From a virus, in the IMG/VR virus record IMGVR_UViG_3300024264_002017, positions 1 to 50,801 of that record: 50,801 nt of DNA, one strand, 5' to 3'. The position numbers and the translations under genes are program-made. Below, one piece after another: positions 1 through 50,801 of this stretch (positions are counted from its first letter, which is position 1; each line of letters opens with the position of its first letter). The notes below the pieces were generated by a model that saw only the letters and a program-made list of their open reading frames with translations, was not told the origin of the DNA and did no database searches.

Positions 1-1
1 A

Positions 2-1804
2 ACAGATACTACCTTCAGTGACTATAACTATGAAGGCTCTGCAATGAATACAATCATTGATGTGCTATCATATGTTACTCACGTGAATTCAATGAATGCT
101 AACTTTGCTTTGAATGAAACATTTCTTGATACATCTCAACTAAGATCTTCTGTTGTATCACATGCCAAACTATTAGGTTATACACCAAGATCTATTTCTC
201 CATCTGTTGCTTATATTGATATGACTATGGCAAAGGGAAATGCTACACCATTGTGGAATCATGATGGCACTAATACAGCATTGCCATTAACTATGGCAAG
301 AGGCACAGCGTTTAATACTACTATCGATGGGGTTAATTACCCCATGTTTGCTTCAGACACTACAACAATTAACTATGATGCAACAAACGGATGGAAGTTC
401 TCTAATATTAAAATAGAACAAGGTACATTATCATCTATAACTTACACATATCAGAATAATACATTTGAATCATATATTATTCCTGTTAATAATGTAAATA
501 CTGCTTCGATTAAAGTTAATGTAATAGATTCAGGTGCAACAGATGCATCTAAAGTTTATGCTTTAAATACAAACATGGTTACATTAGATGGCACATCAGA
601 AGTATATTTCTTAGAAGAAGGAAGAGATGGATACTATGAAATTAAGTTTGGTGATAATATTATCGGTAAGAGACCAGGCAATGGTAATACAATTACTGTA
701 GAATATGCATCAATTCCATCAGGTACTCATGTAAATGGAGCTACTACATTTACTATGACTGATTCACTTAATGGTAATAGTGATGAAACAATCACGCTTG
801 TTACTAGAGCTACTGGTGGTGCTTCAAGAGAATCACTAGAAGCAATTAAGTTTAATGCACCTCTTGCTCACATATCACAAAACAGGGCTGTAACACCTGA
901 TGACTATAAAGCTATTATCAAAAGTGAATTCGCTGATTTAGAAGCTGTTGCTGTATGGGGTGGAGAAGATAATGATGTACCAGATTATGGTAAGGTTTAT
1001 GTATCGATTAAACCATTATCAGCTGAAGTATTAACCGATGAGCAAAAAACAACAATTAAGAATCAGATTCTTAAACCAAAGAATGTTGTAAGTATCACAC
1101 CAGTACTTGTTGACCCTGAATATACATACATTGATTTAGAAGTTTTCTTTAAGTTTAATCCTAACAAAGCTACAGTAACTGCATCTGGTCTTGCAACTTC
1201 AATAAGGAATACACTCGTGGCATATAACGACGATACACTCAAGAGCTTTAATGGTGTTTACAGAGATTCAAATGTTGGTAAAAAGATTGATGATACAAAT
1301 GTTGCTATCGTGTCTAATATCACTCGTGTGAAAATGACAAAGAAAATTACACCAGTTCTTGGTACAGCAACCAAATACACACTTAAGTTTAATCAAGCGT
1401 TAACTGATATCGATGCTACTACATCATCTACAGGTTCTTATGTGACATCAACTGTGTTTACATTTAATAGCATTGACTGTAGACTTAAAGATTATTATGA
1501 TAGTTCAAGTGATACACGAATTATTCAAATTGTAGATACAGATAATTTAGTGCAAAGTGCAAATGTTGGTGATGTAAATGAGGAGGCTGGAACAGTAACT
1601 CTTAATGCATTTAATCCAACCGCATTACCTACTGGTTCAACTACAATCGACGTGACGGTTAAACCAGCATCATCTGATGTATCACCAACAAGGAATGAAT
1701 TATTAACGATAAATACATCAACTGCAGTAATTTCAGGTGAAGTAGATACAATGGAAACTGGCGGTACAACGGCTGGCATCGATTATACAACGGTAAGTAA
1801 CTAA
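2..1804 (+). CDS. gp6: T4-like baseplate wedge protein gp6 (5' partial)
   Basis: This gene encodes the gp6-type baseplate wedge subunit, which in T4 joins neighbouring wedges into the inner baseplate ring. The frame is open from base 2, so the true start lies outside the window; the ATG at 44 is internal. The N-terminal part seen here has the family pattern YEGSAMNTIIDVLSY, then NETFLDTSQLRSSVVSHAK and LGYTPRS, which matches gp6 of T4-like phages. The visible 600 residues are close to the length of T4 gp6 (about 660), so only a short piece is missing. The stop overlaps the start of the next gene (TAATG), which implies translational coupling. The identification rests on remembered motifs, not an alignment. 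Confidence 0.88.
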   Translation, partial: TDTTFSDYNYEGSAMNTIIDVLSYVTHVNSMNANFALNETFLDTSQLRSSVVSHAKLLGYTPRSISPSVAYIDMTMAKGNATPLWNHDGTNTALPLTMARGTAFNTTIDGVNYPMFASDTTTINYDATNGWKFSNIKIEQGTLSSITYTYQNNTFESYIIPVNNVNTASIKVNVIDSGATDASKVYALNTNMVTLDGTSEVYFLEEGRDGYYEIKFGDNIIGKRPGNGNTITVEYASIPSGTHVNGATTFTMTDSLNGNSDETITLVTRATGGASRESLEAIKFNAPLAHISQNRAVTPDDYKAIIKSEFADLEAVAVWGGEDNDVPDYGKVYVSIKPLSAEVLTDEQKTTIKNQILKPKNVVSITPVLVDPEYTYIDLEVFFKFNPNKATVTASGLATSIRNTLVAYNDDTLKSFNGVYRDSNVGKKIDDTNVAIVSNITRVKMTKKITPVLGTATKYTLKFNQALTDIDATTSSTGSYVTSTVFTFNSIDCRLKDYYDSSSDTRIIQIVDTDNLVQSANVGDVNEEAGTVTLNAFNPTALPTGSTTIDVTVKPASSDVSPTRNELLTINTSTAVISGEVDTMETGGTTAGIDYTTVSN

Positions 1805-2994
1805 TGGCAACACTTGGTAAATATAATATATCATCATACATAGATGAACTAGTACCTGATCATGTAGAATCTACATATCCTGACCTAGTTAATTTTCTTA
1901 AAACATATGCATTATATTTAGAGCGTCAGAATAAATCTGGATTCTATCTTAACTCATTAGACATACAAAGAGATATCGATCACGTAGAAGAGAATCTACT
2001 TACTGAGTTACAGAATGAAATCGGTATTGCAATACCAAGAGACTTTGCCACAAATCCAAGGATGTTCTATAAGAGACTTGTTGAATTCTATAAGTCACGT
2101 GGTACACCTGAATCTATTACATCGTTCTTTAGAATGATTTATGATGATGATGTAGAAACATATTTCCCATATGTAGATATGCTTACACCATCTAATGGAC
2201 AGTGGACTGATCAAGCAGCTGCTATTCAGGCTGATAGAACTCAATTTACACCTACGAATACAATTACAATATCAGGCACACCTACTGTAGTAAGTGGAAG
2301 CAATGATGAAGGTAATAACTTATTACTTGATGATGATGTGGTATTTGTTAATAACGATTATAAAACTCCAGGCACAGATTATACTGAAGAGGTATATTCA
2401 CAAGTTGGTGGGTTTGGTGGAGATAAAACCTTATATAGATTAAATTTTACAAATGCATTATCAAACGGCGATGTTGTAAGAACATATCCAAAGGGTTTGT
2501 TTACAAATAATGATGGATTCTTATCAGATAAAAAATATATACAAGACTCTTATTATTATCAACAGTTCTCGTATGTTCTAAAGACTGGTAAGAACATTGC
2601 TGATTGGAAAAATTCATTTACAAGATTAGTACATCCAGCCGGATTTAAGTTCTTTGGTGAGATTGTTATCTTAGTGAAGCTACTTACATCATCGAACACA
2701 CAAGCGCAGTATGGTTGGCTAGACCCAGCTGGAGCAATTAACTTTAACATAGGTGCATTCCAAGTTGGACCAGCACAATTTAATAGTCACGTATTAGAGA
2801 AATCGTATACGCATTTTGCACGAGGAAGTTCAGAACTCAGCATTATAGGTATGCAAAACCATTGGGATAATATGAAGTTTAGATATTTAGGTCCAAACTC
2901 AGATTTCGCTCATTGGACACTGCAAGATAGTATAAATAACAATATAAGTACACAATTCGGTATGGGTGGAAACAACTCACTCGTTATAACATAA
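1804..2994 (+). CDS. Baseplate wedge / tail structural protein at the gp7 position
   Basis: This 396-residue virion protein sits between gp6 and gp8, where T4 carries gp7. T4 gp7 is far longer (about 1030 residues), so I do not use that name. The first 130 residues carry a pattern I associate with marine T4-like phages: an aromatic FLKTYALYLE helix, RDIDHVEENLL, then FYKSRGTPESITSFFRMIY and a YFPYVDML segment. The C-terminal third (AHWTLQDSINNNIST) is not recognisable. The start overlaps the gp6 stop, and gp8 follows after 13 bases with a good ribosome site. A role in wedge or fibre attachment is inferred from position. An internal TATAAATA at 2931 is probably chance. Confidence 0.75.
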   Translation: MATLGKYNISSYIDELVPDHVESTYPDLVNFLKTYALYLERQNKSGFYLNSLDIQRDIDHVEENLLTELQNEIGIAIPRDFATNPRMFYKRLVEFYKSRGTPESITSFFRMIYDDDVETYFPYVDMLTPSNGQWTDQAAAIQADRTQFTPTNTITISGTPTVVSGSNDEGNNLLLDDDVVFVNNDYKTPGTDYTEEVYSQVGGFGGDKTLYRLNFTNALSNGDVVRTYPKGLFTNNDGFLSDKKYIQDSYYYQQFSYVLKTGKNIADWKNSFTRLVHPAGFKFFGEIVILVKLLTSSNTQAQYGWLDPAGAINFNIGAFQVGPAQFNSHVLEKSYTHFARGSSELSIIGMQNHWDNMKFRYLGPNSDFAHWTLQDSINNNISTQFGMGGNNSLVIT

Positions 2995-3007
2995 AAGAGG
3001 AAATAAA

Positions 3008-4516
3008 ATGGCAGCAATAATCACAAGTAAATTCAGACTGGATACAACGAATAAGTTCGTTAATAGTCTAAGTGATAATCAATTCTACATGGCCCTGGGA
3101 CGGCCAAACGCATGGGCAGATGATACTGTTCCGGCAACCCCATATGAAAATGACTATACATCACACACTTTATGGGAAAACCTGTTCGCCATGAAGAGAG
3201 TAGATGCTGCAGACATTATTCATTGCGCACCAAGAAATCTATGGGTTTCTGGTACTACATATGTAGAGTATGATGATCAAGATACAAATATAGAAAGCAA
3301 AGCATATTTTGTTATTTCAGCAAATAACAATGTGTATATGTGCTTAAAGGCAGGAAGCGGAGCTTCTACTACTAACCCGGATACGACAGGTGTTCAAACA
3401 TCTGGTGTTATTAATCATAGTGGATCAGATGGTTATATATGGAAATACATGTATACAATCCCAACAGCTGATGTAACTAAATTCTTAACAACATCATTTA
3501 TACCAGTAAGACATATTAAAGAAGCACCAGCAGGTGGATCTGATACTGCATTGACTAATCAATGGTCAGTACAAGGTAATGCTGTTGATGGTGCAATCTA
3601 TAATATGAAGATTACAACAGCAGGAACTGGATATACTTCAGCACCTACATTAGCAATTGTTGGTGATGGTACAGGTGCTACGGCTACAGCAACAGTATCT
3701 GGTGGTGCTATCACAGGTATTACAATGACCGCTGTTGGTTCAGGATATACTCACGCTACTGTAACAGTAACTGGTGGTTCAGGTTCAAACGGTGCAATCA
3801 GACCAGTCATTGGACCAGTTGGCGGATTTGGAGCAGATCCTACAAATGATTTAAGAGCACATTATGTTACAATCAATACTGTATTTACTGGTGATGAGTC
3901 TGGTTCAATTCCTGATTCAAACGACTTTAGACAAATAGGAGTTGTAAAGAATCCGATTAAGAGTGGATCAACTGCATCAGTAGCAATTTCAACTGCTAAT
4001 TCAATGGTTGTAGGTAGATTTTATAAGATTTTAACAATGGGTAACTCTACTGATGCACATTGGGCAACTGCTGGCGCATCTGCTAACCCAGTTGTCGGTG
4101 AGGTATTTAAAGCCATTGCTACTGCATCAACTGGTACAGGCACAATTGCTGCAGTTGCAGAAGCAAGTGCGTATAATACATGTAAGAGCTTGACAGTTGC
4201 TACTGGTGATACATTCCCAGCAGATCAAATGATTGAAGGTACAGTGACAGGTGCAAAAGCAATGGTTGTAGAATATGATGCAACAAATGGTATTATATAC
4301 TATGTGCAAAACGAAACTACCGGATTTGGTACGTTTAACGCAGCAACAGATAACATCCGCGATCAAGGTACTTCAGTTGCAGGTGTAGATCTTACGGCAA
4401 TAAATGATTCTGCAATTCTGCATCACGAAGGAGATGTAATGTTTGTAGAGAATAGAACCGCTACAACAAGAGCCGCAGGACAAGTAGAAACAGTAAGATT
4501 AGTAATCGCATTTTAA
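3008..4516 (+). CDS. gp8: T4-like baseplate wedge protein gp8
   Basis: This is a gp8-type baseplate wedge protein, a structural part of the outer baseplate wedge. The evidence is the N-terminal TSKFRLDTTNKFVNSL with YMALGRPNAWADD, a DGYIWKYMYTIP segment near residue 145, the FRQIGVVKNPI motif, and the C-terminal MFVENRTATTRAAGQVETVR, which parallels the MENR...EEINILF end of T4 gp8. It is longer than T4 gp8 (334 residues). The extra length is Gly/Ala/Thr-rich inserted material around residues 195-270 and 320-440. A strong AGAGGAAATAAA ribosome site precedes the ATG. It is co-directional with gp6 and the fibre genes. Confidence 0.88.
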   Translation: MAAIITSKFRLDTTNKFVNSLSDNQFYMALGRPNAWADDTVPATPYENDYTSHTLWENLFAMKRVDAADIIHCAPRNLWVSGTTYVEYDDQDTNIESKAYFVISANNNVYMCLKAGSGASTTNPDTTGVQTSGVINHSGSDGYIWKYMYTIPTADVTKFLTTSFIPVRHIKEAPAGGSDTALTNQWSVQGNAVDGAIYNMKITTAGTGYTSAPTLAIVGDGTGATATATVSGGAITGITMTAVGSGYTHATVTVTGGSGSNGAIRPVIGPVGGFGADPTNDLRAHYVTINTVFTGDESGSIPDSNDFRQIGVVKNPIKSGSTASVAISTANSMVVGRFYKILTMGNSTDAHWATAGASANPVVGEVFKAIATASTGTGTIAAVAEASAYNTCKSLTVATGDTFPADQMIEGTVTGAKAMVVEYDATNGIIYYVQNETTGFGTFNAATDNIRDQGTSVAGVDLTAINDSAILHHEGDVMFVENRTATTRAAGQVETVRLVIAF

Positions 4517-4529
4517 ATAGGATAGAAAC

Positions 4530-7500
4530 ATGGCAATTTCATTTAACGTAGAACCATATTGGGACGACTTTGAGACTGTTGCATCGGGCAACACACTCAG
4601 CCCGAAAGAACAATATCAGAGGATATTATTTAGACCCGGTAAGGCGGTACAAGCACGAGAGTTAACTCAGCTACAAACACAACTACAAAATCAAATATCT
4701 TCTGCGGGAGATCATATATTTAAAGATGGTTCTGTTGTTGTACCAGGAGCGGTGCACCTACATAATAAAATTGACTATGTAAGACTATCTGCGGTACATG
4801 CTAACAATGATAGTGTTGCTGAATTAGTTGGTACTGAATTTAGTAACTCAAGTTCTACTGTTGCACGTGTCATCCATGCTACATTAGCAAGTGGTGATGA
4901 TTCAATTACTATATTTGTTCAATATATTGCAGGCACAATTTTTGCAGCAGGAGAGTCATTAACAGCAAGTGGCGGTAAGACAGCAACCGTTGCAAGTTCT
5001 AACGATGCAAACGGTAAAACTCCAATTGGATTTGGTTCAATTGTAGCTATCGAAGATGGTATCTATTATATTAAGAGACACTTTGTTACAGTTAAAGCAA
5101 AGACAATTGTCTTAAACAAATACTCAGAAAATGTATCGTTTGATATAGGCTTACTCGTTACAGAAGCTCTTGTCAGTTCGGGTTCAGATTCATCTCTTAA
5201 CGATAATGCTACGGGCACTCCTAATGAGTCTGCTCCAGGTGCACATCGTTATTCTATTACAGCAGCGTTAACTTCTCAAGCAGTGAATGCAAACTCTGGT
5301 AACTTTGTTCTTATTGCTCGATTAGAGTCTGGTATTATTACAAAGAAAGCCGGTGTTGATTATAATGCTTTACAAGATGAATTAGCACGTAGAACATTTG
5401 ATGAATCGGGTAACTATTATGTTAATCCTTTTCCAGCAGTTGTTAAAACACATCAAGCAGATAGTCCTAGCGCTACAAAATTATCTCTTGCTGTTGGCCC
5501 TTCAAAAGCTTATGTAAGAGGTTATGAAATAACTAAGTTAGGAACTTCTAATGTTCACTTTAATAAAGCAAGAACATCAGAATTAGTTACAGATAAACTT
5601 ACAGAGATAACACATAATAACTTTATTGAAGTTGATAACATGGTTGGTACACCTGATATTACTACATTTAATACGATATCAATTGAGAATTCTGGTGGTA
5701 CAGAGATTGGTACATGTCGAGCTCGTTCAATCGAAAGAGTAAGTGGTGACGGTGCAAGTACAGCTTCAAGGTATAGAGTTCATATATTTGATGTAAAATT
5801 TGCAAGTGGTAATACTACTGGAATGGCTAGTGCAACTCAGCTAGATGAAACGGGTGGTGGATCGTTTGCTGCACAAATTGCACAAACAAGTTCTGTTAAT
5901 GTATTTAACCTTGGTCCAGATAGTTTAGTATACCACTTGCCATACGACAGAATTAAAACTTGTAATAGTCAAACAGATGGCACAACGGATTTTAACTATA
6001 GATATGAAACTAATCGTATTATAGCTTCAGCTACTGTATCAGGTACTGGTACTGCCACATTTGAAGCCGTTTCTGCTAATGAACAATTTGGTTCTAAATC
6101 GCTTAATACAAATTGGATTCTAATTAACGATACTGATTCAACAGTCGGTGGTGAAGAAGTAACTACTTCTGATATTACAATTAACAATGGAGCAACACCT
6201 CCAAATGTTGTTATATCTAACTTACCGGCATCTTCTCAGGGTGATACGGTAAGACTAATTGCCCCTGTTGTGCGTACGTTAAATCAAAAGACTAAATCGT
6301 TAGTTGTTAACCAAAGCACTCCATTAAATGCAGGAACAGATTATACTACTATTAGTTCCGCTAATGCTCTTGGTCATGCAGATGTTTATCGTATAGTAAA
6401 GATTGAAGAAACTGGTACTTCTCCAGTTGTTGATGTTACTGAACACTTTGATTTAGATAACGGTCAAAGAGATACTCATTATGATGTTGGACATATACAA
6501 TTAAAGAGCACATCTAACTATGCTGCAGCTGTAGCACTTACTGTAACATATGATTACTTTACACATACCGCCGGAGATTTCTTTACAGTTGATTCATATA
6601 CTGGACTTGATTACGAAAATATTCCTAAGCATGGAGACATAGAATTAAGAAGTGCGGTTGACTTTAGACCAAGGATGGATAACGGTGGTAGTAACTTTAC
6701 AGGAACAGGCGCAGTTACAGCATTTGCTCCAGTAAGATTCTCACAATTTGAAACTGATATTCAATTTTACTTGCCTAGAATGGACAAAGTATATTTAGAT
6801 TCTTCAGGCGATTTTGGTATTGCCGAAGGTATTCCATCTAGAACTCCTGAAGGCCCTGCTATTCCAAGTGATGCAATGCATTTATTTACATTAAGTATTC
6901 CTGCATACACGTTGAATACTGAAGAAGTTGGAATTGGATTTATTGACCAGCGTAGATACACTATGCGTGATATTGGTAAGCTTGACACAAGATTAAATCA
7001 AGTAGAATATTATACTGCTTTAAATTTCTTAGAAACTGAAGCACAGAATACACAAATTTTAGATACAGCATCACCATTTAATCCAAGGTGGAAATCTGGT
7101 TATTTAGTAGATGCTTTTGCGAATACGCGTATGTCAAGGAATGATTCTCCTGAGTACAGAGCTTCTGTTGATATAGCTAACCGTACACTACGACCTGGAT
7201 TTGCACAAGGTAATGCTGCACTATCATGGATTTCAGGATCTTCAGATACAGTTAAAACTGGTGATTTAATTACATTACCATATAGTCATTCTGCAGCTAT
7301 AACACAAACACAATATTCAGGAACTGTTAATGTTAACCCATATAATGTCTTTAACTGGGTTGGTGCAATGGCGCTATCTCCATCTACTGATGAATGGCTA
7401 GATATCGAACGTAGACCAGAAGTTGTTTTAAATAACGATGGCGAGTTTGATGCAATGGTACAAGCATTACAACCTCAACTTGGTACTGTATGGGGTTCAT

Positions 7501-9587
7501 GGACAACAAACTGGTCAGGCGGTGGTGGACATTGGGAGATGTCTTATAACCCAGGACGTACAGTTGGTGCAGCTGGTGGTAGAAGAAATAGCTTTACAAC
7601 TAGAGGTTCATGGTCAAGAAACTGGGTAAGTGGTAATCGTCAAATTTCTGGTAAATCAAGATCAGGTGTTCAAACAAGTATAGCAGTTGAAACATCAAGA
7701 GTTGAGCAAGGTGATAGAGTAGTTGAAGTTAACTTTGTTCCATTCATGAGATCAAGGCTTGTACACTTTAGTGCTACTCGTATGAAACCAAACACTACTG
7801 TTTATGCATTCTTTGATGGAGTATCAGTAGCAAACTTTGTTAACGAAGCTCAACCAGGTCATACACCTCTAGTAGGTATTAATACTGAGACTGCTCACCC
7901 GAGTGGTGCTGGAGCATTAACAACCGATGCGAATGGTGCTGTGAGTGGTTCATTCCTTATACCTAATAATAGTGCAACTCAATTTAGTGCTGGTACAAAA
8001 GAATTTAGATTGACTTCTGATAGTACTAATAACGAAGGCTTATCTCGTACATCAGCCACAGCAGATTATACAGCTGCAGGCTTAATTGAAACAAGAGAGA
8101 ACGTTATTATTTCAACACGAATTCCACGTATACAGAGAACTAATGTTTCTTCAGGTAATGTGGCGTACTCAGATCCATTAGCGCAATCATTCTTATTTGA
8201 TAAGGCTCAATTTATTACTAAGTTAGATCTTTATTTTGCAAGTAAAGATGCTAATATACCTGTGCAAGTACAGATACGTGAAATGATCAATGGATTCCCA
8301 ACTCAAACAGTTGTTCCATTCTCTGATGTAACACTTAATCCAGGTTCTGTAAATATCGATGGTTCAGCAACAACATTCACATTCGAATCGCCAGTATTCT
8401 TACAAGATGGTATTGAATATGCATTTGTTATTCTTGCTAATTCGAATGATTACACAGTACGTTTTGCTGAAGTTGGTGGTGAAGATCAAAATGGTAATAG
8501 AATTTCACAACAACCATATAATGGTGTATTATTTAAATCAGCTAATGCATCAACATGGACTGCTGAGCAAGGCAAAGACTTAACATTTGTTATGCATAGA
8601 GCTGAGTTTGATATTTCACAAACACGTAATGCGGTATTAAGAAATGGTACTTTAGAAGCAAGAGCATTAGGTAATAATCCAATTACAACAACTAATAGTT
8701 CGCAAAATATTACCGTTGCTCATCGTGATCACGGTCATGCAGTTGGTGATTCAGTTACTATAGCTGGAGTTGCTGCAACGATTAACGGTCATACTACTAC
8801 GCATCTAAATAAAGCACATACAATTACTGCGGTGACTCGTGATACATATACATTTGTATCAGCTGGTACAGGTAATGCTTCAGGTATTGGTGGTGGAGCA
8901 GCGTGTACTGCAACACAGCATTTAGCTTGGAATACAGTTAAACCAATTATTCAGGAACTTATATTACCTGATACTGGAACAACATATACAATTAAAGATA
9001 CAGCTGAAGGTAATGGTACAACTATTGGAACGACAGCATTAGCAATAAGAGCAAATCAAGATTATACACCGTTAAGTCCGAAGGTAATTAAATCAGGTGC
9101 AACTCACACAGTAGAACTTGAGTCTACATTTACATCAAGCAATAGTTACCTATCACCAGTTATTGATATGGAAAGATGTTCATTGATTACTATTGGAAAT
9201 CGTATTGACAATGTAACAAGTGGTGAAGCTGCAGCAGCGGGTGGTGCTAACTTAGCGAAGTACGTAACAAAGACTGTTGAATTACAAAATGATTCAGATG
9301 GAATTAAACTAATTATGGATTTACATCGTCCGAATAATACATTCATTGACGTATATCATAAGACTGGTAATAACTTAGCAGATTTTGATACAGAGTCATG
9401 GGTGTTAGCAACAAATGATGAAACTACAGTTGCATTCTCAGACGGTTATGAATTTAATGAGACGGTATATACTATTACACCTGCAGCAACATTTACATTA
9501 TTTGCTATTAAGATTGTAATGAGATCTACTAATACGAGTGATATACCGATGGTTCAACAACTTAGAGCTATAGCACTTCAAGTATAA
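4530..9587 (+). CDS. Giant tail fibre-like virion protein (DUF4815-type N-terminus)
   Basis: This 1685-residue structural protein begins with the pattern PYWDDF...YQRILFRPGKAVQ followed by ARELTQLQTQLQNQI and DHIFKDGSVVVPGA. I recognise this as the DUF4815-type N-terminus found in tail proteins of cyanophages and related marine T4-like phages. The middle holds a helical segment (RRYTMRDIGKLDTRLNQVEY, near residue 820) and a Gly/Trp/Ser-rich stretch (residues 990-1050). The C-terminal half is beta-rich and ends with a domain typical of phage fibres. No catalytic motif is seen. Ribosome site AGGA is 9 bases upstream. The stop overlaps the next start (TAATG). The name rests on recall of the domain; the exact place in the virion is unknown. 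Confidence 0.82.
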   Translation: MAISFNVEPYWDDFETVASGNTLSPKEQYQRILFRPGKAVQARELTQLQTQLQNQISSAGDHIFKDGSVVVPGAVHLHNKIDYVRLSAVHANNDSVAELVGTEFSNSSSTVARVIHATLASGDDSITIFVQYIAGTIFAAGESLTASGGKTATVASSNDANGKTPIGFGSIVAIEDGIYYIKRHFVTVKAKTIVLNKYSENVSFDIGLLVTEALVSSGSDSSLNDNATGTPNESAPGAHRYSITAALTSQAVNANSGNFVLIARLESGIITKKAGVDYNALQDELARRTFDESGNYYVNPFPAVVKTHQADSPSATKLSLAVGPSKAYVRGYEITKLGTSNVHFNKARTSELVTDKLTEITHNNFIEVDNMVGTPDITTFNTISIENSGGTEIGTCRARSIERVSGDGASTASRYRVHIFDVKFASGNTTGMASATQLDETGGGSFAAQIAQTSSVNVFNLGPDSLVYHLPYDRIKTCNSQTDGTTDFNYRYETNRIIASATVSGTGTATFEAVSANEQFGSKSLNTNWILINDTDSTVGGEEVTTSDITINNGATPPNVVISNLPASSQGDTVRLIAPVVRTLNQKTKSLVVNQSTPLNAGTDYTTISSANALGHADVYRIVKIEETGTSPVVDVTEHFDLDNGQRDTHYDVGHIQLKSTSNYAAAVALTVTYDYFTHTAGDFFTVDSYTGLDYENIPKHGDIELRSAVDFRPRMDNGGSNFTGTGAVTAFAPVRFSQFETDIQFYLPRMDKVYLDSSGDFGIAEGIPSRTPEGPAIPSDAMHLFTLSIPAYTLNTEEVGIGFIDQRRYTMRDIGKLDTRLNQVEYYTALNFLETEAQNTQILDTASPFNPRWKSGYLVDAFANTRMSRNDSPEYRASVDIANRTLRPGFAQGNAALSWISGSSDTVKTGDLITLPYSHSAAITQTQYSGTVNVNPYNVFNWVGAMALSPSTDEWLDIERRPEVVLNNDGEFDAMVQALQPQLGTVWGSWTTNWSGGGGHWEMSYNPGRTVGAAGGRRNSFTTRGSWSRNWVSGNRQISGKSRSGVQTSIAVETSRVEQGDRVVEVNFVPFMRSRLVHFSATRMKPNTTVYAFFDGVSVANFVNEAQPGHTPLVGINTETAHPSGAGALTTDANGAVSGSFLIPNNSATQFSAGTKEFRLTSDSTNNEGLSRTSATADYTAAGLIETRENVIISTRIPRIQRTNVSSGNVAYSDPLAQSFLFDKAQFITKLDLYFASKDANIPVQVQIREMINGFPTQTVVPFSDVTLNPGSVNIDGSATTFTFESPVFLQDGIEYAFVILANSNDYTVRFAEVGGEDQNGNRISQQPYNGVLFKSANASTWTAEQGKDLTFVMHRAEFDISQTRNAVLRNGTLEARALGNNPITTTNSSQNITVAHRDHGHAVGDSVTIAGVAATINGHTTTHLNKAHTITAVTRDTYTFVSAGTGNASGIGGGAACTATQHLAWNTVKPIIQELILPDTGTTYTIKDTAEGNGTTIGTTALAIRANQDYTPLSPKVIKSGATHTVELESTFTSSNSYLSPVIDMERCSLITIGNRIDNVTSGEAAAAGGANLAKYVTKTVELQNDSDGIKLIMDLHRPNNTFIDVYHKTGNNLADFDTESWVLATNDETTVAFSDGYEFNETVYTITPAATFTLFAIKIVMRSTNTSDIPMVQQLRAIALQV

Positions 9588-9787
9588 TGATAAAAGTTGA
9601 AGGACATACTAATTTAGCAAGAGATCCAAAGTCTGGAGCGATTATAAATATGAGTAACAGTAAGATACACTCTATGAATAGAGCTGCGCTTAAAGAAGAA
9701 GCAAGAGTGCATCAAGAACGTTTGGATAAAGTAGAACAAGATGTATCTGAAATTAAAGATATGTTAAAACAATTAATAGAGAGATAA
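9587..9787 (+). CDS. Small coiled-coil virion-associated protein
   Basis: This 66-residue protein has two parts. Residues 1-25 carry an NLARDPKSGAIINMSNSK motif that recurs in small proteins of marine T4-like phages. The rest is a charged helix (ALKEEARVHQERLDKVEQDV, then EIKDMLKQL) likely to form a coiled coil. It lies between two fibre genes, with its start fused to the previous stop and the next ATG two bases after its own stop, so it is probably made together with the fibres. Its function is unknown; a small tail component or fibre assembly factor would fit. It is too short for a firm family call. Confidence 0.7.
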   Translation: MIKVEGHTNLARDPKSGAIINMSNSKIHSMNRAALKEEARVHQERLDKVEQDVSEIKDMLKQLIER

Positions 9788-9788
9788 T

Positions 9789-10997
9789 ATGGCAACAGTA
9801 AACGTAACAACAGCAAATACATTTGAAGAATGGAGAGTTAAAACCAACCAGTTAGGTACTGCGATTGGTGACTTAACTAATCTAACTGCAAATGATTCGG
9901 GTGCAACTACGGTTGTTGCAGCGCTGAATATACATGATACTGCAACTGAAGCGGCCGCGGCTGCCATCGGTACAATAGGTGACTTATGGGATACATCAAG
10001 TTACGGTGCGTTAGTACTTGCTGCAAATAAAAACCATGCAGATATTTCAACAATTGCTGCAACCGCTGGCATTAACTTAGCAGGCTCAAGCTTATCTGGA
10101 TATAATGGTTCAGAGACAACTCTAGTTGCTATTCTTAATGCTCAATTAGCGGTTGATACTACACAAACAACTAATATAACAAGCAATGACACGGATATTG
10201 CTGCAATAAATACTAAGCTAGGTACAATATCAGCAGCGGCAATGGGAACAACCGCATCCACTGTTGGCCCTGCTATTTTAGAATTACATGGTGAAGTAAC
10301 CACAGCCACAACAAATATTGCTGCTATTGGTGCTGACTTTGTAGCAGTAGCTGGTGATACAATGACTGGTAAATTAATTACTGCATCATCAGGATTAGGT
10401 GGTTCAAATGCGGGTGTAAGTGCTGCAACATCATTAACGTTAGGTACTGGTTCGGGAACAGCAATAACAGTTGATTCAAATCAAAGAATAGGTGTTGGTA
10501 CAACAGCCCATGCATCGCATAAAGTAGATGTATCAGGTAATTTAAATGCTACAACATTAAGTTACGGTGGAACAGATTTAAAATCAGTATTCTTTGAACA
10601 AGGTGAAGCCTTTGAAGATGCTGTAGGTGCCATGTTTGATGGTACGGAAACAGGTGGTATCTCGGCTACATATGATGATACAAATGGTAATATTAATTTA
10701 GCAATTGCTGATGATGGACACGCTCACGTTGTAGGTAATATCGATAACTTTACAGAAGAAGTACAGGATATTATCGGAGCAATGGTATCAGGTAATACTG
10801 AAGGTGGTATTTCAGTTGATTACGAAGATGGTGATGGAACACTTGATTTTAATGTTAATGATCCAACCATTACTTTGACTGGTGCGGTTACAGGTTCTGC
10901 AACAATGACAAACTTAGGTAATGTTAGCATCACAACAACAGCGGCTACAACAACAAAGCTAGATGTTTATGATGTCGCTGGTAACCAATTGTTCTAA
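9789..10997 (+). CDS. Tail fibre protein
   Basis: This 402-residue protein opens with NTFEEWRVKTNQLGTAIGDL, an N-terminus common to fibre proteins in marine T4-like phages. It continues as an Ala/Thr/Asn/Gly-rich, repetitive beta-type shaft. Two copies of a GAMxxxxTExGGIS module are visible (EDAVGAMFDGTETGGIS near residue 277 and QDIIGAMVSGNTEGGIS near 330). A related copy occurs near the N-terminus of the 1645-residue fibre encoded at 18925. The C-terminus VYDVAGNQLF resembles the IYNAAGSLLN end of the 850-residue fibre, so this may be a shared terminal peptide. The assignment as a fibre is secure; the exact fibre type is not known. Confidence 0.8.
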   Translation: MATVNVTTANTFEEWRVKTNQLGTAIGDLTNLTANDSGATTVVAALNIHDTATEAAAAAIGTIGDLWDTSSYGALVLAANKNHADISTIAATAGINLAGSSLSGYNGSETTLVAILNAQLAVDTTQTTNITSNDTDIAAINTKLGTISAAAMGTTASTVGPAILELHGEVTTATTNIAAIGADFVAVAGDTMTGKLITASSGLGGSNAGVSAATSLTLGTGSGTAITVDSNQRIGVGTTAHASHKVDVSGNLNATTLSYGGTDLKSVFFEQGEAFEDAVGAMFDGTETGGISATYDDTNGNINLAIADDGHAHVVGNIDNFTEEVQDIIGAMVSGNTEGGISVDYEDGDGTLDFNVNDPTITLTGAVTGSATMTNLGNVSITTTAATTTKLDVYDVAGNQLF

Positions 10998-11008
10998 AAC
11001 AACAAAAA

Positions 11009-11016
11009 TATAAATA
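11009..11016 (+). promoter_or_regulatory. T4-type late promoter box TATAAATA
   Basis: An exact TATAAATA lies in the short gap before the gene at 11033. With T4 late geometry, transcription would begin near 11022 and leave a leader of about 11 bases. GAGG (11017-11020) would then lie upstream of the mRNA start, so it may not serve as a ribosome site. Confidence 0.6.
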
Positions 11017-11032
11017 GAGGTATACACAGAAA

Positions 11033-11368
11033 ATGGCAATATTAAGTAATTTAAGTATAGATCAGGGTGCAGATTATAGTGCTGAGGTTGTTGTAGAAGA
11101 TGCTGCAGGTAATGTAGCAAATTTAACAGGATATACTGTTGCAGGACAAATAAGAAAAAGTTATACATCAAGTACTGCAATAAATTTTGGGGCAACTGTA
11201 TCGAATGCTACTGCAGGTGAAATTACAATAACATTGGCTAATAGCGTAACAAATGGTATGAAAGCTGGGCGTTATGTTTATGATGTAGAGATAACGAAAA
11301 CATCTTCGGGTGAAAAAACTAGGGTAATAGAAGGACAAGTAACAGTGACTCCAGGAGTAACACAGTAA
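11033..11368 (+). CDS. Small beta-sandwich virion protein (BppU N-terminal-like)
   Basis: This 111-residue protein has the layout of small all-beta adaptor domains found on phage tails: SIDQGADYSAEVVVEDAAGN, LTGYTVAGQIRKSY, a GEITITL strand, then GRYVYDVEI and a final VIEGQVTVTP strand. This resembles the N-terminal domain of baseplate upper proteins such as BppU, by pattern only. It probably makes an accessory or connecting piece of the tail. It follows an exact TATAAATA box and ends in a TAATG overlap with the next gene. No signal peptide is seen. The structural role is inferred; the CDS itself is well supported by position and by its conserved pattern. Confidence 0.75.
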   Translation: MAILSNLSIDQGADYSAEVVVEDAAGNVANLTGYTVAGQIRKSYTSSTAINFGATVSNATAGEITITLANSVTNGMKAGRYVYDVEITKTSSGEKTRVIEGQVTVTPGVTQ

Positions 11369-11619
11369 TGGCATTACAAGGTAAGATTACAGCAAATAGG
11401 CCGTTGCAAGGTGCTGGAATGAAACAAAAAGAAATAGTTGCAAGAAATATTTCTGTTTCAACATTCACTACTCAGTTATCTACATTAACAGACGTTGATG
11501 TCTCTGCAAGAGTTGATGGATCTATCATACAATATGATGCATCATCAAGTACTTTTAAGGTCAAACCTGTGATGGAAGACACGAACAGTAATACAAAAAT
11601 TAATGGCGGTACATTTTAG
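11368..11619 (+). CDS. Small tail fibre-associated protein
   Basis: This 83-residue protein starts in a TAATG overlap with the previous gene. The N-terminal half is basic (MALQGKITANRPLQGAGMKQ). The C-terminal half contains LSTLTDVDVSARVDGSIIQY, like the TxLxDVD...xGxxLxYD segment common in phage fibre shafts, and it ends with KINGGTF. The next, much larger fibre ends with TIDGGTF, so the xGGTF tail may be a shared signal for assembly or receptor binding. The function is unknown. It looks like a genuine small structural gene rather than a fragment, because it has its own overlap start and a clean end. Confidence 0.7.
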   Translation: MALQGKITANRPLQGAGMKQKEIVARNISVSTFTTQLSTLTDVDVSARVDGSIIQYDASSSTFKVKPVMEDTNSNTKINGGTF

Positions 11620-11630
11620 TGGCGCTTAAA

Positions 11631-11638
11631 TATAAATT
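11631..11638 (+). promoter_or_regulatory. Near-consensus late promoter box (TATAAATT)
   Basis: TATAAATT differs from the T4 late box at the last base. It lies 14 bases before the ATG at 11653 in a real intergenic gap. A ribosome site AGAGGAGA follows it. Support is only by position and similarity. Confidence 0.35.
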
Positions 11639-11652
11639 AGAGGAGATATAGG

Positions 11653-13365
11653 ATGGCAGGCACAGTCATTATCACAAAATATAGTTTAGCGACTGGCAAT
11701 CCGGCAACAGATGCTCTGGCGGTAGGTGAACAAGCTTATTCATTTAGCTCAGATAAACTTTTTATAGGTGAAACTTCAGGCTCAGATGTAGTAGCAAGAG
11801 TCATCGGTGGACAACACTTCACCGATATGTTGGACCACACTGCTGGTACACTAACAGCTTCATCAGCGATAGTAGTAGATGCTAACTCAAAGATTGATAT
11901 ACTTAATGTTGATAACTTAACATTAAATGGTAATGCCATTACATCAACAAACACAAATGGCGATATTACAATTACGCCAAACGGATCTGGTGCTGTTATT
12001 ATCGATGGTTTATCACATCCAACAGCGGATGGTACATCTGGGCAATTCTTAAGAACAGACGGTTCAGGTAACCTATCATTTGGCACGGTTGTAAGCACAT
12101 TAAGTATTGCAGCTGACACAGGTTCAAATGATTCAGTAAGCACTGGTGAAACAATTACATTTACTGGTGGTACAGGTATTGATACTGTTGTATCAGATAA
12201 TGAAATTACAATTACTGGAGAAGATGCTTCAGATAGTAATAAAGGTATAGCAACATTTAATAATGCTGACTTTGCTACTTCATCAGGTGATGTTACAATT
12301 AAAGCGTTAGGTGTATCGAATGCACAACTTGCTGGTTCAATTGCAAACGCTAAACTAGTAAATGATGGTATAACAATCGGTTCGACTGATACATCTCTTG
12401 GTGGTACAATTACTGACTTAAATGCAATGACATCTATTGATGTTGACAACTTAACATTAGATGGCAATACATTATCATCAACAGATTCAAATGGAAATAT
12501 TGCACTTGCACCAAATGGTACAGGTTCAGTAACGGTTCCTTCAGGTTATGAAGGTCGTGCTGGATTTACTTCAGATTCACTTGTTAATAAAACATATGTT
12601 GATAGTGTTGCAAACGGATTAGATGTTAAAAAATCTGTTAAGGTTGCAACAACTGCTAACTTAGGTGCAACTTATGTAAATACTGCACCAAGCACACTAA
12701 CTAACTCAGGATCACAAGCTGCTCTTTCAATTGATGGTGTAGCTCTAAGTGTTAATGATAGAGTTCTTGTTAAAGATCAGTCAACTGCAGCACAAAATGG
12801 TTTCTATAAGGTTACAACTGTTGGTTCTGGTTCAGCGAATTGGGTACTAACAAGAACACCAGATGCTGATGCTGCTTCTGAATTAACTTCAGGTGCATTT
12901 ACATTTGCTGAAGAGGGTACAGCCAACGGTGACAATGGTTATGTTCTAAGTACAAACGGTGCTATCACACTAGGTACAACAGCAATAAGTTTCGACCAAT
13001 TTTCTGGTGCTGGTCAAATATCAGCAGGAAATGGTTTAACAAAGACTGGTAATACGATTGATGTAGTCGGTACGGCAGATAAAATTACTGTAAGTGCTGA
13101 TGCGATTACTATTGCATCATCATATATTGGTCAAAATACAATAACAACACTTGGTACAGTTACAACTGGTACATGGGCAGCAACTGATGTTGCGGTGGCT
13201 CATGGTGGTACAGGTTTAAGTGCATTCACATCAAATGGTGTACTTATTGCAAACACTGGTGGTACAGCTTTAGAATTCGAAACAGGTACTCAGTACCAAG
13301 TTATGGGATTCAATTCATCAGGTGTTCCAACCGCTACATCAACAATTGATGGCGGAACGTTTTAA
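11653..13365 (+). CDS. Tail fibre protein
   Basis: This 570-residue fibre protein starts with a short globular part: AGTVIITKYSLATGNPATDA followed by LAVGEQAYSFSSDKLFIGET, a variant of the GExAxxxxxxxLFIG motif used by many fibre N-termini. It then runs as Thr/Asn/Gly/Ser-rich shaft repeats, for example DNLTLNGNAITSTNTNGDI and DNLTLDGNTLSSTDSNGNI. A compact domain near residues 325-455 (VNDRVLVKDQSTAAQNGFYK) is a known phage fibre module. The C-terminus ends TIDGGTF, like the small protein before it. A good ribosome site (AGAGGAGATATAGG) precedes the start. It is co-directional with the other fibre genes and probably expressed late. Confidence 0.82.
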   Translation: MAGTVIITKYSLATGNPATDALAVGEQAYSFSSDKLFIGETSGSDVVARVIGGQHFTDMLDHTAGTLTASSAIVVDANSKIDILNVDNLTLNGNAITSTNTNGDITITPNGSGAVIIDGLSHPTADGTSGQFLRTDGSGNLSFGTVVSTLSIAADTGSNDSVSTGETITFTGGTGIDTVVSDNEITITGEDASDSNKGIATFNNADFATSSGDVTIKALGVSNAQLAGSIANAKLVNDGITIGSTDTSLGGTITDLNAMTSIDVDNLTLDGNTLSSTDSNGNIALAPNGTGSVTVPSGYEGRAGFTSDSLVNKTYVDSVANGLDVKKSVKVATTANLGATYVNTAPSTLTNSGSQAALSIDGVALSVNDRVLVKDQSTAAQNGFYKVTTVGSGSANWVLTRTPDADAASELTSGAFTFAEEGTANGDNGYVLSTNGAITLGTTAISFDQFSGAGQISAGNGLTKTGNTIDVVGTADKITVSADAITIASSYIGQNTITTLGTVTTGTWAATDVAVAHGGTGLSAFTSNGVLIANTGGTALEFETGTQYQVMGFNSSGVPTATSTIDGGTF

Positions 13366-13380
13366 TTAAGATATATATAG

Positions 13381-13388
13381 TATAAAGA
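13381..13388 (+). promoter_or_regulatory. Possible weak late promoter box (TATAAAGA)
   Basis: TATAAAGA in the 33-base gap before the gene at 13399 differs from TATAAATA at one base. Its AAAGAGG part doubles as the ribosome site for that gene, so the similarity may have no meaning for transcription. Confidence 0.2.
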
Positions 13389-13398
13389 GGAAATAACT

Positions 13399-14379
13399 AT
13401 GGCAAAACCTTTAAAGTGGAATGGATCAAGCTCGTTAAAAGAGATGTCATCTGCAGAAATTGATGACAATGTAGATCTAATTCTAGACCATTTTTCTGGA
13501 ATGACTTCTAATAATACTGGTCACCTTGCTATGAACGCAGAAGCAGGTTGGACTAGTATTGGTACATTTGCAGATACAAGACGTGATCAGGCTGTTGGTA
13601 CTCACCCAGCTAACACAACTATTCATACAGATAACTATGTCTTTAGACAAAACTTAACTGACCTTACTCCGTCTCCAACAAGGAGACCGATGTCAGTTAA
13701 ATATGATTCAGGTTCTTTTGATGGTGTTATCGAAATGACAGATACTGAAATGAGAGCTGATATTGTTGATAGAGTAAATGCTAAGATTGCTGCAGGCAGT
13801 GTTGGTTCATATGTATTACAACCTACTGCTCCTGGTACAGGTACATGGTCTGAAGTTGCTACTATTAATAATAAGTTTCAATCAGGTGTAAATAACTCTA
13901 CTAAACTTTGGAAGAGAACAACTGGTTCGAATACAACTGCTACACGTCCATTAGCTTGGGATGCAGGTAACAGCAGATTAAGTGAATTATCTGATGCTGA
14001 GATTAATGACTTAGTAGAAATATATCAAGAGTCTATTGTAGATACAGGTATTGGTAAGTATGTACTACAAACATCTGCTCCTGCTTCAGGAACATGGCAA
14101 AGAGTTGGTTCTGCATTCGATGATACAAGAAAAGAACGTACAGATGTATCATACGCCGGTGATTATACTGGTGCTTATGCAGGTAACTATACTGGTAACT
14201 ATACAGGTTCATATTCAACATTCTATTCAGGACGTCAGGTAGGTCCATATTCCGGTACATATACTGGTACATATACAGGTTACTACTCTGGCACATATAC
14301 TGGTAACTATACCGGTGCAACAATTCAATCATCAAATGAAACTGTTTCTACTGTTTCATTGTGGCTAAGGACGGCATAA
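13399..14379 (+). CDS. Tail protein with triple module and Tyr-Thr-Gly repeats
   Basis: This 326-residue protein has two parts. The first 245 residues hold three related modules, each with a hydrophobic start (PLKWNGSSSL, PMSVKYDSGS, PLAWDAGNSR), an acidic E(M/L)(S/T)xxE(I/M) helix, and, in copies 2 and 3, a YVLQxxAPxxGTW strand (residues 140-155 and 220-235). The end is a run of about a dozen YTGxY-type repeats (YTGAYAGNYTGNYTGSY and so on, residues 252-310). Such repeats suggest a thin, tyrosine-rich fibre or adhesin tip. It lies among fibre genes with a strong AGAGGAAATAACT ribosome site. The virion role is inferred, not proven. Confidence 0.75.
   Translation: MAKPLKWNGSSSLKEMSSAEIDDNVDLILDHFSGMTSNNTGHLAMNAEAGWTSIGTFADTRRDQAVGTHPANTTIHTDNYVFRQNLTDLTPSPTRRPMSVKYDSGSFDGVIEMTDTEMRADIVDRVNAKIAAGSVGSYVLQPTAPGTGTWSEVATINNKFQSGVNNSTKLWKRTTGSNTTATRPLAWDAGNSRLSELSDAEINDLVEIYQESIVDTGIGKYVLQTSAPASGTWQRVGSAFDDTRKERTDVSYAGDYTGAYAGNYTGNYTGSYSTFYSGRQVGPYSGTYTGTYTGYYSGTYTGNYTGATIQSSNETVSTVSLWLRTA
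14155..14321 (+). repeat. Tandem short repeat encoding YTGxY units
   Basis: The DNA repeats a loose 12-base unit of the form GGTAACTATACT / GGTACATATACT about a dozen times. Copies differ at wobble positions, so the repeat is kept at protein level. Slippage here could change the number of YTG units. Confidence 0.75.
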
Positions 14380-14380
14380 T

Positions 14381-14761
14381 ATGGCAGATCATCACATGAC
14401 AATTAACTTTGAAAAAACAGGAGCTGCATTTAATACAGTTGCTGAAGCAATGGGAGCACACTTTACCGCTATAGGTGATGGTAGTACTATAGAAGCTTAT
14501 AATGGTTATGCTGCTGGATTAACTGGAGTTACGTCAACAGAATTCTTGACATCTCAAGGTGAACCAGTTTCGGCTGGAACTCCTGGTAACGGTTATAGCA
14601 TTAAGCAAGTATGGACAGAAGCTGCACTTAAAGCAGAAGTTTTAGCAAATGGTTCAACAGACACTGACCCTTTAGGGGTTAGTGGTTGGACAGTTTCATC
14701 TAAAGATATTAACCCTGATACAGGGTTACCACACCCAGATGGATGGCATCTTTTGAGTTGA
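14381..14761 (+). CDS. Hypothetical small tail-region protein
   Basis: This 126-residue protein begins one base after the previous stop. I do not recognise a family. It is Gly/Thr/Ala-rich, has an early helix (AAFNTVAEAMGAHFTAIGDG), no Cys, no membrane segment and no signal peptide. It ends with a Pro/Asp-rich segment that finishes in GWHLLS. Its place right after the YTG-repeat protein and before a late promoter suggests a structural or fibre assembly role. It is acidic and soluble. The CDS is supported by tight packing and lack of a competing frame. Confidence 0.65.
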   Translation: MADHHMTINFEKTGAAFNTVAEAMGAHFTAIGDGSTIEAYNGYAAGLTGVTSTEFLTSQGEPVSAGTPGNGYSIKQVWTEAALKAEVLANGSTDTDPLGVSGWTVSSKDINPDTGLPHPDGWHLLS

Positions 14762-14769
14762 TATAAATA
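14762..14769 (+). promoter_or_regulatory. T4-type late promoter box TATAAATA
   Basis: An exact box begins right at the stop of the previous gene. The predicted start near 14775 gives a 26-base leader that contains a GAGG ribosome site (14791-14794) six bases before the ATG at 14801. It would drive the 14801-18564 group. Confidence 0.65.
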
Positions 14770-14800
14770 ATTTTAATAATTTAATATAATGAGGTAAATC

Positions 14801-15262
14801 ATGGCTGTAGAAGGCAGAAAAATACTTGATCCGTATTACGCGGATAAGAGTTGTGATATCATCGTATGCAATTTTGAATTTGATGATGGTACAAATCAAA
14901 CAGTTTCAGTAAGTAACACACCCGACGGACAAAAAGATAATCCTGATTGGAAGGAGATCTTTAATACGTTCACCCACGAAGAAATCAAAGCCATCACTAA
15001 AAAGAAGGCTGATGCACATCACGAAAATCAAGCAGTACGCGCAGCTGAACAAAAAGCTGAAATGGATAAAGCAAAAAATGAAGCTTTATTTGCTGCAAAG
15101 GTTGATTCATTCGAAATACCAGAAATTAAAGCTTCTAAAAATAGAGCACTCAAATCTAAAGTACGTAAAGCAACAAACATGATTGAGATTATGGCGTACT
15201 CCGCTGCTATTATTATAGAAGAAAATGGTAAAGAAGCAGAAAAACCAAAAGCAAAAGCCTAA
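14801..15262 (+). CDS. Hypothetical charged helical protein, possible tail accessory or chaperone
   Basis: This 153-residue protein starts with a small beta-type part (GRKILDPYYADKSCDIIVCN) and continues as a long Ala/Lys/Glu-rich helix (residues 55-105). The end is Lys-rich (EENGKEAEKPKAKA). I know similar proteins only as conserved hypotheticals near fibre genes of marine T4-like phages. A fibre chaperone or small capsid/tail accessory role is possible but is inference. Its 3' end overlaps the next gene by 38 bases, and it has its own late promoter and a GAGG ribosome site. Confidence 0.7.
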   Translation: MAVEGRKILDPYYADKSCDIIVCNFEFDDGTNQTVSVSNTPDGQKDNPDWKEIFNTFTHEEIKAITKKKADAHHENQAVRAAEQKAEMDKAKNEALFAAKVDSFEIPEIKASKNRALKSKVRKATNMIEIMAYSAAIIIEENGKEAEKPKAKA

Positions 15263-15950
15263 CGGTTTTATAATTGTAGCAAGTCAGTTTTATGAGTATT
15301 ATGAGGCAGCTCATATGCTTATTGACTCCTTGCTAGATTATATGCCAGAGGCAAATATAGCCTTATTCGCTCATAAGGAATGGACACAAGATGATTCACG
15401 TTGTGATGATCTCTATATGGTTGATGATTGTCCTAATCATGTTCGAGCCAAGTTGGCTTGCCTCTCTAAAACCCCATTTGATAAAACCGTATACTTAGAT
15501 GCTGATACATTTGTGCAGCATGAAGATGTATCTAAGATGTTTGACTTCGATTCAGATTTAGTATTCACTAACATAAGACCATACGCAGGTAAGATAGCTA
15601 AATTTATTGGAGGTGAAATGGTTCTTCATGGTGGTGTATTCGGTTATAAGTCAACACCACGTGTATTAGAATTTATGGATGACTGGTGGAAATACTATAA
15701 TAAACAACGTGATGGCTCTTGGTGGCCCGAAGGTGTACAACCAAAAGAGAGATTAGTAAATTGGGATCAGTTAACATTATGGTGGTTAACTGAAAATACA
15801 TATTCTGATTTAGATATAAGTATATACGAAGATGATGCAAGATGGAATTTTGTTTACATATATAAAGAAGATGAATGCAAGGGACCAATAGTAGTATGGC
15901 ATTATACATTACCATTAAAAAAACCAGCAGATGCGCGAAGTATTAATTAA
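15225..15950 (+). CDS. GT-A fold glycosyltransferase
   Basis: This 241-residue protein is likely a nucleotide-sugar dependent glycosyltransferase. The order of motifs is typical: an early strand (FIIVASQFYEYYEAAHMLID), a KLACL helix, the metal-binding DxD motif as YLDADTFV (Asp92, Asp94), then GGVFGYKSTP and a late NWDQLTLWWL segment like the acceptor helix in GT8-type and related enzymes. There is no signal peptide. The start overlaps the previous gene by 38 bases and gives a Lys/Gln-rich 13-residue lead, so the true start could be slightly later. It is followed by an oxygenase-like gene and another glycosyltransferase, which suggests joint decoration of a sugar or virion protein. Donor and acceptor are unknown. 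Confidence 0.78.
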   Translation: MVKKQKNQKQKPNGFIIVASQFYEYYEAAHMLIDSLLDYMPEANIALFAHKEWTQDDSRCDDLYMVDDCPNHVRAKLACLSKTPFDKTVYLDADTFVQHEDVSKMFDFDSDLVFTNIRPYAGKIAKFIGGEMVLHGGVFGYKSTPRVLEFMDDWWKYYNKQRDGSWWPEGVQPKERLVNWDQLTLWWLTENTYSDLDISIYEDDARWNFVYIYKEDECKGPIVVWHYTLPLKKPADARSIN

Positions 15951-16557
15951 AAATAAAGAGATATTAGAAAGACTTGATGGGTTTATTGATACTATTAATA
16001 GTATGGATATAGGATACATCCAGCGCCGAATAAAACAACGCGGTGATAAACATAAACACTATGCAACATCCAAAGAATATTTAAATTATATTCTTGAGAA
16101 AACTAAGAAAAAAGAATTTAGAGGTCCGCCTGAAATAGCAAAGTTATTTGATTTATGTAATAATTATGATATAGCAAAAGACTGGCAGGATTTAATGAAA
16201 GATGTAAGCTTTACTTTTGCACAGGAATTAGGTGCACAACAAAATGCATTATTCTGTTATTATCCTGAAGATGGATATATAGGTTGGCATGATAACCGTG
16301 ATGCTCCAGGTTATACGGTATTATTTAATTGGAGTAAAGGTGGTGATGCCTTTTATAGATATCGTGATTGGAAAACTGGTAAGATACATACTATTAAAGA
16401 TAGACCAGGATGGACTTGCAAAACTGGTTGGTATGGACCAGGTCAAGAATCAACATTTCATTGTGCTATGACTAATGAACCAAGATGGAGTATAGCATTT
16501 TATATGCGTAATGAAACAATGAGAGATCAACTCGTAGAAGAAATAGAAAGTGAATAA
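15931..16557 (+). CDS. 2OG-Fe(II) oxygenase-like protein with H-x-N
   Basis: This 208-residue protein has the C-terminal half of a small 2-oxoglutarate/iron oxygenase: YYPEDGYIGWHDNRDAPG (residues 110-127), two beta strands, a second histidine at 177 (TFHCAMTNEP) and an Arg at 185 that could bind 2OG. In most family members the first pair is H-x-D; here it is H-D-N (His120, Asn122). Related phage proteins I recall also show WHTN, so this may be a family trait. Residues 1-95 are helical and unrecognised. It overlaps the glycosyltransferase before it by 20 bases. Possible substrates are a sugar, a peptide or a nucleotide; none can be chosen. Confidence 0.68.
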   Translation: MREVLIKNKEILERLDGFIDTINSMDIGYIQRRIKQRGDKHKHYATSKEYLNYILEKTKKKEFRGPPEIAKLFDLCNNYDIAKDWQDLMKDVSFTFAQELGAQQNALFCYYPEDGYIGWHDNRDAPGYTVLFNWSKGGDAFYRYRDWKTGKIHTIKDRPGWTCKTGWYGPGQESTFHCAMTNEPRWSIAFYMRNETMRDQLVEEIESE

Positions 16558-17905
16558 AAATAAATTTATAAAATGGTGTGAAGAGAATGCACATAAGTTT
16601 GTAGTCATATCATATCAGGGTGGAGCAGGTGGTGAAGGTTTGTGTAATTGGTTAACACAAGAGACTGATTTATTTTTTAATAAAGAAGTTATTAAAATGT
16701 CTTATGACCAAAACTTAATACCTGAAAATCTTATGGCTATGATTGATAGCGTAGCTAATCCAAAGGGTCATAGTAAATCAAAAAATGTCAAAAATGATGT
16801 TGCAGTAAATCCTAGTTCACACAGGCAAAAAACCTTTTTTGATTTTTTGTTTGCAGATGTATTTGTACTTGATGGTGTTGATAATCTTTATACTTCTCAT
16901 TGTTGGGTACCAGAGTATGAGAATATACCTATAATACCTGAAGAGACTCTTGAAAATCCATTTGGATTATTATACGATCATATAAAAAATAGAGAAGATC
17001 CAGATAGTGAAAGACCACAAATTATGGATGATGCATTATCTGAAATACGAGATGCATTTGCAAATCAAGATAAACCGTATCTAATACGAACACATGGAAT
17101 TACTCCCCTTACAATGTGTTGGGGTCCAAAAGGAAAGTATTTTTCTATTAGTGGTGGTGACTATCAAGAATACATTCAAATGTTAGAAACTATGAAAGTG
17201 TACCTTCAACCTGAATGGGAATATGAACGTAAGCTAGAAGCAATACGAATTGCTGATTGGAGATATCAAAAAGGAATTACTGGTATTTGGGGCGAGAAAA
17301 GTAATTCGTATTATCTTGAAAAAGATTGGGAACCACAATATACTACTGATGAAAATTTTGAAAGATATCGTAGGTACCTTGCTCCAATTTTAGATGATGA
17401 TACTATTCCTCTATATTATAGAACTTTAGATATAATAGGTCAGCATGATAACTTTGGTGTAAACGTAGAACAAATAGATTGTATCACATTAAATAATATA
17501 GTTTATGGTGTTATGGTATCTAAATTTTGGCCGAGGATATCAATATCATATTTTAAGAATGATGATGTTACAGTAAAAAGACTTGAGATGAAAGAACAAG
17601 ATTTTCGAAAAGTTCATGAGGCAATGGGCGATAAAGTAAGTCCACACGATATGAATTGGCCAGATTCTGATAGAGCAAGAAGAGTCACTATTGATTTTTG
17701 GGAAAAGAATCATAAAGTTCGAGACCGCATGGGAATAATAGAAGTAACATTTGATAAGTTATATAACCCAGATTATTTAATAAATAATGGTATAGATATT
17801 GATCCAGAGAATTATCTTATGTATTGGAATAACTGGCATGTTAAAAGTTTAGCGGCATTGGCAAAAGTAAAATTATTTCCAAGGAGAGTACCATCAATAT
17901 TGTAA
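16550..17905 (+). CDS. Unknown protein, weakly sulfotransferase/P-loop-like
   Basis: This 451-residue protein starts with GTG, 8 bases inside the previous gene. The early segment FVVISYQGGAGGEGLCNWL (residues 17-35) has a Gly-rich loop after a strand, as in sulfotransferase-like and P-loop proteins, but it lacks the GxxxxGK(S/T) Walker A motif. LIRTHGITPLTMCWGP, near residue 180, recalls the THG...K segment in such phage proteins. The rest, rich in Trp, Tyr and Asp, is not recognisable. Its place between two glycosyltransferases suggests a part in modification of sugars. The function is a weak guess; the CDS is clear from length and packing. Confidence 0.7.
   Translation: MNKNKFIKWCEENAHKFVVISYQGGAGGEGLCNWLTQETDLFFNKEVIKMSYDQNLIPENLMAMIDSVANPKGHSKSKNVKNDVAVNPSSHRQKTFFDFLFADVFVLDGVDNLYTSHCWVPEYENIPIIPEETLENPFGLLYDHIKNREDPDSERPQIMDDALSEIRDAFANQDKPYLIRTHGITPLTMCWGPKGKYFSISGGDYQEYIQMLETMKVYLQPEWEYERKLEAIRIADWRYQKGITGIWGEKSNSYYLEKDWEPQYTTDENFERYRRYLAPILDDDTIPLYYRTLDIIGQHDNFGVNVEQIDCITLNNIVYGVMVSKFWPRISISYFKNDDVTVKRLEMKEQDFRKVHEAMGDKVSPHDMNWPDSDRARRVTIDFWEKNHKVRDRMGIIEVTFDKLYNPDYLINNGIDIDPENYLMYWNNWHVKSLAALAKVKLFPRRVPSIL
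17881..17886 (+). promoter_or_regulatory. Shine-Dalgarno AAGGAG placed before a non-ATG start
   Basis: AAGGAG lies inside the end of the previous gene, with a 6-base spacer to ATC at 17893 and a 12-base spacer to ATT at 17899, both in frame with the glycosyltransferase. No ATG, GTG or TTG is near in that frame. It is the best local support for a rare start codon. Confidence 0.5.
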
Positions 17906-18564
17906 CAGTAAAATGGGGTGACAAATATAGTGTTGATGATGTCAATAAGCTGTATTATAGTATTGTTAACCAATTACAATGGGGTGAACACGAGAACTCA
18001 ATACAATTCTATTGTTATACAGATGATTCAATAGGGTTACATCCATACATCCATTGGATACCATTGATTGATATGGATCTACATGGTGTATGGAATAAGC
18101 TTATGTTGTTTAAGCCTGGCACATTACCTGAAGGTAAATGGTTATATCTAGACTTAGATGTGATTATACAAGGTAGATTAGATGAAATCTATATGGCGCA
18201 TGAGTTTACAATGGTTAAATGCTATTGGAAACCTATAGAACAATTAAGATCTGATTGGGTATTCGAAGGCAGAACAATAAGAGATCATGATATAAACTCA
18301 AGTGTGATGGTATTTTGGAATGATGAGAACTATCATATATGGGAACATTTCTGGGAAAACCCAGATGACTATATGATAACCTATCCTGGAATAGATGGCT
18401 TTATATATTGTGAAGGCTTTGCTCCTTCTAATTACTGGAAGCAAGGAAGAATCTATTCAAAGTACTATGGGATCAAAGAAGAGTCTTGGTATAACCCTCC
18501 CGATGAGCCTTATTTTTTAGAAAGCGCTGCAATCTGTTTACTTAACGGTCAAGGCGGATTATAA
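17893..18564 (+). CDS. GT-A glycosyltransferase-like protein with atypical start
   Basis: This 223-residue protein has a typical N-terminal strand (INIVTVKWGDKYSVDDVNKL), then FYCYTDDSIGL, and a DxD-type YLDLDVII (Asp87, Asp89). The same layout (FFTFKWG..., CITDNPSGI, WVDLDNLI) occurs in the protein at 39003. The homologous frame opens well before the first usual start codon, the TTG at 18064, which would cut off 57 residues including the first nucleotide-binding strand. I therefore place the start at ATC 17893, six bases after AAGGAG, with ATT 17899 as the alternative. A sequencing error that turned ATG into ATC is also possible. The gene overlaps the previous stop by 13 bases, as neighbours do. 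Donor and acceptor are unknown. Confidence 0.65.
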   Translation: MNIVTVKWGDKYSVDDVNKLYYSIVNQLQWGEHENSIQFYCYTDDSIGLHPYIHWIPLIDMDLHGVWNKLMLFKPGTLPEGKWLYLDLDVIIQGRLDEIYMAHEFTMVKCYWKPIEQLRSDWVFEGRTIRDHDINSSVMVFWNDENYHIWEHFWENPDDYMITYPGIDGFIYCEGFAPSNYWKQGRIYSKYYGIKEESWYNPPDEPYFLESAAICLLNGQGGL

Positions 18565-18567
18565 ATA
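18560..18567 (+). promoter_or_regulatory. T4-type late promoter box TATAAATA (first of two)
   Basis: An exact box overlaps the stop of the glycosyltransferase gene. Together with a second box 37 bases downstream it forms a tandem late promoter for the fibre genes 18654-26432. Confidence 0.55.
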
Positions 18568-18596
18568 AAGGTATATACAGCTGAATATTCGGTTGT

Positions 18597-18604
18597 TATA
18601 AATA
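18597..18604 (+). promoter_or_regulatory. T4-type late promoter box TATAAATA (second of two)
   Basis: An exact box whose predicted transcription start, near 18610, lies one base before a 20-base hairpin. The leader to the ATG at 18654 would be about 44 bases. Confidence 0.6.
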
Positions 18605-18610
18605 AGAACA

Positions 18611-18630
18611 TAGTGGTTATATAATCACTA
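18611..18630 (+). promoter_or_regulatory. Hairpin at the predicted 5' end of the fibre mRNA
   Basis: TAGTGGTTATATAATCACTA is an imperfect palindrome that folds into an RNA stem of about nine pairs with one G-U pair. It has no T-run, so it is not a typical terminator. Its place at the predicted mRNA start suggests a stability or end-protecting element. Confidence 0.4.
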
Positions 18631-18653
18631 CATTACAATTTGAGCACATAGAT

Positions 18654-18920
18654 ATGGCAGGAACAATAGTAAAAATCAAGCAATCGGCGGTTGCTGGTAA
18701 GAAACCATCAGCAAGCGACCTCCAGCAAGGCGAGTTAGCCCTTAACACAGCCGACCATACATTGTATTCAAAAGACGGAAATGGAAATATCTTTCAAGTA
18801 ACAGCACAAAAGATATTTGATATGGGTGATTCTAACGGTGATGTTTTTATAGATGCGGGTGATTCTAACGATGCATTGTACGCAGCACCTTTTAACAGCT
18901 ACGATGGCGGGGGAGCATAA
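18654..18920 (+). CDS. Small tail fibre protein (short N-terminal module)
   Basis: This 88-residue protein has the motif order found at the start of many phage fibres: TIVKIKQSAVAGKKPSASDL, then QQGELALNTADHTLYSKDGNG and IFQVTA. Here the module forms a whole protein that ends with an acidic and Gly-rich tail (FNSYDGGGA). The larger fibre encoded next begins with a similar module (FKIRRDTAANW...GEMGL...FIKMGDG). It may be a connector or an adaptor in the same fibre. It sits first in the operon after two late promoter boxes. There is no catalytic motif. Confidence 0.75.
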   Translation: MAGTIVKIKQSAVAGKKPSASDLQQGELALNTADHTLYSKDGNGNIFQVTAQKIFDMGDSNGDVFIDAGDSNDALYAAPFNSYDGGGA

Positions 18921-18924
18921 CTAA

Positions 18925-21900
18925 ATGTCAGGAACAATATTTAAGATAAGAAGAGATACAGCGGCCAATTGGTCGTCAAATAACCCTACCCTTGCCGCTG
19001 GTGAGATGGGGCTTGACCAAACTAATAACTTCATTAAGATGGGTGATGGCACTACTGCCTGGAACTCATTAGCTCAATTCACACAAAACATTGAGAATGT
19101 AGAGGATTTAGTAGGTGCAATGGTCACTTCAAATACTGAAACATTTATTTCAGTAACTTACGATGACTCAGATGGAACACTAGATTTTGTTGTTCCGGTA
19201 TTAGACGAGGATACCCTCGCAACAGATTCAGCAACACATTTAGCTACACAACAATCAATTAAAGCTTATGTGGATTCAGCCATATCTGGCGGTGACTTAG
19301 ACTTCATTGCCGACTCAGGTGGTGCACTAAATATTGTCTTAGATTCAGAGACAATGACATTTACTGGTGGTACAGGTATTGATACCGTTGGTAGTGGTAA
19401 TACTCTTACGACTTCAATCGACTCAACAGTTACTACCCTTACTGGTTCGCAAACATTAACTAATAAAACATTAACAAGTCCAGTATTAAATACAGGAATT
19501 TCTGGTACTGCAATTAAAGATGAAGATAATATGGCTAGTGATTCAGCTACTCATCTTGCTACGCAGCAATCAATTAAAGCTTATGTAGACTCTCAAGTAG
19601 ATACGGCCGATACTGTGGCTGAATTAGGTGATATAAACATCACATCTGCTGCTGATGGTTCAATGTTATTATATGATACTGATAATTCTGAATGGATTGA
19701 TAATGTTATGTCAGGTGATGCCACTATGGCAGATACAGGTGCAGTTACATTTGCTACAGTTAACTCAAACGTAGGTTCATTCGGTTCTACAACAGCAATT
19801 CCAGTATTAACAGTAAATGCTAAGGGTTTAGTTACAGCAGCGAGTACTGCTTCTATTACAACTGCATTAACTGTTGGCGCAGACAGTGGTTCTGATGATA
19901 CAGTAGCTCTTGCCACTGATACATTAGATTTTTCTGGTGGAACAGGTATTGATACAACAGTATCCAACAATGATATCTCAATTGCTATAGACTCTACTGT
20001 TGCTACATTAGCAGGTACACAAACATTAACGAATAAAACACTAACCACTCCTACAATAACGAGTGCAACACTTAATACAGGTGTAAGTGGTTCAGCAGTT
20101 AAAGATGAAGATAACATGGCATCTGATTCTGCTACACATTTAGCTACACAACAATCAATTAAAGCTTATGTGGATGCGCAGGTTACTGCTCAAGATTTAG
20201 ATATCGCTGGTGATTCTGGTACAGGAGCTATTGATTTAGATTCTGAAACACTTACGATTGCAGGTACATCAAACGAAATTGAAACATCAATGTCAGGTAA
20301 TACCCTTACGGTTGGATTACCTACTAATGTTACTATTGCTGGTAACTTAACTGTTGCAGGCACAACAACAGAAGTTTCATCAACAACAGTTAATGTTGCA
20401 GATCCAATGTTATCATTGGCTACAAACAACACTGGTGCAGATGCTGTTGATATTGGTTTTTATGGTTTATATGACACAAGCGGTTCACAAGATTTATACT
20501 CAGGTCTATTTAGAGATGCATCAGATTCTGGTAAGTGGAAACTATATAAGGATTCACAATCCGAACCAACTACTACAGTTAATGTAAGTGCTACTGGTCA
20601 TGCGACTGGTACATTAGTTGCTAACCTTGAGGGTAATGTAACAGGAAACGTAGTAGGTAACCTTACAGGTAATGTAACAGGTAATGCATCAGGCACAGCA
20701 GCTACAGTTACAGAAGCAGCTCAACCTGCTATTACTTCTGTAGGTACTCTTACAGCATTACAAGTTGATAATATTAACATTAATGGTAATACTATTTCAA
20801 CGACGGGTGGTACTGACTTAATGATTGGTCCAGTTGCTGGACAACAAATTGTATTAGACGGTGTAATAGAGATAGATGCAGGTGTAGTTACTGGTGCTAC
20901 AAGTATTACATCAACAGCATTTGTTGGTGATTTAACAGGTGATGTTACAGGAGATGTATCAGGAAGTTCTGGTACTGTAACAAGTATTGCTGCTCATATT
21001 AAAGATGAAGATAATATGGCGAGTGATTCTGCTACACATGTTCCTTCACAACAATCTGTTAAAGCTTACGTAGACTCTCAAGTTACTGCTCAAGACTTAG
21101 ACTTTGCTGCCGACAGCGGTGGTTCATTAGCAATTGATTTAGATAGCGAAGCATTAACATTTACTGGTGGTACAGGTATTGATACATCAGGTTCTGGAAA
21201 CGCTGTTACATTTGCTATCGACTCAACAGTTACTACATTAGCTGGTACACAAACATTAACAAATAAAACATTAACTTCACCTGTTCTAAATACGGGAGTA
21301 AGTGGTTCAGCATTCTTAGATGAAGATGATTTATCAAGTAACTCTGCTACTAAGTTAGCATCACAGCAATCAATCAAAGCATATGTTGATGCTAGTGTAA
21401 CAGCACAAGACTTAGACTTTGATGCCGATAGTGGTGGTTCATTATCAATTGATTTAGATAGTGAAGCATTAACATTTACTGGTGGTACTGGTATTACTAC
21501 GGTCGGTTCTGGTAATGTTGTTACATTTAATATAGATTCTACTGTTGCTACATTAACTGATACACAAACAATGAGTGCGAAGACACTTACCTCTCCTGTA
21601 TTAAATACAGGTATTAGTGGTACTGCTTTCCTTGATGAAGATAATATGGCATCAGATAGTGCAACGAAAGTTGCATCTCAACAATCTATTAAAGCATATG
21701 TCGATGCACAAGTTACTGCACAAGATCTTGATTTCCAAGGCGATTCAGGTGGTGCACTCAGTATTGATTTAGATTCTGAAACATTAACTATCGCAGGTGG
21801 TACAGGTATTGATACGGTAGGTAGTGGTAATGGTGTTACTGCATCTATCGATGCGACTGTTACAACATTAACAGGTACACAGACATTAACTAATAAGACA

Positions 21901-23862
21901 TTAACTAGTCCAACAGTAACTTCGCCAGTATTAAATACGGGTGTTAGTGGTTCAGCAGTTAAAGATGAAGATGATATGTCATCAAATAGTGCTACTCATC
22001 TTGCTACTCAACAATCTATTAAGGCATATGTTGATGCACAAACTACAGACGAAACTGCTGAGGGTTCATCTAACTTATACTTCACAGATGAAAGAGTTGA
22101 TGATCGTGTAAATGCATTGATTGTTGGTGGTACAAACGTAACTGCAACATATGATGATGCTAATAACAGATTAACAATATCAGCAACAACGGGTGCGAGT
22201 GGTTATGATCTAAATGCTAACGATACAGATGACCTCAGTGAAGGTTCATCTAACTTATACTATACAAACGAGAGAGCACAAGATGCTGCAGGTGCTCAAA
22301 TTGCTACTAATGGTTCACATACAAATATCACAGCAACATATGATGATGCTGGTGATGGTGCAATAGATCTATCAATTACAGATGCTGTTATTAGAGGTAA
22401 GGTAAGTGTTACCGATGCCGGTGGTGATGGTTCATTAGCTTATAATAGTTCTACCGGTGTAATAACTTATACTGGTCCAAGTGCTGCAGAAGCCAGAGCA
22501 CATATTAGTGTTACTGATTCTGGAGGTGATGGTTCATTAGCTTATAATAGCTCTACTGGTGTTATTACATATACAGGGCCAAGTGCTGCTGAAGTACGGG
22601 CTCATTTAAGTGCTGGCACGGGTGTTACATATTCAGGTGGTGCAATATCAATTGGACAGGCAGTAGCCACGGATAGTGATGTAACATTTGATGATGTAAC
22701 TGTTAGTGGTAACCTTACAGTTAATGGTACTACAACAACAGCCGCTTCGACAAATACTGTTATTACTGATAAGTTAATCGAACTTGGTAATGGTCAAACT
22801 GGTTCACCATCAGGTGATTTAGGTTTAGTATTTGAACGTGGTTCATCAGATAATGCCTTTATCGGATTTGATGAGAGTGCAGATAAATTTATAGTTGGTA
22901 CAGGATCATTTACAGGTGCTTCAACCGGTAACTTAACAATTACAACTGGTACTATGGTTGCTAACCTTGAAGGTGCAACTGCAAGTCTTACTGGTAATAT
23001 AACAGTAGGTGGTACGGTTGACGGACGTGATGTTGCTGCAGATGGTACTAAGTTAGATGGTATAGAAGCTAGTGCCACAGCCGATCAAACTGGCGCACAA
23101 ATTAAAGCTTTATATGAAGTAGAAAGTTCAGCATTTACAGATGCACAGTTTACTAAGCTAGCAAATATCGAAGCTAATGCTGATGTAACAGATGCAACTA
23201 ATGTTAATGCTGCTGGTGCAGTTATGTTATCAGATACAACAATTTCTGGAATGGGATTTGTTGTTGATGAAGATAATATGGCATCAGATTCTGCTACTAA
23301 ATTAGCAACACAGCAATCAATTAAAGCATATGTAGATGCACGTGAAACTGCAATTACAACTGCATATACTGCCGCCGATGATGCACAAGATCATTTATCA
23401 GAATTAGGTGGTACATTAGATGATATTGCTAATGGTACAACACACGTTAAAAGTACTAATGACTTTACAGATGCTTCACTAGCAAAACTAGGTGGTATTG
23501 AAGCATTAGCAGATGTCACGGATGCTACAAATGTAGAAGCTGCTGGCGCTGTTATGGAATCAGGTAACAATGCTTCGGCAAAGATACCTTCAGGAACTAC
23601 TGCGCAGAGAGATGGATCTCCAAGTGCTGGTTTCTTTAGATGGAATACAACAACTTCAAGTGCGGAAATCTATGATGGAAGTGAGTGGGGATTAGTTGGT
23701 GGTGGAAACACTACAGGAAAGGTTATGTGGGAACACAGTTATACAGTTGCAGAAAATTATGAAATAACTTCTGGTAACAACGCGTTAACTGCTGGACCAA
23801 TAACCATTAACTCAGGCTATTCAGTGACGGTCCCTAGCGGATCTACTTGGGTAGTGGTTTAA
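18925..23862 (+). CDS. Large repetitive tail fibre protein
   Basis: This 1645-residue fibre begins with a major-tropism-determinant-like N-terminal domain: IFKIRRDTAANWSSNNPTLA, GEMGLDQTNN, KMGDGTTAWNSL. The shaft holds eight copies of DEDxxxSxSATxxxxQQSxKAYVD, often followed by a LTNKTLTSPVLNTG unit. A module of about 100 residues near residues 470-570 (AGNLTV, ATNNTGADAVDIG, FRDASDSGKWKLYKD) is shared with the next fibre. Near residue 1540 there is a small domain (AQRDGSPSAGFFRWNTTTSS) typical of fibre ends, and the C-terminus VTVPSGSTWVVV forms a beta tip. A GGGGGAG ribosome site precedes the ATG. It is probably a main host-contact or long fibre subunit. Confidence 0.85.
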   Translation: MSGTIFKIRRDTAANWSSNNPTLAAGEMGLDQTNNFIKMGDGTTAWNSLAQFTQNIENVEDLVGAMVTSNTETFISVTYDDSDGTLDFVVPVLDEDTLATDSATHLATQQSIKAYVDSAISGGDLDFIADSGGALNIVLDSETMTFTGGTGIDTVGSGNTLTTSIDSTVTTLTGSQTLTNKTLTSPVLNTGISGTAIKDEDNMASDSATHLATQQSIKAYVDSQVDTADTVAELGDINITSAADGSMLLYDTDNSEWIDNVMSGDATMADTGAVTFATVNSNVGSFGSTTAIPVLTVNAKGLVTAASTASITTALTVGADSGSDDTVALATDTLDFSGGTGIDTTVSNNDISIAIDSTVATLAGTQTLTNKTLTTPTITSATLNTGVSGSAVKDEDNMASDSATHLATQQSIKAYVDAQVTAQDLDIAGDSGTGAIDLDSETLTIAGTSNEIETSMSGNTLTVGLPTNVTIAGNLTVAGTTTEVSSTTVNVADPMLSLATNNTGADAVDIGFYGLYDTSGSQDLYSGLFRDASDSGKWKLYKDSQSEPTTTVNVSATGHATGTLVANLEGNVTGNVVGNLTGNVTGNASGTAATVTEAAQPAITSVGTLTALQVDNININGNTISTTGGTDLMIGPVAGQQIVLDGVIEIDAGVVTGATSITSTAFVGDLTGDVTGDVSGSSGTVTSIAAHIKDEDNMASDSATHVPSQQSVKAYVDSQVTAQDLDFAADSGGSLAIDLDSEALTFTGGTGIDTSGSGNAVTFAIDSTVTTLAGTQTLTNKTLTSPVLNTGVSGSAFLDEDDLSSNSATKLASQQSIKAYVDASVTAQDLDFDADSGGSLSIDLDSEALTFTGGTGITTVGSGNVVTFNIDSTVATLTDTQTMSAKTLTSPVLNTGISGTAFLDEDNMASDSATKVASQQSIKAYVDAQVTAQDLDFQGDSGGALSIDLDSETLTIAGGTGIDTVGSGNGVTASIDATVTTLTGTQTLTNKTLTSPTVTSPVLNTGVSGSAVKDEDDMSSNSATHLATQQSIKAYVDAQTTDETAEGSSNLYFTDERVDDRVNALIVGGTNVTATYDDANNRLTISATTGASGYDLNANDTDDLSEGSSNLYYTNERAQDAAGAQIATNGSHTNITATYDDAGDGAIDLSITDAVIRGKVSVTDAGGDGSLAYNSSTGVITYTGPSAAEARAHISVTDSGGDGSLAYNSSTGVITYTGPSAAEVRAHLSAGTGVTYSGGAISIGQAVATDSDVTFDDVTVSGNLTVNGTTTTAASTNTVITDKLIELGNGQTGSPSGDLGLVFERGSSDNAFIGFDESADKFIVGTGSFTGASTGNLTITTGTMVANLEGATASLTGNITVGGTVDGRDVAADGTKLDGIEASATADQTGAQIKALYEVESSAFTDAQFTKLANIEANADVTDATNVNAAGAVMLSDTTISGMGFVVDEDNMASDSATKLATQQSIKAYVDARETAITTAYTAADDAQDHLSELGGTLDDIANGTTHVKSTNDFTDASLAKLGGIEALADVTDATNVEAAGAVMESGNNASAKIPSGTTAQRDGSPSAGFFRWNTTTSSAEIYDGSEWGLVGGGNTTGKVMWEHSYTVAENYEITSGNNALTAGPITINSGYSVTVPSGSTWVVV
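19234..19275 (+). repeat. Direct repeat, copy 1 (42 bases)
   Basis: This 42-base stretch, which starts ACACATTTAGCTACACAACA and ends TTATGTGGAT, recurs exactly 900 bases downstream (20134-20175). It encodes part of the SATHLATQQSIKAYVD fibre repeat. Confidence 0.9.
20134..20175 (+). repeat. Direct repeat, copy 2 (42 bases)
   Basis: Identical to 19234-19275 at all 42 bases while neighbouring repeats differ at wobble sites. This fits a recent duplication or gene conversion inside the fibre gene. Confidence 0.9.
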
Positions 23863-23879
23863 TTTTTAGGAGACGATAA

Positions 23880-26432
23880 ATGTCAAAGATAAAAATTCAG
23901 GGTGATTCAGGCGGAACTGGTGTATTTACATTAACTTCTCCTAATTCAAATACTGATAGAACAATAACTCTACCGGACGACGCCGGTACGATTGTAACTT
24001 CAGCACAATCTGATGCTTCCAGTTATTCTTGGTTAATTGACGAAGATAACATGGCATCTGATCTTGCCACGAAGGTACCATCGCAACAATCCGTTAAAGC
24101 TTACGTTGATGCACAAATTGGCGCTGAGAACACTCTTGCCGAAGATAACGATGTAAATATCACATCTGCCGCCGATGGATCTATGTTGTTATACGACACA
24201 ACAACATCAAAGTGGATTGATAATGTAATGTCAGGAGATGCTACTTTAGCAGACACTGGTGTAATAACACTTGGTGCAGATGTTATTGATGGTACTCATC
24301 TAGCAGATAACGCAGTTAATTCAGAGCATATCACCGCCGGTTCTATCGATACGGCTCATATTGCTGCAGATCAAATCACATCAGCTCTTATTGCAGATGA
24401 CCAAATTGATAGCGAACATCTTGTTGATGGTTCTATTGATACGGCTCATATTGCTGCGGATCAAATTGTTGGTTCATTGATTGCTGATAATGCAGTTGAT
24501 AGCGAACACATTACCGCTGCAGCAATTGATACATCTCACATCGGTGCTGCTCAAGTTACAACGGCTAAGATCGCAGCTGATAATATTACAGCAGCGCTAA
24601 TTGCAGATGATCAGATCAATAGTGAACATTATGTTGATGGTTCAATCGATACTGCCCATATTGCTGACGCAAACGTAACATTAGCAAAGGTTCAAAATGT
24701 TGCTGCTAACTCGGTTTTAGGTAGAAATGCAAACAGCTCGGGTGTATTATCAGAGATTGCTTTAGATAATACTCAAATACTAATTGGTGATGGCACTGGA
24801 TTTACAGCGGCTTCACTAACTGGTGATGTAACAATGACCAATGCTGGTGTAACAAATATTGCTGCTGATGTAATTACAGGTGCAGAAATTGCCGATGATT
24901 CAATCAATAGTGAACACTATGTAGATGGTTCAATTGACACACAGCATATTGCTGCAGATCAAATCACAAACGCTTTGATGGCAGATGATGCTATTGATTC
25001 AGCTCAGATTGCTGATGGCGCAGTTGATCTAGTTCATATGTCAGCTGACTCTGTTGATGGATCAAAGATTGCTGATGATTCAATTAACTCAGAGCACTAT
25101 GTAGATGGTTCAATTGACACTGCACATATAGCAGCTGATCAAATTACTAATGCATTGATTGCTGACGCTCAAATTGATAGTGAGCATCTAGTTGCAGGTT
25201 CAGTTGATAACTCACACTTAAGTGGTTCAATTGCTAACGCTAAACTTGCTAACTCAACTATTACTGTAAGTGATGGTTCAAACTCAACAGCCACATCTCT
25301 CGGTGGTACAGTTACTTTCGCCGGAACTGCCAACGAGGTTACAGTTGCTGAGTCTTCAGGAACAATCACAGTCGGTCTACCAGATAATGTAACAATTGCT
25401 GGTAACCTAACAGTATCTGGTACGAGCACTTCAGTTAGCTCAACAACAATCGAAGTTGCTGATCCACTATTATCATTAGCTACTAACAATGGTTCGGCTG
25501 ATGCAGTGGATATTGGTTTATACGGATTGTATGATACATCAGGTTCACAAGACCTTTATGGTGGTTTATTCAGAGATGCTTCTGATTCAGGTAAGTGGAA
25601 GATCTTTAAAGACAACCAAGCTGAGCCTACTACAACAGTTAATGTTAGTGGTACTGGCTATGCGGTTGGTACTTTAGTTGCTAACTTAGAAGGTGATGTT
25701 ACGGGTGCTATTACAGGTAATGCTGATACTGCAACTTTAGCAACTACTGTTACAATTACTGCAAATAACACTACTGATGAGACTGTTTATCCGGTATTTG
25801 TTGATGGTGCTACAGGTACACAAGGTCTTGAAAGTGATACTGGATTAGCGTATAATCCTTCATCAGGTAACTTGACAATTGGTGGTACGGTTGATGGACG
25901 TGACTTAGCTACTGATGGTAGTAAGCTAGATGGTATTGAGTCTGGTGCAACAGCAGATCAAACAAACGCTGAGATACGTGCAGCTGTTGAAGCTGCTTCG
26001 GATTCAAATGTGTTTACTGATGCTGATCATACTAAACTAGATGGTATTGAGTCAAGTGCTACTGCAGATCAAACTGACGCAGAAATCAGAGCTGCGGTTG
26101 AAGCAGCAAGTGATTCAAATGTGTTTACTGACGCCGATCATACTAAGTTAAATGGTATTGAAGCTTCTGCTACAACTGACCAAACTGATGCTGAAATTAG
26201 AGCAGCAGTTGAAGCAGCGACTGACAGTAATGTATTCACAGATGCAGACCACACTAAACTAAATGCTATTGAAGCTTCTGCTACTGCAGATCAAACCGCT
26301 GCAGAGATCTTAACTGCTATTAAGACAGTTGATGGTGCTTCTTCAGGTTTAGATGCTGACCTACTAGATGGACAACACGGTTCTCATTACCGTATAGATA
26401 TCTACAACGCAGCAGGTTCATTACTTAACTAA
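23880..26432 (+). CDS. Repetitive tail fibre protein
   Basis: This 850-residue fibre starts with IKIQGDSGGTGVFTLTSPNS and RTITLPDDAGTIVTS, an N-terminus frequent in phage fibres. It has one DEDNMASDLATKVPSQQS repeat. Residues 130-410 are a shaft of DQIxxALIADDQIxSEH(L/Y)VDGSIDTAHIA-type repeats. Next come the module shared with the previous fibre (residues 500-600) and several DGIESxATADQTxAEIRAAV units. It ends in LLDGQHGSHYRIDIYNAAGSLLN-type sequence, a common terminal motif in these fibres. Ribosome site TTTAGGAGACG lies ahead of the ATG. The gene is followed by a strong terminator, so it ends the fibre operon. Confidence 0.85.
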   Translation: MSKIKIQGDSGGTGVFTLTSPNSNTDRTITLPDDAGTIVTSAQSDASSYSWLIDEDNMASDLATKVPSQQSVKAYVDAQIGAENTLAEDNDVNITSAADGSMLLYDTTTSKWIDNVMSGDATLADTGVITLGADVIDGTHLADNAVNSEHITAGSIDTAHIAADQITSALIADDQIDSEHLVDGSIDTAHIAADQIVGSLIADNAVDSEHITAAAIDTSHIGAAQVTTAKIAADNITAALIADDQINSEHYVDGSIDTAHIADANVTLAKVQNVAANSVLGRNANSSGVLSEIALDNTQILIGDGTGFTAASLTGDVTMTNAGVTNIAADVITGAEIADDSINSEHYVDGSIDTQHIAADQITNALMADDAIDSAQIADGAVDLVHMSADSVDGSKIADDSINSEHYVDGSIDTAHIAADQITNALIADAQIDSEHLVAGSVDNSHLSGSIANAKLANSTITVSDGSNSTATSLGGTVTFAGTANEVTVAESSGTITVGLPDNVTIAGNLTVSGTSTSVSSTTIEVADPLLSLATNNGSADAVDIGLYGLYDTSGSQDLYGGLFRDASDSGKWKIFKDNQAEPTTTVNVSGTGYAVGTLVANLEGDVTGAITGNADTATLATTVTITANNTTDETVYPVFVDGATGTQGLESDTGLAYNPSSGNLTIGGTVDGRDLATDGSKLDGIESGATADQTNAEIRAAVEAASDSNVFTDADHTKLDGIESSATADQTDAEIRAAVEAASDSNVFTDADHTKLNGIEASATTDQTDAEIRAAVEAATDSNVFTDADHTKLNAIEASATADQTAAEILTAIKTVDGASSGLDADLLDGQHGSHYRIDIYNAAGSLLN

Positions 26433-26445
26433 TAAGTAAAATTCT

Positions 26446-26469
26446 AAGGGCTCTTCGGAGCCCTTTTTT
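26446..26469 (+). terminator. Rho-independent terminator after fibre operon
   Basis: AAGGGCTC-TTCG-GAGCCCTT folds into an eight-pair stem (26446-26453 with 26458-26465) with a stable TTCG tetraloop, followed by a T-run to 26469. It separates the fibre operon from the radical SAM cassette. A second terminator of the same build lies at 50540-50565. Confidence 0.92.
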
Positions 26470-26473
26470 ATTG

Positions 26474-26481
26474 TATAAATA
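26474..26481 (+). promoter_or_regulatory. Late promoter box TATAAATA five bases before ATG
   Basis: An exact box lies four bases after the terminator T-run and five bases before the ATG at 26487. With T4 late spacing the mRNA would start at or next to the A of the ATG. There is no ribosome site, so a leaderless mRNA is likely. Confidence 0.65.
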
Positions 26482-26486
26482 TTGTT

Positions 26487-27923
26487 ATGAATTATCCAAG
26501 TGAAACTTTTTGTGCTCTTCCATGGGTACACCTCTCAACAAGACCAAACGGACACATGCGCGTATGTTGTACAGCTAACGCTTCCGGTGTCCAGAATCCA
26601 GACTCTCAAGATAAAATAGAATCAGACATTGGCATTTTAAAGAATGATGATGGTATGCCTTCTAATCTTGCTAATACATCACTTGAATCAGCATGGAATA
26701 ATGCTTACATGAGAGGTACACGTAAAGCAATGATGCGTGGTGAAAAACCTGCTAGTTGTCTAAAGTGTTACAAAGAGGAAGATGCAGGGCATAGATCTAA
26801 GAGGATGTGGGAGACCACAAAATGGATTAATAAATTAGGTTTAGAGTCAGTATTAGAAGGTTACGATCCAGAGACTGGTTCAGTACCACCACAAATCCGA
26901 TACGTGGATCTTCGCCTTGGGTCTAAGTGTCAGTTAGCCTGTGTCATGTGCTCACCGAACGATTCTTCGGGTTGGATTGTAGAACATAAAAAAATACATC
27001 CTAAATTGAAGAATGAAAATTTAGAAAAAACAATGCGTTGGGAGAAGGAGACAGGTAAGTTAGCCTTCGTAGGTGCAAGTTATGCATGGCATAAAAAGAA
27101 TCCTATGTTCTTTGATGAACTATACGAACAAATACCTAAACTAAAACAATTGTATTGGGCAGGTGGTGAACCACTTGTAATGAAAGAACATTATGAATTA
27201 TTAGAGCAAATCATTGAAGATGGTTATGCTAGTGAGATTGAAGTGAGATATAACTCAAACGGAATGGAGTGGGACGACAACTTGTTCGATTTATGGAAGC
27301 ATTTTAAGGAAGTTATATTTCATTTCTCTATTGATGATATGGGAGATAGGTTGCATTATATAAGATATCCTGCAACATTTGACCATCTCACTAAAAAAAT
27401 GAGAGAGTTAGATAACTATCCTCATGGAAATCTTAGGCTTACAACAGCTTATACTATACAACTACTCAACATATGGTCTATACCAGATTTTGTTAAATGG
27501 AAATTAACAAATAAATGGAAGCTGTTAAATACATGGCCTCAGGGTGGAGGCATGATTGATAACCATCTGGCATATTGGCCGCCTCAATTAAATTGTAAAG
27601 CATTGCCATTAGATTTTAAGAAGAAGGTTACTGAAAAGTATGAGGCTTTCTATCCATGGTTAGAAGAGAACTGGGAATTATCTGGTGCACCAACAAAAGA
27701 AGCTTTCATGGAAAACAATTATACTATTGATAGACTTAAAGGTATTGCCTCATTCATGAATGCAGAAGATTGGTCTGTACGATTACCTGAGACTGCTGAA
27801 TGGTGTTATCGTGTTGCAGAAGAAAGAGGACAAGATTTTGATGCAATCTTCCCAGAACTATCTTGGCTTCAAGACTATCATAAACCAAACAATGACTTTC
27901 CGCTAGTAATTAATACTGTTTAA
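26487..27923 (+). CDS. Radical SAM protein with N-terminal twitch/SPASM-like Cys region
   Basis: This 478-residue enzyme belongs to the radical SAM superfamily, which uses a 4Fe-4S cluster to split S-adenosylmethionine and start radical chemistry. The cluster motif C-x3-C-x2-C is SKCQLACVMC (Cys148, 152, 155), and AGGEPL is the SAM-binding strand. Before it lies a separate Cys region: CALPW (Cys9), VCC (27, 28) and CLKC (91, 94), likely to hold an auxiliary cluster. This matches what is called an N-terminal twitch radical SAM protein. It is the first gene after the terminator. Its 3' end overlaps a converging gene by 14 bases. The substrate is unknown. Confidence 0.85.
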   Translation: MNYPSETFCALPWVHLSTRPNGHMRVCCTANASGVQNPDSQDKIESDIGILKNDDGMPSNLANTSLESAWNNAYMRGTRKAMMRGEKPASCLKCYKEEDAGHRSKRMWETTKWINKLGLESVLEGYDPETGSVPPQIRYVDLRLGSKCQLACVMCSPNDSSGWIVEHKKIHPKLKNENLEKTMRWEKETGKLAFVGASYAWHKKNPMFFDELYEQIPKLKQLYWAGGEPLVMKEHYELLEQIIEDGYASEIEVRYNSNGMEWDDNLFDLWKHFKEVIFHFSIDDMGDRLHYIRYPATFDHLTKKMRELDNYPHGNLRLTTAYTIQLLNIWSIPDFVKWKLTNKWKLLNTWPQGGGMIDNHLAYWPPQLNCKALPLDFKKKVTEKYEAFYPWLEENWELSGAPTKEAFMENNYTIDRLKGIASFMNAEDWSVRLPETAEWCYRVAEERGQDFDAIFPELSWLQDYHKPNNDFPLVINTV

Positions 27924-28587
27924 AAGCCCAGTACTTCTCTCTACACCACCAACATTTCTTGCATGGTTTAGTAAAGTTTTTTGTTTTATCTGCCTGGCCT
28001 TCACAAGATCTTGTTAAAGGAAATAAACCTTTCATTAAACCTTCTGATTCAAAACAGCGGGCTACCCAAGCTTTATCATGGTTTTGAAATGGCTTTTCTG
28101 GATGATATCTTTTTGCACCATCTCTATAAGCAGGTCTATCATCAGTAAACAAATCATGTTCTATCATAACAGATTTAGCTGGGTTTTTAGTAACAAATCC
28201 GTAACACTCTTTTAATTTATATTTCTTTTTATTATCATCAAATACTTTCTGCCACTGATTGTCATCGATTCTTAAACCATCTTTAGGTGGAGTGTCTACA
28301 ATAATATGTTCAAACTTCTGAGTCTTTGTTAATTTTAATTCTTTTTCAACCCATGCCATAACCTTTTTAGCGTGAGTAACATTCCAATCTTTAGCAGGCT
28401 TTCCTTTTTTAGGATTATCTCCTGCATCCCTCTTCCATGTAGCTACAACAATTTTATTCTTTAATTTATTTTGTTTAATGTGTTTAGCTATAGTATATAA
28501 CCCTAATGCTGAATCAAGTCCGCCAGATACCCACAAAAGTAAATTTCCAGTCTTTGGTATTTCTATTTTAGTAGTCTTATAATTCAT
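27910..28587 (-). CDS. QueC-like PP-loop ATPase (antisense to operon)
   Basis: This 225-residue protein is an ATP-pyrophosphatase of the PP-loop type, which activates a carboxyl or carbonyl group by adenylation. The PP-loop is WVSGGLDSALG (near residue 20). A C-terminal SCEG...CKKCWWCREKYWAF segment parallels the zinc-binding SC...CGxCxxCxxR end of QueC (7-cyano-7-deazaguanine synthase), with Glu-Lys in place of the usual Arg. A paralogue lies at 35834. It is the only gene clearly on the - strand, divergent from the next radical SAM gene and convergent with the previous one. No QueD, QueE or FolE homologue is visible here, so a true queuosine pathway is not claimed. Confidence 0.8.
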   Translation of the reverse strand: MNYKTTKIEIPKTGNLLLWVSGGLDSALGLYTIAKHIKQNKLKNKIVVATWKRDAGDNPKKGKPAKDWNVTHAKKVMAWVEKELKLTKTQKFEHIIVDTPPKDGLRIDDNQWQKVFDDNKKKYKLKECYGFVTKNPAKSVMIEHDLFTDDRPAYRDGAKRYHPEKPFQNHDKAWVARCFESEGLMKGLFPLTRSCEGQADKTKNFTKPCKKCWWCREKYWAFKQY

Positions 28588-28594
28588 ATAAATA
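28587..28594 (+). promoter_or_regulatory. Late promoter box TATAAATA for the main radical SAM operon
   Basis: An exact box on the + strand that overlaps the start codon of the - strand PP-loop gene. The predicted start near 28600 leaves a 26-base leader to the ATG at 28626, with no ribosome site. Confidence 0.6.
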
Positions 28595-28618
28595 ATAATA
28601 AATTGATTAACATAAGTT

Positions 28619-28626
28619 TATTTATA
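28619..28626 (-). promoter_or_regulatory. Late promoter box TATAAATA facing the PP-loop gene
   Basis: The + strand reads TATTTATA, an exact box on the - strand that touches the start codon of the radical SAM gene at 28626. The predicted start near 28613 gives a 26-base leader to the PP-loop start at 28587, the mirror image of the + strand arrangement. Confidence 0.6.
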
Positions 28627-29963
28627 TGAAAAAAGATACCTTCTGTCCACTTCCTTGGAACTCTATTAACCTAAGAAATAATGGTGATATGAGGATTTGT
28701 TGTAATACAAATTCGTATTCACCTAAAAAAGGTATAATGCGTAAGGAAGATGGTACAATATATAACGCTGGAAAAGATGACTTTAATGAGGCAAGGAATG
28801 CTGACATATTAAAGGAAGTTCGTGCAGCTATGCTAAAAGATGAATGGCATCCTGAATGTGAACGCTGTAGGCAAGAAGAGATTAATGGTATTCCATCTCG
28901 TCGAGAATATGAGAATAACGATTGGGAAATAAAAAAAGAAACAGCTATTCCTATTACGATGGAGGATGGAACCCTTGATGTAGATAAACAAGTGATTGAA
29001 TTCTTTGATATACGTTATGGTAATTTCTGTAATCTTAAATGCAGAATGTGTGGACCAACAGATTCTCATATGTGGTATCCTGATTATGTTAAACTAAGTG
29101 GTGCAACAACATATAAAGATACTCATACTCGTATAGAACTACATCAAACTTCTACAGGTAAATGGACGACTGATCAATATGATTGGTTTAAAGATGCTCC
29201 TATTTACTGGGATAACTTTGAAAAGTATGCGCATACAGCAAAGAAACTTTATATTGTCGGTGGTGAACCTCTTATTATTAAAGAACATGAAGAGAGTTTA
29301 CAACGATTAGTTGATGGCGGTAATGCACATAATATAGAAATAGAATATAATTCTAATCTAACAAATGTAACAAATAAATACATGGAATTATGGTCACAGT
29401 TTAAACAGATCCGTGTAGGTGCATCTATTGATGGATATGGAGCTGTATTTGATTATCAACGTACACCAGCTAAATGGGATTCAGTATATAACCATATGAA
29501 AAAGCTAAATGACAATCGTGATGTAAATCTAAAATGCTGGTTTACATTTACTGTTACACCTTATAATGTATATCACATGCCTGAGTTTATTAAATGGAAA
29601 TTAGAAGAGAGTGGATTAGATAGATATAATCCTATTGATGGTTTACGGCCGACTATAACTCAGCACATGTGTCACTCACCAAAATATTATAACATTAAAG
29701 TACTTCCTCAAATGTTGAAAGATGACGTAGAAGATCATTATGAATTATATAAAGAATGGATGAAAGGTACTGACTATTCAGACAAAGTAAAAAAACATTT
29801 CTATCAGGTATTAGATAGTACAATAAGATTCATGCAATCAGAAGATTATTCTAAAGATCATTTACAAGGCTTCATTGATATAACAAATCAACTAGATGAG
29901 ATACGAGGTCAAGATGTGAGAGATATTGTACCACAATACAGAGAAATGTTTGATGCGCACTAA
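28626..29963 (+). CDS. Radical SAM protein with N-terminal twitch/SPASM-like Cys region
   Basis: This 445-residue protein has CPLPW (Cys7), ICC (25, 26) and CERC (78, 81) in the N-terminal region, then the radical SAM motif GNFCNLKCRMCG (Cys135, 139, 142) and VGGEPLI. It is a likely two-cluster radical enzyme. The motif order is the same as in the gene at 26487, so the two are distant paralogues. It begins the main operon, which runs without a gap over 20 genes. It has no ribosome site in its short predicted leader. Substrate unknown; peptides, sugars and nucleosides are all used by relatives. Confidence 0.85.
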   Translation: MKKDTFCPLPWNSINLRNNGDMRICCNTNSYSPKKGIMRKEDGTIYNAGKDDFNEARNADILKEVRAAMLKDEWHPECERCRQEEINGIPSRREYENNDWEIKKETAIPITMEDGTLDVDKQVIEFFDIRYGNFCNLKCRMCGPTDSHMWYPDYVKLSGATTYKDTHTRIELHQTSTGKWTTDQYDWFKDAPIYWDNFEKYAHTAKKLYIVGGEPLIIKEHEESLQRLVDGGNAHNIEIEYNSNLTNVTNKYMELWSQFKQIRVGASIDGYGAVFDYQRTPAKWDSVYNHMKKLNDNRDVNLKCWFTFTVTPYNVYHMPEFIKWKLEESGLDRYNPIDGLRPTITQHMCHSPKYYNIKVLPQMLKDDVEDHYELYKEWMKGTDYSDKVKKHFYQVLDSTIRFMQSEDYSKDHLQGFIDITNQLDEIRGQDVRDIVPQYREMFDAH

Positions 29964-31065
29964 ACCATATTGTAACGCACCCTGGATAGGATTATCCTAT
30001 GAAAGTTCGGTAGGATGTAAACCGTGTTGTGAATATATTCGCGGTGAATCTGGATCAGCATTCAGAGGTAGATACACAGACTATATTAAATCTGATTACT
30101 TAAAAGATTTTAAAAAGATGATGTACGAAGATGATATGAGTGAAGGATGTAAAATATGTATTGATAATGAAAGAAACAACGACGACTCAACAAGATTACA
30201 AATGCTAAGGCATAAGGTTAATTATAAATCAAATGATAACAAATTAGTCAAATTTGATTTCAGACCAGGAAATAAGTGCAACCTAATGTGTAGAATGTGT
30301 CATTCTGAGGCTTCATCTATGCGTGAAGAAGAAGAAATTAAATTTAACAATGCAAAACCAGTATTCAGAGTAGAAGATATGAGTGATGCATACGACATTG
30401 ATTTGTCTAAATGTGAAGAACTTATGATATTAGGTGGTGAACCATCTATCGATTTAGAAGTGAGAAAGTGGATTGACCATATTAAAGACTTTAATACACA
30501 CGTAATTATAACAACCAACGGAACAAATGCTTCTGATAAATGGTTTGAGTCATTAAAAAAGTTAAAGAGTAGACTGAGCATTTGGTTATCAATTGATGCT
30601 ACTGGAGATATTAATGACTTTCAACGAAAAGGAAGTGATTGGAAACAGTTAAAATCAAATATAATAAAATATAAAAAAGAGTTCGGAAATAAAATATCAA
30701 TCCAACTCACAGCATCAGCAATTAATTTTACTACGTTAGATGTGTGGTGGAATGAATTTATGAAGTTAGATATACCTACATATTACCATGCTGTTATATA
30801 TCCAAAGGAATATAGTCTCAAAGCAATTCCAGATAAATATAAAGATGCCCAAATACAATGGCTAGAGGATTGGATATCAAAAGAATCTAAAAACGACAGA
30901 CAAAAGACTGAGGCAAAAGGAGCAATTGAATTGCTTAAAACAAATAGATATGACAAGAAGTATAATGAAAGTTTTAAAAGAGAAGTTAAGAAAATGGACG
31001 GCTGGAGAAATGAAAATATAAATGACTTAGATTACAGATTTGAAGAGATACTAAATGCGAACTAA
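29953..31065 (+). CDS. Radical SAM protein (tandem copy 1)
   Basis: This 370-residue radical SAM protein starts at ATG 29953, 11 bases inside the previous gene. A TTG further upstream is unlikely, because the paralogue that follows also starts with MRTKPYC. The N-terminal Cys set is C7, C22-x2-CC (25, 26) and CKIC (66, 69). The cluster motif is NKCNLMCRMCH (Cys109, 113, 116), with ILGGEPS as the SAM strand. It and the next gene are clear tandem duplicates: the start region, the PGNKCNLMCRMC core and ILGGEPSIDLE are shared. The end (YRFEEILNAN) is short and has no C-terminal SPASM. Substrate unknown. Confidence 0.85.
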   Translation: MRTKPYCNAPWIGLSYESSVGCKPCCEYIRGESGSAFRGRYTDYIKSDYLKDFKKMMYEDDMSEGCKICIDNERNNDDSTRLQMLRHKVNYKSNDNKLVKFDFRPGNKCNLMCRMCHSEASSMREEEEIKFNNAKPVFRVEDMSDAYDIDLSKCEELMILGGEPSIDLEVRKWIDHIKDFNTHVIITTNGTNASDKWFESLKKLKSRLSIWLSIDATGDINDFQRKGSDWKQLKSNIIKYKKEFGNKISIQLTASAINFTTLDVWWNEFMKLDIPTYYHAVIYPKEYSLKAIPDKYKDAQIQWLEDWISKESKNDRQKTEAKGAIELLKTNRYDKKYNESFKREVKKMDGWRNENINDLDYRFEEILNAN

Positions 31066-32161
31066 ACCATATTGTAAAGCACCCTGGCTAGGCTTAGCTT
31101 ATGAAGGTACAGTAGGATGTAAACCGTGCTGTGAATGGAAAGGTGATGTTTTTGAAGGTACATATACAGACTATAAGGATTCAAAATACTTAAAAGACTT
31201 TAAACAGTTAATGTATGAAGATGAAATTCATCCGGCATGTATTGAGTGTACTAATACCGAAGAGAGAAATATTCCTAATGTTTTATCAAGAAGGCAGAAA
31301 TACGAAGGTTATCCTGCAGACTTCCATAGTGAAAACAAAGTAGTAAGATTCGATTATAGACCAGGTAATAAATGTAATTTAATGTGTCGCATGTGTTGGG
31401 AAGGTGCATCTAGTTTGATTGAAGAAGAAAAGGGAGTTGAAGTAATGCACTTAGATACTTCAGATGCTTATGATATAGATTTGTCTAATTGTAAAAAACT
31501 TATGATATTAGGTGGTGAACCTTCTATTGATTTAGAAATAAGAAAGTGGATTGACCATATTAAAGATCTTGATATGTATGTTGGTATAACTACTAATGCA
31601 ACTAACGCATCTGATAAATGGTTTAATAAGCTTCACTCTATTAGTGGCAAACTTGAAATAACTTTATCTGTTGATGCCGCAGGCCCTGTACAAGAATACC
31701 AAAGACATAAAAGTAATTGGAATGAAATTAAACAAAATATATGGAAATATAAAGAGAATTTTAAAAACTTACAAATTCAATTAACTGCTACTGCTATTAA
31801 TATGCCAGTGCTTGATACATGGTGGGATGAGCTGATGGAATTTAATATTCCATTATTCTTTGGTGTTGTATTTTGGCCAGAAGAATATAATCTTGATGCT
31901 ATACCAGATGAATATAAAGAATATCAAATAGCCTGGTTAAAAAGATGGATTGAAAATTATGATGATAGACATCAGCAAACAAATGAAGTATGGAGAAGAA
32001 AAACTCTAGAAGCTGAAGAAGCTATTAGTATTTTACAAGCCAGCAAATTTGACTATCATAAATATAAAAAATTTAAAAACAGCGTAGCTGCGATGGATAA
32101 ACTTAGAAATCAAAATATATTAGATTTAGATGACAGATTTGAGGATATAATAAATGAGTAG
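31055..32161 (+). CDS. Radical SAM protein (tandem copy 2)
   Basis: This 368-residue protein is the partner of the gene at 29953. It has MRTKPYCKAPWLGLAYEGTV, then C22KPCC, CIEC (62, 65), NKCNLMCRMCW (Cys107, 111, 114) and ILGGEPSIDLEIRKWIDHIK. It overlaps the previous stop by 11 bases, exactly as copy 1 overlaps its own predecessor, and the junction DNA ACTAAACCATATTGTAA is the same in both. The duplication therefore included the overlap. The two copies have diverged in the middle (residues 120-140), so they may act on different substrates or form a heterodimer. No C-terminal cluster is seen. Confidence 0.85.
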   Translation: MRTKPYCKAPWLGLAYEGTVGCKPCCEWKGDVFEGTYTDYKDSKYLKDFKQLMYEDEIHPACIECTNTEERNIPNVLSRRQKYEGYPADFHSENKVVRFDYRPGNKCNLMCRMCWEGASSLIEEEKGVEVMHLDTSDAYDIDLSNCKKLMILGGEPSIDLEIRKWIDHIKDLDMYVGITTNATNASDKWFNKLHSISGKLEITLSVDAAGPVQEYQRHKSNWNEIKQNIWKYKENFKNLQIQLTATAINMPVLDTWWDELMEFNIPLFFGVVFWPEEYNLDAIPDEYKEYQIAWLKRWIENYDDRHQQTNEVWRRKTLEAEEAISILQASKFDYHKYKKFKNSVAAMDKLRNQNILDLDDRFEDIINE

Positions 32162-33521
32162 ATATGATTATGAGGGTAAAGATAATGGTGTAGTATGCAT
32201 GTATCCTTGGGTTCATACTACTGTAACAATGGAAAATTCTTTAAGACCATGCTGTGGTATTAGTCTGCGTGGTAGAGGCACTGTAAAACTCGGTGAGAAT
32301 ACTAATGATACCTTAGAAGATGCATTTAAATGGATGAGAGTAAAGATGCTTGCCGGTGAAAAGATAGAAGAATGTAATGAATGTTATTTAAATGAAGCAG
32401 CTTACCCAGATAAAATGCAACCTATGTCTATGCGAGGACAAGCTAATACTGACTATAGATTAGACTTACAAAACTTAGATGAAAATTTTATTGGTTTAAA
32501 AGGCATGGAAATTAGCCTTGATAATATATGTAATCTTCAATGTAAGATGTGTGACTCAATGTTTTCAAGTAATTTATATAGAAGAGATGAACATCTATTA
32601 AACGTAGAATTTGTATATGATGATAGATATGATATTGAAAGCGCTGGGAATCCCACCTTTCCTAAAATAACTAATCTTGGAAGTAGAAAACCTACAAAGA
32701 TTCCTAAACAAAGAATTGAATTTATTAAATCTCTTGGTGTAGATTGGTCCGAGTTACAGCATCTTAAAATCCTTGGTGGTGAACCATTCTATTCGCCTAA
32801 TTTTGAAAAACTATTAGATCATTTAATAAAAGAAGCTAAACCAAAAAAATTAAGACTTGAGATTGTAAGTAATTGTACAAATAAAGTCGATGAACGAATA
32901 ATAGATAAGTTAAATTTATTTAAAGAAATTATTCTTACTTGCTCATTAGATGGATGCAATGATTATAATTCATATCAGCGTTGGGGTTCTCCTGGTTGGA
33001 AAGAGACATTAGAAATTTATAAATGGTATCATTCTAAAATTCATAACATGGTTAAACATCATGTGCATTCAACATATTCATTATTAAATTTAAATGGATT
33101 AGCCGGTGATGTAGCGTGGTTTGCTGAGAATTATCCAGAGTGTAGTGTGTCAAGATTAATAGTAAAGGATGGTGACTATTGTCCTAATCATGCACCACCT
33201 GAATATTTAAAGTGGTTAGAAGAACAGTGGGATAAAGACACTTATAAGTTCCAAATGAGAAATAGTAATCCATCTGAGTATGTTAGTATGGTCGATGGAT
33301 TTCCAACTCAAGCATATGAGGAAGAAGCTATAACTTTGAAAACCGGTATTGCTAAAATTGATGCCGAAAAAATGAAATTAAAGAAAAAACAACAATTTAA
33401 TTATAGACGATGGAAAAGATTCAGAGAAAAGATTATTGCTTTAGATAAATATTATGATTCAAAATTAGAAGATTATAATCCTGAGCTTGCTAAATTTATT
33501 GAAGAAGGATTTGGATGCTAA
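32154..33521 (+). CDS. Radical SAM protein with N-terminal twitch/SPASM-like Cys region
   Basis: This 455-residue protein starts 8 bases inside the previous gene. It has VCMYPW (Cys15), RPCCG (33, 34) and CNEC (74, 77), then DNICNLQCKMCD (Cys126, 130, 133) and ILGGEPFYS. The motif order marks it as another N-terminal twitch radical SAM enzyme, but the spacing from N-terminal Cys to core is its own. A Lys-rich stretch (residues 410-430, KMKLKKKQQFNYRRWKRF) lies near the C-terminus and might bind nucleic acid or an acidic partner. Substrate unknown. Packing supports translational coupling. Confidence 0.84.
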   Translation: MSRYDYEGKDNGVVCMYPWVHTTVTMENSLRPCCGISLRGRGTVKLGENTNDTLEDAFKWMRVKMLAGEKIEECNECYLNEAAYPDKMQPMSMRGQANTDYRLDLQNLDENFIGLKGMEISLDNICNLQCKMCDSMFSSNLYRRDEHLLNVEFVYDDRYDIESAGNPTFPKITNLGSRKPTKIPKQRIEFIKSLGVDWSELQHLKILGGEPFYSPNFEKLLDHLIKEAKPKKLRLEIVSNCTNKVDERIIDKLNLFKEIILTCSLDGCNDYNSYQRWGSPGWKETLEIYKWYHSKIHNMVKHHVHSTYSLLNLNGLAGDVAWFAENYPECSVSRLIVKDGDYCPNHAPPEYLKWLEEQWDKDTYKFQMRNSNPSEYVSMVDGFPTQAYEEEAITLKTGIAKIDAEKMKLKKKQQFNYRRWKRFREKIIALDKYYDSKLEDYNPELAKFIEEGFGC

Positions 33522-34684
33522 AATGTAAATACGCTTGGGGTCATTTAGACTTCAAGAAAGGTGGATATGCTCCATGCTTTCGTTTTAAAAGACATGACTT
33601 TGTAGAATCAGGTAGTGATAAACTTCCTTCTGAAGTAATTAATAATAGTGACTTTGTAAAGGTTCGTCAGCAACTTCGTAATGGTGTATTTCCAAATGGT
33701 TGTATAGATTGTAAATTACAGGAAGAGGCTGGAGTATCTTCGTACAGAACACGATCACTAGATATTGAGCATATATCTGAGCCTGATTATGATAGTGATA
33801 ACATCTATATAAAAGATTTACAGATCAAAGCAACCCGAGCCTGTAACTATCAATGTAGACATTGTGATACATCATCTAATTCAAGATTTGAATTAACTGG
33901 TAGACAATTCCCTGAGATAGAAACAACATTAAGAAATGATTTTCGATTTCCGCATATATCTACACCTGAAGTAAAGATTCCTGTTCCAACTACTGAAGTT
34001 ATTGATGATTTATTTAAAAATGTTATACCGCGAGTAGAAGCAATAGAATTTTCTGGTGGTGAACCATTCTATACACGAGATATGTATAAACACTTACATA
34101 GAATGATAGATGATCCAAACATCGATACAAAGAAGATTCAGCTTATATACAATACAAATATGAGTATCTTAGAATATAAAGGATATAGCGTTAAAGATCT
34201 TTGGCCGCATTTTAAAAGCATAAATGTAACAGTGTCTATGGATGGTACAGGTGATCTATTTAATTACTTTAGAACCGGTGGAGATTATCAGACAGTTATA
34301 AATAATATAAAAGAGATTGCACCATATGTAACTAAGTTTTTATTTGTGTGTACTACATCATCATATCAGGCTTTTTATATGAATGAAATATATAAAGACT
34401 TGTGTGATATAAGAGACTCAATTGATACACCTGCAAATATAAGAGCTACATTTGTTCATTGGCCTCAGGTTATGGATATTGTAAATCTTGAAGAAGATGT
34501 CAAGCTTCATTTGTTAGCAAACACAGATGAAAATGATTTTACAAAAGAATTCTTAAAGAGATTGACAGGTAGAAGAACAATAGATACATATAAGTTTAAG
34601 GAACTAGTAAAACTACAAGATGAATTATATGATGTATCTGCAAAAGAGATGGCTCCTAAAATATGGGATTATGTAAATGCTTGA
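33515..34684 (+). CDS. Radical SAM protein with reduced N-terminal Cys set
   Basis: This 389-residue protein has an N-terminal set CKYAWG (Cys4), APCF (only one Cys, 21) and CIDC (63, 66), one Cys fewer than its neighbours because the CC pair is single. The core is RACNYQCRHCD (Cys110, 114, 117) with SGGEPFYT. The missing Cys may change the auxiliary cluster or its coordination. It starts 7 bases inside the previous gene, with an AAGGA-type ribosome site nearby (33506-33510). The C-terminus is helical without further Cys pairs. Substrate unknown. Confidence 0.83.
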   Translation: MLKCKYAWGHLDFKKGGYAPCFRFKRHDFVESGSDKLPSEVINNSDFVKVRQQLRNGVFPNGCIDCKLQEEAGVSSYRTRSLDIEHISEPDYDSDNIYIKDLQIKATRACNYQCRHCDTSSNSRFELTGRQFPEIETTLRNDFRFPHISTPEVKIPVPTTEVIDDLFKNVIPRVEAIEFSGGEPFYTRDMYKHLHRMIDDPNIDTKKIQLIYNTNMSILEYKGYSVKDLWPHFKSINVTVSMDGTGDLFNYFRTGGDYQTVINNIKEIAPYVTKFLFVCTTSSYQAFYMNEIYKDLCDIRDSIDTPANIRATFVHWPQVMDIVNLEEDVKLHLLANTDENDFTKEFLKRLTGRRTIDTYKFKELVKLQDELYDVSAKEMAPKIWDYVNA

Positions 34685-35834
34685 TAATAGATTAGATCAA
34701 TTAACCATAGAGGTTACATCAAATTGCCAGGCAAAATGCCCCGGGTGTATACGTCATAAAGTAATTAATTCTGTTACAGATGAAATTGGCGGACCGCCAA
34801 AAAATATTAATATGACATTAGAAGCTCATAACAAATTACTTGATGAGGCTTCTCCATTAAAGTATGTATCATACGATGGTGGATTCGGTGATTCACCTCT
34901 TCATCCAAACTTTCTAGAGATGATAGAATACGCAGCAAAGAAAGATATAGAGATGCTTACTATATCTACTAATGCATCTATGCGTAATCCAAAATGGTGG
35001 GCACAACTTGGTGCTATATTAAGTGAGCATTTACCTACTGTTGATGGCATAGATAGACATAAAATCTTTTTTGATTTAGATGGTATTGATAATGAAACAC
35101 AAGAAATGTATAGAATCAATACTAGCTTCGATAAGATTATTGCAAATGCAAAAGCATTTATAGGTGCGGGTGGTATTGCATGTTGGAAAATGATTCCATT
35201 TGAATTTAATGAACCACTAGAAGAAAGAGCAAAAGAGTTAGCAACAGAATATGGATTTGCAGAATTTCATAGAGATAGAGTACAGCGAATAGAACAAGTA
35301 GCAAGTAAGTTAGCTATCTTTAAAGCTATGAAAGGTGAAGATGCAGATTATAAAGATATGCGTGATGCAGAAATTGATTTATCACCTAAGAGTAATTTAG
35401 ATGAGGTGGCAGAAAAAGCGAAGACACTCATACAAGATGTCGAGATTAACCCTGCTTTAAGTGTAGAACAGAATCTAGATAATGCAAAAGAAAAATCTGG
35501 TATAGTATGTGAATGGTCTGAAAATGGTATGTGGCAAATATCACATGATGGTGGAGTATATAGATGTTGTTGGCATCAGTCTAATTATAACTATTGGACA
35601 AGATTAAACTCAGGTGATAAACATGCTTGGGAAAGATTTATGGATAACTATGATGAGAATTGGAATAATATAAACTATCACACATGGGATGAGATAGTAA
35701 ATCATCCATTCTTTACAGAAGACTTAGAGAAATCTTGGTCTAATTCGTATGACGATGAGGTCATGCCTAAATTAAAAGTTTGCACAAAGAGGTGCTCAAA
35801 ACTAAATGTTGAATTAAGCGAGAGGCTAAGTTAA
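34677..35834 (+). CDS. Radical SAM protein with C-terminal SPASM-like domain
   Basis: This 385-residue protein has the radical SAM motif at the very start, SNCQAKCPGC (Cys17, 21, 24), and no N-terminal twitch. The SAM strand is YDGGFGDSPLHPN, a GGxGD form in place of GGEP. At the C-terminus there is a SPASM-like set: VCEW, GGVYRCCWHQ and VCTKRC (near 270-295 and 365-370), which would bind one or two auxiliary clusters. It is organised as in peptide- or sugar-modifying SPASM enzymes. The closest relative in the window is the gene at 36697. It overlaps a QueC-like gene by one base (TAATG). Confidence 0.83.
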   Translation: MLDNRLDQLTIEVTSNCQAKCPGCIRHKVINSVTDEIGGPPKNINMTLEAHNKLLDEASPLKYVSYDGGFGDSPLHPNFLEMIEYAAKKDIEMLTISTNASMRNPKWWAQLGAILSEHLPTVDGIDRHKIFFDLDGIDNETQEMYRINTSFDKIIANAKAFIGAGGIACWKMIPFEFNEPLEERAKELATEYGFAEFHRDRVQRIEQVASKLAIFKAMKGEDADYKDMRDAEIDLSPKSNLDEVAEKAKTLIQDVEINPALSVEQNLDNAKEKSGIVCEWSENGMWQISHDGGVYRCCWHQSNYNYWTRLNSGDKHAWERFMDNYDENWNNINYHTWDEIVNHPFFTEDLEKSWSNSYDDEVMPKLKVCTKRCSKLNVELSERLS

Positions 35835-36697
35835 TGATTGAAGAAAATATAGTAATATACGGAAGAGGTAAAGCAAGAGAAATACCTCATGAAAAAACAT
35901 ATAATGTACAATTAAATTTTGATGAATCAGATAAACATATCGGAATAGGCATGTCAGGTGGAATGGATTCAGCCATGTTATTATGGTTACTTGCATATCA
36001 TATTGATAAAAATAATTGGGATACAACAATACACCAATGGTCAGTTTGCCTTGATGAGAGACCTTTTCAAGTTCATCACGCAAAGAAAGTTATTCAATTT
36101 GTAAAAGATTATTTTCCTAATGTTAAATTTGGAGAGCATAGAACTAGTGTAGCTAATTCAGTACAATATATAGATCATGGTACGGAAGTATCGTGGCAAT
36201 TGGCTACTGATAAAAAAATAACAAAATTATTTAACGGTGTAACACTAAATCCATCAGATATTGAATCACTATATTGGGGTGTAGCATGGGAAAAAAGAGC
36301 TATGAATCGTGATCATGATAGTACTGGTTGGGATGAAGAAAAGATTAAGCGGATACATCTTCCATTAATGGAAAATGGTTTAATAGATAAAATGAAAATA
36401 GGAACGGACTGGGACGATAGTAAAGTTGAAACACATGCGTTTCACGAGAATCTTCCGTTTATACATGATGATAAAAGAGTTGTATTAGCTTTATATAAAA
36501 AGTATGGGTTATTATTAGAGCTTGGTCCATTAACAAGAAGCTGCGAAGGACCATGGGAAAGAACAGATGGATTTAAAATAGAATGTAAACGCTGTTGGTG
36601 GTGTATAGAAAAACAATGGGCTACCGCTCATATTTGGAATAATGATCCTAGAGTAGCATTAAAATATTATCCAGGGGTTATTGAACCAGGTCAATAA
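35834..36697 (+). CDS. QueC-like PP-loop ATPase
   Basis: This 287-residue protein is a paralogue of the - strand PP-loop gene at 27910. It has the PP-loop GMSGGMDSAML (near residue 40), a second shared segment FQVHHAKKVIQFV, and the same C-terminal TRSCEG...CKRCWWCIEKQWA segment that resembles the QueC zinc site. It is likely to adenylate a carboxylate or amide. It is placed between two SPASM-type radical SAM genes, with TAATG overlaps on both sides, which strongly suggests joint action with them. A longer N-terminus and an insert (residues 110-210) set it apart from the first copy. Nothing here proves a deazaguanine substrate. Confidence 0.82.
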   Translation: MIEENIVIYGRGKAREIPHEKTYNVQLNFDESDKHIGIGMSGGMDSAMLLWLLAYHIDKNNWDTTIHQWSVCLDERPFQVHHAKKVIQFVKDYFPNVKFGEHRTSVANSVQYIDHGTEVSWQLATDKKITKLFNGVTLNPSDIESLYWGVAWEKRAMNRDHDSTGWDEEKIKRIHLPLMENGLIDKMKIGTDWDDSKVETHAFHENLPFIHDDKRVVLALYKKYGLLLELGPLTRSCEGPWERTDGFKIECKRCWWCIEKQWATAHIWNNDPRVALKYYPGVIEPGQ

Positions 36698-37746
36698 TGT
36701 ACGACTATAAAGATATAAAACAGGTTCATCTTGAGCCAACACAGAAGTGTCAAGCGAGATGTCCAATGTGTGATCGTAATGTAAATGGTGGTAAAGATAA
36801 TTATCATTTAACTAATGCTGATCTATCATTGATGGATGTCAAGACTATAATGCCTGAAGCTTTTGTGCGCCAGCTTGAGAACCTCTATATGTGTGGTAAT
36901 CATGGTGATCCGATGATGGCACCTGAAACATTAGAGATATGCCAATGGTTAAAGGAAGTTAATCCGAAGATACGTCTTGCAATGAATACAAACGGTGGTG
37001 CACGAACACCTGATTGGTGGAGAGGATTAGCAAAGGTTGTAGACCATGTAACATTCTCTGTTGACGGTTTAGATGACACTAATCACTTATATAGACAAGG
37101 TGTTAATTGGAATAAAGTAGAAGAAAATATGGCCGCCTTTTGTGAAGCAGGCGGTAACGCGAAGTGGGAATTCTTAGTATTTAAACATAACGAACATCAG
37201 CTGGAAGAGGCTGAGTTATGGTCAAAGACATTAGGTGTTAAAACATTTAGTGTAAAGAAATCAGGTAGATATATTTCTAGTGCAACGTTAAAGAAAAAAG
37301 ATTCACATCAATCACAGGACAGACATGAGCAATACACACAACTCTTGGAGCCGCCTACTATGGAACGCTTTAAGAACAAAGCAGGGACAACATTTGATGA
37401 GATTACTAGGAAGTTTGGCTCTATGGATAAGTATTTGGATGTGGCTGACATAGAGCCTAAATGCATAAAGAAAAAAGAGATTTATATTTCAGCTGAGGGA
37501 TTTGTATTCCCTTGTTGTTGGACAGCAGGGCAAATGTATAAATGGTGGCAAAAACCAGGTGAGGCACAGATATGGGAACACATAGATCAGTATAATATTA
37601 ATGCAATCACTACACCTATAGAAGAAATTATAAATACATTTTTTAATTCAATAGAGGAAGCATGGGAAGTTGGGCCTGACCGATTAAAGGTTTGTGCTCT
37701 TAAATGTAATAAAGCATTTGACCCATTTGCAGCACAATGGCAGTAA
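36697..37746 (+). CDS. Radical SAM protein with C-terminal SPASM-like domain
   Basis: This 349-residue protein has TQKCQARCPMCDRN (Cys18, 22, 25) and the SAM strand MCGNHGDPMMAP. Near residue 252 it has CIKKKEIYISAEG, followed by FPCCWTAG (near 271) and VCALKC (near 333), a SPASM-like set. The domain order matches the gene at 34677, with the PP-loop gene between them. It overlaps the stop of that gene by one base and is overlapped by the next by 10 bases. It is a likely two- or three-cluster radical enzyme. The substrate is unknown. Tyr/Trp/Lys content is normal for the family. Confidence 0.84.
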   Translation: MYDYKDIKQVHLEPTQKCQARCPMCDRNVNGGKDNYHLTNADLSLMDVKTIMPEAFVRQLENLYMCGNHGDPMMAPETLEICQWLKEVNPKIRLAMNTNGGARTPDWWRGLAKVVDHVTFSVDGLDDTNHLYRQGVNWNKVEENMAAFCEAGGNAKWEFLVFKHNEHQLEEAELWSKTLGVKTFSVKKSGRYISSATLKKKDSHQSQDRHEQYTQLLEPPTMERFKNKAGTTFDEITRKFGSMDKYLDVADIEPKCIKKKEIYISAEGFVFPCCWTAGQMYKWWQKPGEAQIWEHIDQYNINAITTPIEEIINTFFNSIEEAWEVGPDRLKVCALKCNKAFDPFAAQWQ

Positions 37747-38870
37747 AAGAATTAAAGTGGAGTGAGTATGATTTCGGTCAAATACCTTTTGACGATATAG
37801 AACATTTTGGTACACGTTCTATGTTGGATAGAGATACATTTACAGTATCTTGGTTACTAGGAAGATTCTGTAATTACCGCTGTTCTTACTGCTGGCCGTA
37901 TGCAAGATCAGATAAGAAAGACCATAGACCACTTAAAGCAACTATAGGAACAATAGATGAAATTAAAAGACAAGCAAGGGAAAGAGGGTTCAATTCGTTC
38001 CACTTTAGTCTCTCTGGTGGAGAGCCAACCTTTCATCCACAGTATTTGGATATTGTACGTCATCTCAATGATGATGTTAGCCAATGCAATTTTCACTCAC
38101 TTCACATGACCTCGAATGTTTCTCGGCCTATGAAATGGTTCGAGGAATATTATCAAGCATCAAAAGATATGCATCGTGTATCGATTACAGCTTCTTACCA
38201 TAGAGAACATGTAAATACACCACAGAAGGTAAAAGAATTTGCAGATAAATTAGAGTTCTGTCAAGAACATAATATACAGATTACTATCAATATGGTAATG
38301 GTACCCGAGTTCTTTGAAGAGTTTTATGAAGAGGCATTATACTTTCATGATCGTGATATTAATGTAACGCTTAAACCACAATCAGATCCTACCGCTTCTT
38401 TTGTTGTAGACGGATACACAGATGATCAGTTAAAACGTTTACACAACGGAATGCCACAAAGAGGATACACTGAGGATAAAAAGAAAGTAGAAAGACCACA
38501 TTATAAATGGCGGAACAAAGCAGTAGATAATAGATATGGTAAAGTACCTGCTCACTTTGAAATAGAATTCACAGATAAACATGGTAAGAAATGGTACATG
38601 GATCAAGCAGAAAGATTCAATGCATTTAACTTTAATAACTTTAATGGATGGGAATGTTCATCAGGTTATAGAAGCATTATTATTCGTGAACCAGATGGCA
38701 CAATCAAGAGAAGTTATTCTTGTCACGATGAGCCATTAGGTCAAATAGAAACCGGGTTCCAGCTATATGATGGGCCCAAGATATGTACAACAAGTGCTTG
38801 CGTATCTTCAGCTGATAGTAAGATACCTAAACGCAAGCCAGGAAATATGATCCCATTATGGACGCAATAG
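37737..38870 (+). CDS. Radical SAM protein with C-terminal Cys-rich end
   Basis: This 377-residue protein has GRFCNYRCSYCWPY (Cys45, 49, 52) and LSGGEPTFHP, a classical radical SAM core. A C-terminal set (WECSSG, YSCHDEP, ICTTSACVSS, from about residue 303) could bind an auxiliary cluster. The middle includes MTSNVSRP and ITINMVMVPEFFEEF, strand-like parts of the barrel. It is a different lineage from the twitch proteins at the operon start. It overlaps the previous gene by 10 bases and the next by 13. The internal TATAAATA at 38878 lies just beyond it, inside the next gene. Substrate unknown. Confidence 0.84.
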   Translation: MAVKELKWSEYDFGQIPFDDIEHFGTRSMLDRDTFTVSWLLGRFCNYRCSYCWPYARSDKKDHRPLKATIGTIDEIKRQARERGFNSFHFSLSGGEPTFHPQYLDIVRHLNDDVSQCNFHSLHMTSNVSRPMKWFEEYYQASKDMHRVSITASYHREHVNTPQKVKEFADKLEFCQEHNIQITINMVMVPEFFEEFYEEALYFHDRDINVTLKPQSDPTASFVVDGYTDDQLKRLHNGMPQRGYTEDKKKVERPHYKWRNKAVDNRYGKVPAHFEIEFTDKHGKKWYMDQAERFNAFNFNNFNGWECSSGYRSIIIREPDGTIKRSYSCHDEPLGQIETGFQLYDGPKICTTSACVSSADSKIPKRKPGNMIPLWTQ

Positions 38871-39088
38871 AAGAGCTTATAAATACTTTTGATACACGTG
38901 AACTTCAGTTAGAAGCCGCACGAGTTATAAGTTCGCATAATGCAAACAATATATGGATAAAACAATTTAAAGCAAATCATAACTCAGAGGAATTTTACAA
39001 GAATGTCGTCAGATGGTATATTATTGAGTACGGAGGATTTCCTAGCGAAGTCGAACCCGGAAGTAAAATTAAACTTCTTTACGTTTAA
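38858..39088 (+). CDS. Small hypothetical helical protein
   Basis: This 76-residue protein starts 13 bases inside the previous gene (ATGG in ATTATGGACGC) and has a mixed helical sequence (MDAIEELINTFDTRELQLEA). I do not recognise a family. It carries no Cys and no membrane segment. Its last 86 bases overlap the next gene in another frame, which is longer than other overlaps here, so either the next gene starts later or this small gene is partly relic. The late-type box at 38878 lies within it and is probably chance. Confidence 0.5.
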   Translation: MDAIEELINTFDTRELQLEAARVISSHNANNIWIKQFKANHNSEEFYKNVVRWYIIEYGGFPSEVEPGSKIKLLYV

Positions 39089-39806
39089 GTGGGGAACATT
39101 ATATGGACCAGAATACGTTAATAGATTATACGGAAGTATAAAGAGGTTCTGTGATCTGGATTTTAACTTTACTTGTATTACTGATAACCCTAGTGGGATT
39201 AATCCTGATGTAGGCTTAATAGATTATAATACATTTGGTCCAGATCATTGGAGATCTTATGGTCAAGATAAAATTTTTACTCGTGAAAAATTATGTCTGT
39301 TTGATTTAGATCTTCCAGGCACAAAGCTGTGGGTAGACTTAGATAATTTAATTCACGGTGATATAACAGAATTAGTAAGTAGAGATTTTGATAAGCCAAC
39401 ATTTATTCTAAACCACTGGAATATAAAAAAAGAAGGTGCACACAAATGGTTTGGTAAAGGATCAGATTGTCACGTTAACTCAAGCTTTGTAGCATGGCAA
39501 GATGCTCAATGGCTATTTGATTATACAAATGAAAATCTAGAGAAGCTTATGTTCACCTACAAGTCTTTAGATAAATACTTATATTACCAGCATTATCGTA
39601 ACGATAGATTAGCGTATTGGGAAGAAGGCATTGTAGATAATTATAATTTTAGTGAGCCGCCTCATACCGAAAGAGAAGAAGCAAGGATGACATTATTTAA
39701 TACATCGCACATTCGAATACAAAGAATGGGTATTGAAGCATTTGAATTACATGAAACAGAGGGTCAATGGCCCTGGGAATATTGGACAAGTTATGACGCA
39801 AGTTGA
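39003..39806 (+). CDS. GT-A fold glycosyltransferase-like protein
   Basis: This 267-residue protein has the same plan as the one at 17893: an N-terminal NFFTFKWGTLYGPEYVN strand and helix, FTCITDNPSGINPDVGL, and the DxD-type WVDLDNLI (Asp112, Asp114), followed by SSFVAWQDAQW. It is likely to move a sugar from a nucleotide-sugar. The start at ATG 39003 gives a 22-residue lead before the first strand and an 86-base overlap, so the real start may be later, but no other ATG/GTG/TTG suits the frame. A GGAGG near 39032 has no start codon after it. It overlaps the next gene by 14 bases. Donor and acceptor unknown. Confidence 0.75.
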   Translation: MSSDGILLSTEDFLAKSNPEVKLNFFTFKWGTLYGPEYVNRLYGSIKRFCDLDFNFTCITDNPSGINPDVGLIDYNTFGPDHWRSYGQDKIFTREKLCLFDLDLPGTKLWVDLDNLIHGDITELVSRDFDKPTFILNHWNIKKEGAHKWFGKGSDCHVNSSFVAWQDAQWLFDYTNENLEKLMFTYKSLDKYLYYQHYRNDRLAYWEEGIVDNYNFSEPPHTEREEARMTLFNTSHIRIQRMGIEAFELHETEGQWPWEYWTSYDAS

Positions 39807-40230
39807 TGCCTGGATATATACACAGATAACAACATTTAGTGATGCTGAATCTATTGCTATAGTTGGTCCAGCGGATAAAAGAAATTTATATGATGAGTTT
39901 AGTTCTATTAATAGACTTACAGTAAATATGTATGACTACGATCCTCAAAGAGCTTGCGATGAAATTATTACTGCTGATGTTGTATTTGATATTGAACTAA
40001 AAGAAGAGCTCATTATAAATTATGCTTGTGAAAAGATGTGGCCGTTAGGTAAGATGTATAAGGATAGAGAATTTATATTAGTAGGTGATAATGAACATCA
40101 TAACGGTGATTGTAATCCTATTACTGGTAATAAACAATTAGCTGAACAAAATGAATTAAAAGAAATCTGGACATTTAATGAATTTAATAGATGGAAAGGT
40201 AAATATTATGTGGTATACGGATGCAATTAG
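39793..40230 (+). CDS. Small protein, possible Rossmann-like half domain
   Basis: This 145-residue protein is best started at ATG 39793, 14 bases inside the previous gene; the open frame runs further up only through a TTG inside that gene. It contains SIAIVGPADKRNLYDEF, VNMYDYDPQRACDE and DVVFDIELKEELIINYAC, an alternation of strands and helices with an acidic end after strand 2, as seen in Rossmann-like folds. It is followed by a full methyltransferase-like protein and could be a partner or a decayed half. It has no catalytic motif I can name. Confidence 0.58.
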   Translation: MTQVDAWIYTQITTFSDAESIAIVGPADKRNLYDEFSSINRLTVNMYDYDPQRACDEIITADVVFDIELKEELIINYACEKMWPLGKMYKDREFILVGDNEHHNGDCNPITGNKQLAEQNELKEIWTFNEFNRWKGKYYVVYGCN

Positions 40231-40961
40231 GAATAGTAGATTTAGAAAAAGAATTAGGTACGAAAGAAGCAGATCATATGGGTCATGATATAAAAAAACC
40301 AGTAGATCCTGAAATATATTATAATATGCTCAAATGGTTTAATAGAAATTATCCAGATAAGATGGATAGATTTATTGAAAGCATATCACCTAATCAGATA
40401 GAAGGTAAGAATTGGCTAGTAGAAGAATTAGATAATGTACAAATACCGCGTGATGAGGACGGTCGATTTAAGGTTGAAATCGTTGGTGGTTGGTTTGGCT
40501 TTCCTCTTATAGATTTGTTATATAATAAATACGGTGATCAGATAAGAGCTATTGACTTTTTTGATGTGGATCCATTTGCGGCAAAAGTATTTGGAGTATA
40601 TCTAAGTACATGGTGGGTAGATATACAAGATGTTAAAATATTTAGCAATAGCATGGGTGATTATTTTAATTATAAAGAGAAGCGTAGAGCTCATTTAATA
40701 ATTAATACCTCATGTGAACATATGCCCGATATGTTGAGTATGAAAGAATATTATTTTGATCCTGAAAGAACTTTATTATGTTTACAAAGTAATAATAAAA
40801 CAGATGAGGACGATCATATTAACTGTGTAAAAGATGAGCAAGAGCTAGCAGAAAAAAATGGCATTCAATTATTAAATGGTGGATGGCGAACAATGAAAAG
40901 TAAAGAAGGGAAGACGTATAATTTTTGGAATAGATATATGGCAATGGGAAAATGGACTTAG
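40221..40961 (+). CDS. SAM-dependent methyltransferase-like protein
   Basis: This 246-residue protein has a Rossmann-type core that begins after a 75-residue helical lead: FKVEIVGGWFGFPLIDLLY (residues 83-101, motif I-like), IDFFDVDPFAAKVF (strand 2 with an acidic end, 111-124), IFSNSMGDYF and LIINTSCEHMPDML (motif IV-like). This order fits class I SAM-dependent methyltransferases. The Cys-Glu-His after strand 4 is unusual and may be part of the active site. It starts 10 bases inside the previous gene and ends 10 bases inside the desaturase gene. Substrate unknown; a link to the desaturated lipid or to a radical SAM product is possible. Confidence 0.7.
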   Translation: MQLGIVDLEKELGTKEADHMGHDIKKPVDPEIYYNMLKWFNRNYPDKMDRFIESISPNQIEGKNWLVEELDNVQIPRDEDGRFKVEIVGGWFGFPLIDLLYNKYGDQIRAIDFFDVDPFAAKVFGVYLSTWWVDIQDVKIFSNSMGDYFNYKEKRRAHLIINTSCEHMPDMLSMKEYYFDPERTLLCLQSNNKTDEDDHINCVKDEQELAEKNGIQLLNGGWRTMKSKEGKTYNFWNRYMAMGKWT

Positions 40962-41599
40962 AATTATTTTTATGGGCAACAGGCTTAGGCTTCATATGGT
41001 GTCAAATAATTACACACTATGCTGTTTCTGTGGGATTACATAGATACTTTGCTCATGGACAATTTAGAACATCTGTATTTCATGAATGGGGATTTATTAT
41101 AGGCATACTTATTGCTTGTGTTCGTACACCTATTGGTTGGGTGGCAAGTCATAGAATGCACCATGCAGATACAGAAGGACCACTCGATCCACATAATTGG
41201 AAAGAGCTTGGTATATGGAGAGTAGCAACTACTACTTGGACTATACCACATATTCCAGTTAAATTTGCAAAGGACTTATATGATAACCCAAGACTTGTAT
41301 GGGCTCATGAGAATTGGGATACATTCTTATGGTTATATTGGGCTGCGTGTATGGCTATATCTCCATACTTCTGGTGGGGTGCAGCATTTATGCCATTCAT
41401 GTTTGCAAAGATAGGATTCGGTATGTTAAATATATTTGGTCATTTTCCGAAAGGACCAACAGATGGTCCATGGATGAACTGGATTTTAGGCGGAGATGGT
41501 TATCATAAAGTACACCATGATGAACCACGCAGATTAATATTAGGTAAGTATGATTTAGGTGGTAAATTGGCAGAGAGATTTTGGAAAAAGAAACTTTAA
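40952..41599 (+). CDS. Compact fatty acid desaturase
   Basis: This 215-residue membrane enzyme carries the three His boxes of delta-9 type desaturases: HRYFAH (His30-His35), HRMHH (67-71) and HKVHH (185-189). These bind a di-iron centre that inserts a double bond in an acyl chain. About three membrane segments are visible (residues 5-25, 42-58, 128-155). It is shorter than usual (bacterial relatives have about 270-310 residues), mainly at both ends, but no box is lost. It would act on host membrane lipids or on an acyl group of a cluster product. It overlaps its neighbours by 10 and 19 bases. Confidence 0.88.
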   Translation: MDLELFLWATGLGFIWCQIITHYAVSVGLHRYFAHGQFRTSVFHEWGFIIGILIACVRTPIGWVASHRMHHADTEGPLDPHNWKELGIWRVATTTWTIPHIPVKFAKDLYDNPRLVWAHENWDTFLWLYWAACMAISPYFWWGAAFMPFMFAKIGFGMLNIFGHFPKGPTDGPWMNWILGGDGYHKVHHDEPRRLILGKYDLGGKLAERFWKKKL

Positions 41600-42405
41600 A
41601 AAAGAATAGATGGGTAGATGTACCTATGTCAGAAGATGTTTGGCATCTGCTGAAAGAACAACGTATATCCGATACGTATTATAAACGTGGATCAGGTAAA
41701 GCTACACAAGAATTAGAATGGGTTGAGGCTACGCATAGAAATTGGGTTCATGACATTACTGACTTAAGTGACTTTCCATACTGTTATGTTACAAATGGTA
41801 CAACAGATGCAATTCACCATTGGTTACAAACAGAAGATCGTCAATGGCAATACATTAAAGGTGATTATGAATATCCTAATATGATTGATGCAGGAACAGA
41901 GATAGAACATTCGTATTTTATTGATCCGCACAAAGTATTATATCTATCTAATCCATTTGCTGGTGATGGTATGTTTAGAGATGTAGAAGTTGATTGCCCT
42001 GTTATATTAGACTGCACATATGTATCTAGCACAGCTACACAAAGAATACATATACCAAAAAATACTGAACAAGTAATGTTTAGTTTCTCAAAAGGATTCG
42101 GTATGATAGGTAATAGATTAGGTTTAGTTTATACAAAGAAACCACATAAGACATTACATCTACTCAAGCAGTTTGAGAATTGGAATTATGCATCTGTTAA
42201 AACAATGGATCTTATTATGAGCAATTTTCATGTCGATGAAATGTTTCACGAAAACAGAGGAAGACAACTAGCTCTATGTTCAGAGCATAGTTTAGTACCA
42301 TCTGACGTTTTTTTCCTTGCTCAGAGTGGTGATAAATATTATAAAAGGAGAAGACGAATGCACGACAGTCCAACAGCAAGGCTTTGCTTAACACCTCTAT
42401 GGTAG
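41581..42405 (+). CDS. Compact fold-type-I PLP-dependent aminotransferase-like protein
   Basis: This 274-residue protein shows the main aminotransferase signposts in order: TNGTTDAI (residues 71-78, cofactor phosphate loop), YLSNPF (Asn124-Pro125), DCTY (Asp144, Tyr147), FSFSKGFG (Lys171, Schiff-base lysine), GNRLG (Arg179), and near the end ARLCLTP with an Arg that could hold a carboxylate. It is much shorter than the usual 350-400 residues but has no lost key residue. The start is TTG 41581, 19 bases inside the desaturase gene; ATG 41626 is the alternative. Substrate could be a keto-sugar or keto acid made by the cluster. Confidence 0.75.
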   Translation: MEKETLKKNRWVDVPMSEDVWHLLKEQRISDTYYKRGSGKATQELEWVEATHRNWVHDITDLSDFPYCYVTNGTTDAIHHWLQTEDRQWQYIKGDYEYPNMIDAGTEIEHSYFIDPHKVLYLSNPFAGDGMFRDVEVDCPVILDCTYVSSTATQRIHIPKNTEQVMFSFSKGFGMIGNRLGLVYTKKPHKTLHLLKQFENWNYASVKTMDLIMSNFHVDEMFHENRGRQLALCSEHSLVPSDVFFLAQSGDKYYKRRRRMHDSPTARLCLTPLW

Positions 42406-43346
42406 TACCAACTTATTTAGGATTATCTCTATCTGAATTAAACCCAGATAATATAGCTGAGTTAATTGGTAAAGCAGGTGTAGTTGTTATACGTGATAGT
42501 GGAGCAACGCCCGAAGAATATGCTGAATGGTCATTAGGTTTAGGTTATCATTTAAGCCCAGAGATATGGTGTACAGATAAAGAACATTCTAATTTGTTTT
42601 GGACTGTAACTAATGAGATGATGGATGATAGGAACCAAGGATTATTTGGTGACTATGAATTAGATTGGCATACAAACATGACACCAGTTGCTGATGCAGA
42701 AGAAGTGATAGGCTTATATGCTAAGACGATTACTTATGAAACTGAGACTTGGTTTGCTAATTCAATACCATACTTTAATCAATTACCTGAAGAGAAACAG
42801 AATAAACTAAGAGAACTTACTGTTATACTAGATCCTAAAAGAACGTTAGGTGTTATTAAGAAGGCATGGCAACCATCATTCAAAAAGATATATGGTCAAG
42901 AAGTTCTTGATGAGATTAATAAGAATAGAAATACACGTGAGATAGTTAACTGTCAAAACATGGAGCCTGAGAATAAAGAAAAGTTTGGGGCGAGTAGAGG
43001 TATAATGAATAATCATAGGCTTGTAGTTAATCACCCAATAAAAGGTGTTGAGGGTTTATTCTTTAGTCCATATGAAGTACACGGGTTTAGTCTTAATGGT
43101 GATCCACTAGATAATTTTGAAGAAGGTGCAAGTAAAGCATTATTTGATGAACTATGGAATGATTATGTATGTAATGATAGATACATATATAAACATACGT
43201 GGCAAGAAGGTGATATATGTTTGTTTGATAATATAATAGGAATACACAGAAGACCAGATATACTTAAAGATAAACCAAGAAAATTATTACGTACAGCTAA
43301 GTGGTATAAGTCACATATGAGAAAACACCATAACTATGTTGTATAA
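42399..43346 (+). CDS. TauD/TfdA-like 2OG oxygenase with H-x-N
   Basis: This 315-residue protein is started at ATG 42399, 7 bases inside the previous gene. The open frame begins at a TTG five codons earlier. The family pattern is LDWHTNMTPV (His91, Asn93), and GDICLFDNIIGIHRRPD (second His near residue 280) followed by LLRTAKWY (Arg). In TauD-like enzymes the first pair is H-x-D, which binds iron; here the Asp is Asn. The related genes at 43962 and 44764 also have H-x-N. It may hydroxylate, desaturate or halogenate a cluster intermediate, or be inactive in the classical sense. It ends inside a late promoter box. Confidence 0.75.
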   Translation: MVVPTYLGLSLSELNPDNIAELIGKAGVVVIRDSGATPEEYAEWSLGLGYHLSPEIWCTDKEHSNLFWTVTNEMMDDRNQGLFGDYELDWHTNMTPVADAEEVIGLYAKTITYETETWFANSIPYFNQLPEEKQNKLRELTVILDPKRTLGVIKKAWQPSFKKIYGQEVLDEINKNRNTREIVNCQNMEPENKEKFGASRGIMNNHRLVVNHPIKGVEGLFFSPYEVHGFSLNGDPLDNFEEGASKALFDELWNDYVCNDRYIYKHTWQEGDICLFDNIIGIHRRPDILKDKPRKLLRTAKWYKSHMRKHHNYVV

Positions 43347-43349
43347 ATA
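43342..43349 (+). promoter_or_regulatory. Late promoter box TATAAATA five bases before ATG
   Basis: An exact box overlaps the stop of the previous gene and has GAATC between it and the ATG at 43355. Same geometry as at 26474, 49277 and 50569, which would give a leaderless mRNA. No ribosome site is present. Confidence 0.65.
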
Positions 43350-43354
43350 GAATC

Positions 43355-43987
43355 ATGGAAGCAAGAACAAAATACAAATTACCAACACATGGTGAATTAA
43401 AACATATCAATATAGATCTTGGCAAGCTTCAAGCAGCAACAGATGTTTTAGCTGCCGAATATGTTGATGTTAAAACTGCAAATAAAGCTCTATGTGATAA
43501 TCATATGGCGCTCAGTAAATCTGTATACGATAACTTTAAACAGATAAACTTAACAGAACTTAACGGTGAAGAGTTACCATATACTGATGATATAAAAGCA
43601 AGACTGAGAAGAAATGAAGAGAAATTATATAATAAGCCAAACGATTTATTAATTGGAAGTTACTTTGAAGAAATAACAAATCAGTTTAAATGTGATAAGA
43701 TGAGAATTCGTATTACTAAACTCGATGGTCATACCGATGTGCCTATGCATATTGATTATGATCCTACCTATGCAACAAGAGTTGTAATACCAGTTTATAC
43801 AAATGAGAAAGTAATAAATAGATTTAAAGTGAAAGGTAAAGAAATTGAAACACATTTAGAAGCAGGCAAAGCATATTTCTTTAATACTGGATTTGCACAC
43901 GGAGTATTTAATCAAAGTGAAGAACCACGTATAGCCTTTATGTTTAGTTTGGACGGGCAAGATGACATCACAGATATTAGATTATAG
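43355..43987 (+). CDS. 2OG oxygenase of Asp/Asn-hydroxylase type
   Basis: This 210-residue protein has VPMHIDYDPTYATRVVIPVY (His132, Asp134) and FFNTGFAHGVFNQSEEPRI (His182, Arg192), the usual H-x-D...H...R order of the aspartyl/asparaginyl hydroxylase type of cupin-fold oxygenases. The iron triad is complete, unlike in the TauD-like neighbours. Residues 1-110 form a helical lead. It starts a new transcription unit from its own late box without a leader, then overlaps the next gene by 26 bases. Target unknown: a peptide side chain or free amino acid is most usual for relatives. Confidence 0.75.
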   Translation: MEARTKYKLPTHGELKHINIDLGKLQAATDVLAAEYVDVKTANKALCDNHMALSKSVYDNFKQINLTELNGEELPYTDDIKARLRRNEEKLYNKPNDLLIGSYFEEITNQFKCDKMRIRITKLDGHTDVPMHIDYDPTYATRVVIPVYTNEKVINRFKVKGKEIETHLEAGKAYFFNTGFAHGVFNQSEEPRIAFMFSLDGQDDITDIRL

Positions 43988-44789
43988 CGACGAAGAGATT
44001 ACACAACTAGTAAAGAAAATCATTAAAGATGGTTCTGTAGTACTCCATGATCAAAATTTAACAAGAGCTCAACATGTTGAGGCATGTAACCGTATTGGTC
44101 GTTGCGAGAAACAAGGATACTTTATGAATCCTAAAGATACCCCAGAAATAAGTATCGTATCTGGCCAGGTAAATCCTGATGGCTCAGAGATTGGCATGTT
44201 TAAAGATCAAGAATTAGAATGGCATGTTAACGGTGCTGGAAGACATAAGTTAACAGAATATTGTGTATCATTATATTGTGTAGAAGAATGTGTTGATACT
44301 GTGCTTTCTATATGTAATTGGTGTGACATGTTTGCTGAACTAACACCAGAAGAACAAGATTATTATCGAAGCATTGATGTTCATCTCGATGGTAAGGATG
44401 TTATCTTATGGCCGAAGAGTGCTTATAGAAATCCAGCAACTGAAGGAACATTTAATGTTGATAATGATTATTATAAAAAAGCTATACAAGATGATGATAG
44501 AAGACCACTTGTAGGTAAGCATCCAGTAGATGGAAGAGAATATCTATATTTTCTAATTCAATATTTAAAAGAAGCATACATTGGTGATAAACAATTAGAC
44601 ATCGATGAATTCTATGCTGACTTATATTCAAAAGTATTTAGATCAAAATATATGAAACACCATGTATTTAGAAGAGGTGACTTACTCTTTATGGATCAAT
44701 TACACACAATCCATAGGAGATCGCCGATACACTATATGAACAGACAATTATGGAGGACAGCGTTTGACTACTCAAATACAAAATTCTAA
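43962..44789 (+). CDS. TauD-like 2OG oxygenase with H-x-N (tandem copy 1)
   Basis: This 275-residue protein starts at ATG, 26 bases inside the previous gene. Motifs are PEISIVSGQVNPDG, then LEWHVNGAGR (His88, Asn90) and RRGDLLFMDQLHTIHRRSPI (second His near 253), with RQLWRTAFDYS (Arg). The Asp of H-x-D is Asn. The core WHxNGxxR and the C-terminal SKYMxHHxF...GDLxxMDQ are shared with the next gene, so the two are tandem paralogues. Cys-rich parts around residues 100-120 (LYCVEECVDT and CNWC) are unusual. Function is likely redox modification of a small molecule. Confidence 0.75.
   Translation: MTSQILDYSDEEITQLVKKIIKDGSVVLHDQNLTRAQHVEACNRIGRCEKQGYFMNPKDTPEISIVSGQVNPDGSEIGMFKDQELEWHVNGAGRHKLTEYCVSLYCVEECVDTVLSICNWCDMFAELTPEEQDYYRSIDVHLDGKDVILWPKSAYRNPATEGTFNVDNDYYKKAIQDDDRRPLVGKHPVDGREYLYFLIQYLKEAYIGDKQLDIDEFYADLYSKVFRSKYMKHHVFRRGDLLFMDQLHTIHRRSPIHYMNRQLWRTAFDYSNTKF
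44752..44756 (+). promoter_or_regulatory. Shine-Dalgarno GGAGG that decides a TTG start
   Basis: GGAGG lies seven bases before TTG 44764, inside the end of the previous gene. It supports TTG as the start of the second tandem oxygenase, as does the alignment of its first residues with the ATG-started copy. Confidence 0.65.
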
Positions 44790-45681
44790 AAAGCTAGTAG
44801 ATTTTTCTGATGAAGAACTATTAGAAGTTGCAAAAGAAGTTCAAACCGGTAAACCAGTTTTCTTTTATGAGCAAGACTTTACTCAACCAGAGTATGTTAA
44901 AGTAATGAGAAGGTTTGGTGAACCTGAAACACCAAAGCTTTGGATGAATCCTAAAGAAAATCCAGAAATATTTATTGTCACTGGTAAAAAAATAGATGGA
45001 AAGAAAGTAGGTATGTTCGGTGAAAAAGAATTAGGTTGGCATTCAAACGGAAACTCAAGAAAAGATATTAAAAAAATACTAATAGGATTATATTGTCACA
45101 AGGAATGTGAAGATACTACTTTGTCGATAGTAAATACGAGAGATGTATTTAAAGATTTTTCACAAGAAGAGAAAGATTATTATAATAATATTGTTTGTTA
45201 TTTTAAATACAAAAATAATACTATGATGGAAATAGAAGATGATGACCCAGAGCTAGAAGTAATGGATAGTCATAGCGGTCAAATTAGACCATTGTGTGGT
45301 AAGCATCCGCATACTAATGAAGACTATATCTATTTCTCATACCATTTTATTAGGAAGGTATGGTATACACCACCAGGTGGAAAGAGAAAGCAAATTGACA
45401 GAGATGAATTCGTTGATACATTATATAAAAAAATAATGAGATCTAAATATATGGATCATCACATATTTAAAGTCGGTGATTTAATATTAATGGACCAATT
45501 TGCCTCACTACATAGACGAACAGCAATAAGTGATTTAGATCGTGAGCTATGGAGAATAGCAGCTGATTATAGTACTATTATGCCATTACCAGAATTCTAT
45601 ACTAATGTGTTAACCGATGAAGAATTAGAAAAAGGTCAAAATAGTTGGAAAAACAGATTTAAAAATGCCGGTGCATACTAA
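44764..45681 (+). CDS. TauD-like 2OG oxygenase with H-x-N (tandem copy 2)
   Basis: This 305-residue paralogue of the previous gene has LGWHSNGNSR (His93, Asn95), then GDLILMDQFASLHRRTAI with the second His near residue 257, and RELWRIAADYS. H-x-N again replaces H-x-D. The start is TTG with GGAGG at the right distance. An insert at residues 150-180 (FKYKNNTMMEIEDDDPELEV) and a C-terminal tail (residues 280-305) set it apart from copy 1. It overlaps the next gene by 17 bases. The role is probably paired with copy 1. Confidence 0.75.
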   Translation: MTTQIQNSKKLVDFSDEELLEVAKEVQTGKPVFFYEQDFTQPEYVKVMRRFGEPETPKLWMNPKENPEIFIVTGKKIDGKKVGMFGEKELGWHSNGNSRKDIKKILIGLYCHKECEDTTLSIVNTRDVFKDFSQEEKDYYNNIVCYFKYKNNTMMEIEDDDPELEVMDSHSGQIRPLCGKHPHTNEDYIYFSYHFIRKVWYTPPGGKRKQIDRDEFVDTLYKKIMRSKYMDHHIFKVGDLILMDQFASLHRRTAISDLDRELWRIAADYSTIMPLPEFYTNVLTDEELEKGQNSWKNRFKNAGAY

Positions 45682-46291
45682 AAATGTAATTACAGGAATA
45701 TCATTTAGTTACGCAGAAAATTCCATGAACACAAGAGGCCTAGGATTAATGGGTCTTGATTATGTGTATGACATGACAGATTTTAACATGCCTATATGTT
45801 ATAAGAATAATGCTGATGGTAAAGTGTTAGCTCGTGTACATGGTTTCTTAAAGGTAATTAAAGAGTCTGATATTTTGGTATTTGCTGTACCTGAAGCTAC
45901 TGCTCATTACTCTGCTGGATTTAAGAATGCAATGGATTGGATTATATGTGCAACTCATTTTAATTCTGATCTTGGACAAGATGGACCATTCTCAAATAAG
46001 CCTATCTATATAATGACATTTACACCGGTAACAAAGAATGCAGGTGATAGACATTTTGAAATGACTAAACACTTAGTAGAGAAAATGGGTGGTGTAGTTC
46101 ATAACATGTTTTTAAAGAATAACGGATGGAAAGAATGTGTGCCAGGAAACTATGAATGGGTCAAAGAAGAATGCATTGAAATATTTGACACTGAGTTATT
46201 TGATAAACCAGAAAGAAAACCTGACATGTCTGATAGACCAAGAAAATGGGTAGAACAATATAAGGAATGGGATGCTAAGTGGAATAGCTGA
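45665..46291 (+). CDS. NAD(P)H-dependent FMN reductase-like flavoprotein
   Basis: This 208-residue protein has a flavodoxin-like fold: ITGISFSYAENSMNTRGL (FMN phosphate loop), ILVFAVPEATAHYSAGFKNA followed by MDWI (residues 78-101, like the P-x-Y-x-x-x-x-x-x-KNAIDW of the family) and KPIYIMTFTPV. It is likely to use NAD(P)H to reduce FMN. Such a protein could feed electrons to the radical SAM or oxygenase proteins of the cassette, though this is inference. It is co-directional, with 17- and 20-base overlaps. No Cys cluster is seen. Confidence 0.72.
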   Translation: MPVHTKNVITGISFSYAENSMNTRGLGLMGLDYVYDMTDFNMPICYKNNADGKVLARVHGFLKVIKESDILVFAVPEATAHYSAGFKNAMDWIICATHFNSDLGQDGPFSNKPIYIMTFTPVTKNAGDRHFEMTKHLVEKMGGVVHNMFLKNNGWKECVPGNYEWVKEECIEIFDTELFDKPERKPDMSDRPRKWVEQYKEWDAKWNS

Positions 46292-46853
46292 ATATATTAA
46301 TGTCGACTATGACAAAGATTGGCTTATACGAATGCATAACGAAGTTCGCGGTGAGACAGCCTTAGAGTATATTGAATGTGGTACTGAGTCACATGTTCTT
46401 ATATCTAACCCAGATTATTATAGACAATGGGATAGATTACTAACATGGGGGTCAGAAGCTCATATAGGTATGTGCGAACATGGTACTGGCTTTAACTTAA
46501 ATGGTACTTTAAAAGCGGGTGTTCCACCTCACATAGATTTTGACGAGCGCGCTGGTAACCAATTTAATTTATTACTACCTATGTTTGGTACAGCAATGAT
46601 TGGTATATATGAAACACATCCACGCCAATTAGAATATAGACATGGTAAGACTCACTGGAATATGCTGCAAGACAAGTATCCAGCAATACAGATAGGTGAA
46701 ATATTAGTAGATAAACCTGTATTATTAAATACTAAATACTTACATGATGTGAGAGTTGTTGTTGCACCTCGTGCAATATTTTGTTTTGCCTGGAGAGGTA
46801 TAAATAAAACATATAATGAATTTAAAGAACATGTGGAAAAAACATACTCCTGA
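46272..46853 (+). CDS. Cupin-type 2OG-Fe(II) oxygenase
   Basis: This 193-residue protein has GVPPHIDFDERAGNQFNLLL (His87, Asp89) and LLNTKYLHDVRVVVAPRAIF (His158, Arg167), the complete H-x-D...H...R set of 2OG oxygenases. It resembles the gene at 43355 and the C-terminal domain of the gene at 48269 in plan, but sequence similarity is low. It starts 20 bases inside the previous gene. Its 3' end holds a TATAAATA box and the start of the next gene. Target unknown. Confidence 0.7.
   Translation: MLSGIAEYINVDYDKDWLIRMHNEVRGETALEYIECGTESHVLISNPDYYRQWDRLLTWGSEAHIGMCEHGTGFNLNGTLKAGVPPHIDFDERAGNQFNLLLPMFGTAMIGIYETHPRQLEYRHGKTHWNMLQDKYPAIQIGEILVDKPVLLNTKYLHDVRVVVAPRAIFCFAWRGINKTYNEFKEHVEKTYS
46799..46806 (+). 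promoter_or_regulatory. Possible late promoter box TATAAATA inside a gene end
   Basis: An exact box inside the 3' end of the oxygenase gene, with nine bases to the ATG at 46816. The predicted leader would be only about four bases. It may be a real near-leaderless promoter, or chance in AT-rich coding DNA. Confidence 0.4.
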
Positions 46854-48294
46854 AATAGAAACTAAAGAACCACACTTTGTAAATGGAATGCCTTGGCCGA
46901 GGTTGCCAGAGGGTGAGTACGATAAGGTTCCTTTGCAAGAAGAATATAGGCATTATAGTATGGATTATTTAGATAGTGCTGAAGCTAAACCTATATTCGA
47001 AGCTCAAGCAGATTATATAATGAAGTTTGGTCATAAGACCATAGTCGATATTGGTTGTAGACACGGCCCAGTAAATGATATATTATATGAGAGAGGTTAT
47101 ATCGATGAGGATTATCGTTACTTTGGATTTGATACAAGTACAGAATCTATTGAATACGCACAAAAGGTGTGGGAAGAATTCCCAGGCATAGAATATAAAG
47201 TTGGTACATATAAATTTATAGATGATATACTTGCTAGTGACTATACACCTAATATAGAAGTTGCCTATCAAGTTGATTATAAAGTTGATTGTTTAATATG
47301 GTCAGGTGTTTTATTATATGAACCGCAACAACATCAGAGATATTTTCAAGATATACAACAAGCATATGGGGCTCGTCATGCTATCATACAAGAGCCTATG
47401 AAAGATCAAAGGGTTTGGAGAGATGGCTTAGAATTAAATACAATAGCAAATTCAGTACAGCTTCATTATAAAAATAAATATCATGCTTATGAAGATTTAG
47501 TAACTGATTGTGATATATTTAGTGGACGTAGATTAATTGCTCATATCACATGTTATAGATCTGAAGGTAGAAGATCACGAACATGGACTGAAAAAGATAT
47601 ACATGGAGTTTTATGTGGTCCACAATATAATAAAATATCTATAGAAGAATGGGATAGAATACCTCTAATTAGATATTTACCTAAGGGCGAAAAGGTAATA
47701 CCTTATATATGGAGAGGAAAAGTAAATCCTAAATTGACGTATAAAGAACTTGAGCTATGCGCAAGTGCATTTAAATTAATGGAAAAAGAAAGGCACAACC
47801 ATAGATTAGCAGATAACTATTCAGAAAAAGGATTGCACCTAGATAAGATGTGGGTATACAATATTGTATTTGGTCCATTACTAAAACATAAAAGATATAA
47901 GCATGATGTAAGAGGTAAAGAAATATATCATAGACAACTACCACCGATGTTTGCAAGTGGTGTACAAGAACATGGTAAAGCAGCAAGGATCTTTTCAAGG
48001 TATTTTGAATTTGACCTATATAAAACAGATGGATCAACACTATTAGATAAAGTAGATGATTGGGAAGAGCTTAAATATGTAATTGAATTATTACTATACG
48101 CTAAAGAACATACAGCAACTTACTGGTCACGTGATAGATCACCATTGTTTTTTCATAAATTATTAAAAGAACTTCCTGATTTGTTTGAAGGATGGCAGGT
48201 ACACTCAGAAAAATTAGAGATTATATATCCTAATAATAAACAATACATATTTTACAATGGGGATTTAAATGAAGTTTTATATAACAGGGACTAG
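46816..48294 (+). CDS. SAM-dependent methyltransferase with long C-terminal extension
   Basis: This 492-residue protein has a class I methyltransferase core in the N-terminal half: TIVDIGCRHGPVNDILYERG (residues 75-94, motif I), YFGFDTSTESIEYAQKVW (102-119, motif II with an acidic residue) and VDCLIWSGVLLYEPQQHQRY (motif IV region). Residues 260-492 form a second, unrecognised helical domain rich in Lys, His and Tyr. The whole resembles a fusion of a methyltransferase with a substrate-binding domain. It starts 38 bases inside the previous gene. It ends 26 bases inside the next gene. Substrate unknown. Confidence 0.75.
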   Translation: MNLKNMWKKHTPEIETKEPHFVNGMPWPRLPEGEYDKVPLQEEYRHYSMDYLDSAEAKPIFEAQADYIMKFGHKTIVDIGCRHGPVNDILYERGYIDEDYRYFGFDTSTESIEYAQKVWEEFPGIEYKVGTYKFIDDILASDYTPNIEVAYQVDYKVDCLIWSGVLLYEPQQHQRYFQDIQQAYGARHAIIQEPMKDQRVWRDGLELNTIANSVQLHYKNKYHAYEDLVTDCDIFSGRRLIAHITCYRSEGRRSRTWTEKDIHGVLCGPQYNKISIEEWDRIPLIRYLPKGEKVIPYIWRGKVNPKLTYKELELCASAFKLMEKERHNHRLADNYSEKGLHLDKMWVYNIVFGPLLKHKRYKHDVRGKEIYHRQLPPMFASGVQEHGKAARIFSRYFEFDLYKTDGSTLLDKVDDWEELKYVIELLLYAKEHTATYWSRDRSPLFFHKLLKELPDLFEGWQVHSEKLEIIYPNNKQYIFYNGDLNEVLYNRD

Positions 48295-49285
48295 ACGAGG
48301 GTTAGGTAAGTACCTTCTCGATAGATTGAATACAGTTGAGTCTCTCGAAGAATGTGACGTATTTATTAATTGCAAGCATGATGGATTCAGCCAAGTAGAA
48401 ATGTTATATAAAGCTTATGAATTAAAAAAGACTGCAATTAATATAAGCTCAAATAGCGGGGACCGCTTTAAAAAAAGGGGTATACTTCGAGAGAATATAT
48501 ACGGCATTGAGAAGATTGCATTAGATCATGCAAACGAACAACTATTTTATTTAGGTATGGATACCACAAGTCTACGTTTTGGTTGGTTAGATACTGAAAG
48601 AGTTGCTGAGGTAAAAGACAACAAAATGTCATTGCAATTTGTTCTTGATACTATTGAATGGGTATTGTTAAATCCACATCGTGTAAAGGAAATAACAATA
48701 ACACCTCAAGATTGGTACCGTATTGGTGAAGATACGGTAAGTGAACAAATGAAAAGATCAGATAAGCTATATAAGTATTCTGGCATGTATGCAGCGCAAC
48801 ATAAAAAGATTAACCGTAAATATAATCTTACAAGAATACGTGAGGAAATAAAAGACTTACCTGATTTACATGATAATCAAATTATGTTACAATCACGTGA
48901 TGGTAAAGACTTCTATACTGGTTTATTACAAATAGATAAGTTACCAGAAGGATCTTCTGAAGATGATTTTAATAAGCTCAACGTTCATGAGGATTCAGAG
49001 ATTGCAAGGTTTATACAAGCTGAGGGTTTAACAAGAACTAGATTAATGGTTCTACCACCTAAAGGTTGTTATACATTTCATTTTGATCCTACTCCACGTA
49101 TACATTTAGTAGTAGAAACAAATGAATGGGCTTTTATGACAGATGATAAGTGGAGATTATTCCATGTACCTGATAATGGTTATCCATATTACTTTGATAC
49201 TACTAAACCACACACGGCAATTAATTCATCACTTGAACCGCGAATACATATAGTTGGTATTGCACCGCTAAAACCATATAAATAA
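48269..49285 (+). CDS. Fusion of a short SDR domain and a 2OG oxygenase domain
   Basis: This 338-residue protein joins two enzyme folds. Residues 1-160 look like a shortened short-chain dehydrogenase: TGTRRGLGKYLLDRL (residues 6-20, NAD(P) loop), INISSNSGD (Ser near 60) and YGIEK (Tyr78, Lys82) as the YxxxK pair, then SLRFGWLDTE. Residues 200-338 look like an Asp/Asn-hydroxylase type oxygenase: FHFDPTPRIHLVVETNEWAF (His271, Asp273) and KPHTAINSSLEPRIHIVGIA (His315, Arg325). Both active sites seem complete. It is the last gene of the cassette and ends in a late promoter box. It could oxidise the same substrate twice; that is inference. Confidence 0.75.
   Translation: MKFYITGTRRGLGKYLLDRLNTVESLEECDVFINCKHDGFSQVEMLYKAYELKKTAINISSNSGDRFKKRGILRENIYGIEKIALDHANEQLFYLGMDTTSLRFGWLDTERVAEVKDNKMSLQFVLDTIEWVLLNPHRVKEITITPQDWYRIGEDTVSEQMKRSDKLYKYSGMYAAQHKKINRKYNLTRIREEIKDLPDLHDNQIMLQSRDGKDFYTGLLQIDKLPEGSSEDDFNKLNVHEDSEIARFIQAEGLTRTRLMVLPPKGCYTFHFDPTPRIHLVVETNEWAFMTDDKWRLFHVPDNGYPYYFDTTKPHTAINSSLEPRIHIVGIAPLKPYK
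49277..49284 (+). promoter_or_regulatory. Late promoter box TATAAATA five bases before ATG
   Basis: An exact box overlaps the stop of the fusion gene, with AGTGT before the ATG at 49290. Same spacing as three other starts in the window. No ribosome site is present. Confidence 0.65.
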
Positions 49286-49289
49286 GTGT

Positions 49290-49736
49290 ATGATTGAGAA
49301 GATATTAGCGGGCACATTAGCCCTTTCATTAGGTGGATGTAGTATGTTAGGCGGTTTCAACGCACTAGATCCCAAGAATTTAATTAAGACAGCAGCAACA
49401 ACTGGTGTCACATACGTCATAGCAGGCCCTTTACCGGCAGCGGCCAATGCAGCGACATCTATAGCAGTTGATTCAGTATTACCTGAAGATAAACCTGCAA
49501 TAAGCGATATTGAAGCCGGGAACGAAGAACAATTGAGGGCATTTATGTTTGCAAATGTAACAGAAACCATACTATATGGCGCAATCGGATTTTTAATATT
49601 TACTAATGTTGTCGGTCCATGGGCTGCACAACGAAGAGCAAGAAGAAAAGCAGAACAAGCAGCAGTAGATCAGCGTAGGAAAGATAAGTACGATGCTATG
49701 AAGGCTGAATTAGCTGCACGTAGAAGTAAAGATTAA
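49290..49736 (+). CDS. Putative phage lipoprotein with membrane segment
   Basis: This 148-residue protein begins with a lipoprotein-type signal (MIEKILAGTLALSLGGC, Cys17 after LGG). It has an Ala/Thr-rich middle and a membrane segment near residues 90-113 (ETILYGAIGFLIFTNVVGPW). The end is a highly charged helix (RRARRKAEQAAVDQRRKDKY). The build could suit an envelope protein with a part in lysis, superinfection exclusion or membrane anchoring; none can be chosen. It is not a classical Rz1, which is Pro-rich and shorter. It is transcribed from its own leaderless-type late box. Confidence 0.68.
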   Translation: MIEKILAGTLALSLGGCSMLGGFNALDPKNLIKTAATTGVTYVIAGPLPAAANAATSIAVDSVLPEDKPAISDIEAGNEEQLRAFMFANVTETILYGAIGFLIFTNVVGPWAAQRRARRKAEQAAVDQRRKDKYDAMKAELAARRSKD

Positions 49737-49744
49737 TATAAATA
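49737..49744 (+). promoter_or_regulatory. T4-type late promoter box TATAAATA
   Basis: An exact box right after the lipoprotein stop. The predicted start at 49750 is the first base of a long stem in the leader of the nitroreductase-like gene. The leader would be about 102 bases, the longest in the window. Confidence 0.6.
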
Positions 49745-49749
49745 CACCT

Positions 49750-49826
49750 GTAAGAGCAATTATTCGAACTCGTTCAGTAACAACGGAGAAGGACTATCCT
49801 GAATAATCTCATGATTGCAATCTTAC
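49750..49826 (+). promoter_or_regulatory. Structured 5' leader (long-range stem)
   Basis: GTAAGAGCAAT (49750-49760) can pair with ATTGCAATCTTAC (49814-49826) with a two-base bulge. Inside it ATTATTC (49759-49765) can pair with GAATAAT (49801-49807), and TTCAG with CTGAA as an alternative. The stem starts at the predicted transcription start and ends before the AAGGAG ribosome site. It may protect the mRNA end or regulate translation. No known riboswitch is recognised. Confidence 0.45.
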
Positions 49827-49851
49827 GTTTTTATAACATAAGGAGAAAAAA

Positions 49852-50532
49852 ATGTTTAGATCAATGATTAAAAAATCTATACATAAATCTCAGCATTGCA
49901 ATCGCAACTGGGATTTAAGCAAGGAAATGCCACAAGAAGATATCGACTTGATAACTGAAGCGGCTACTCAATGCCCTACTAAGCAAAACCTTAACCACTA
50001 TAAAACCCACGTGATAACAGATCGTGCTATGATTGAACAAATCGAAGCTGCTACTGCTATTCCTGAGTTTGGTAGTGAAGACAATTCATTCTTAGGATTT
50101 GATGGTCTACAAGGTTATGACGAAGGTCAAGGGCCAACTAACTCACAACTATCTGCTCATACAGTATATGCATTTGTTGAAGACGATGTAAAACAATATG
50201 GCGAAGAAGTTCGTAATATTAGTGAGTCTGAAAAGATGGGTGGTTCGAAAGAACATTTTTCATATAAGGAAGATCGTGACCAGGCAGTAGGTATTGCTGC
50301 AGGTTATGTAAACCTTGTATCAACAATGATGGGTTATTCAACTGGATGTTGCAAGTGTTTCCATGTAGAGAAAGTTAACGAAATACTAGGTGTTCCTGAA
50401 GGTAAGAAGACTGTATTGTTAATGGGTGTTGGTATCGCTGATACTTCTCGCTCAAGACAAGAGCATCATTCAGATGCATCTTTCAAATTCGGCTCTAAGC
50501 CAAATATGAGAAAGCATATCGTTCACGCGTAA
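49852..50532 (+). CDS. Nitroreductase-like flavoprotein
   Basis: This 226-residue protein has the order of motifs of FMN-dependent nitroreductases: an N-terminal CNRNWDLSKEMPQEDIDLI segment, AATQCPTKQNLNHYKTHVI (residues 42-60; FMN contact region), a central AVGIAAGYVNLVSTMMGYST helix and VPEGKKTVLLMGVGIAD. Similar genes are known as accessory genes of marine T4-like phages. The likely reaction is NAD(P)H-dependent reduction of a small substrate. CCKCFHV (three Cys near residue 170) is unusual. It has a long structured leader, a strong ATAAGGAGAAAAAA ribosome site and a terminator, so it is its own transcription unit. Confidence 0.78.
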   Translation: MFRSMIKKSIHKSQHCNRNWDLSKEMPQEDIDLITEAATQCPTKQNLNHYKTHVITDRAMIEQIEAATAIPEFGSEDNSFLGFDGLQGYDEGQGPTNSQLSAHTVYAFVEDDVKQYGEEVRNISESEKMGGSKEHFSYKEDRDQAVGIAAGYVNLVSTMMGYSTGCCKCFHVEKVNEILGVPEGKKTVLLMGVGIADTSRSRQEHHSDASFKFGSKPNMRKHIVHA

Positions 50533-50539
50533 TACTTCT

Positions 50540-50565
50540 AAGGCTCCTTCGGGAGCCTTTTTTTT
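50540..50565 (+). terminator. Rho-independent terminator
   Basis: AAGGCTCC-TTCG-GGAGCCTT (50540-50559) followed by a T-run to 50565. Same eight-pair stem and TTCG loop design as the terminator at 26446, again followed within a few bases by a TATAAATA box. Confidence 0.93.
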
Positions 50566-50568
50566 CTT

Positions 50569-50576
50569 TATAAATA
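50569..50576 (+). promoter_or_regulatory. Late promoter box TATAAATA five bases before ATG
   Basis: An exact box with AATAT before the ATG at 50582, three bases after the terminator T-run. Fourth case of the TATAAATA-N5-ATG arrangement. Confidence 0.62.
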
Positions 50577-50581
50577 AATAT

Positions 50582-50734
50582 ATGAATAAAAAAACTGATC
50601 GTAACATTAAGAAAGAAGTTCAACTAAAACATATAAAAGAAAAGCTGCATGAAATGAGAGCAGAGAAATCTCATAAGAAGGATAACCTCGTAAAGACTTT
50701 AAAGAATCTTATGAAGAGGGAACAGAGGAAATAA
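50582..50734 (+). CDS. Small basic helical protein
   Basis: This 50-residue ORF starts with MNKKTDRNIKKEVQLKHIKE and ends with TLKNLMKREQRK. It is Lys/Arg-rich, without Cys or a membrane segment, and is predicted to be one long charged helix. No family is recognised. Support comes from its start exactly five bases after a late box, a clean end and tight packing with the next gene (one base gap). It might bind nucleic acid; that is a guess from charge. Confidence 0.6.
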   Translation: MNKKTDRNIKKEVQLKHIKEKLHEMRAEKSHKKDNLVKTLKNLMKREQRK

Positions 50735-50735
50735 T

Positions 50736-50801
50736 ATGTGGAAATATATAGGATACGCTGGTATCATATTACCAGTGCTAGGTGCCACTTACGGTGGATT
50801 A
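50736..50801 (+). CDS. Membrane protein, 3' partial
   Basis: The first 22 residues are MWKYIGYAGIILPVLGATYG plus two more. They look like the start of a membrane segment or signal anchor. The window ends here. It begins one base after the previous stop. Too short for a family call. Confidence 0.45.
   Translation, partial: MWKYIGYAGIILPVLGATYGGL

Follow-up and report, generated by a model that had tools for sequence, protein, structure and literature searches.

A compact SDR and an Asp/Arg-hydroxylase-type 2-oxoglutarate oxygenase in one phage protein: the joined form of a widespread gene pair

A virus record of 50,801 bases (GC 35.6%), analysed over its full length and called the window here, carries a gene whose single 338-residue product contains a compact short-chain dehydrogenase/reductase (SDR) and a 2-oxoglutarate (2OG) oxygenase of the Asp/Arg-hydroxylase type. 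The gene is the joined form of a phage gene pair that is widespread, and we give a probability of about one half to the reading that its product is a bifunctional oxidoreductase, derived by joining two overlapping genes, which carries out a hydroxylation and an SDR step on one substrate. The record is that of a marine T4-like myovirus, and its baseplate genes at 44-1804 and 3008-4516 (phrog_219 and phrog_438) are T4-like. The fusion frame is intact from the ATG at 48269 to the stop codon at 49283-49285; its first 26 nt overlap the methyltransferase gene before it, and the next ORF begins 4 nt after its end. A preliminary description had proposed one protein with both activities and had named its motifs, and in this it is borne out: there is one ORF, both folds are recovered, six further contigs share the arrangement, and T6-G-T-R-R-G-L-G13, Ser61, Y78-G-I-E-K82, H271-F-D273, H315, and R325 are all present. 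The features are as follows.

48269..49285, + strand: fusion gene, compact SDR plus Asp/Arg-hydroxylase-type 2OG oxygenase, 338 aa
48269..48715, + strand: compact SDR domain, residues 1-149, from the AF2 model and SDR matches in the PDB
48284..48307, + strand: glycine motif T6-G-T-R-R-G-L-G13, from conservation over 86 SDR segments
48449..48514, + strand: SDR catalytic Ser61 to Y78-x3-K82, from conservation over 86 SDR segments
48716..48823, + strand: linker, residues 150-185, mostly of low model confidence
48824..49282, + strand: 2OG-Fe(II) hydroxylase domain (PF05118-like), residues 186-338
49079..49087, + strand: H271-x-D273 of the iron triad, in 74 of 74 hydroxylase rows
49211..49213, + strand: distal iron ligand H315, in 74 of 74 hydroxylase rows
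49241..49243, + strand: R325, expected 2-oxoglutarate ligand, in 74 of 74 rows; role assigned by analogy to Cpz10

Each of the two domains falls in a known superfamily. For the SDR, no Pfam SDR model matched the window domain alone; adh_short was matched by 10 of 30 SDR-domain relatives at E<=0.1 (best 4.7e-5), and a PDB search with a profile of the 30 relatives returned SDRs at modest E-values, the best being CylG (E 0.0012). The predicted structure is stronger evidence than these profiles. An AF2 model of the domain (30 rows; pLDDT 88.8, pTM 0.84) aligns with SDR structures at a VIA Z of up to 14.0 (137 aligned, 2.2 A); all 1000 Foldseek candidates were re-aligned, with Z at least 8, and the rows listed are mostly SDR enzymes. 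The TGxxxGxG motif, the Ser plus YxxxK, and the Rossmann-type core of the SDR superfamily are all found. A Pfam match to Tad3 at residues 120-178 (15.4 bits against a cut-off of 27) was taken as chance.

The preliminary description had also called this dehydrogenase short but complete. Its catalytic residues are indeed all present, but the modelled fold is not that of a classical SDR of about 250 aa, which has seven strands with beta2 and beta3 on the adenine side. The model has five strands in total, at residues 3-5, 31-34, 55-60, 99-104, and 141-144. With the glycine motif following beta1, 'CDVFIN' as beta4, Ser61 ending beta5, and the long helix that comes next carrying YxxxK, these are read as beta1, 4, 5, 6, and 7 only; on this reading, the beta2-alpha2-beta3-alpha3 segment is missing and the helix after beta4 is short. 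Between alpha1 and beta4, the domain is about 24 residues shorter even than the SDRs of loci L045 and L046 (about 180 aa), which retain a segment resembling beta2. In classical SDRs, the adenosine part of NAD(P) is held by the ends of beta2 and beta3. As modelled, the domain keeps its catalytic centre and its pyrophosphate motif but has no adenine side; consequently, NAD(P) binding is not assured and the earlier word "complete" does not hold. Structure prediction, proposed earlier as a check, gives an SDR core and a Cpz10-like hydroxylase fold, with the adenine side of the SDR missing.

Conservation was assessed over 86 SDR segments, one from the window and 85 from elsewhere, and over 74 hydroxylase rows (which count the window twice, as itself and as L048); both sets were picked by family similarity, so the figures describe retention within the family and not an unbiased rate. 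Among 37 SDR positions tested, G7, G11, G13, F32, N34, Q42, S61, Y78, and K82 are invariant, while R10 is kept in 83 of 86 and R9 in 78 of 86. The spacing from Ser to Tyr is 13 in 63 of the 86 and otherwise 11, 15, 16, or 17, the window having 17; thus, the active-site loop has been remodelled in some of these SDRs, the window's included. In the hydroxylase rows, the tested positions that never vary are H271, D273, R277, H279, H315, N319, R325, and H327.

For the hydroxylase half, searched as a fragment, PF05118 gave an E-value of 4e-4 at 20.5-20.7 bits, under the curated cut-off of 22.6, and all 13 of the hydroxylase family rows match the model at E<=0.01 (best 2.9e-12). Searched against the PDB, the profile of these 13 rows finds Cpz10 (E 2.3e-27) and L-proline cis-4-hydroxylase (4P7W; E 2.4e-7), and the structural model aligns with Cpz10 7v4m at Z 14.2 (140 aligned, 2.6 A). 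The domain thus has the jelly-roll core with HxD...H and the 2OG Arg of PF05118 and Cpz10-like enzymes. By comparison with Cpz10 (PMC9814697), in which the corresponding residue is Arg170, R325 is the expected 2OG ligand.

The fusion is explained by what surrounds the same domains elsewhere. A scan with the whole protein yielded 46 viral loci, mostly standalone SDRs, and a scan with the hydroxylase alone yielded 199 relatives; the tallies use 46 of 46 loci from the former, the best 80 of the 199, and the best 80 of 135 from another scan. Among the best 80 of 199 hydroxylase loci, the SDR lies immediately upstream on the same strand in 42, is fused in 6, is convergent in 2, and is near but not adjacent in 2; in the rest there is none (24) or the locus is cut off upstream (4), so that 28 have no strong SDR in the available DNA. 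Counted from the other side, the 86 distinct SDRs retained from the scans comprise 42 in tandem with a hydroxylase, 6 fused, and 1 convergent, together with 12 that precede a cytidylyltransferase gene and 25 with other neighbours (37 of 86 without an adjacent hydroxylase). Counts of overlaps and neighbours and the labels of the tree use 41 tandem pairs, leaving aside L188, in which an intact hydroxylase whose frame extends far upstream stands beside the SDR. The overlap, measured from the hydroxylase ATG to the last base of the SDR stop codon, is exactly 10 nt in 29 of the 41 pairs. The two frames differ in 40 of 41; consequently, the joining needed a change of frame as well as a linker.

In the tree, which is built on few columns and leaves many other forks unresolved, the fused forms make up a single clade (support 100/92), and every one of 200 bootstrap trees gives them a single origin. 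Since L002 nearly duplicates L003, and L003 and L004 encode an identical protein, the fused lineages number about five. The pairing itself reaches distant SDRs, including the divergent 180-aa SDRs of L045 and L046 and the convergent pair L036/L037. Each gene is also found without the other: 12 of 16 records with an SDR lacking an adjacent hydroxylase show no hydroxylase at all, and 10 of 13 hydroxylase records without an adjacent SDR show no SDR (most of these records being fragments). Therefore, neither enzyme strictly needs its partner.

Several other arrangements were seen among these loci. In L005, L008, L011, L014, and others, a mini-SDR lies between a DNA polymerase gene and a cytidylyltransferase gene, which it overlaps by 4 nt in the four named; the flanking genes read as a T4 gp43-like polymerase and a TagD/RfaE-like cytidylyltransferase. 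L173:3033-4481 has the order SDR-SDR-hydroxylase, and L182:2992-4363 has a mini-SDR, a longer SDR, and then a cytidylyltransferase; a heteromeric SDR is conceivable for these tandem SDRs. In L073:1009-3365, four PF05118-like hydroxylase frames stand in tandem. L188:2614-4305 has an SDR-hydroxylase pair flanked by two similar structural genes, at the site where L205:2283-3573 has a hydroxylase alone.

Outside these viral contigs, tblastn gave no SDR in cultured phages (the window domain at E<=10, the L008 and L045 SDRs at E<=1). In GTDB genome contigs, the SDR profile gave 116 pattern matches, none of them confirmed, in a scan that depends on short conserved stretches and so does not establish the absence of this SDR from bacteria. 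The hydroxylase profile gave 30 loci in the same contigs, none with a strong SDR match and only L211 and L212 with weak SDR-like ones; the best two, L205 and L206, look by their gene content like phage contigs binned in MAGs.

The fusion gene stands at the end of a conserved block of five genes and is followed by two more genes of interest.

43962..48294, + strand: conserved upstream block, five genes
43962-44789 and 44764-45681, + strand: TauD-type genes
45665-46291, + strand: FMN reductase gene
46272-46853, + strand: small gene, read as 2OG-like
46816-48294, + strand: methyltransferase gene with an added C-terminal domain, 26-nt overlap with the fusion gene
49290..49736, + strand: downstream gene, phrog_19883
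49852..50532, + strand: nitroreductase-family gene, recurrent in 8 of 41 tandem loci and 2 of 5 fused

Each of the five upstream genes has homologs near four of the other five fused loci (the exception, L001, spans just 1.4 kb), near 7 to 11 of the 41 tandem loci, and near 0 of the 12 cytidylyltransferase-type loci, with flanks of differing length. Homologs of the phrog_19883 gene, whose product is possibly a lipoprotein by its N-terminus, occur at all five other fused loci and at none of the 80 other SDR loci. A second Asp/Arg-hydroxylase-type gene, at 43355-43987 of the window, scores over the PF05118 cut-off (E 1.5e-7) and lies 4.3 kb upstream of the fusion.

Farther upstream, at 26487-38870, there are nine radical SAM genes (PF04055, each over the cut-off), in a run that a PP-loop gene and a frame on the minus strand interrupt. 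Of three that were tested, two exceed the cut-off of N_Twi_rSAM (NF033640). Genes of desaturase, aminotransferase-like, TauD, nitroreductase, and methyltransferase type are also found, and together they suggest an island for biosynthesis or surface modification. Several N_Twi_rSAM genes are present in the records of L002, L003, L004, L049, L050, L045, and L046, and two in that of L017. Radical SAM enzymes were considered as obligatory partners of the pair and rejected, with genes over the NF033640 cut-off in 8 of 10 records, one weak match in L035, and none in L016. For pelagimyophages, one study (PMC7029224) reports that the core genes include an Asp/Asn beta-hydroxylase and that a hypervariable region holds cassettes of radical SAM genes; thus, the general setting was already known.

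Given that the SDR and the hydroxylase are separate genes in most relatives, it might be supposed that an error of assembly or a frameshift joined them in this record. However, the in-frame fusion is found with identical architecture in six other viral contigs (L001, L002, L003, L004, L049, and L050), and it is consequently not an assembly artefact. Furthermore, in all 10 pairs drawn from five fused sequences, non-synonymous divergence is lower than synonymous in both domains (pN/pS 0.27-0.50 for the SDR, 0.16-0.44 for the hydroxylase), while the linker, which has a pLDDT below 50 at residues 148-173, has a pN/pS above that of either domain in 10 of 10. An artefact is thus extremely improbable. 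The full-length model (41 rows; pLDDT 76.5, pTM 0.49) permits use of the single domains, but the placement of one relative to the other is not predicted.

A more substantial alternative, which we nonetheless regard as doubtful, is that the SDR half is no longer a dinucleotide-dependent oxidoreductase and now has a role in substrate binding or assembly, or in acid-base catalysis free of NAD(P), beside an active hydroxylase. The five-stranded model without beta2 and beta3 agrees with this, as does the variable Ser-Tyr spacing with its remodelled loop. Yet the glycine motif, Asn34, Ser, Tyr, and Lys persist in 86 of 86 segments and would be unneeded by a pure scaffold, and R9 and R10 are largely retained, at a position that in many NADP(H) enzymes binds the 2'-phosphate. 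It is also conceivable, though unlikely, that the two halves tailor different molecules, as independent enzymes of one metabolic island, and are fused for equal expression only. That each gene occurs alone or with other partners, in an island rich in oxygenase and radical SAM genes, would fit such a view. It does not readily explain why direct pairing recurs across SDRs as distant as those of L045/L046 and the convergent L036/L037. The idea of action on one substrate, which the preliminary description had drawn from the fusion, is strengthened by the overlapping pair in many relatives, and is tempered by the occurrence of either gene without the other.

In the bifunctional reading that we prefer, the C-terminal jelly-roll domain would use H271, D273, and H315 to bind Fe(II) and R325 to bind 2-oxoglutarate, and would hydroxylate a C-H bond of a small or carrier-bound substrate, most likely an amino-acid-like or nucleoside-like group. 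The compact SDR, with Ser61, Tyr78, and Lys82, would then oxidise the new hydroxyl, or would reduce a ketone on that molecule, and the fusion would keep the two steps together. An Arg in the glycine motif often holds the 2'-phosphate in NADP(H) enzymes; because of the Arg9-Arg10 pair, NADP(H) would be the likelier cofactor. A broader proposal, that a new class of compact SDRs of about 142 aa works with NADP(H) despite the lost adenine half and was first coupled with, and later fused to, a Cpz10-like hydroxylase to "hydroxylate, then oxidise" in radical-SAM-rich islands of marine phages, is speculative and on balance improbable. If active, the compact SDR would indicate to what extent an enzyme can do without the Rossmann cofactor site. 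The fusion and the overlapping pair point to which two enzymes of the island work together, something that a gene list alone does not do, and they offer a testable way to learn what marine T4-like phages make or modify in the course of infection.

No description of the compact SDR, its operon with the hydroxylase, or the fusion was found in the open-licence PMC papers searched. The preliminary description knew of no common fusion of these folds, and among Pfam, PHROGs, and NCBIfam matches to the protein there is no model that spans both halves. However, the BFVD entry A0A1B1IWY5, a viral protein of 329 aa, matches the SDR model (TM 0.92, 58% identity to the SDR domain), has a length that fits the fusion, and may have the same architecture; with it, the sequence type is already in public databases. 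Classical SDRs (FabG type, 5U4S) share the Gly motif, Ser-Tyr-Lys, and Rossmann core with the compact SDR but have about 250 aa, against about 140, and beta2-beta3. The classical neighbours of the SDR model, which also include serine dehydrogenase 3ASV, clavulanic acid dehydrogenase 2JAH, and 4-hydroxyisoleucine dehydrogenase 5GWR, have Z of 13-14, tied within 1, so that none is favoured; the 4-hydroxyisoleucine and clavulanic acid enzymes were accordingly set aside as evidence for a substrate. On the hydroxylase side, the PF05118 (Asp_Arg_Hydrox) family, under whose cut-off the window domain falls, includes AspH and LpxO in addition to 4P7W.

Among phages, the nearest parallel is Pelagibacter phage Mosig, one of the marine T4-like phages, whose protein QOI69081.1 matches the hydroxylase type of the fusion; the SDR profile is unmatched across its 141 kb, and no SDR partner for the pelagimyophage hydroxylase is named in the available part of the study (PMC7029224). 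Two bacterial systems provide precedents, by analogy, for a two-step chemistry of the kind proposed. In the Hil operon of Pantoea ananatis and others, as reported (PMC3684760), an L-isoleucine-4-dioxygenase homolog (HilB, a 2OG dioxygenase) accompanies an SDR (HilC) close to AMKP reductase, which acts on the keto product, and the two encoded enzymes act on one amino acid. Unlike the fusion, this system is bacterial and unfused, with an oxygenase of PF10014 and an SDR of PF00106. Cpz10 (7V4F, 7V4M-7V4P), the Fe(II)/2OG beta-hydroxylase of caprazamycin biosynthesis, shares with the fusion protein its fold, HxD...H triad, and 2OG Arg, but is a standalone bacterial protein of about 30% identity, without a fused SDR, that acts on a nucleoside antibiotic; no such pathway is named in Pfam scans of the window genes. 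According to its description (PMC9814697), Cpz10 hydroxylates an amino-acid-substituted uridine, a glycyluridine derivative; therefore, this hydroxylase fold can act on the amino-acid part of a nucleoside.
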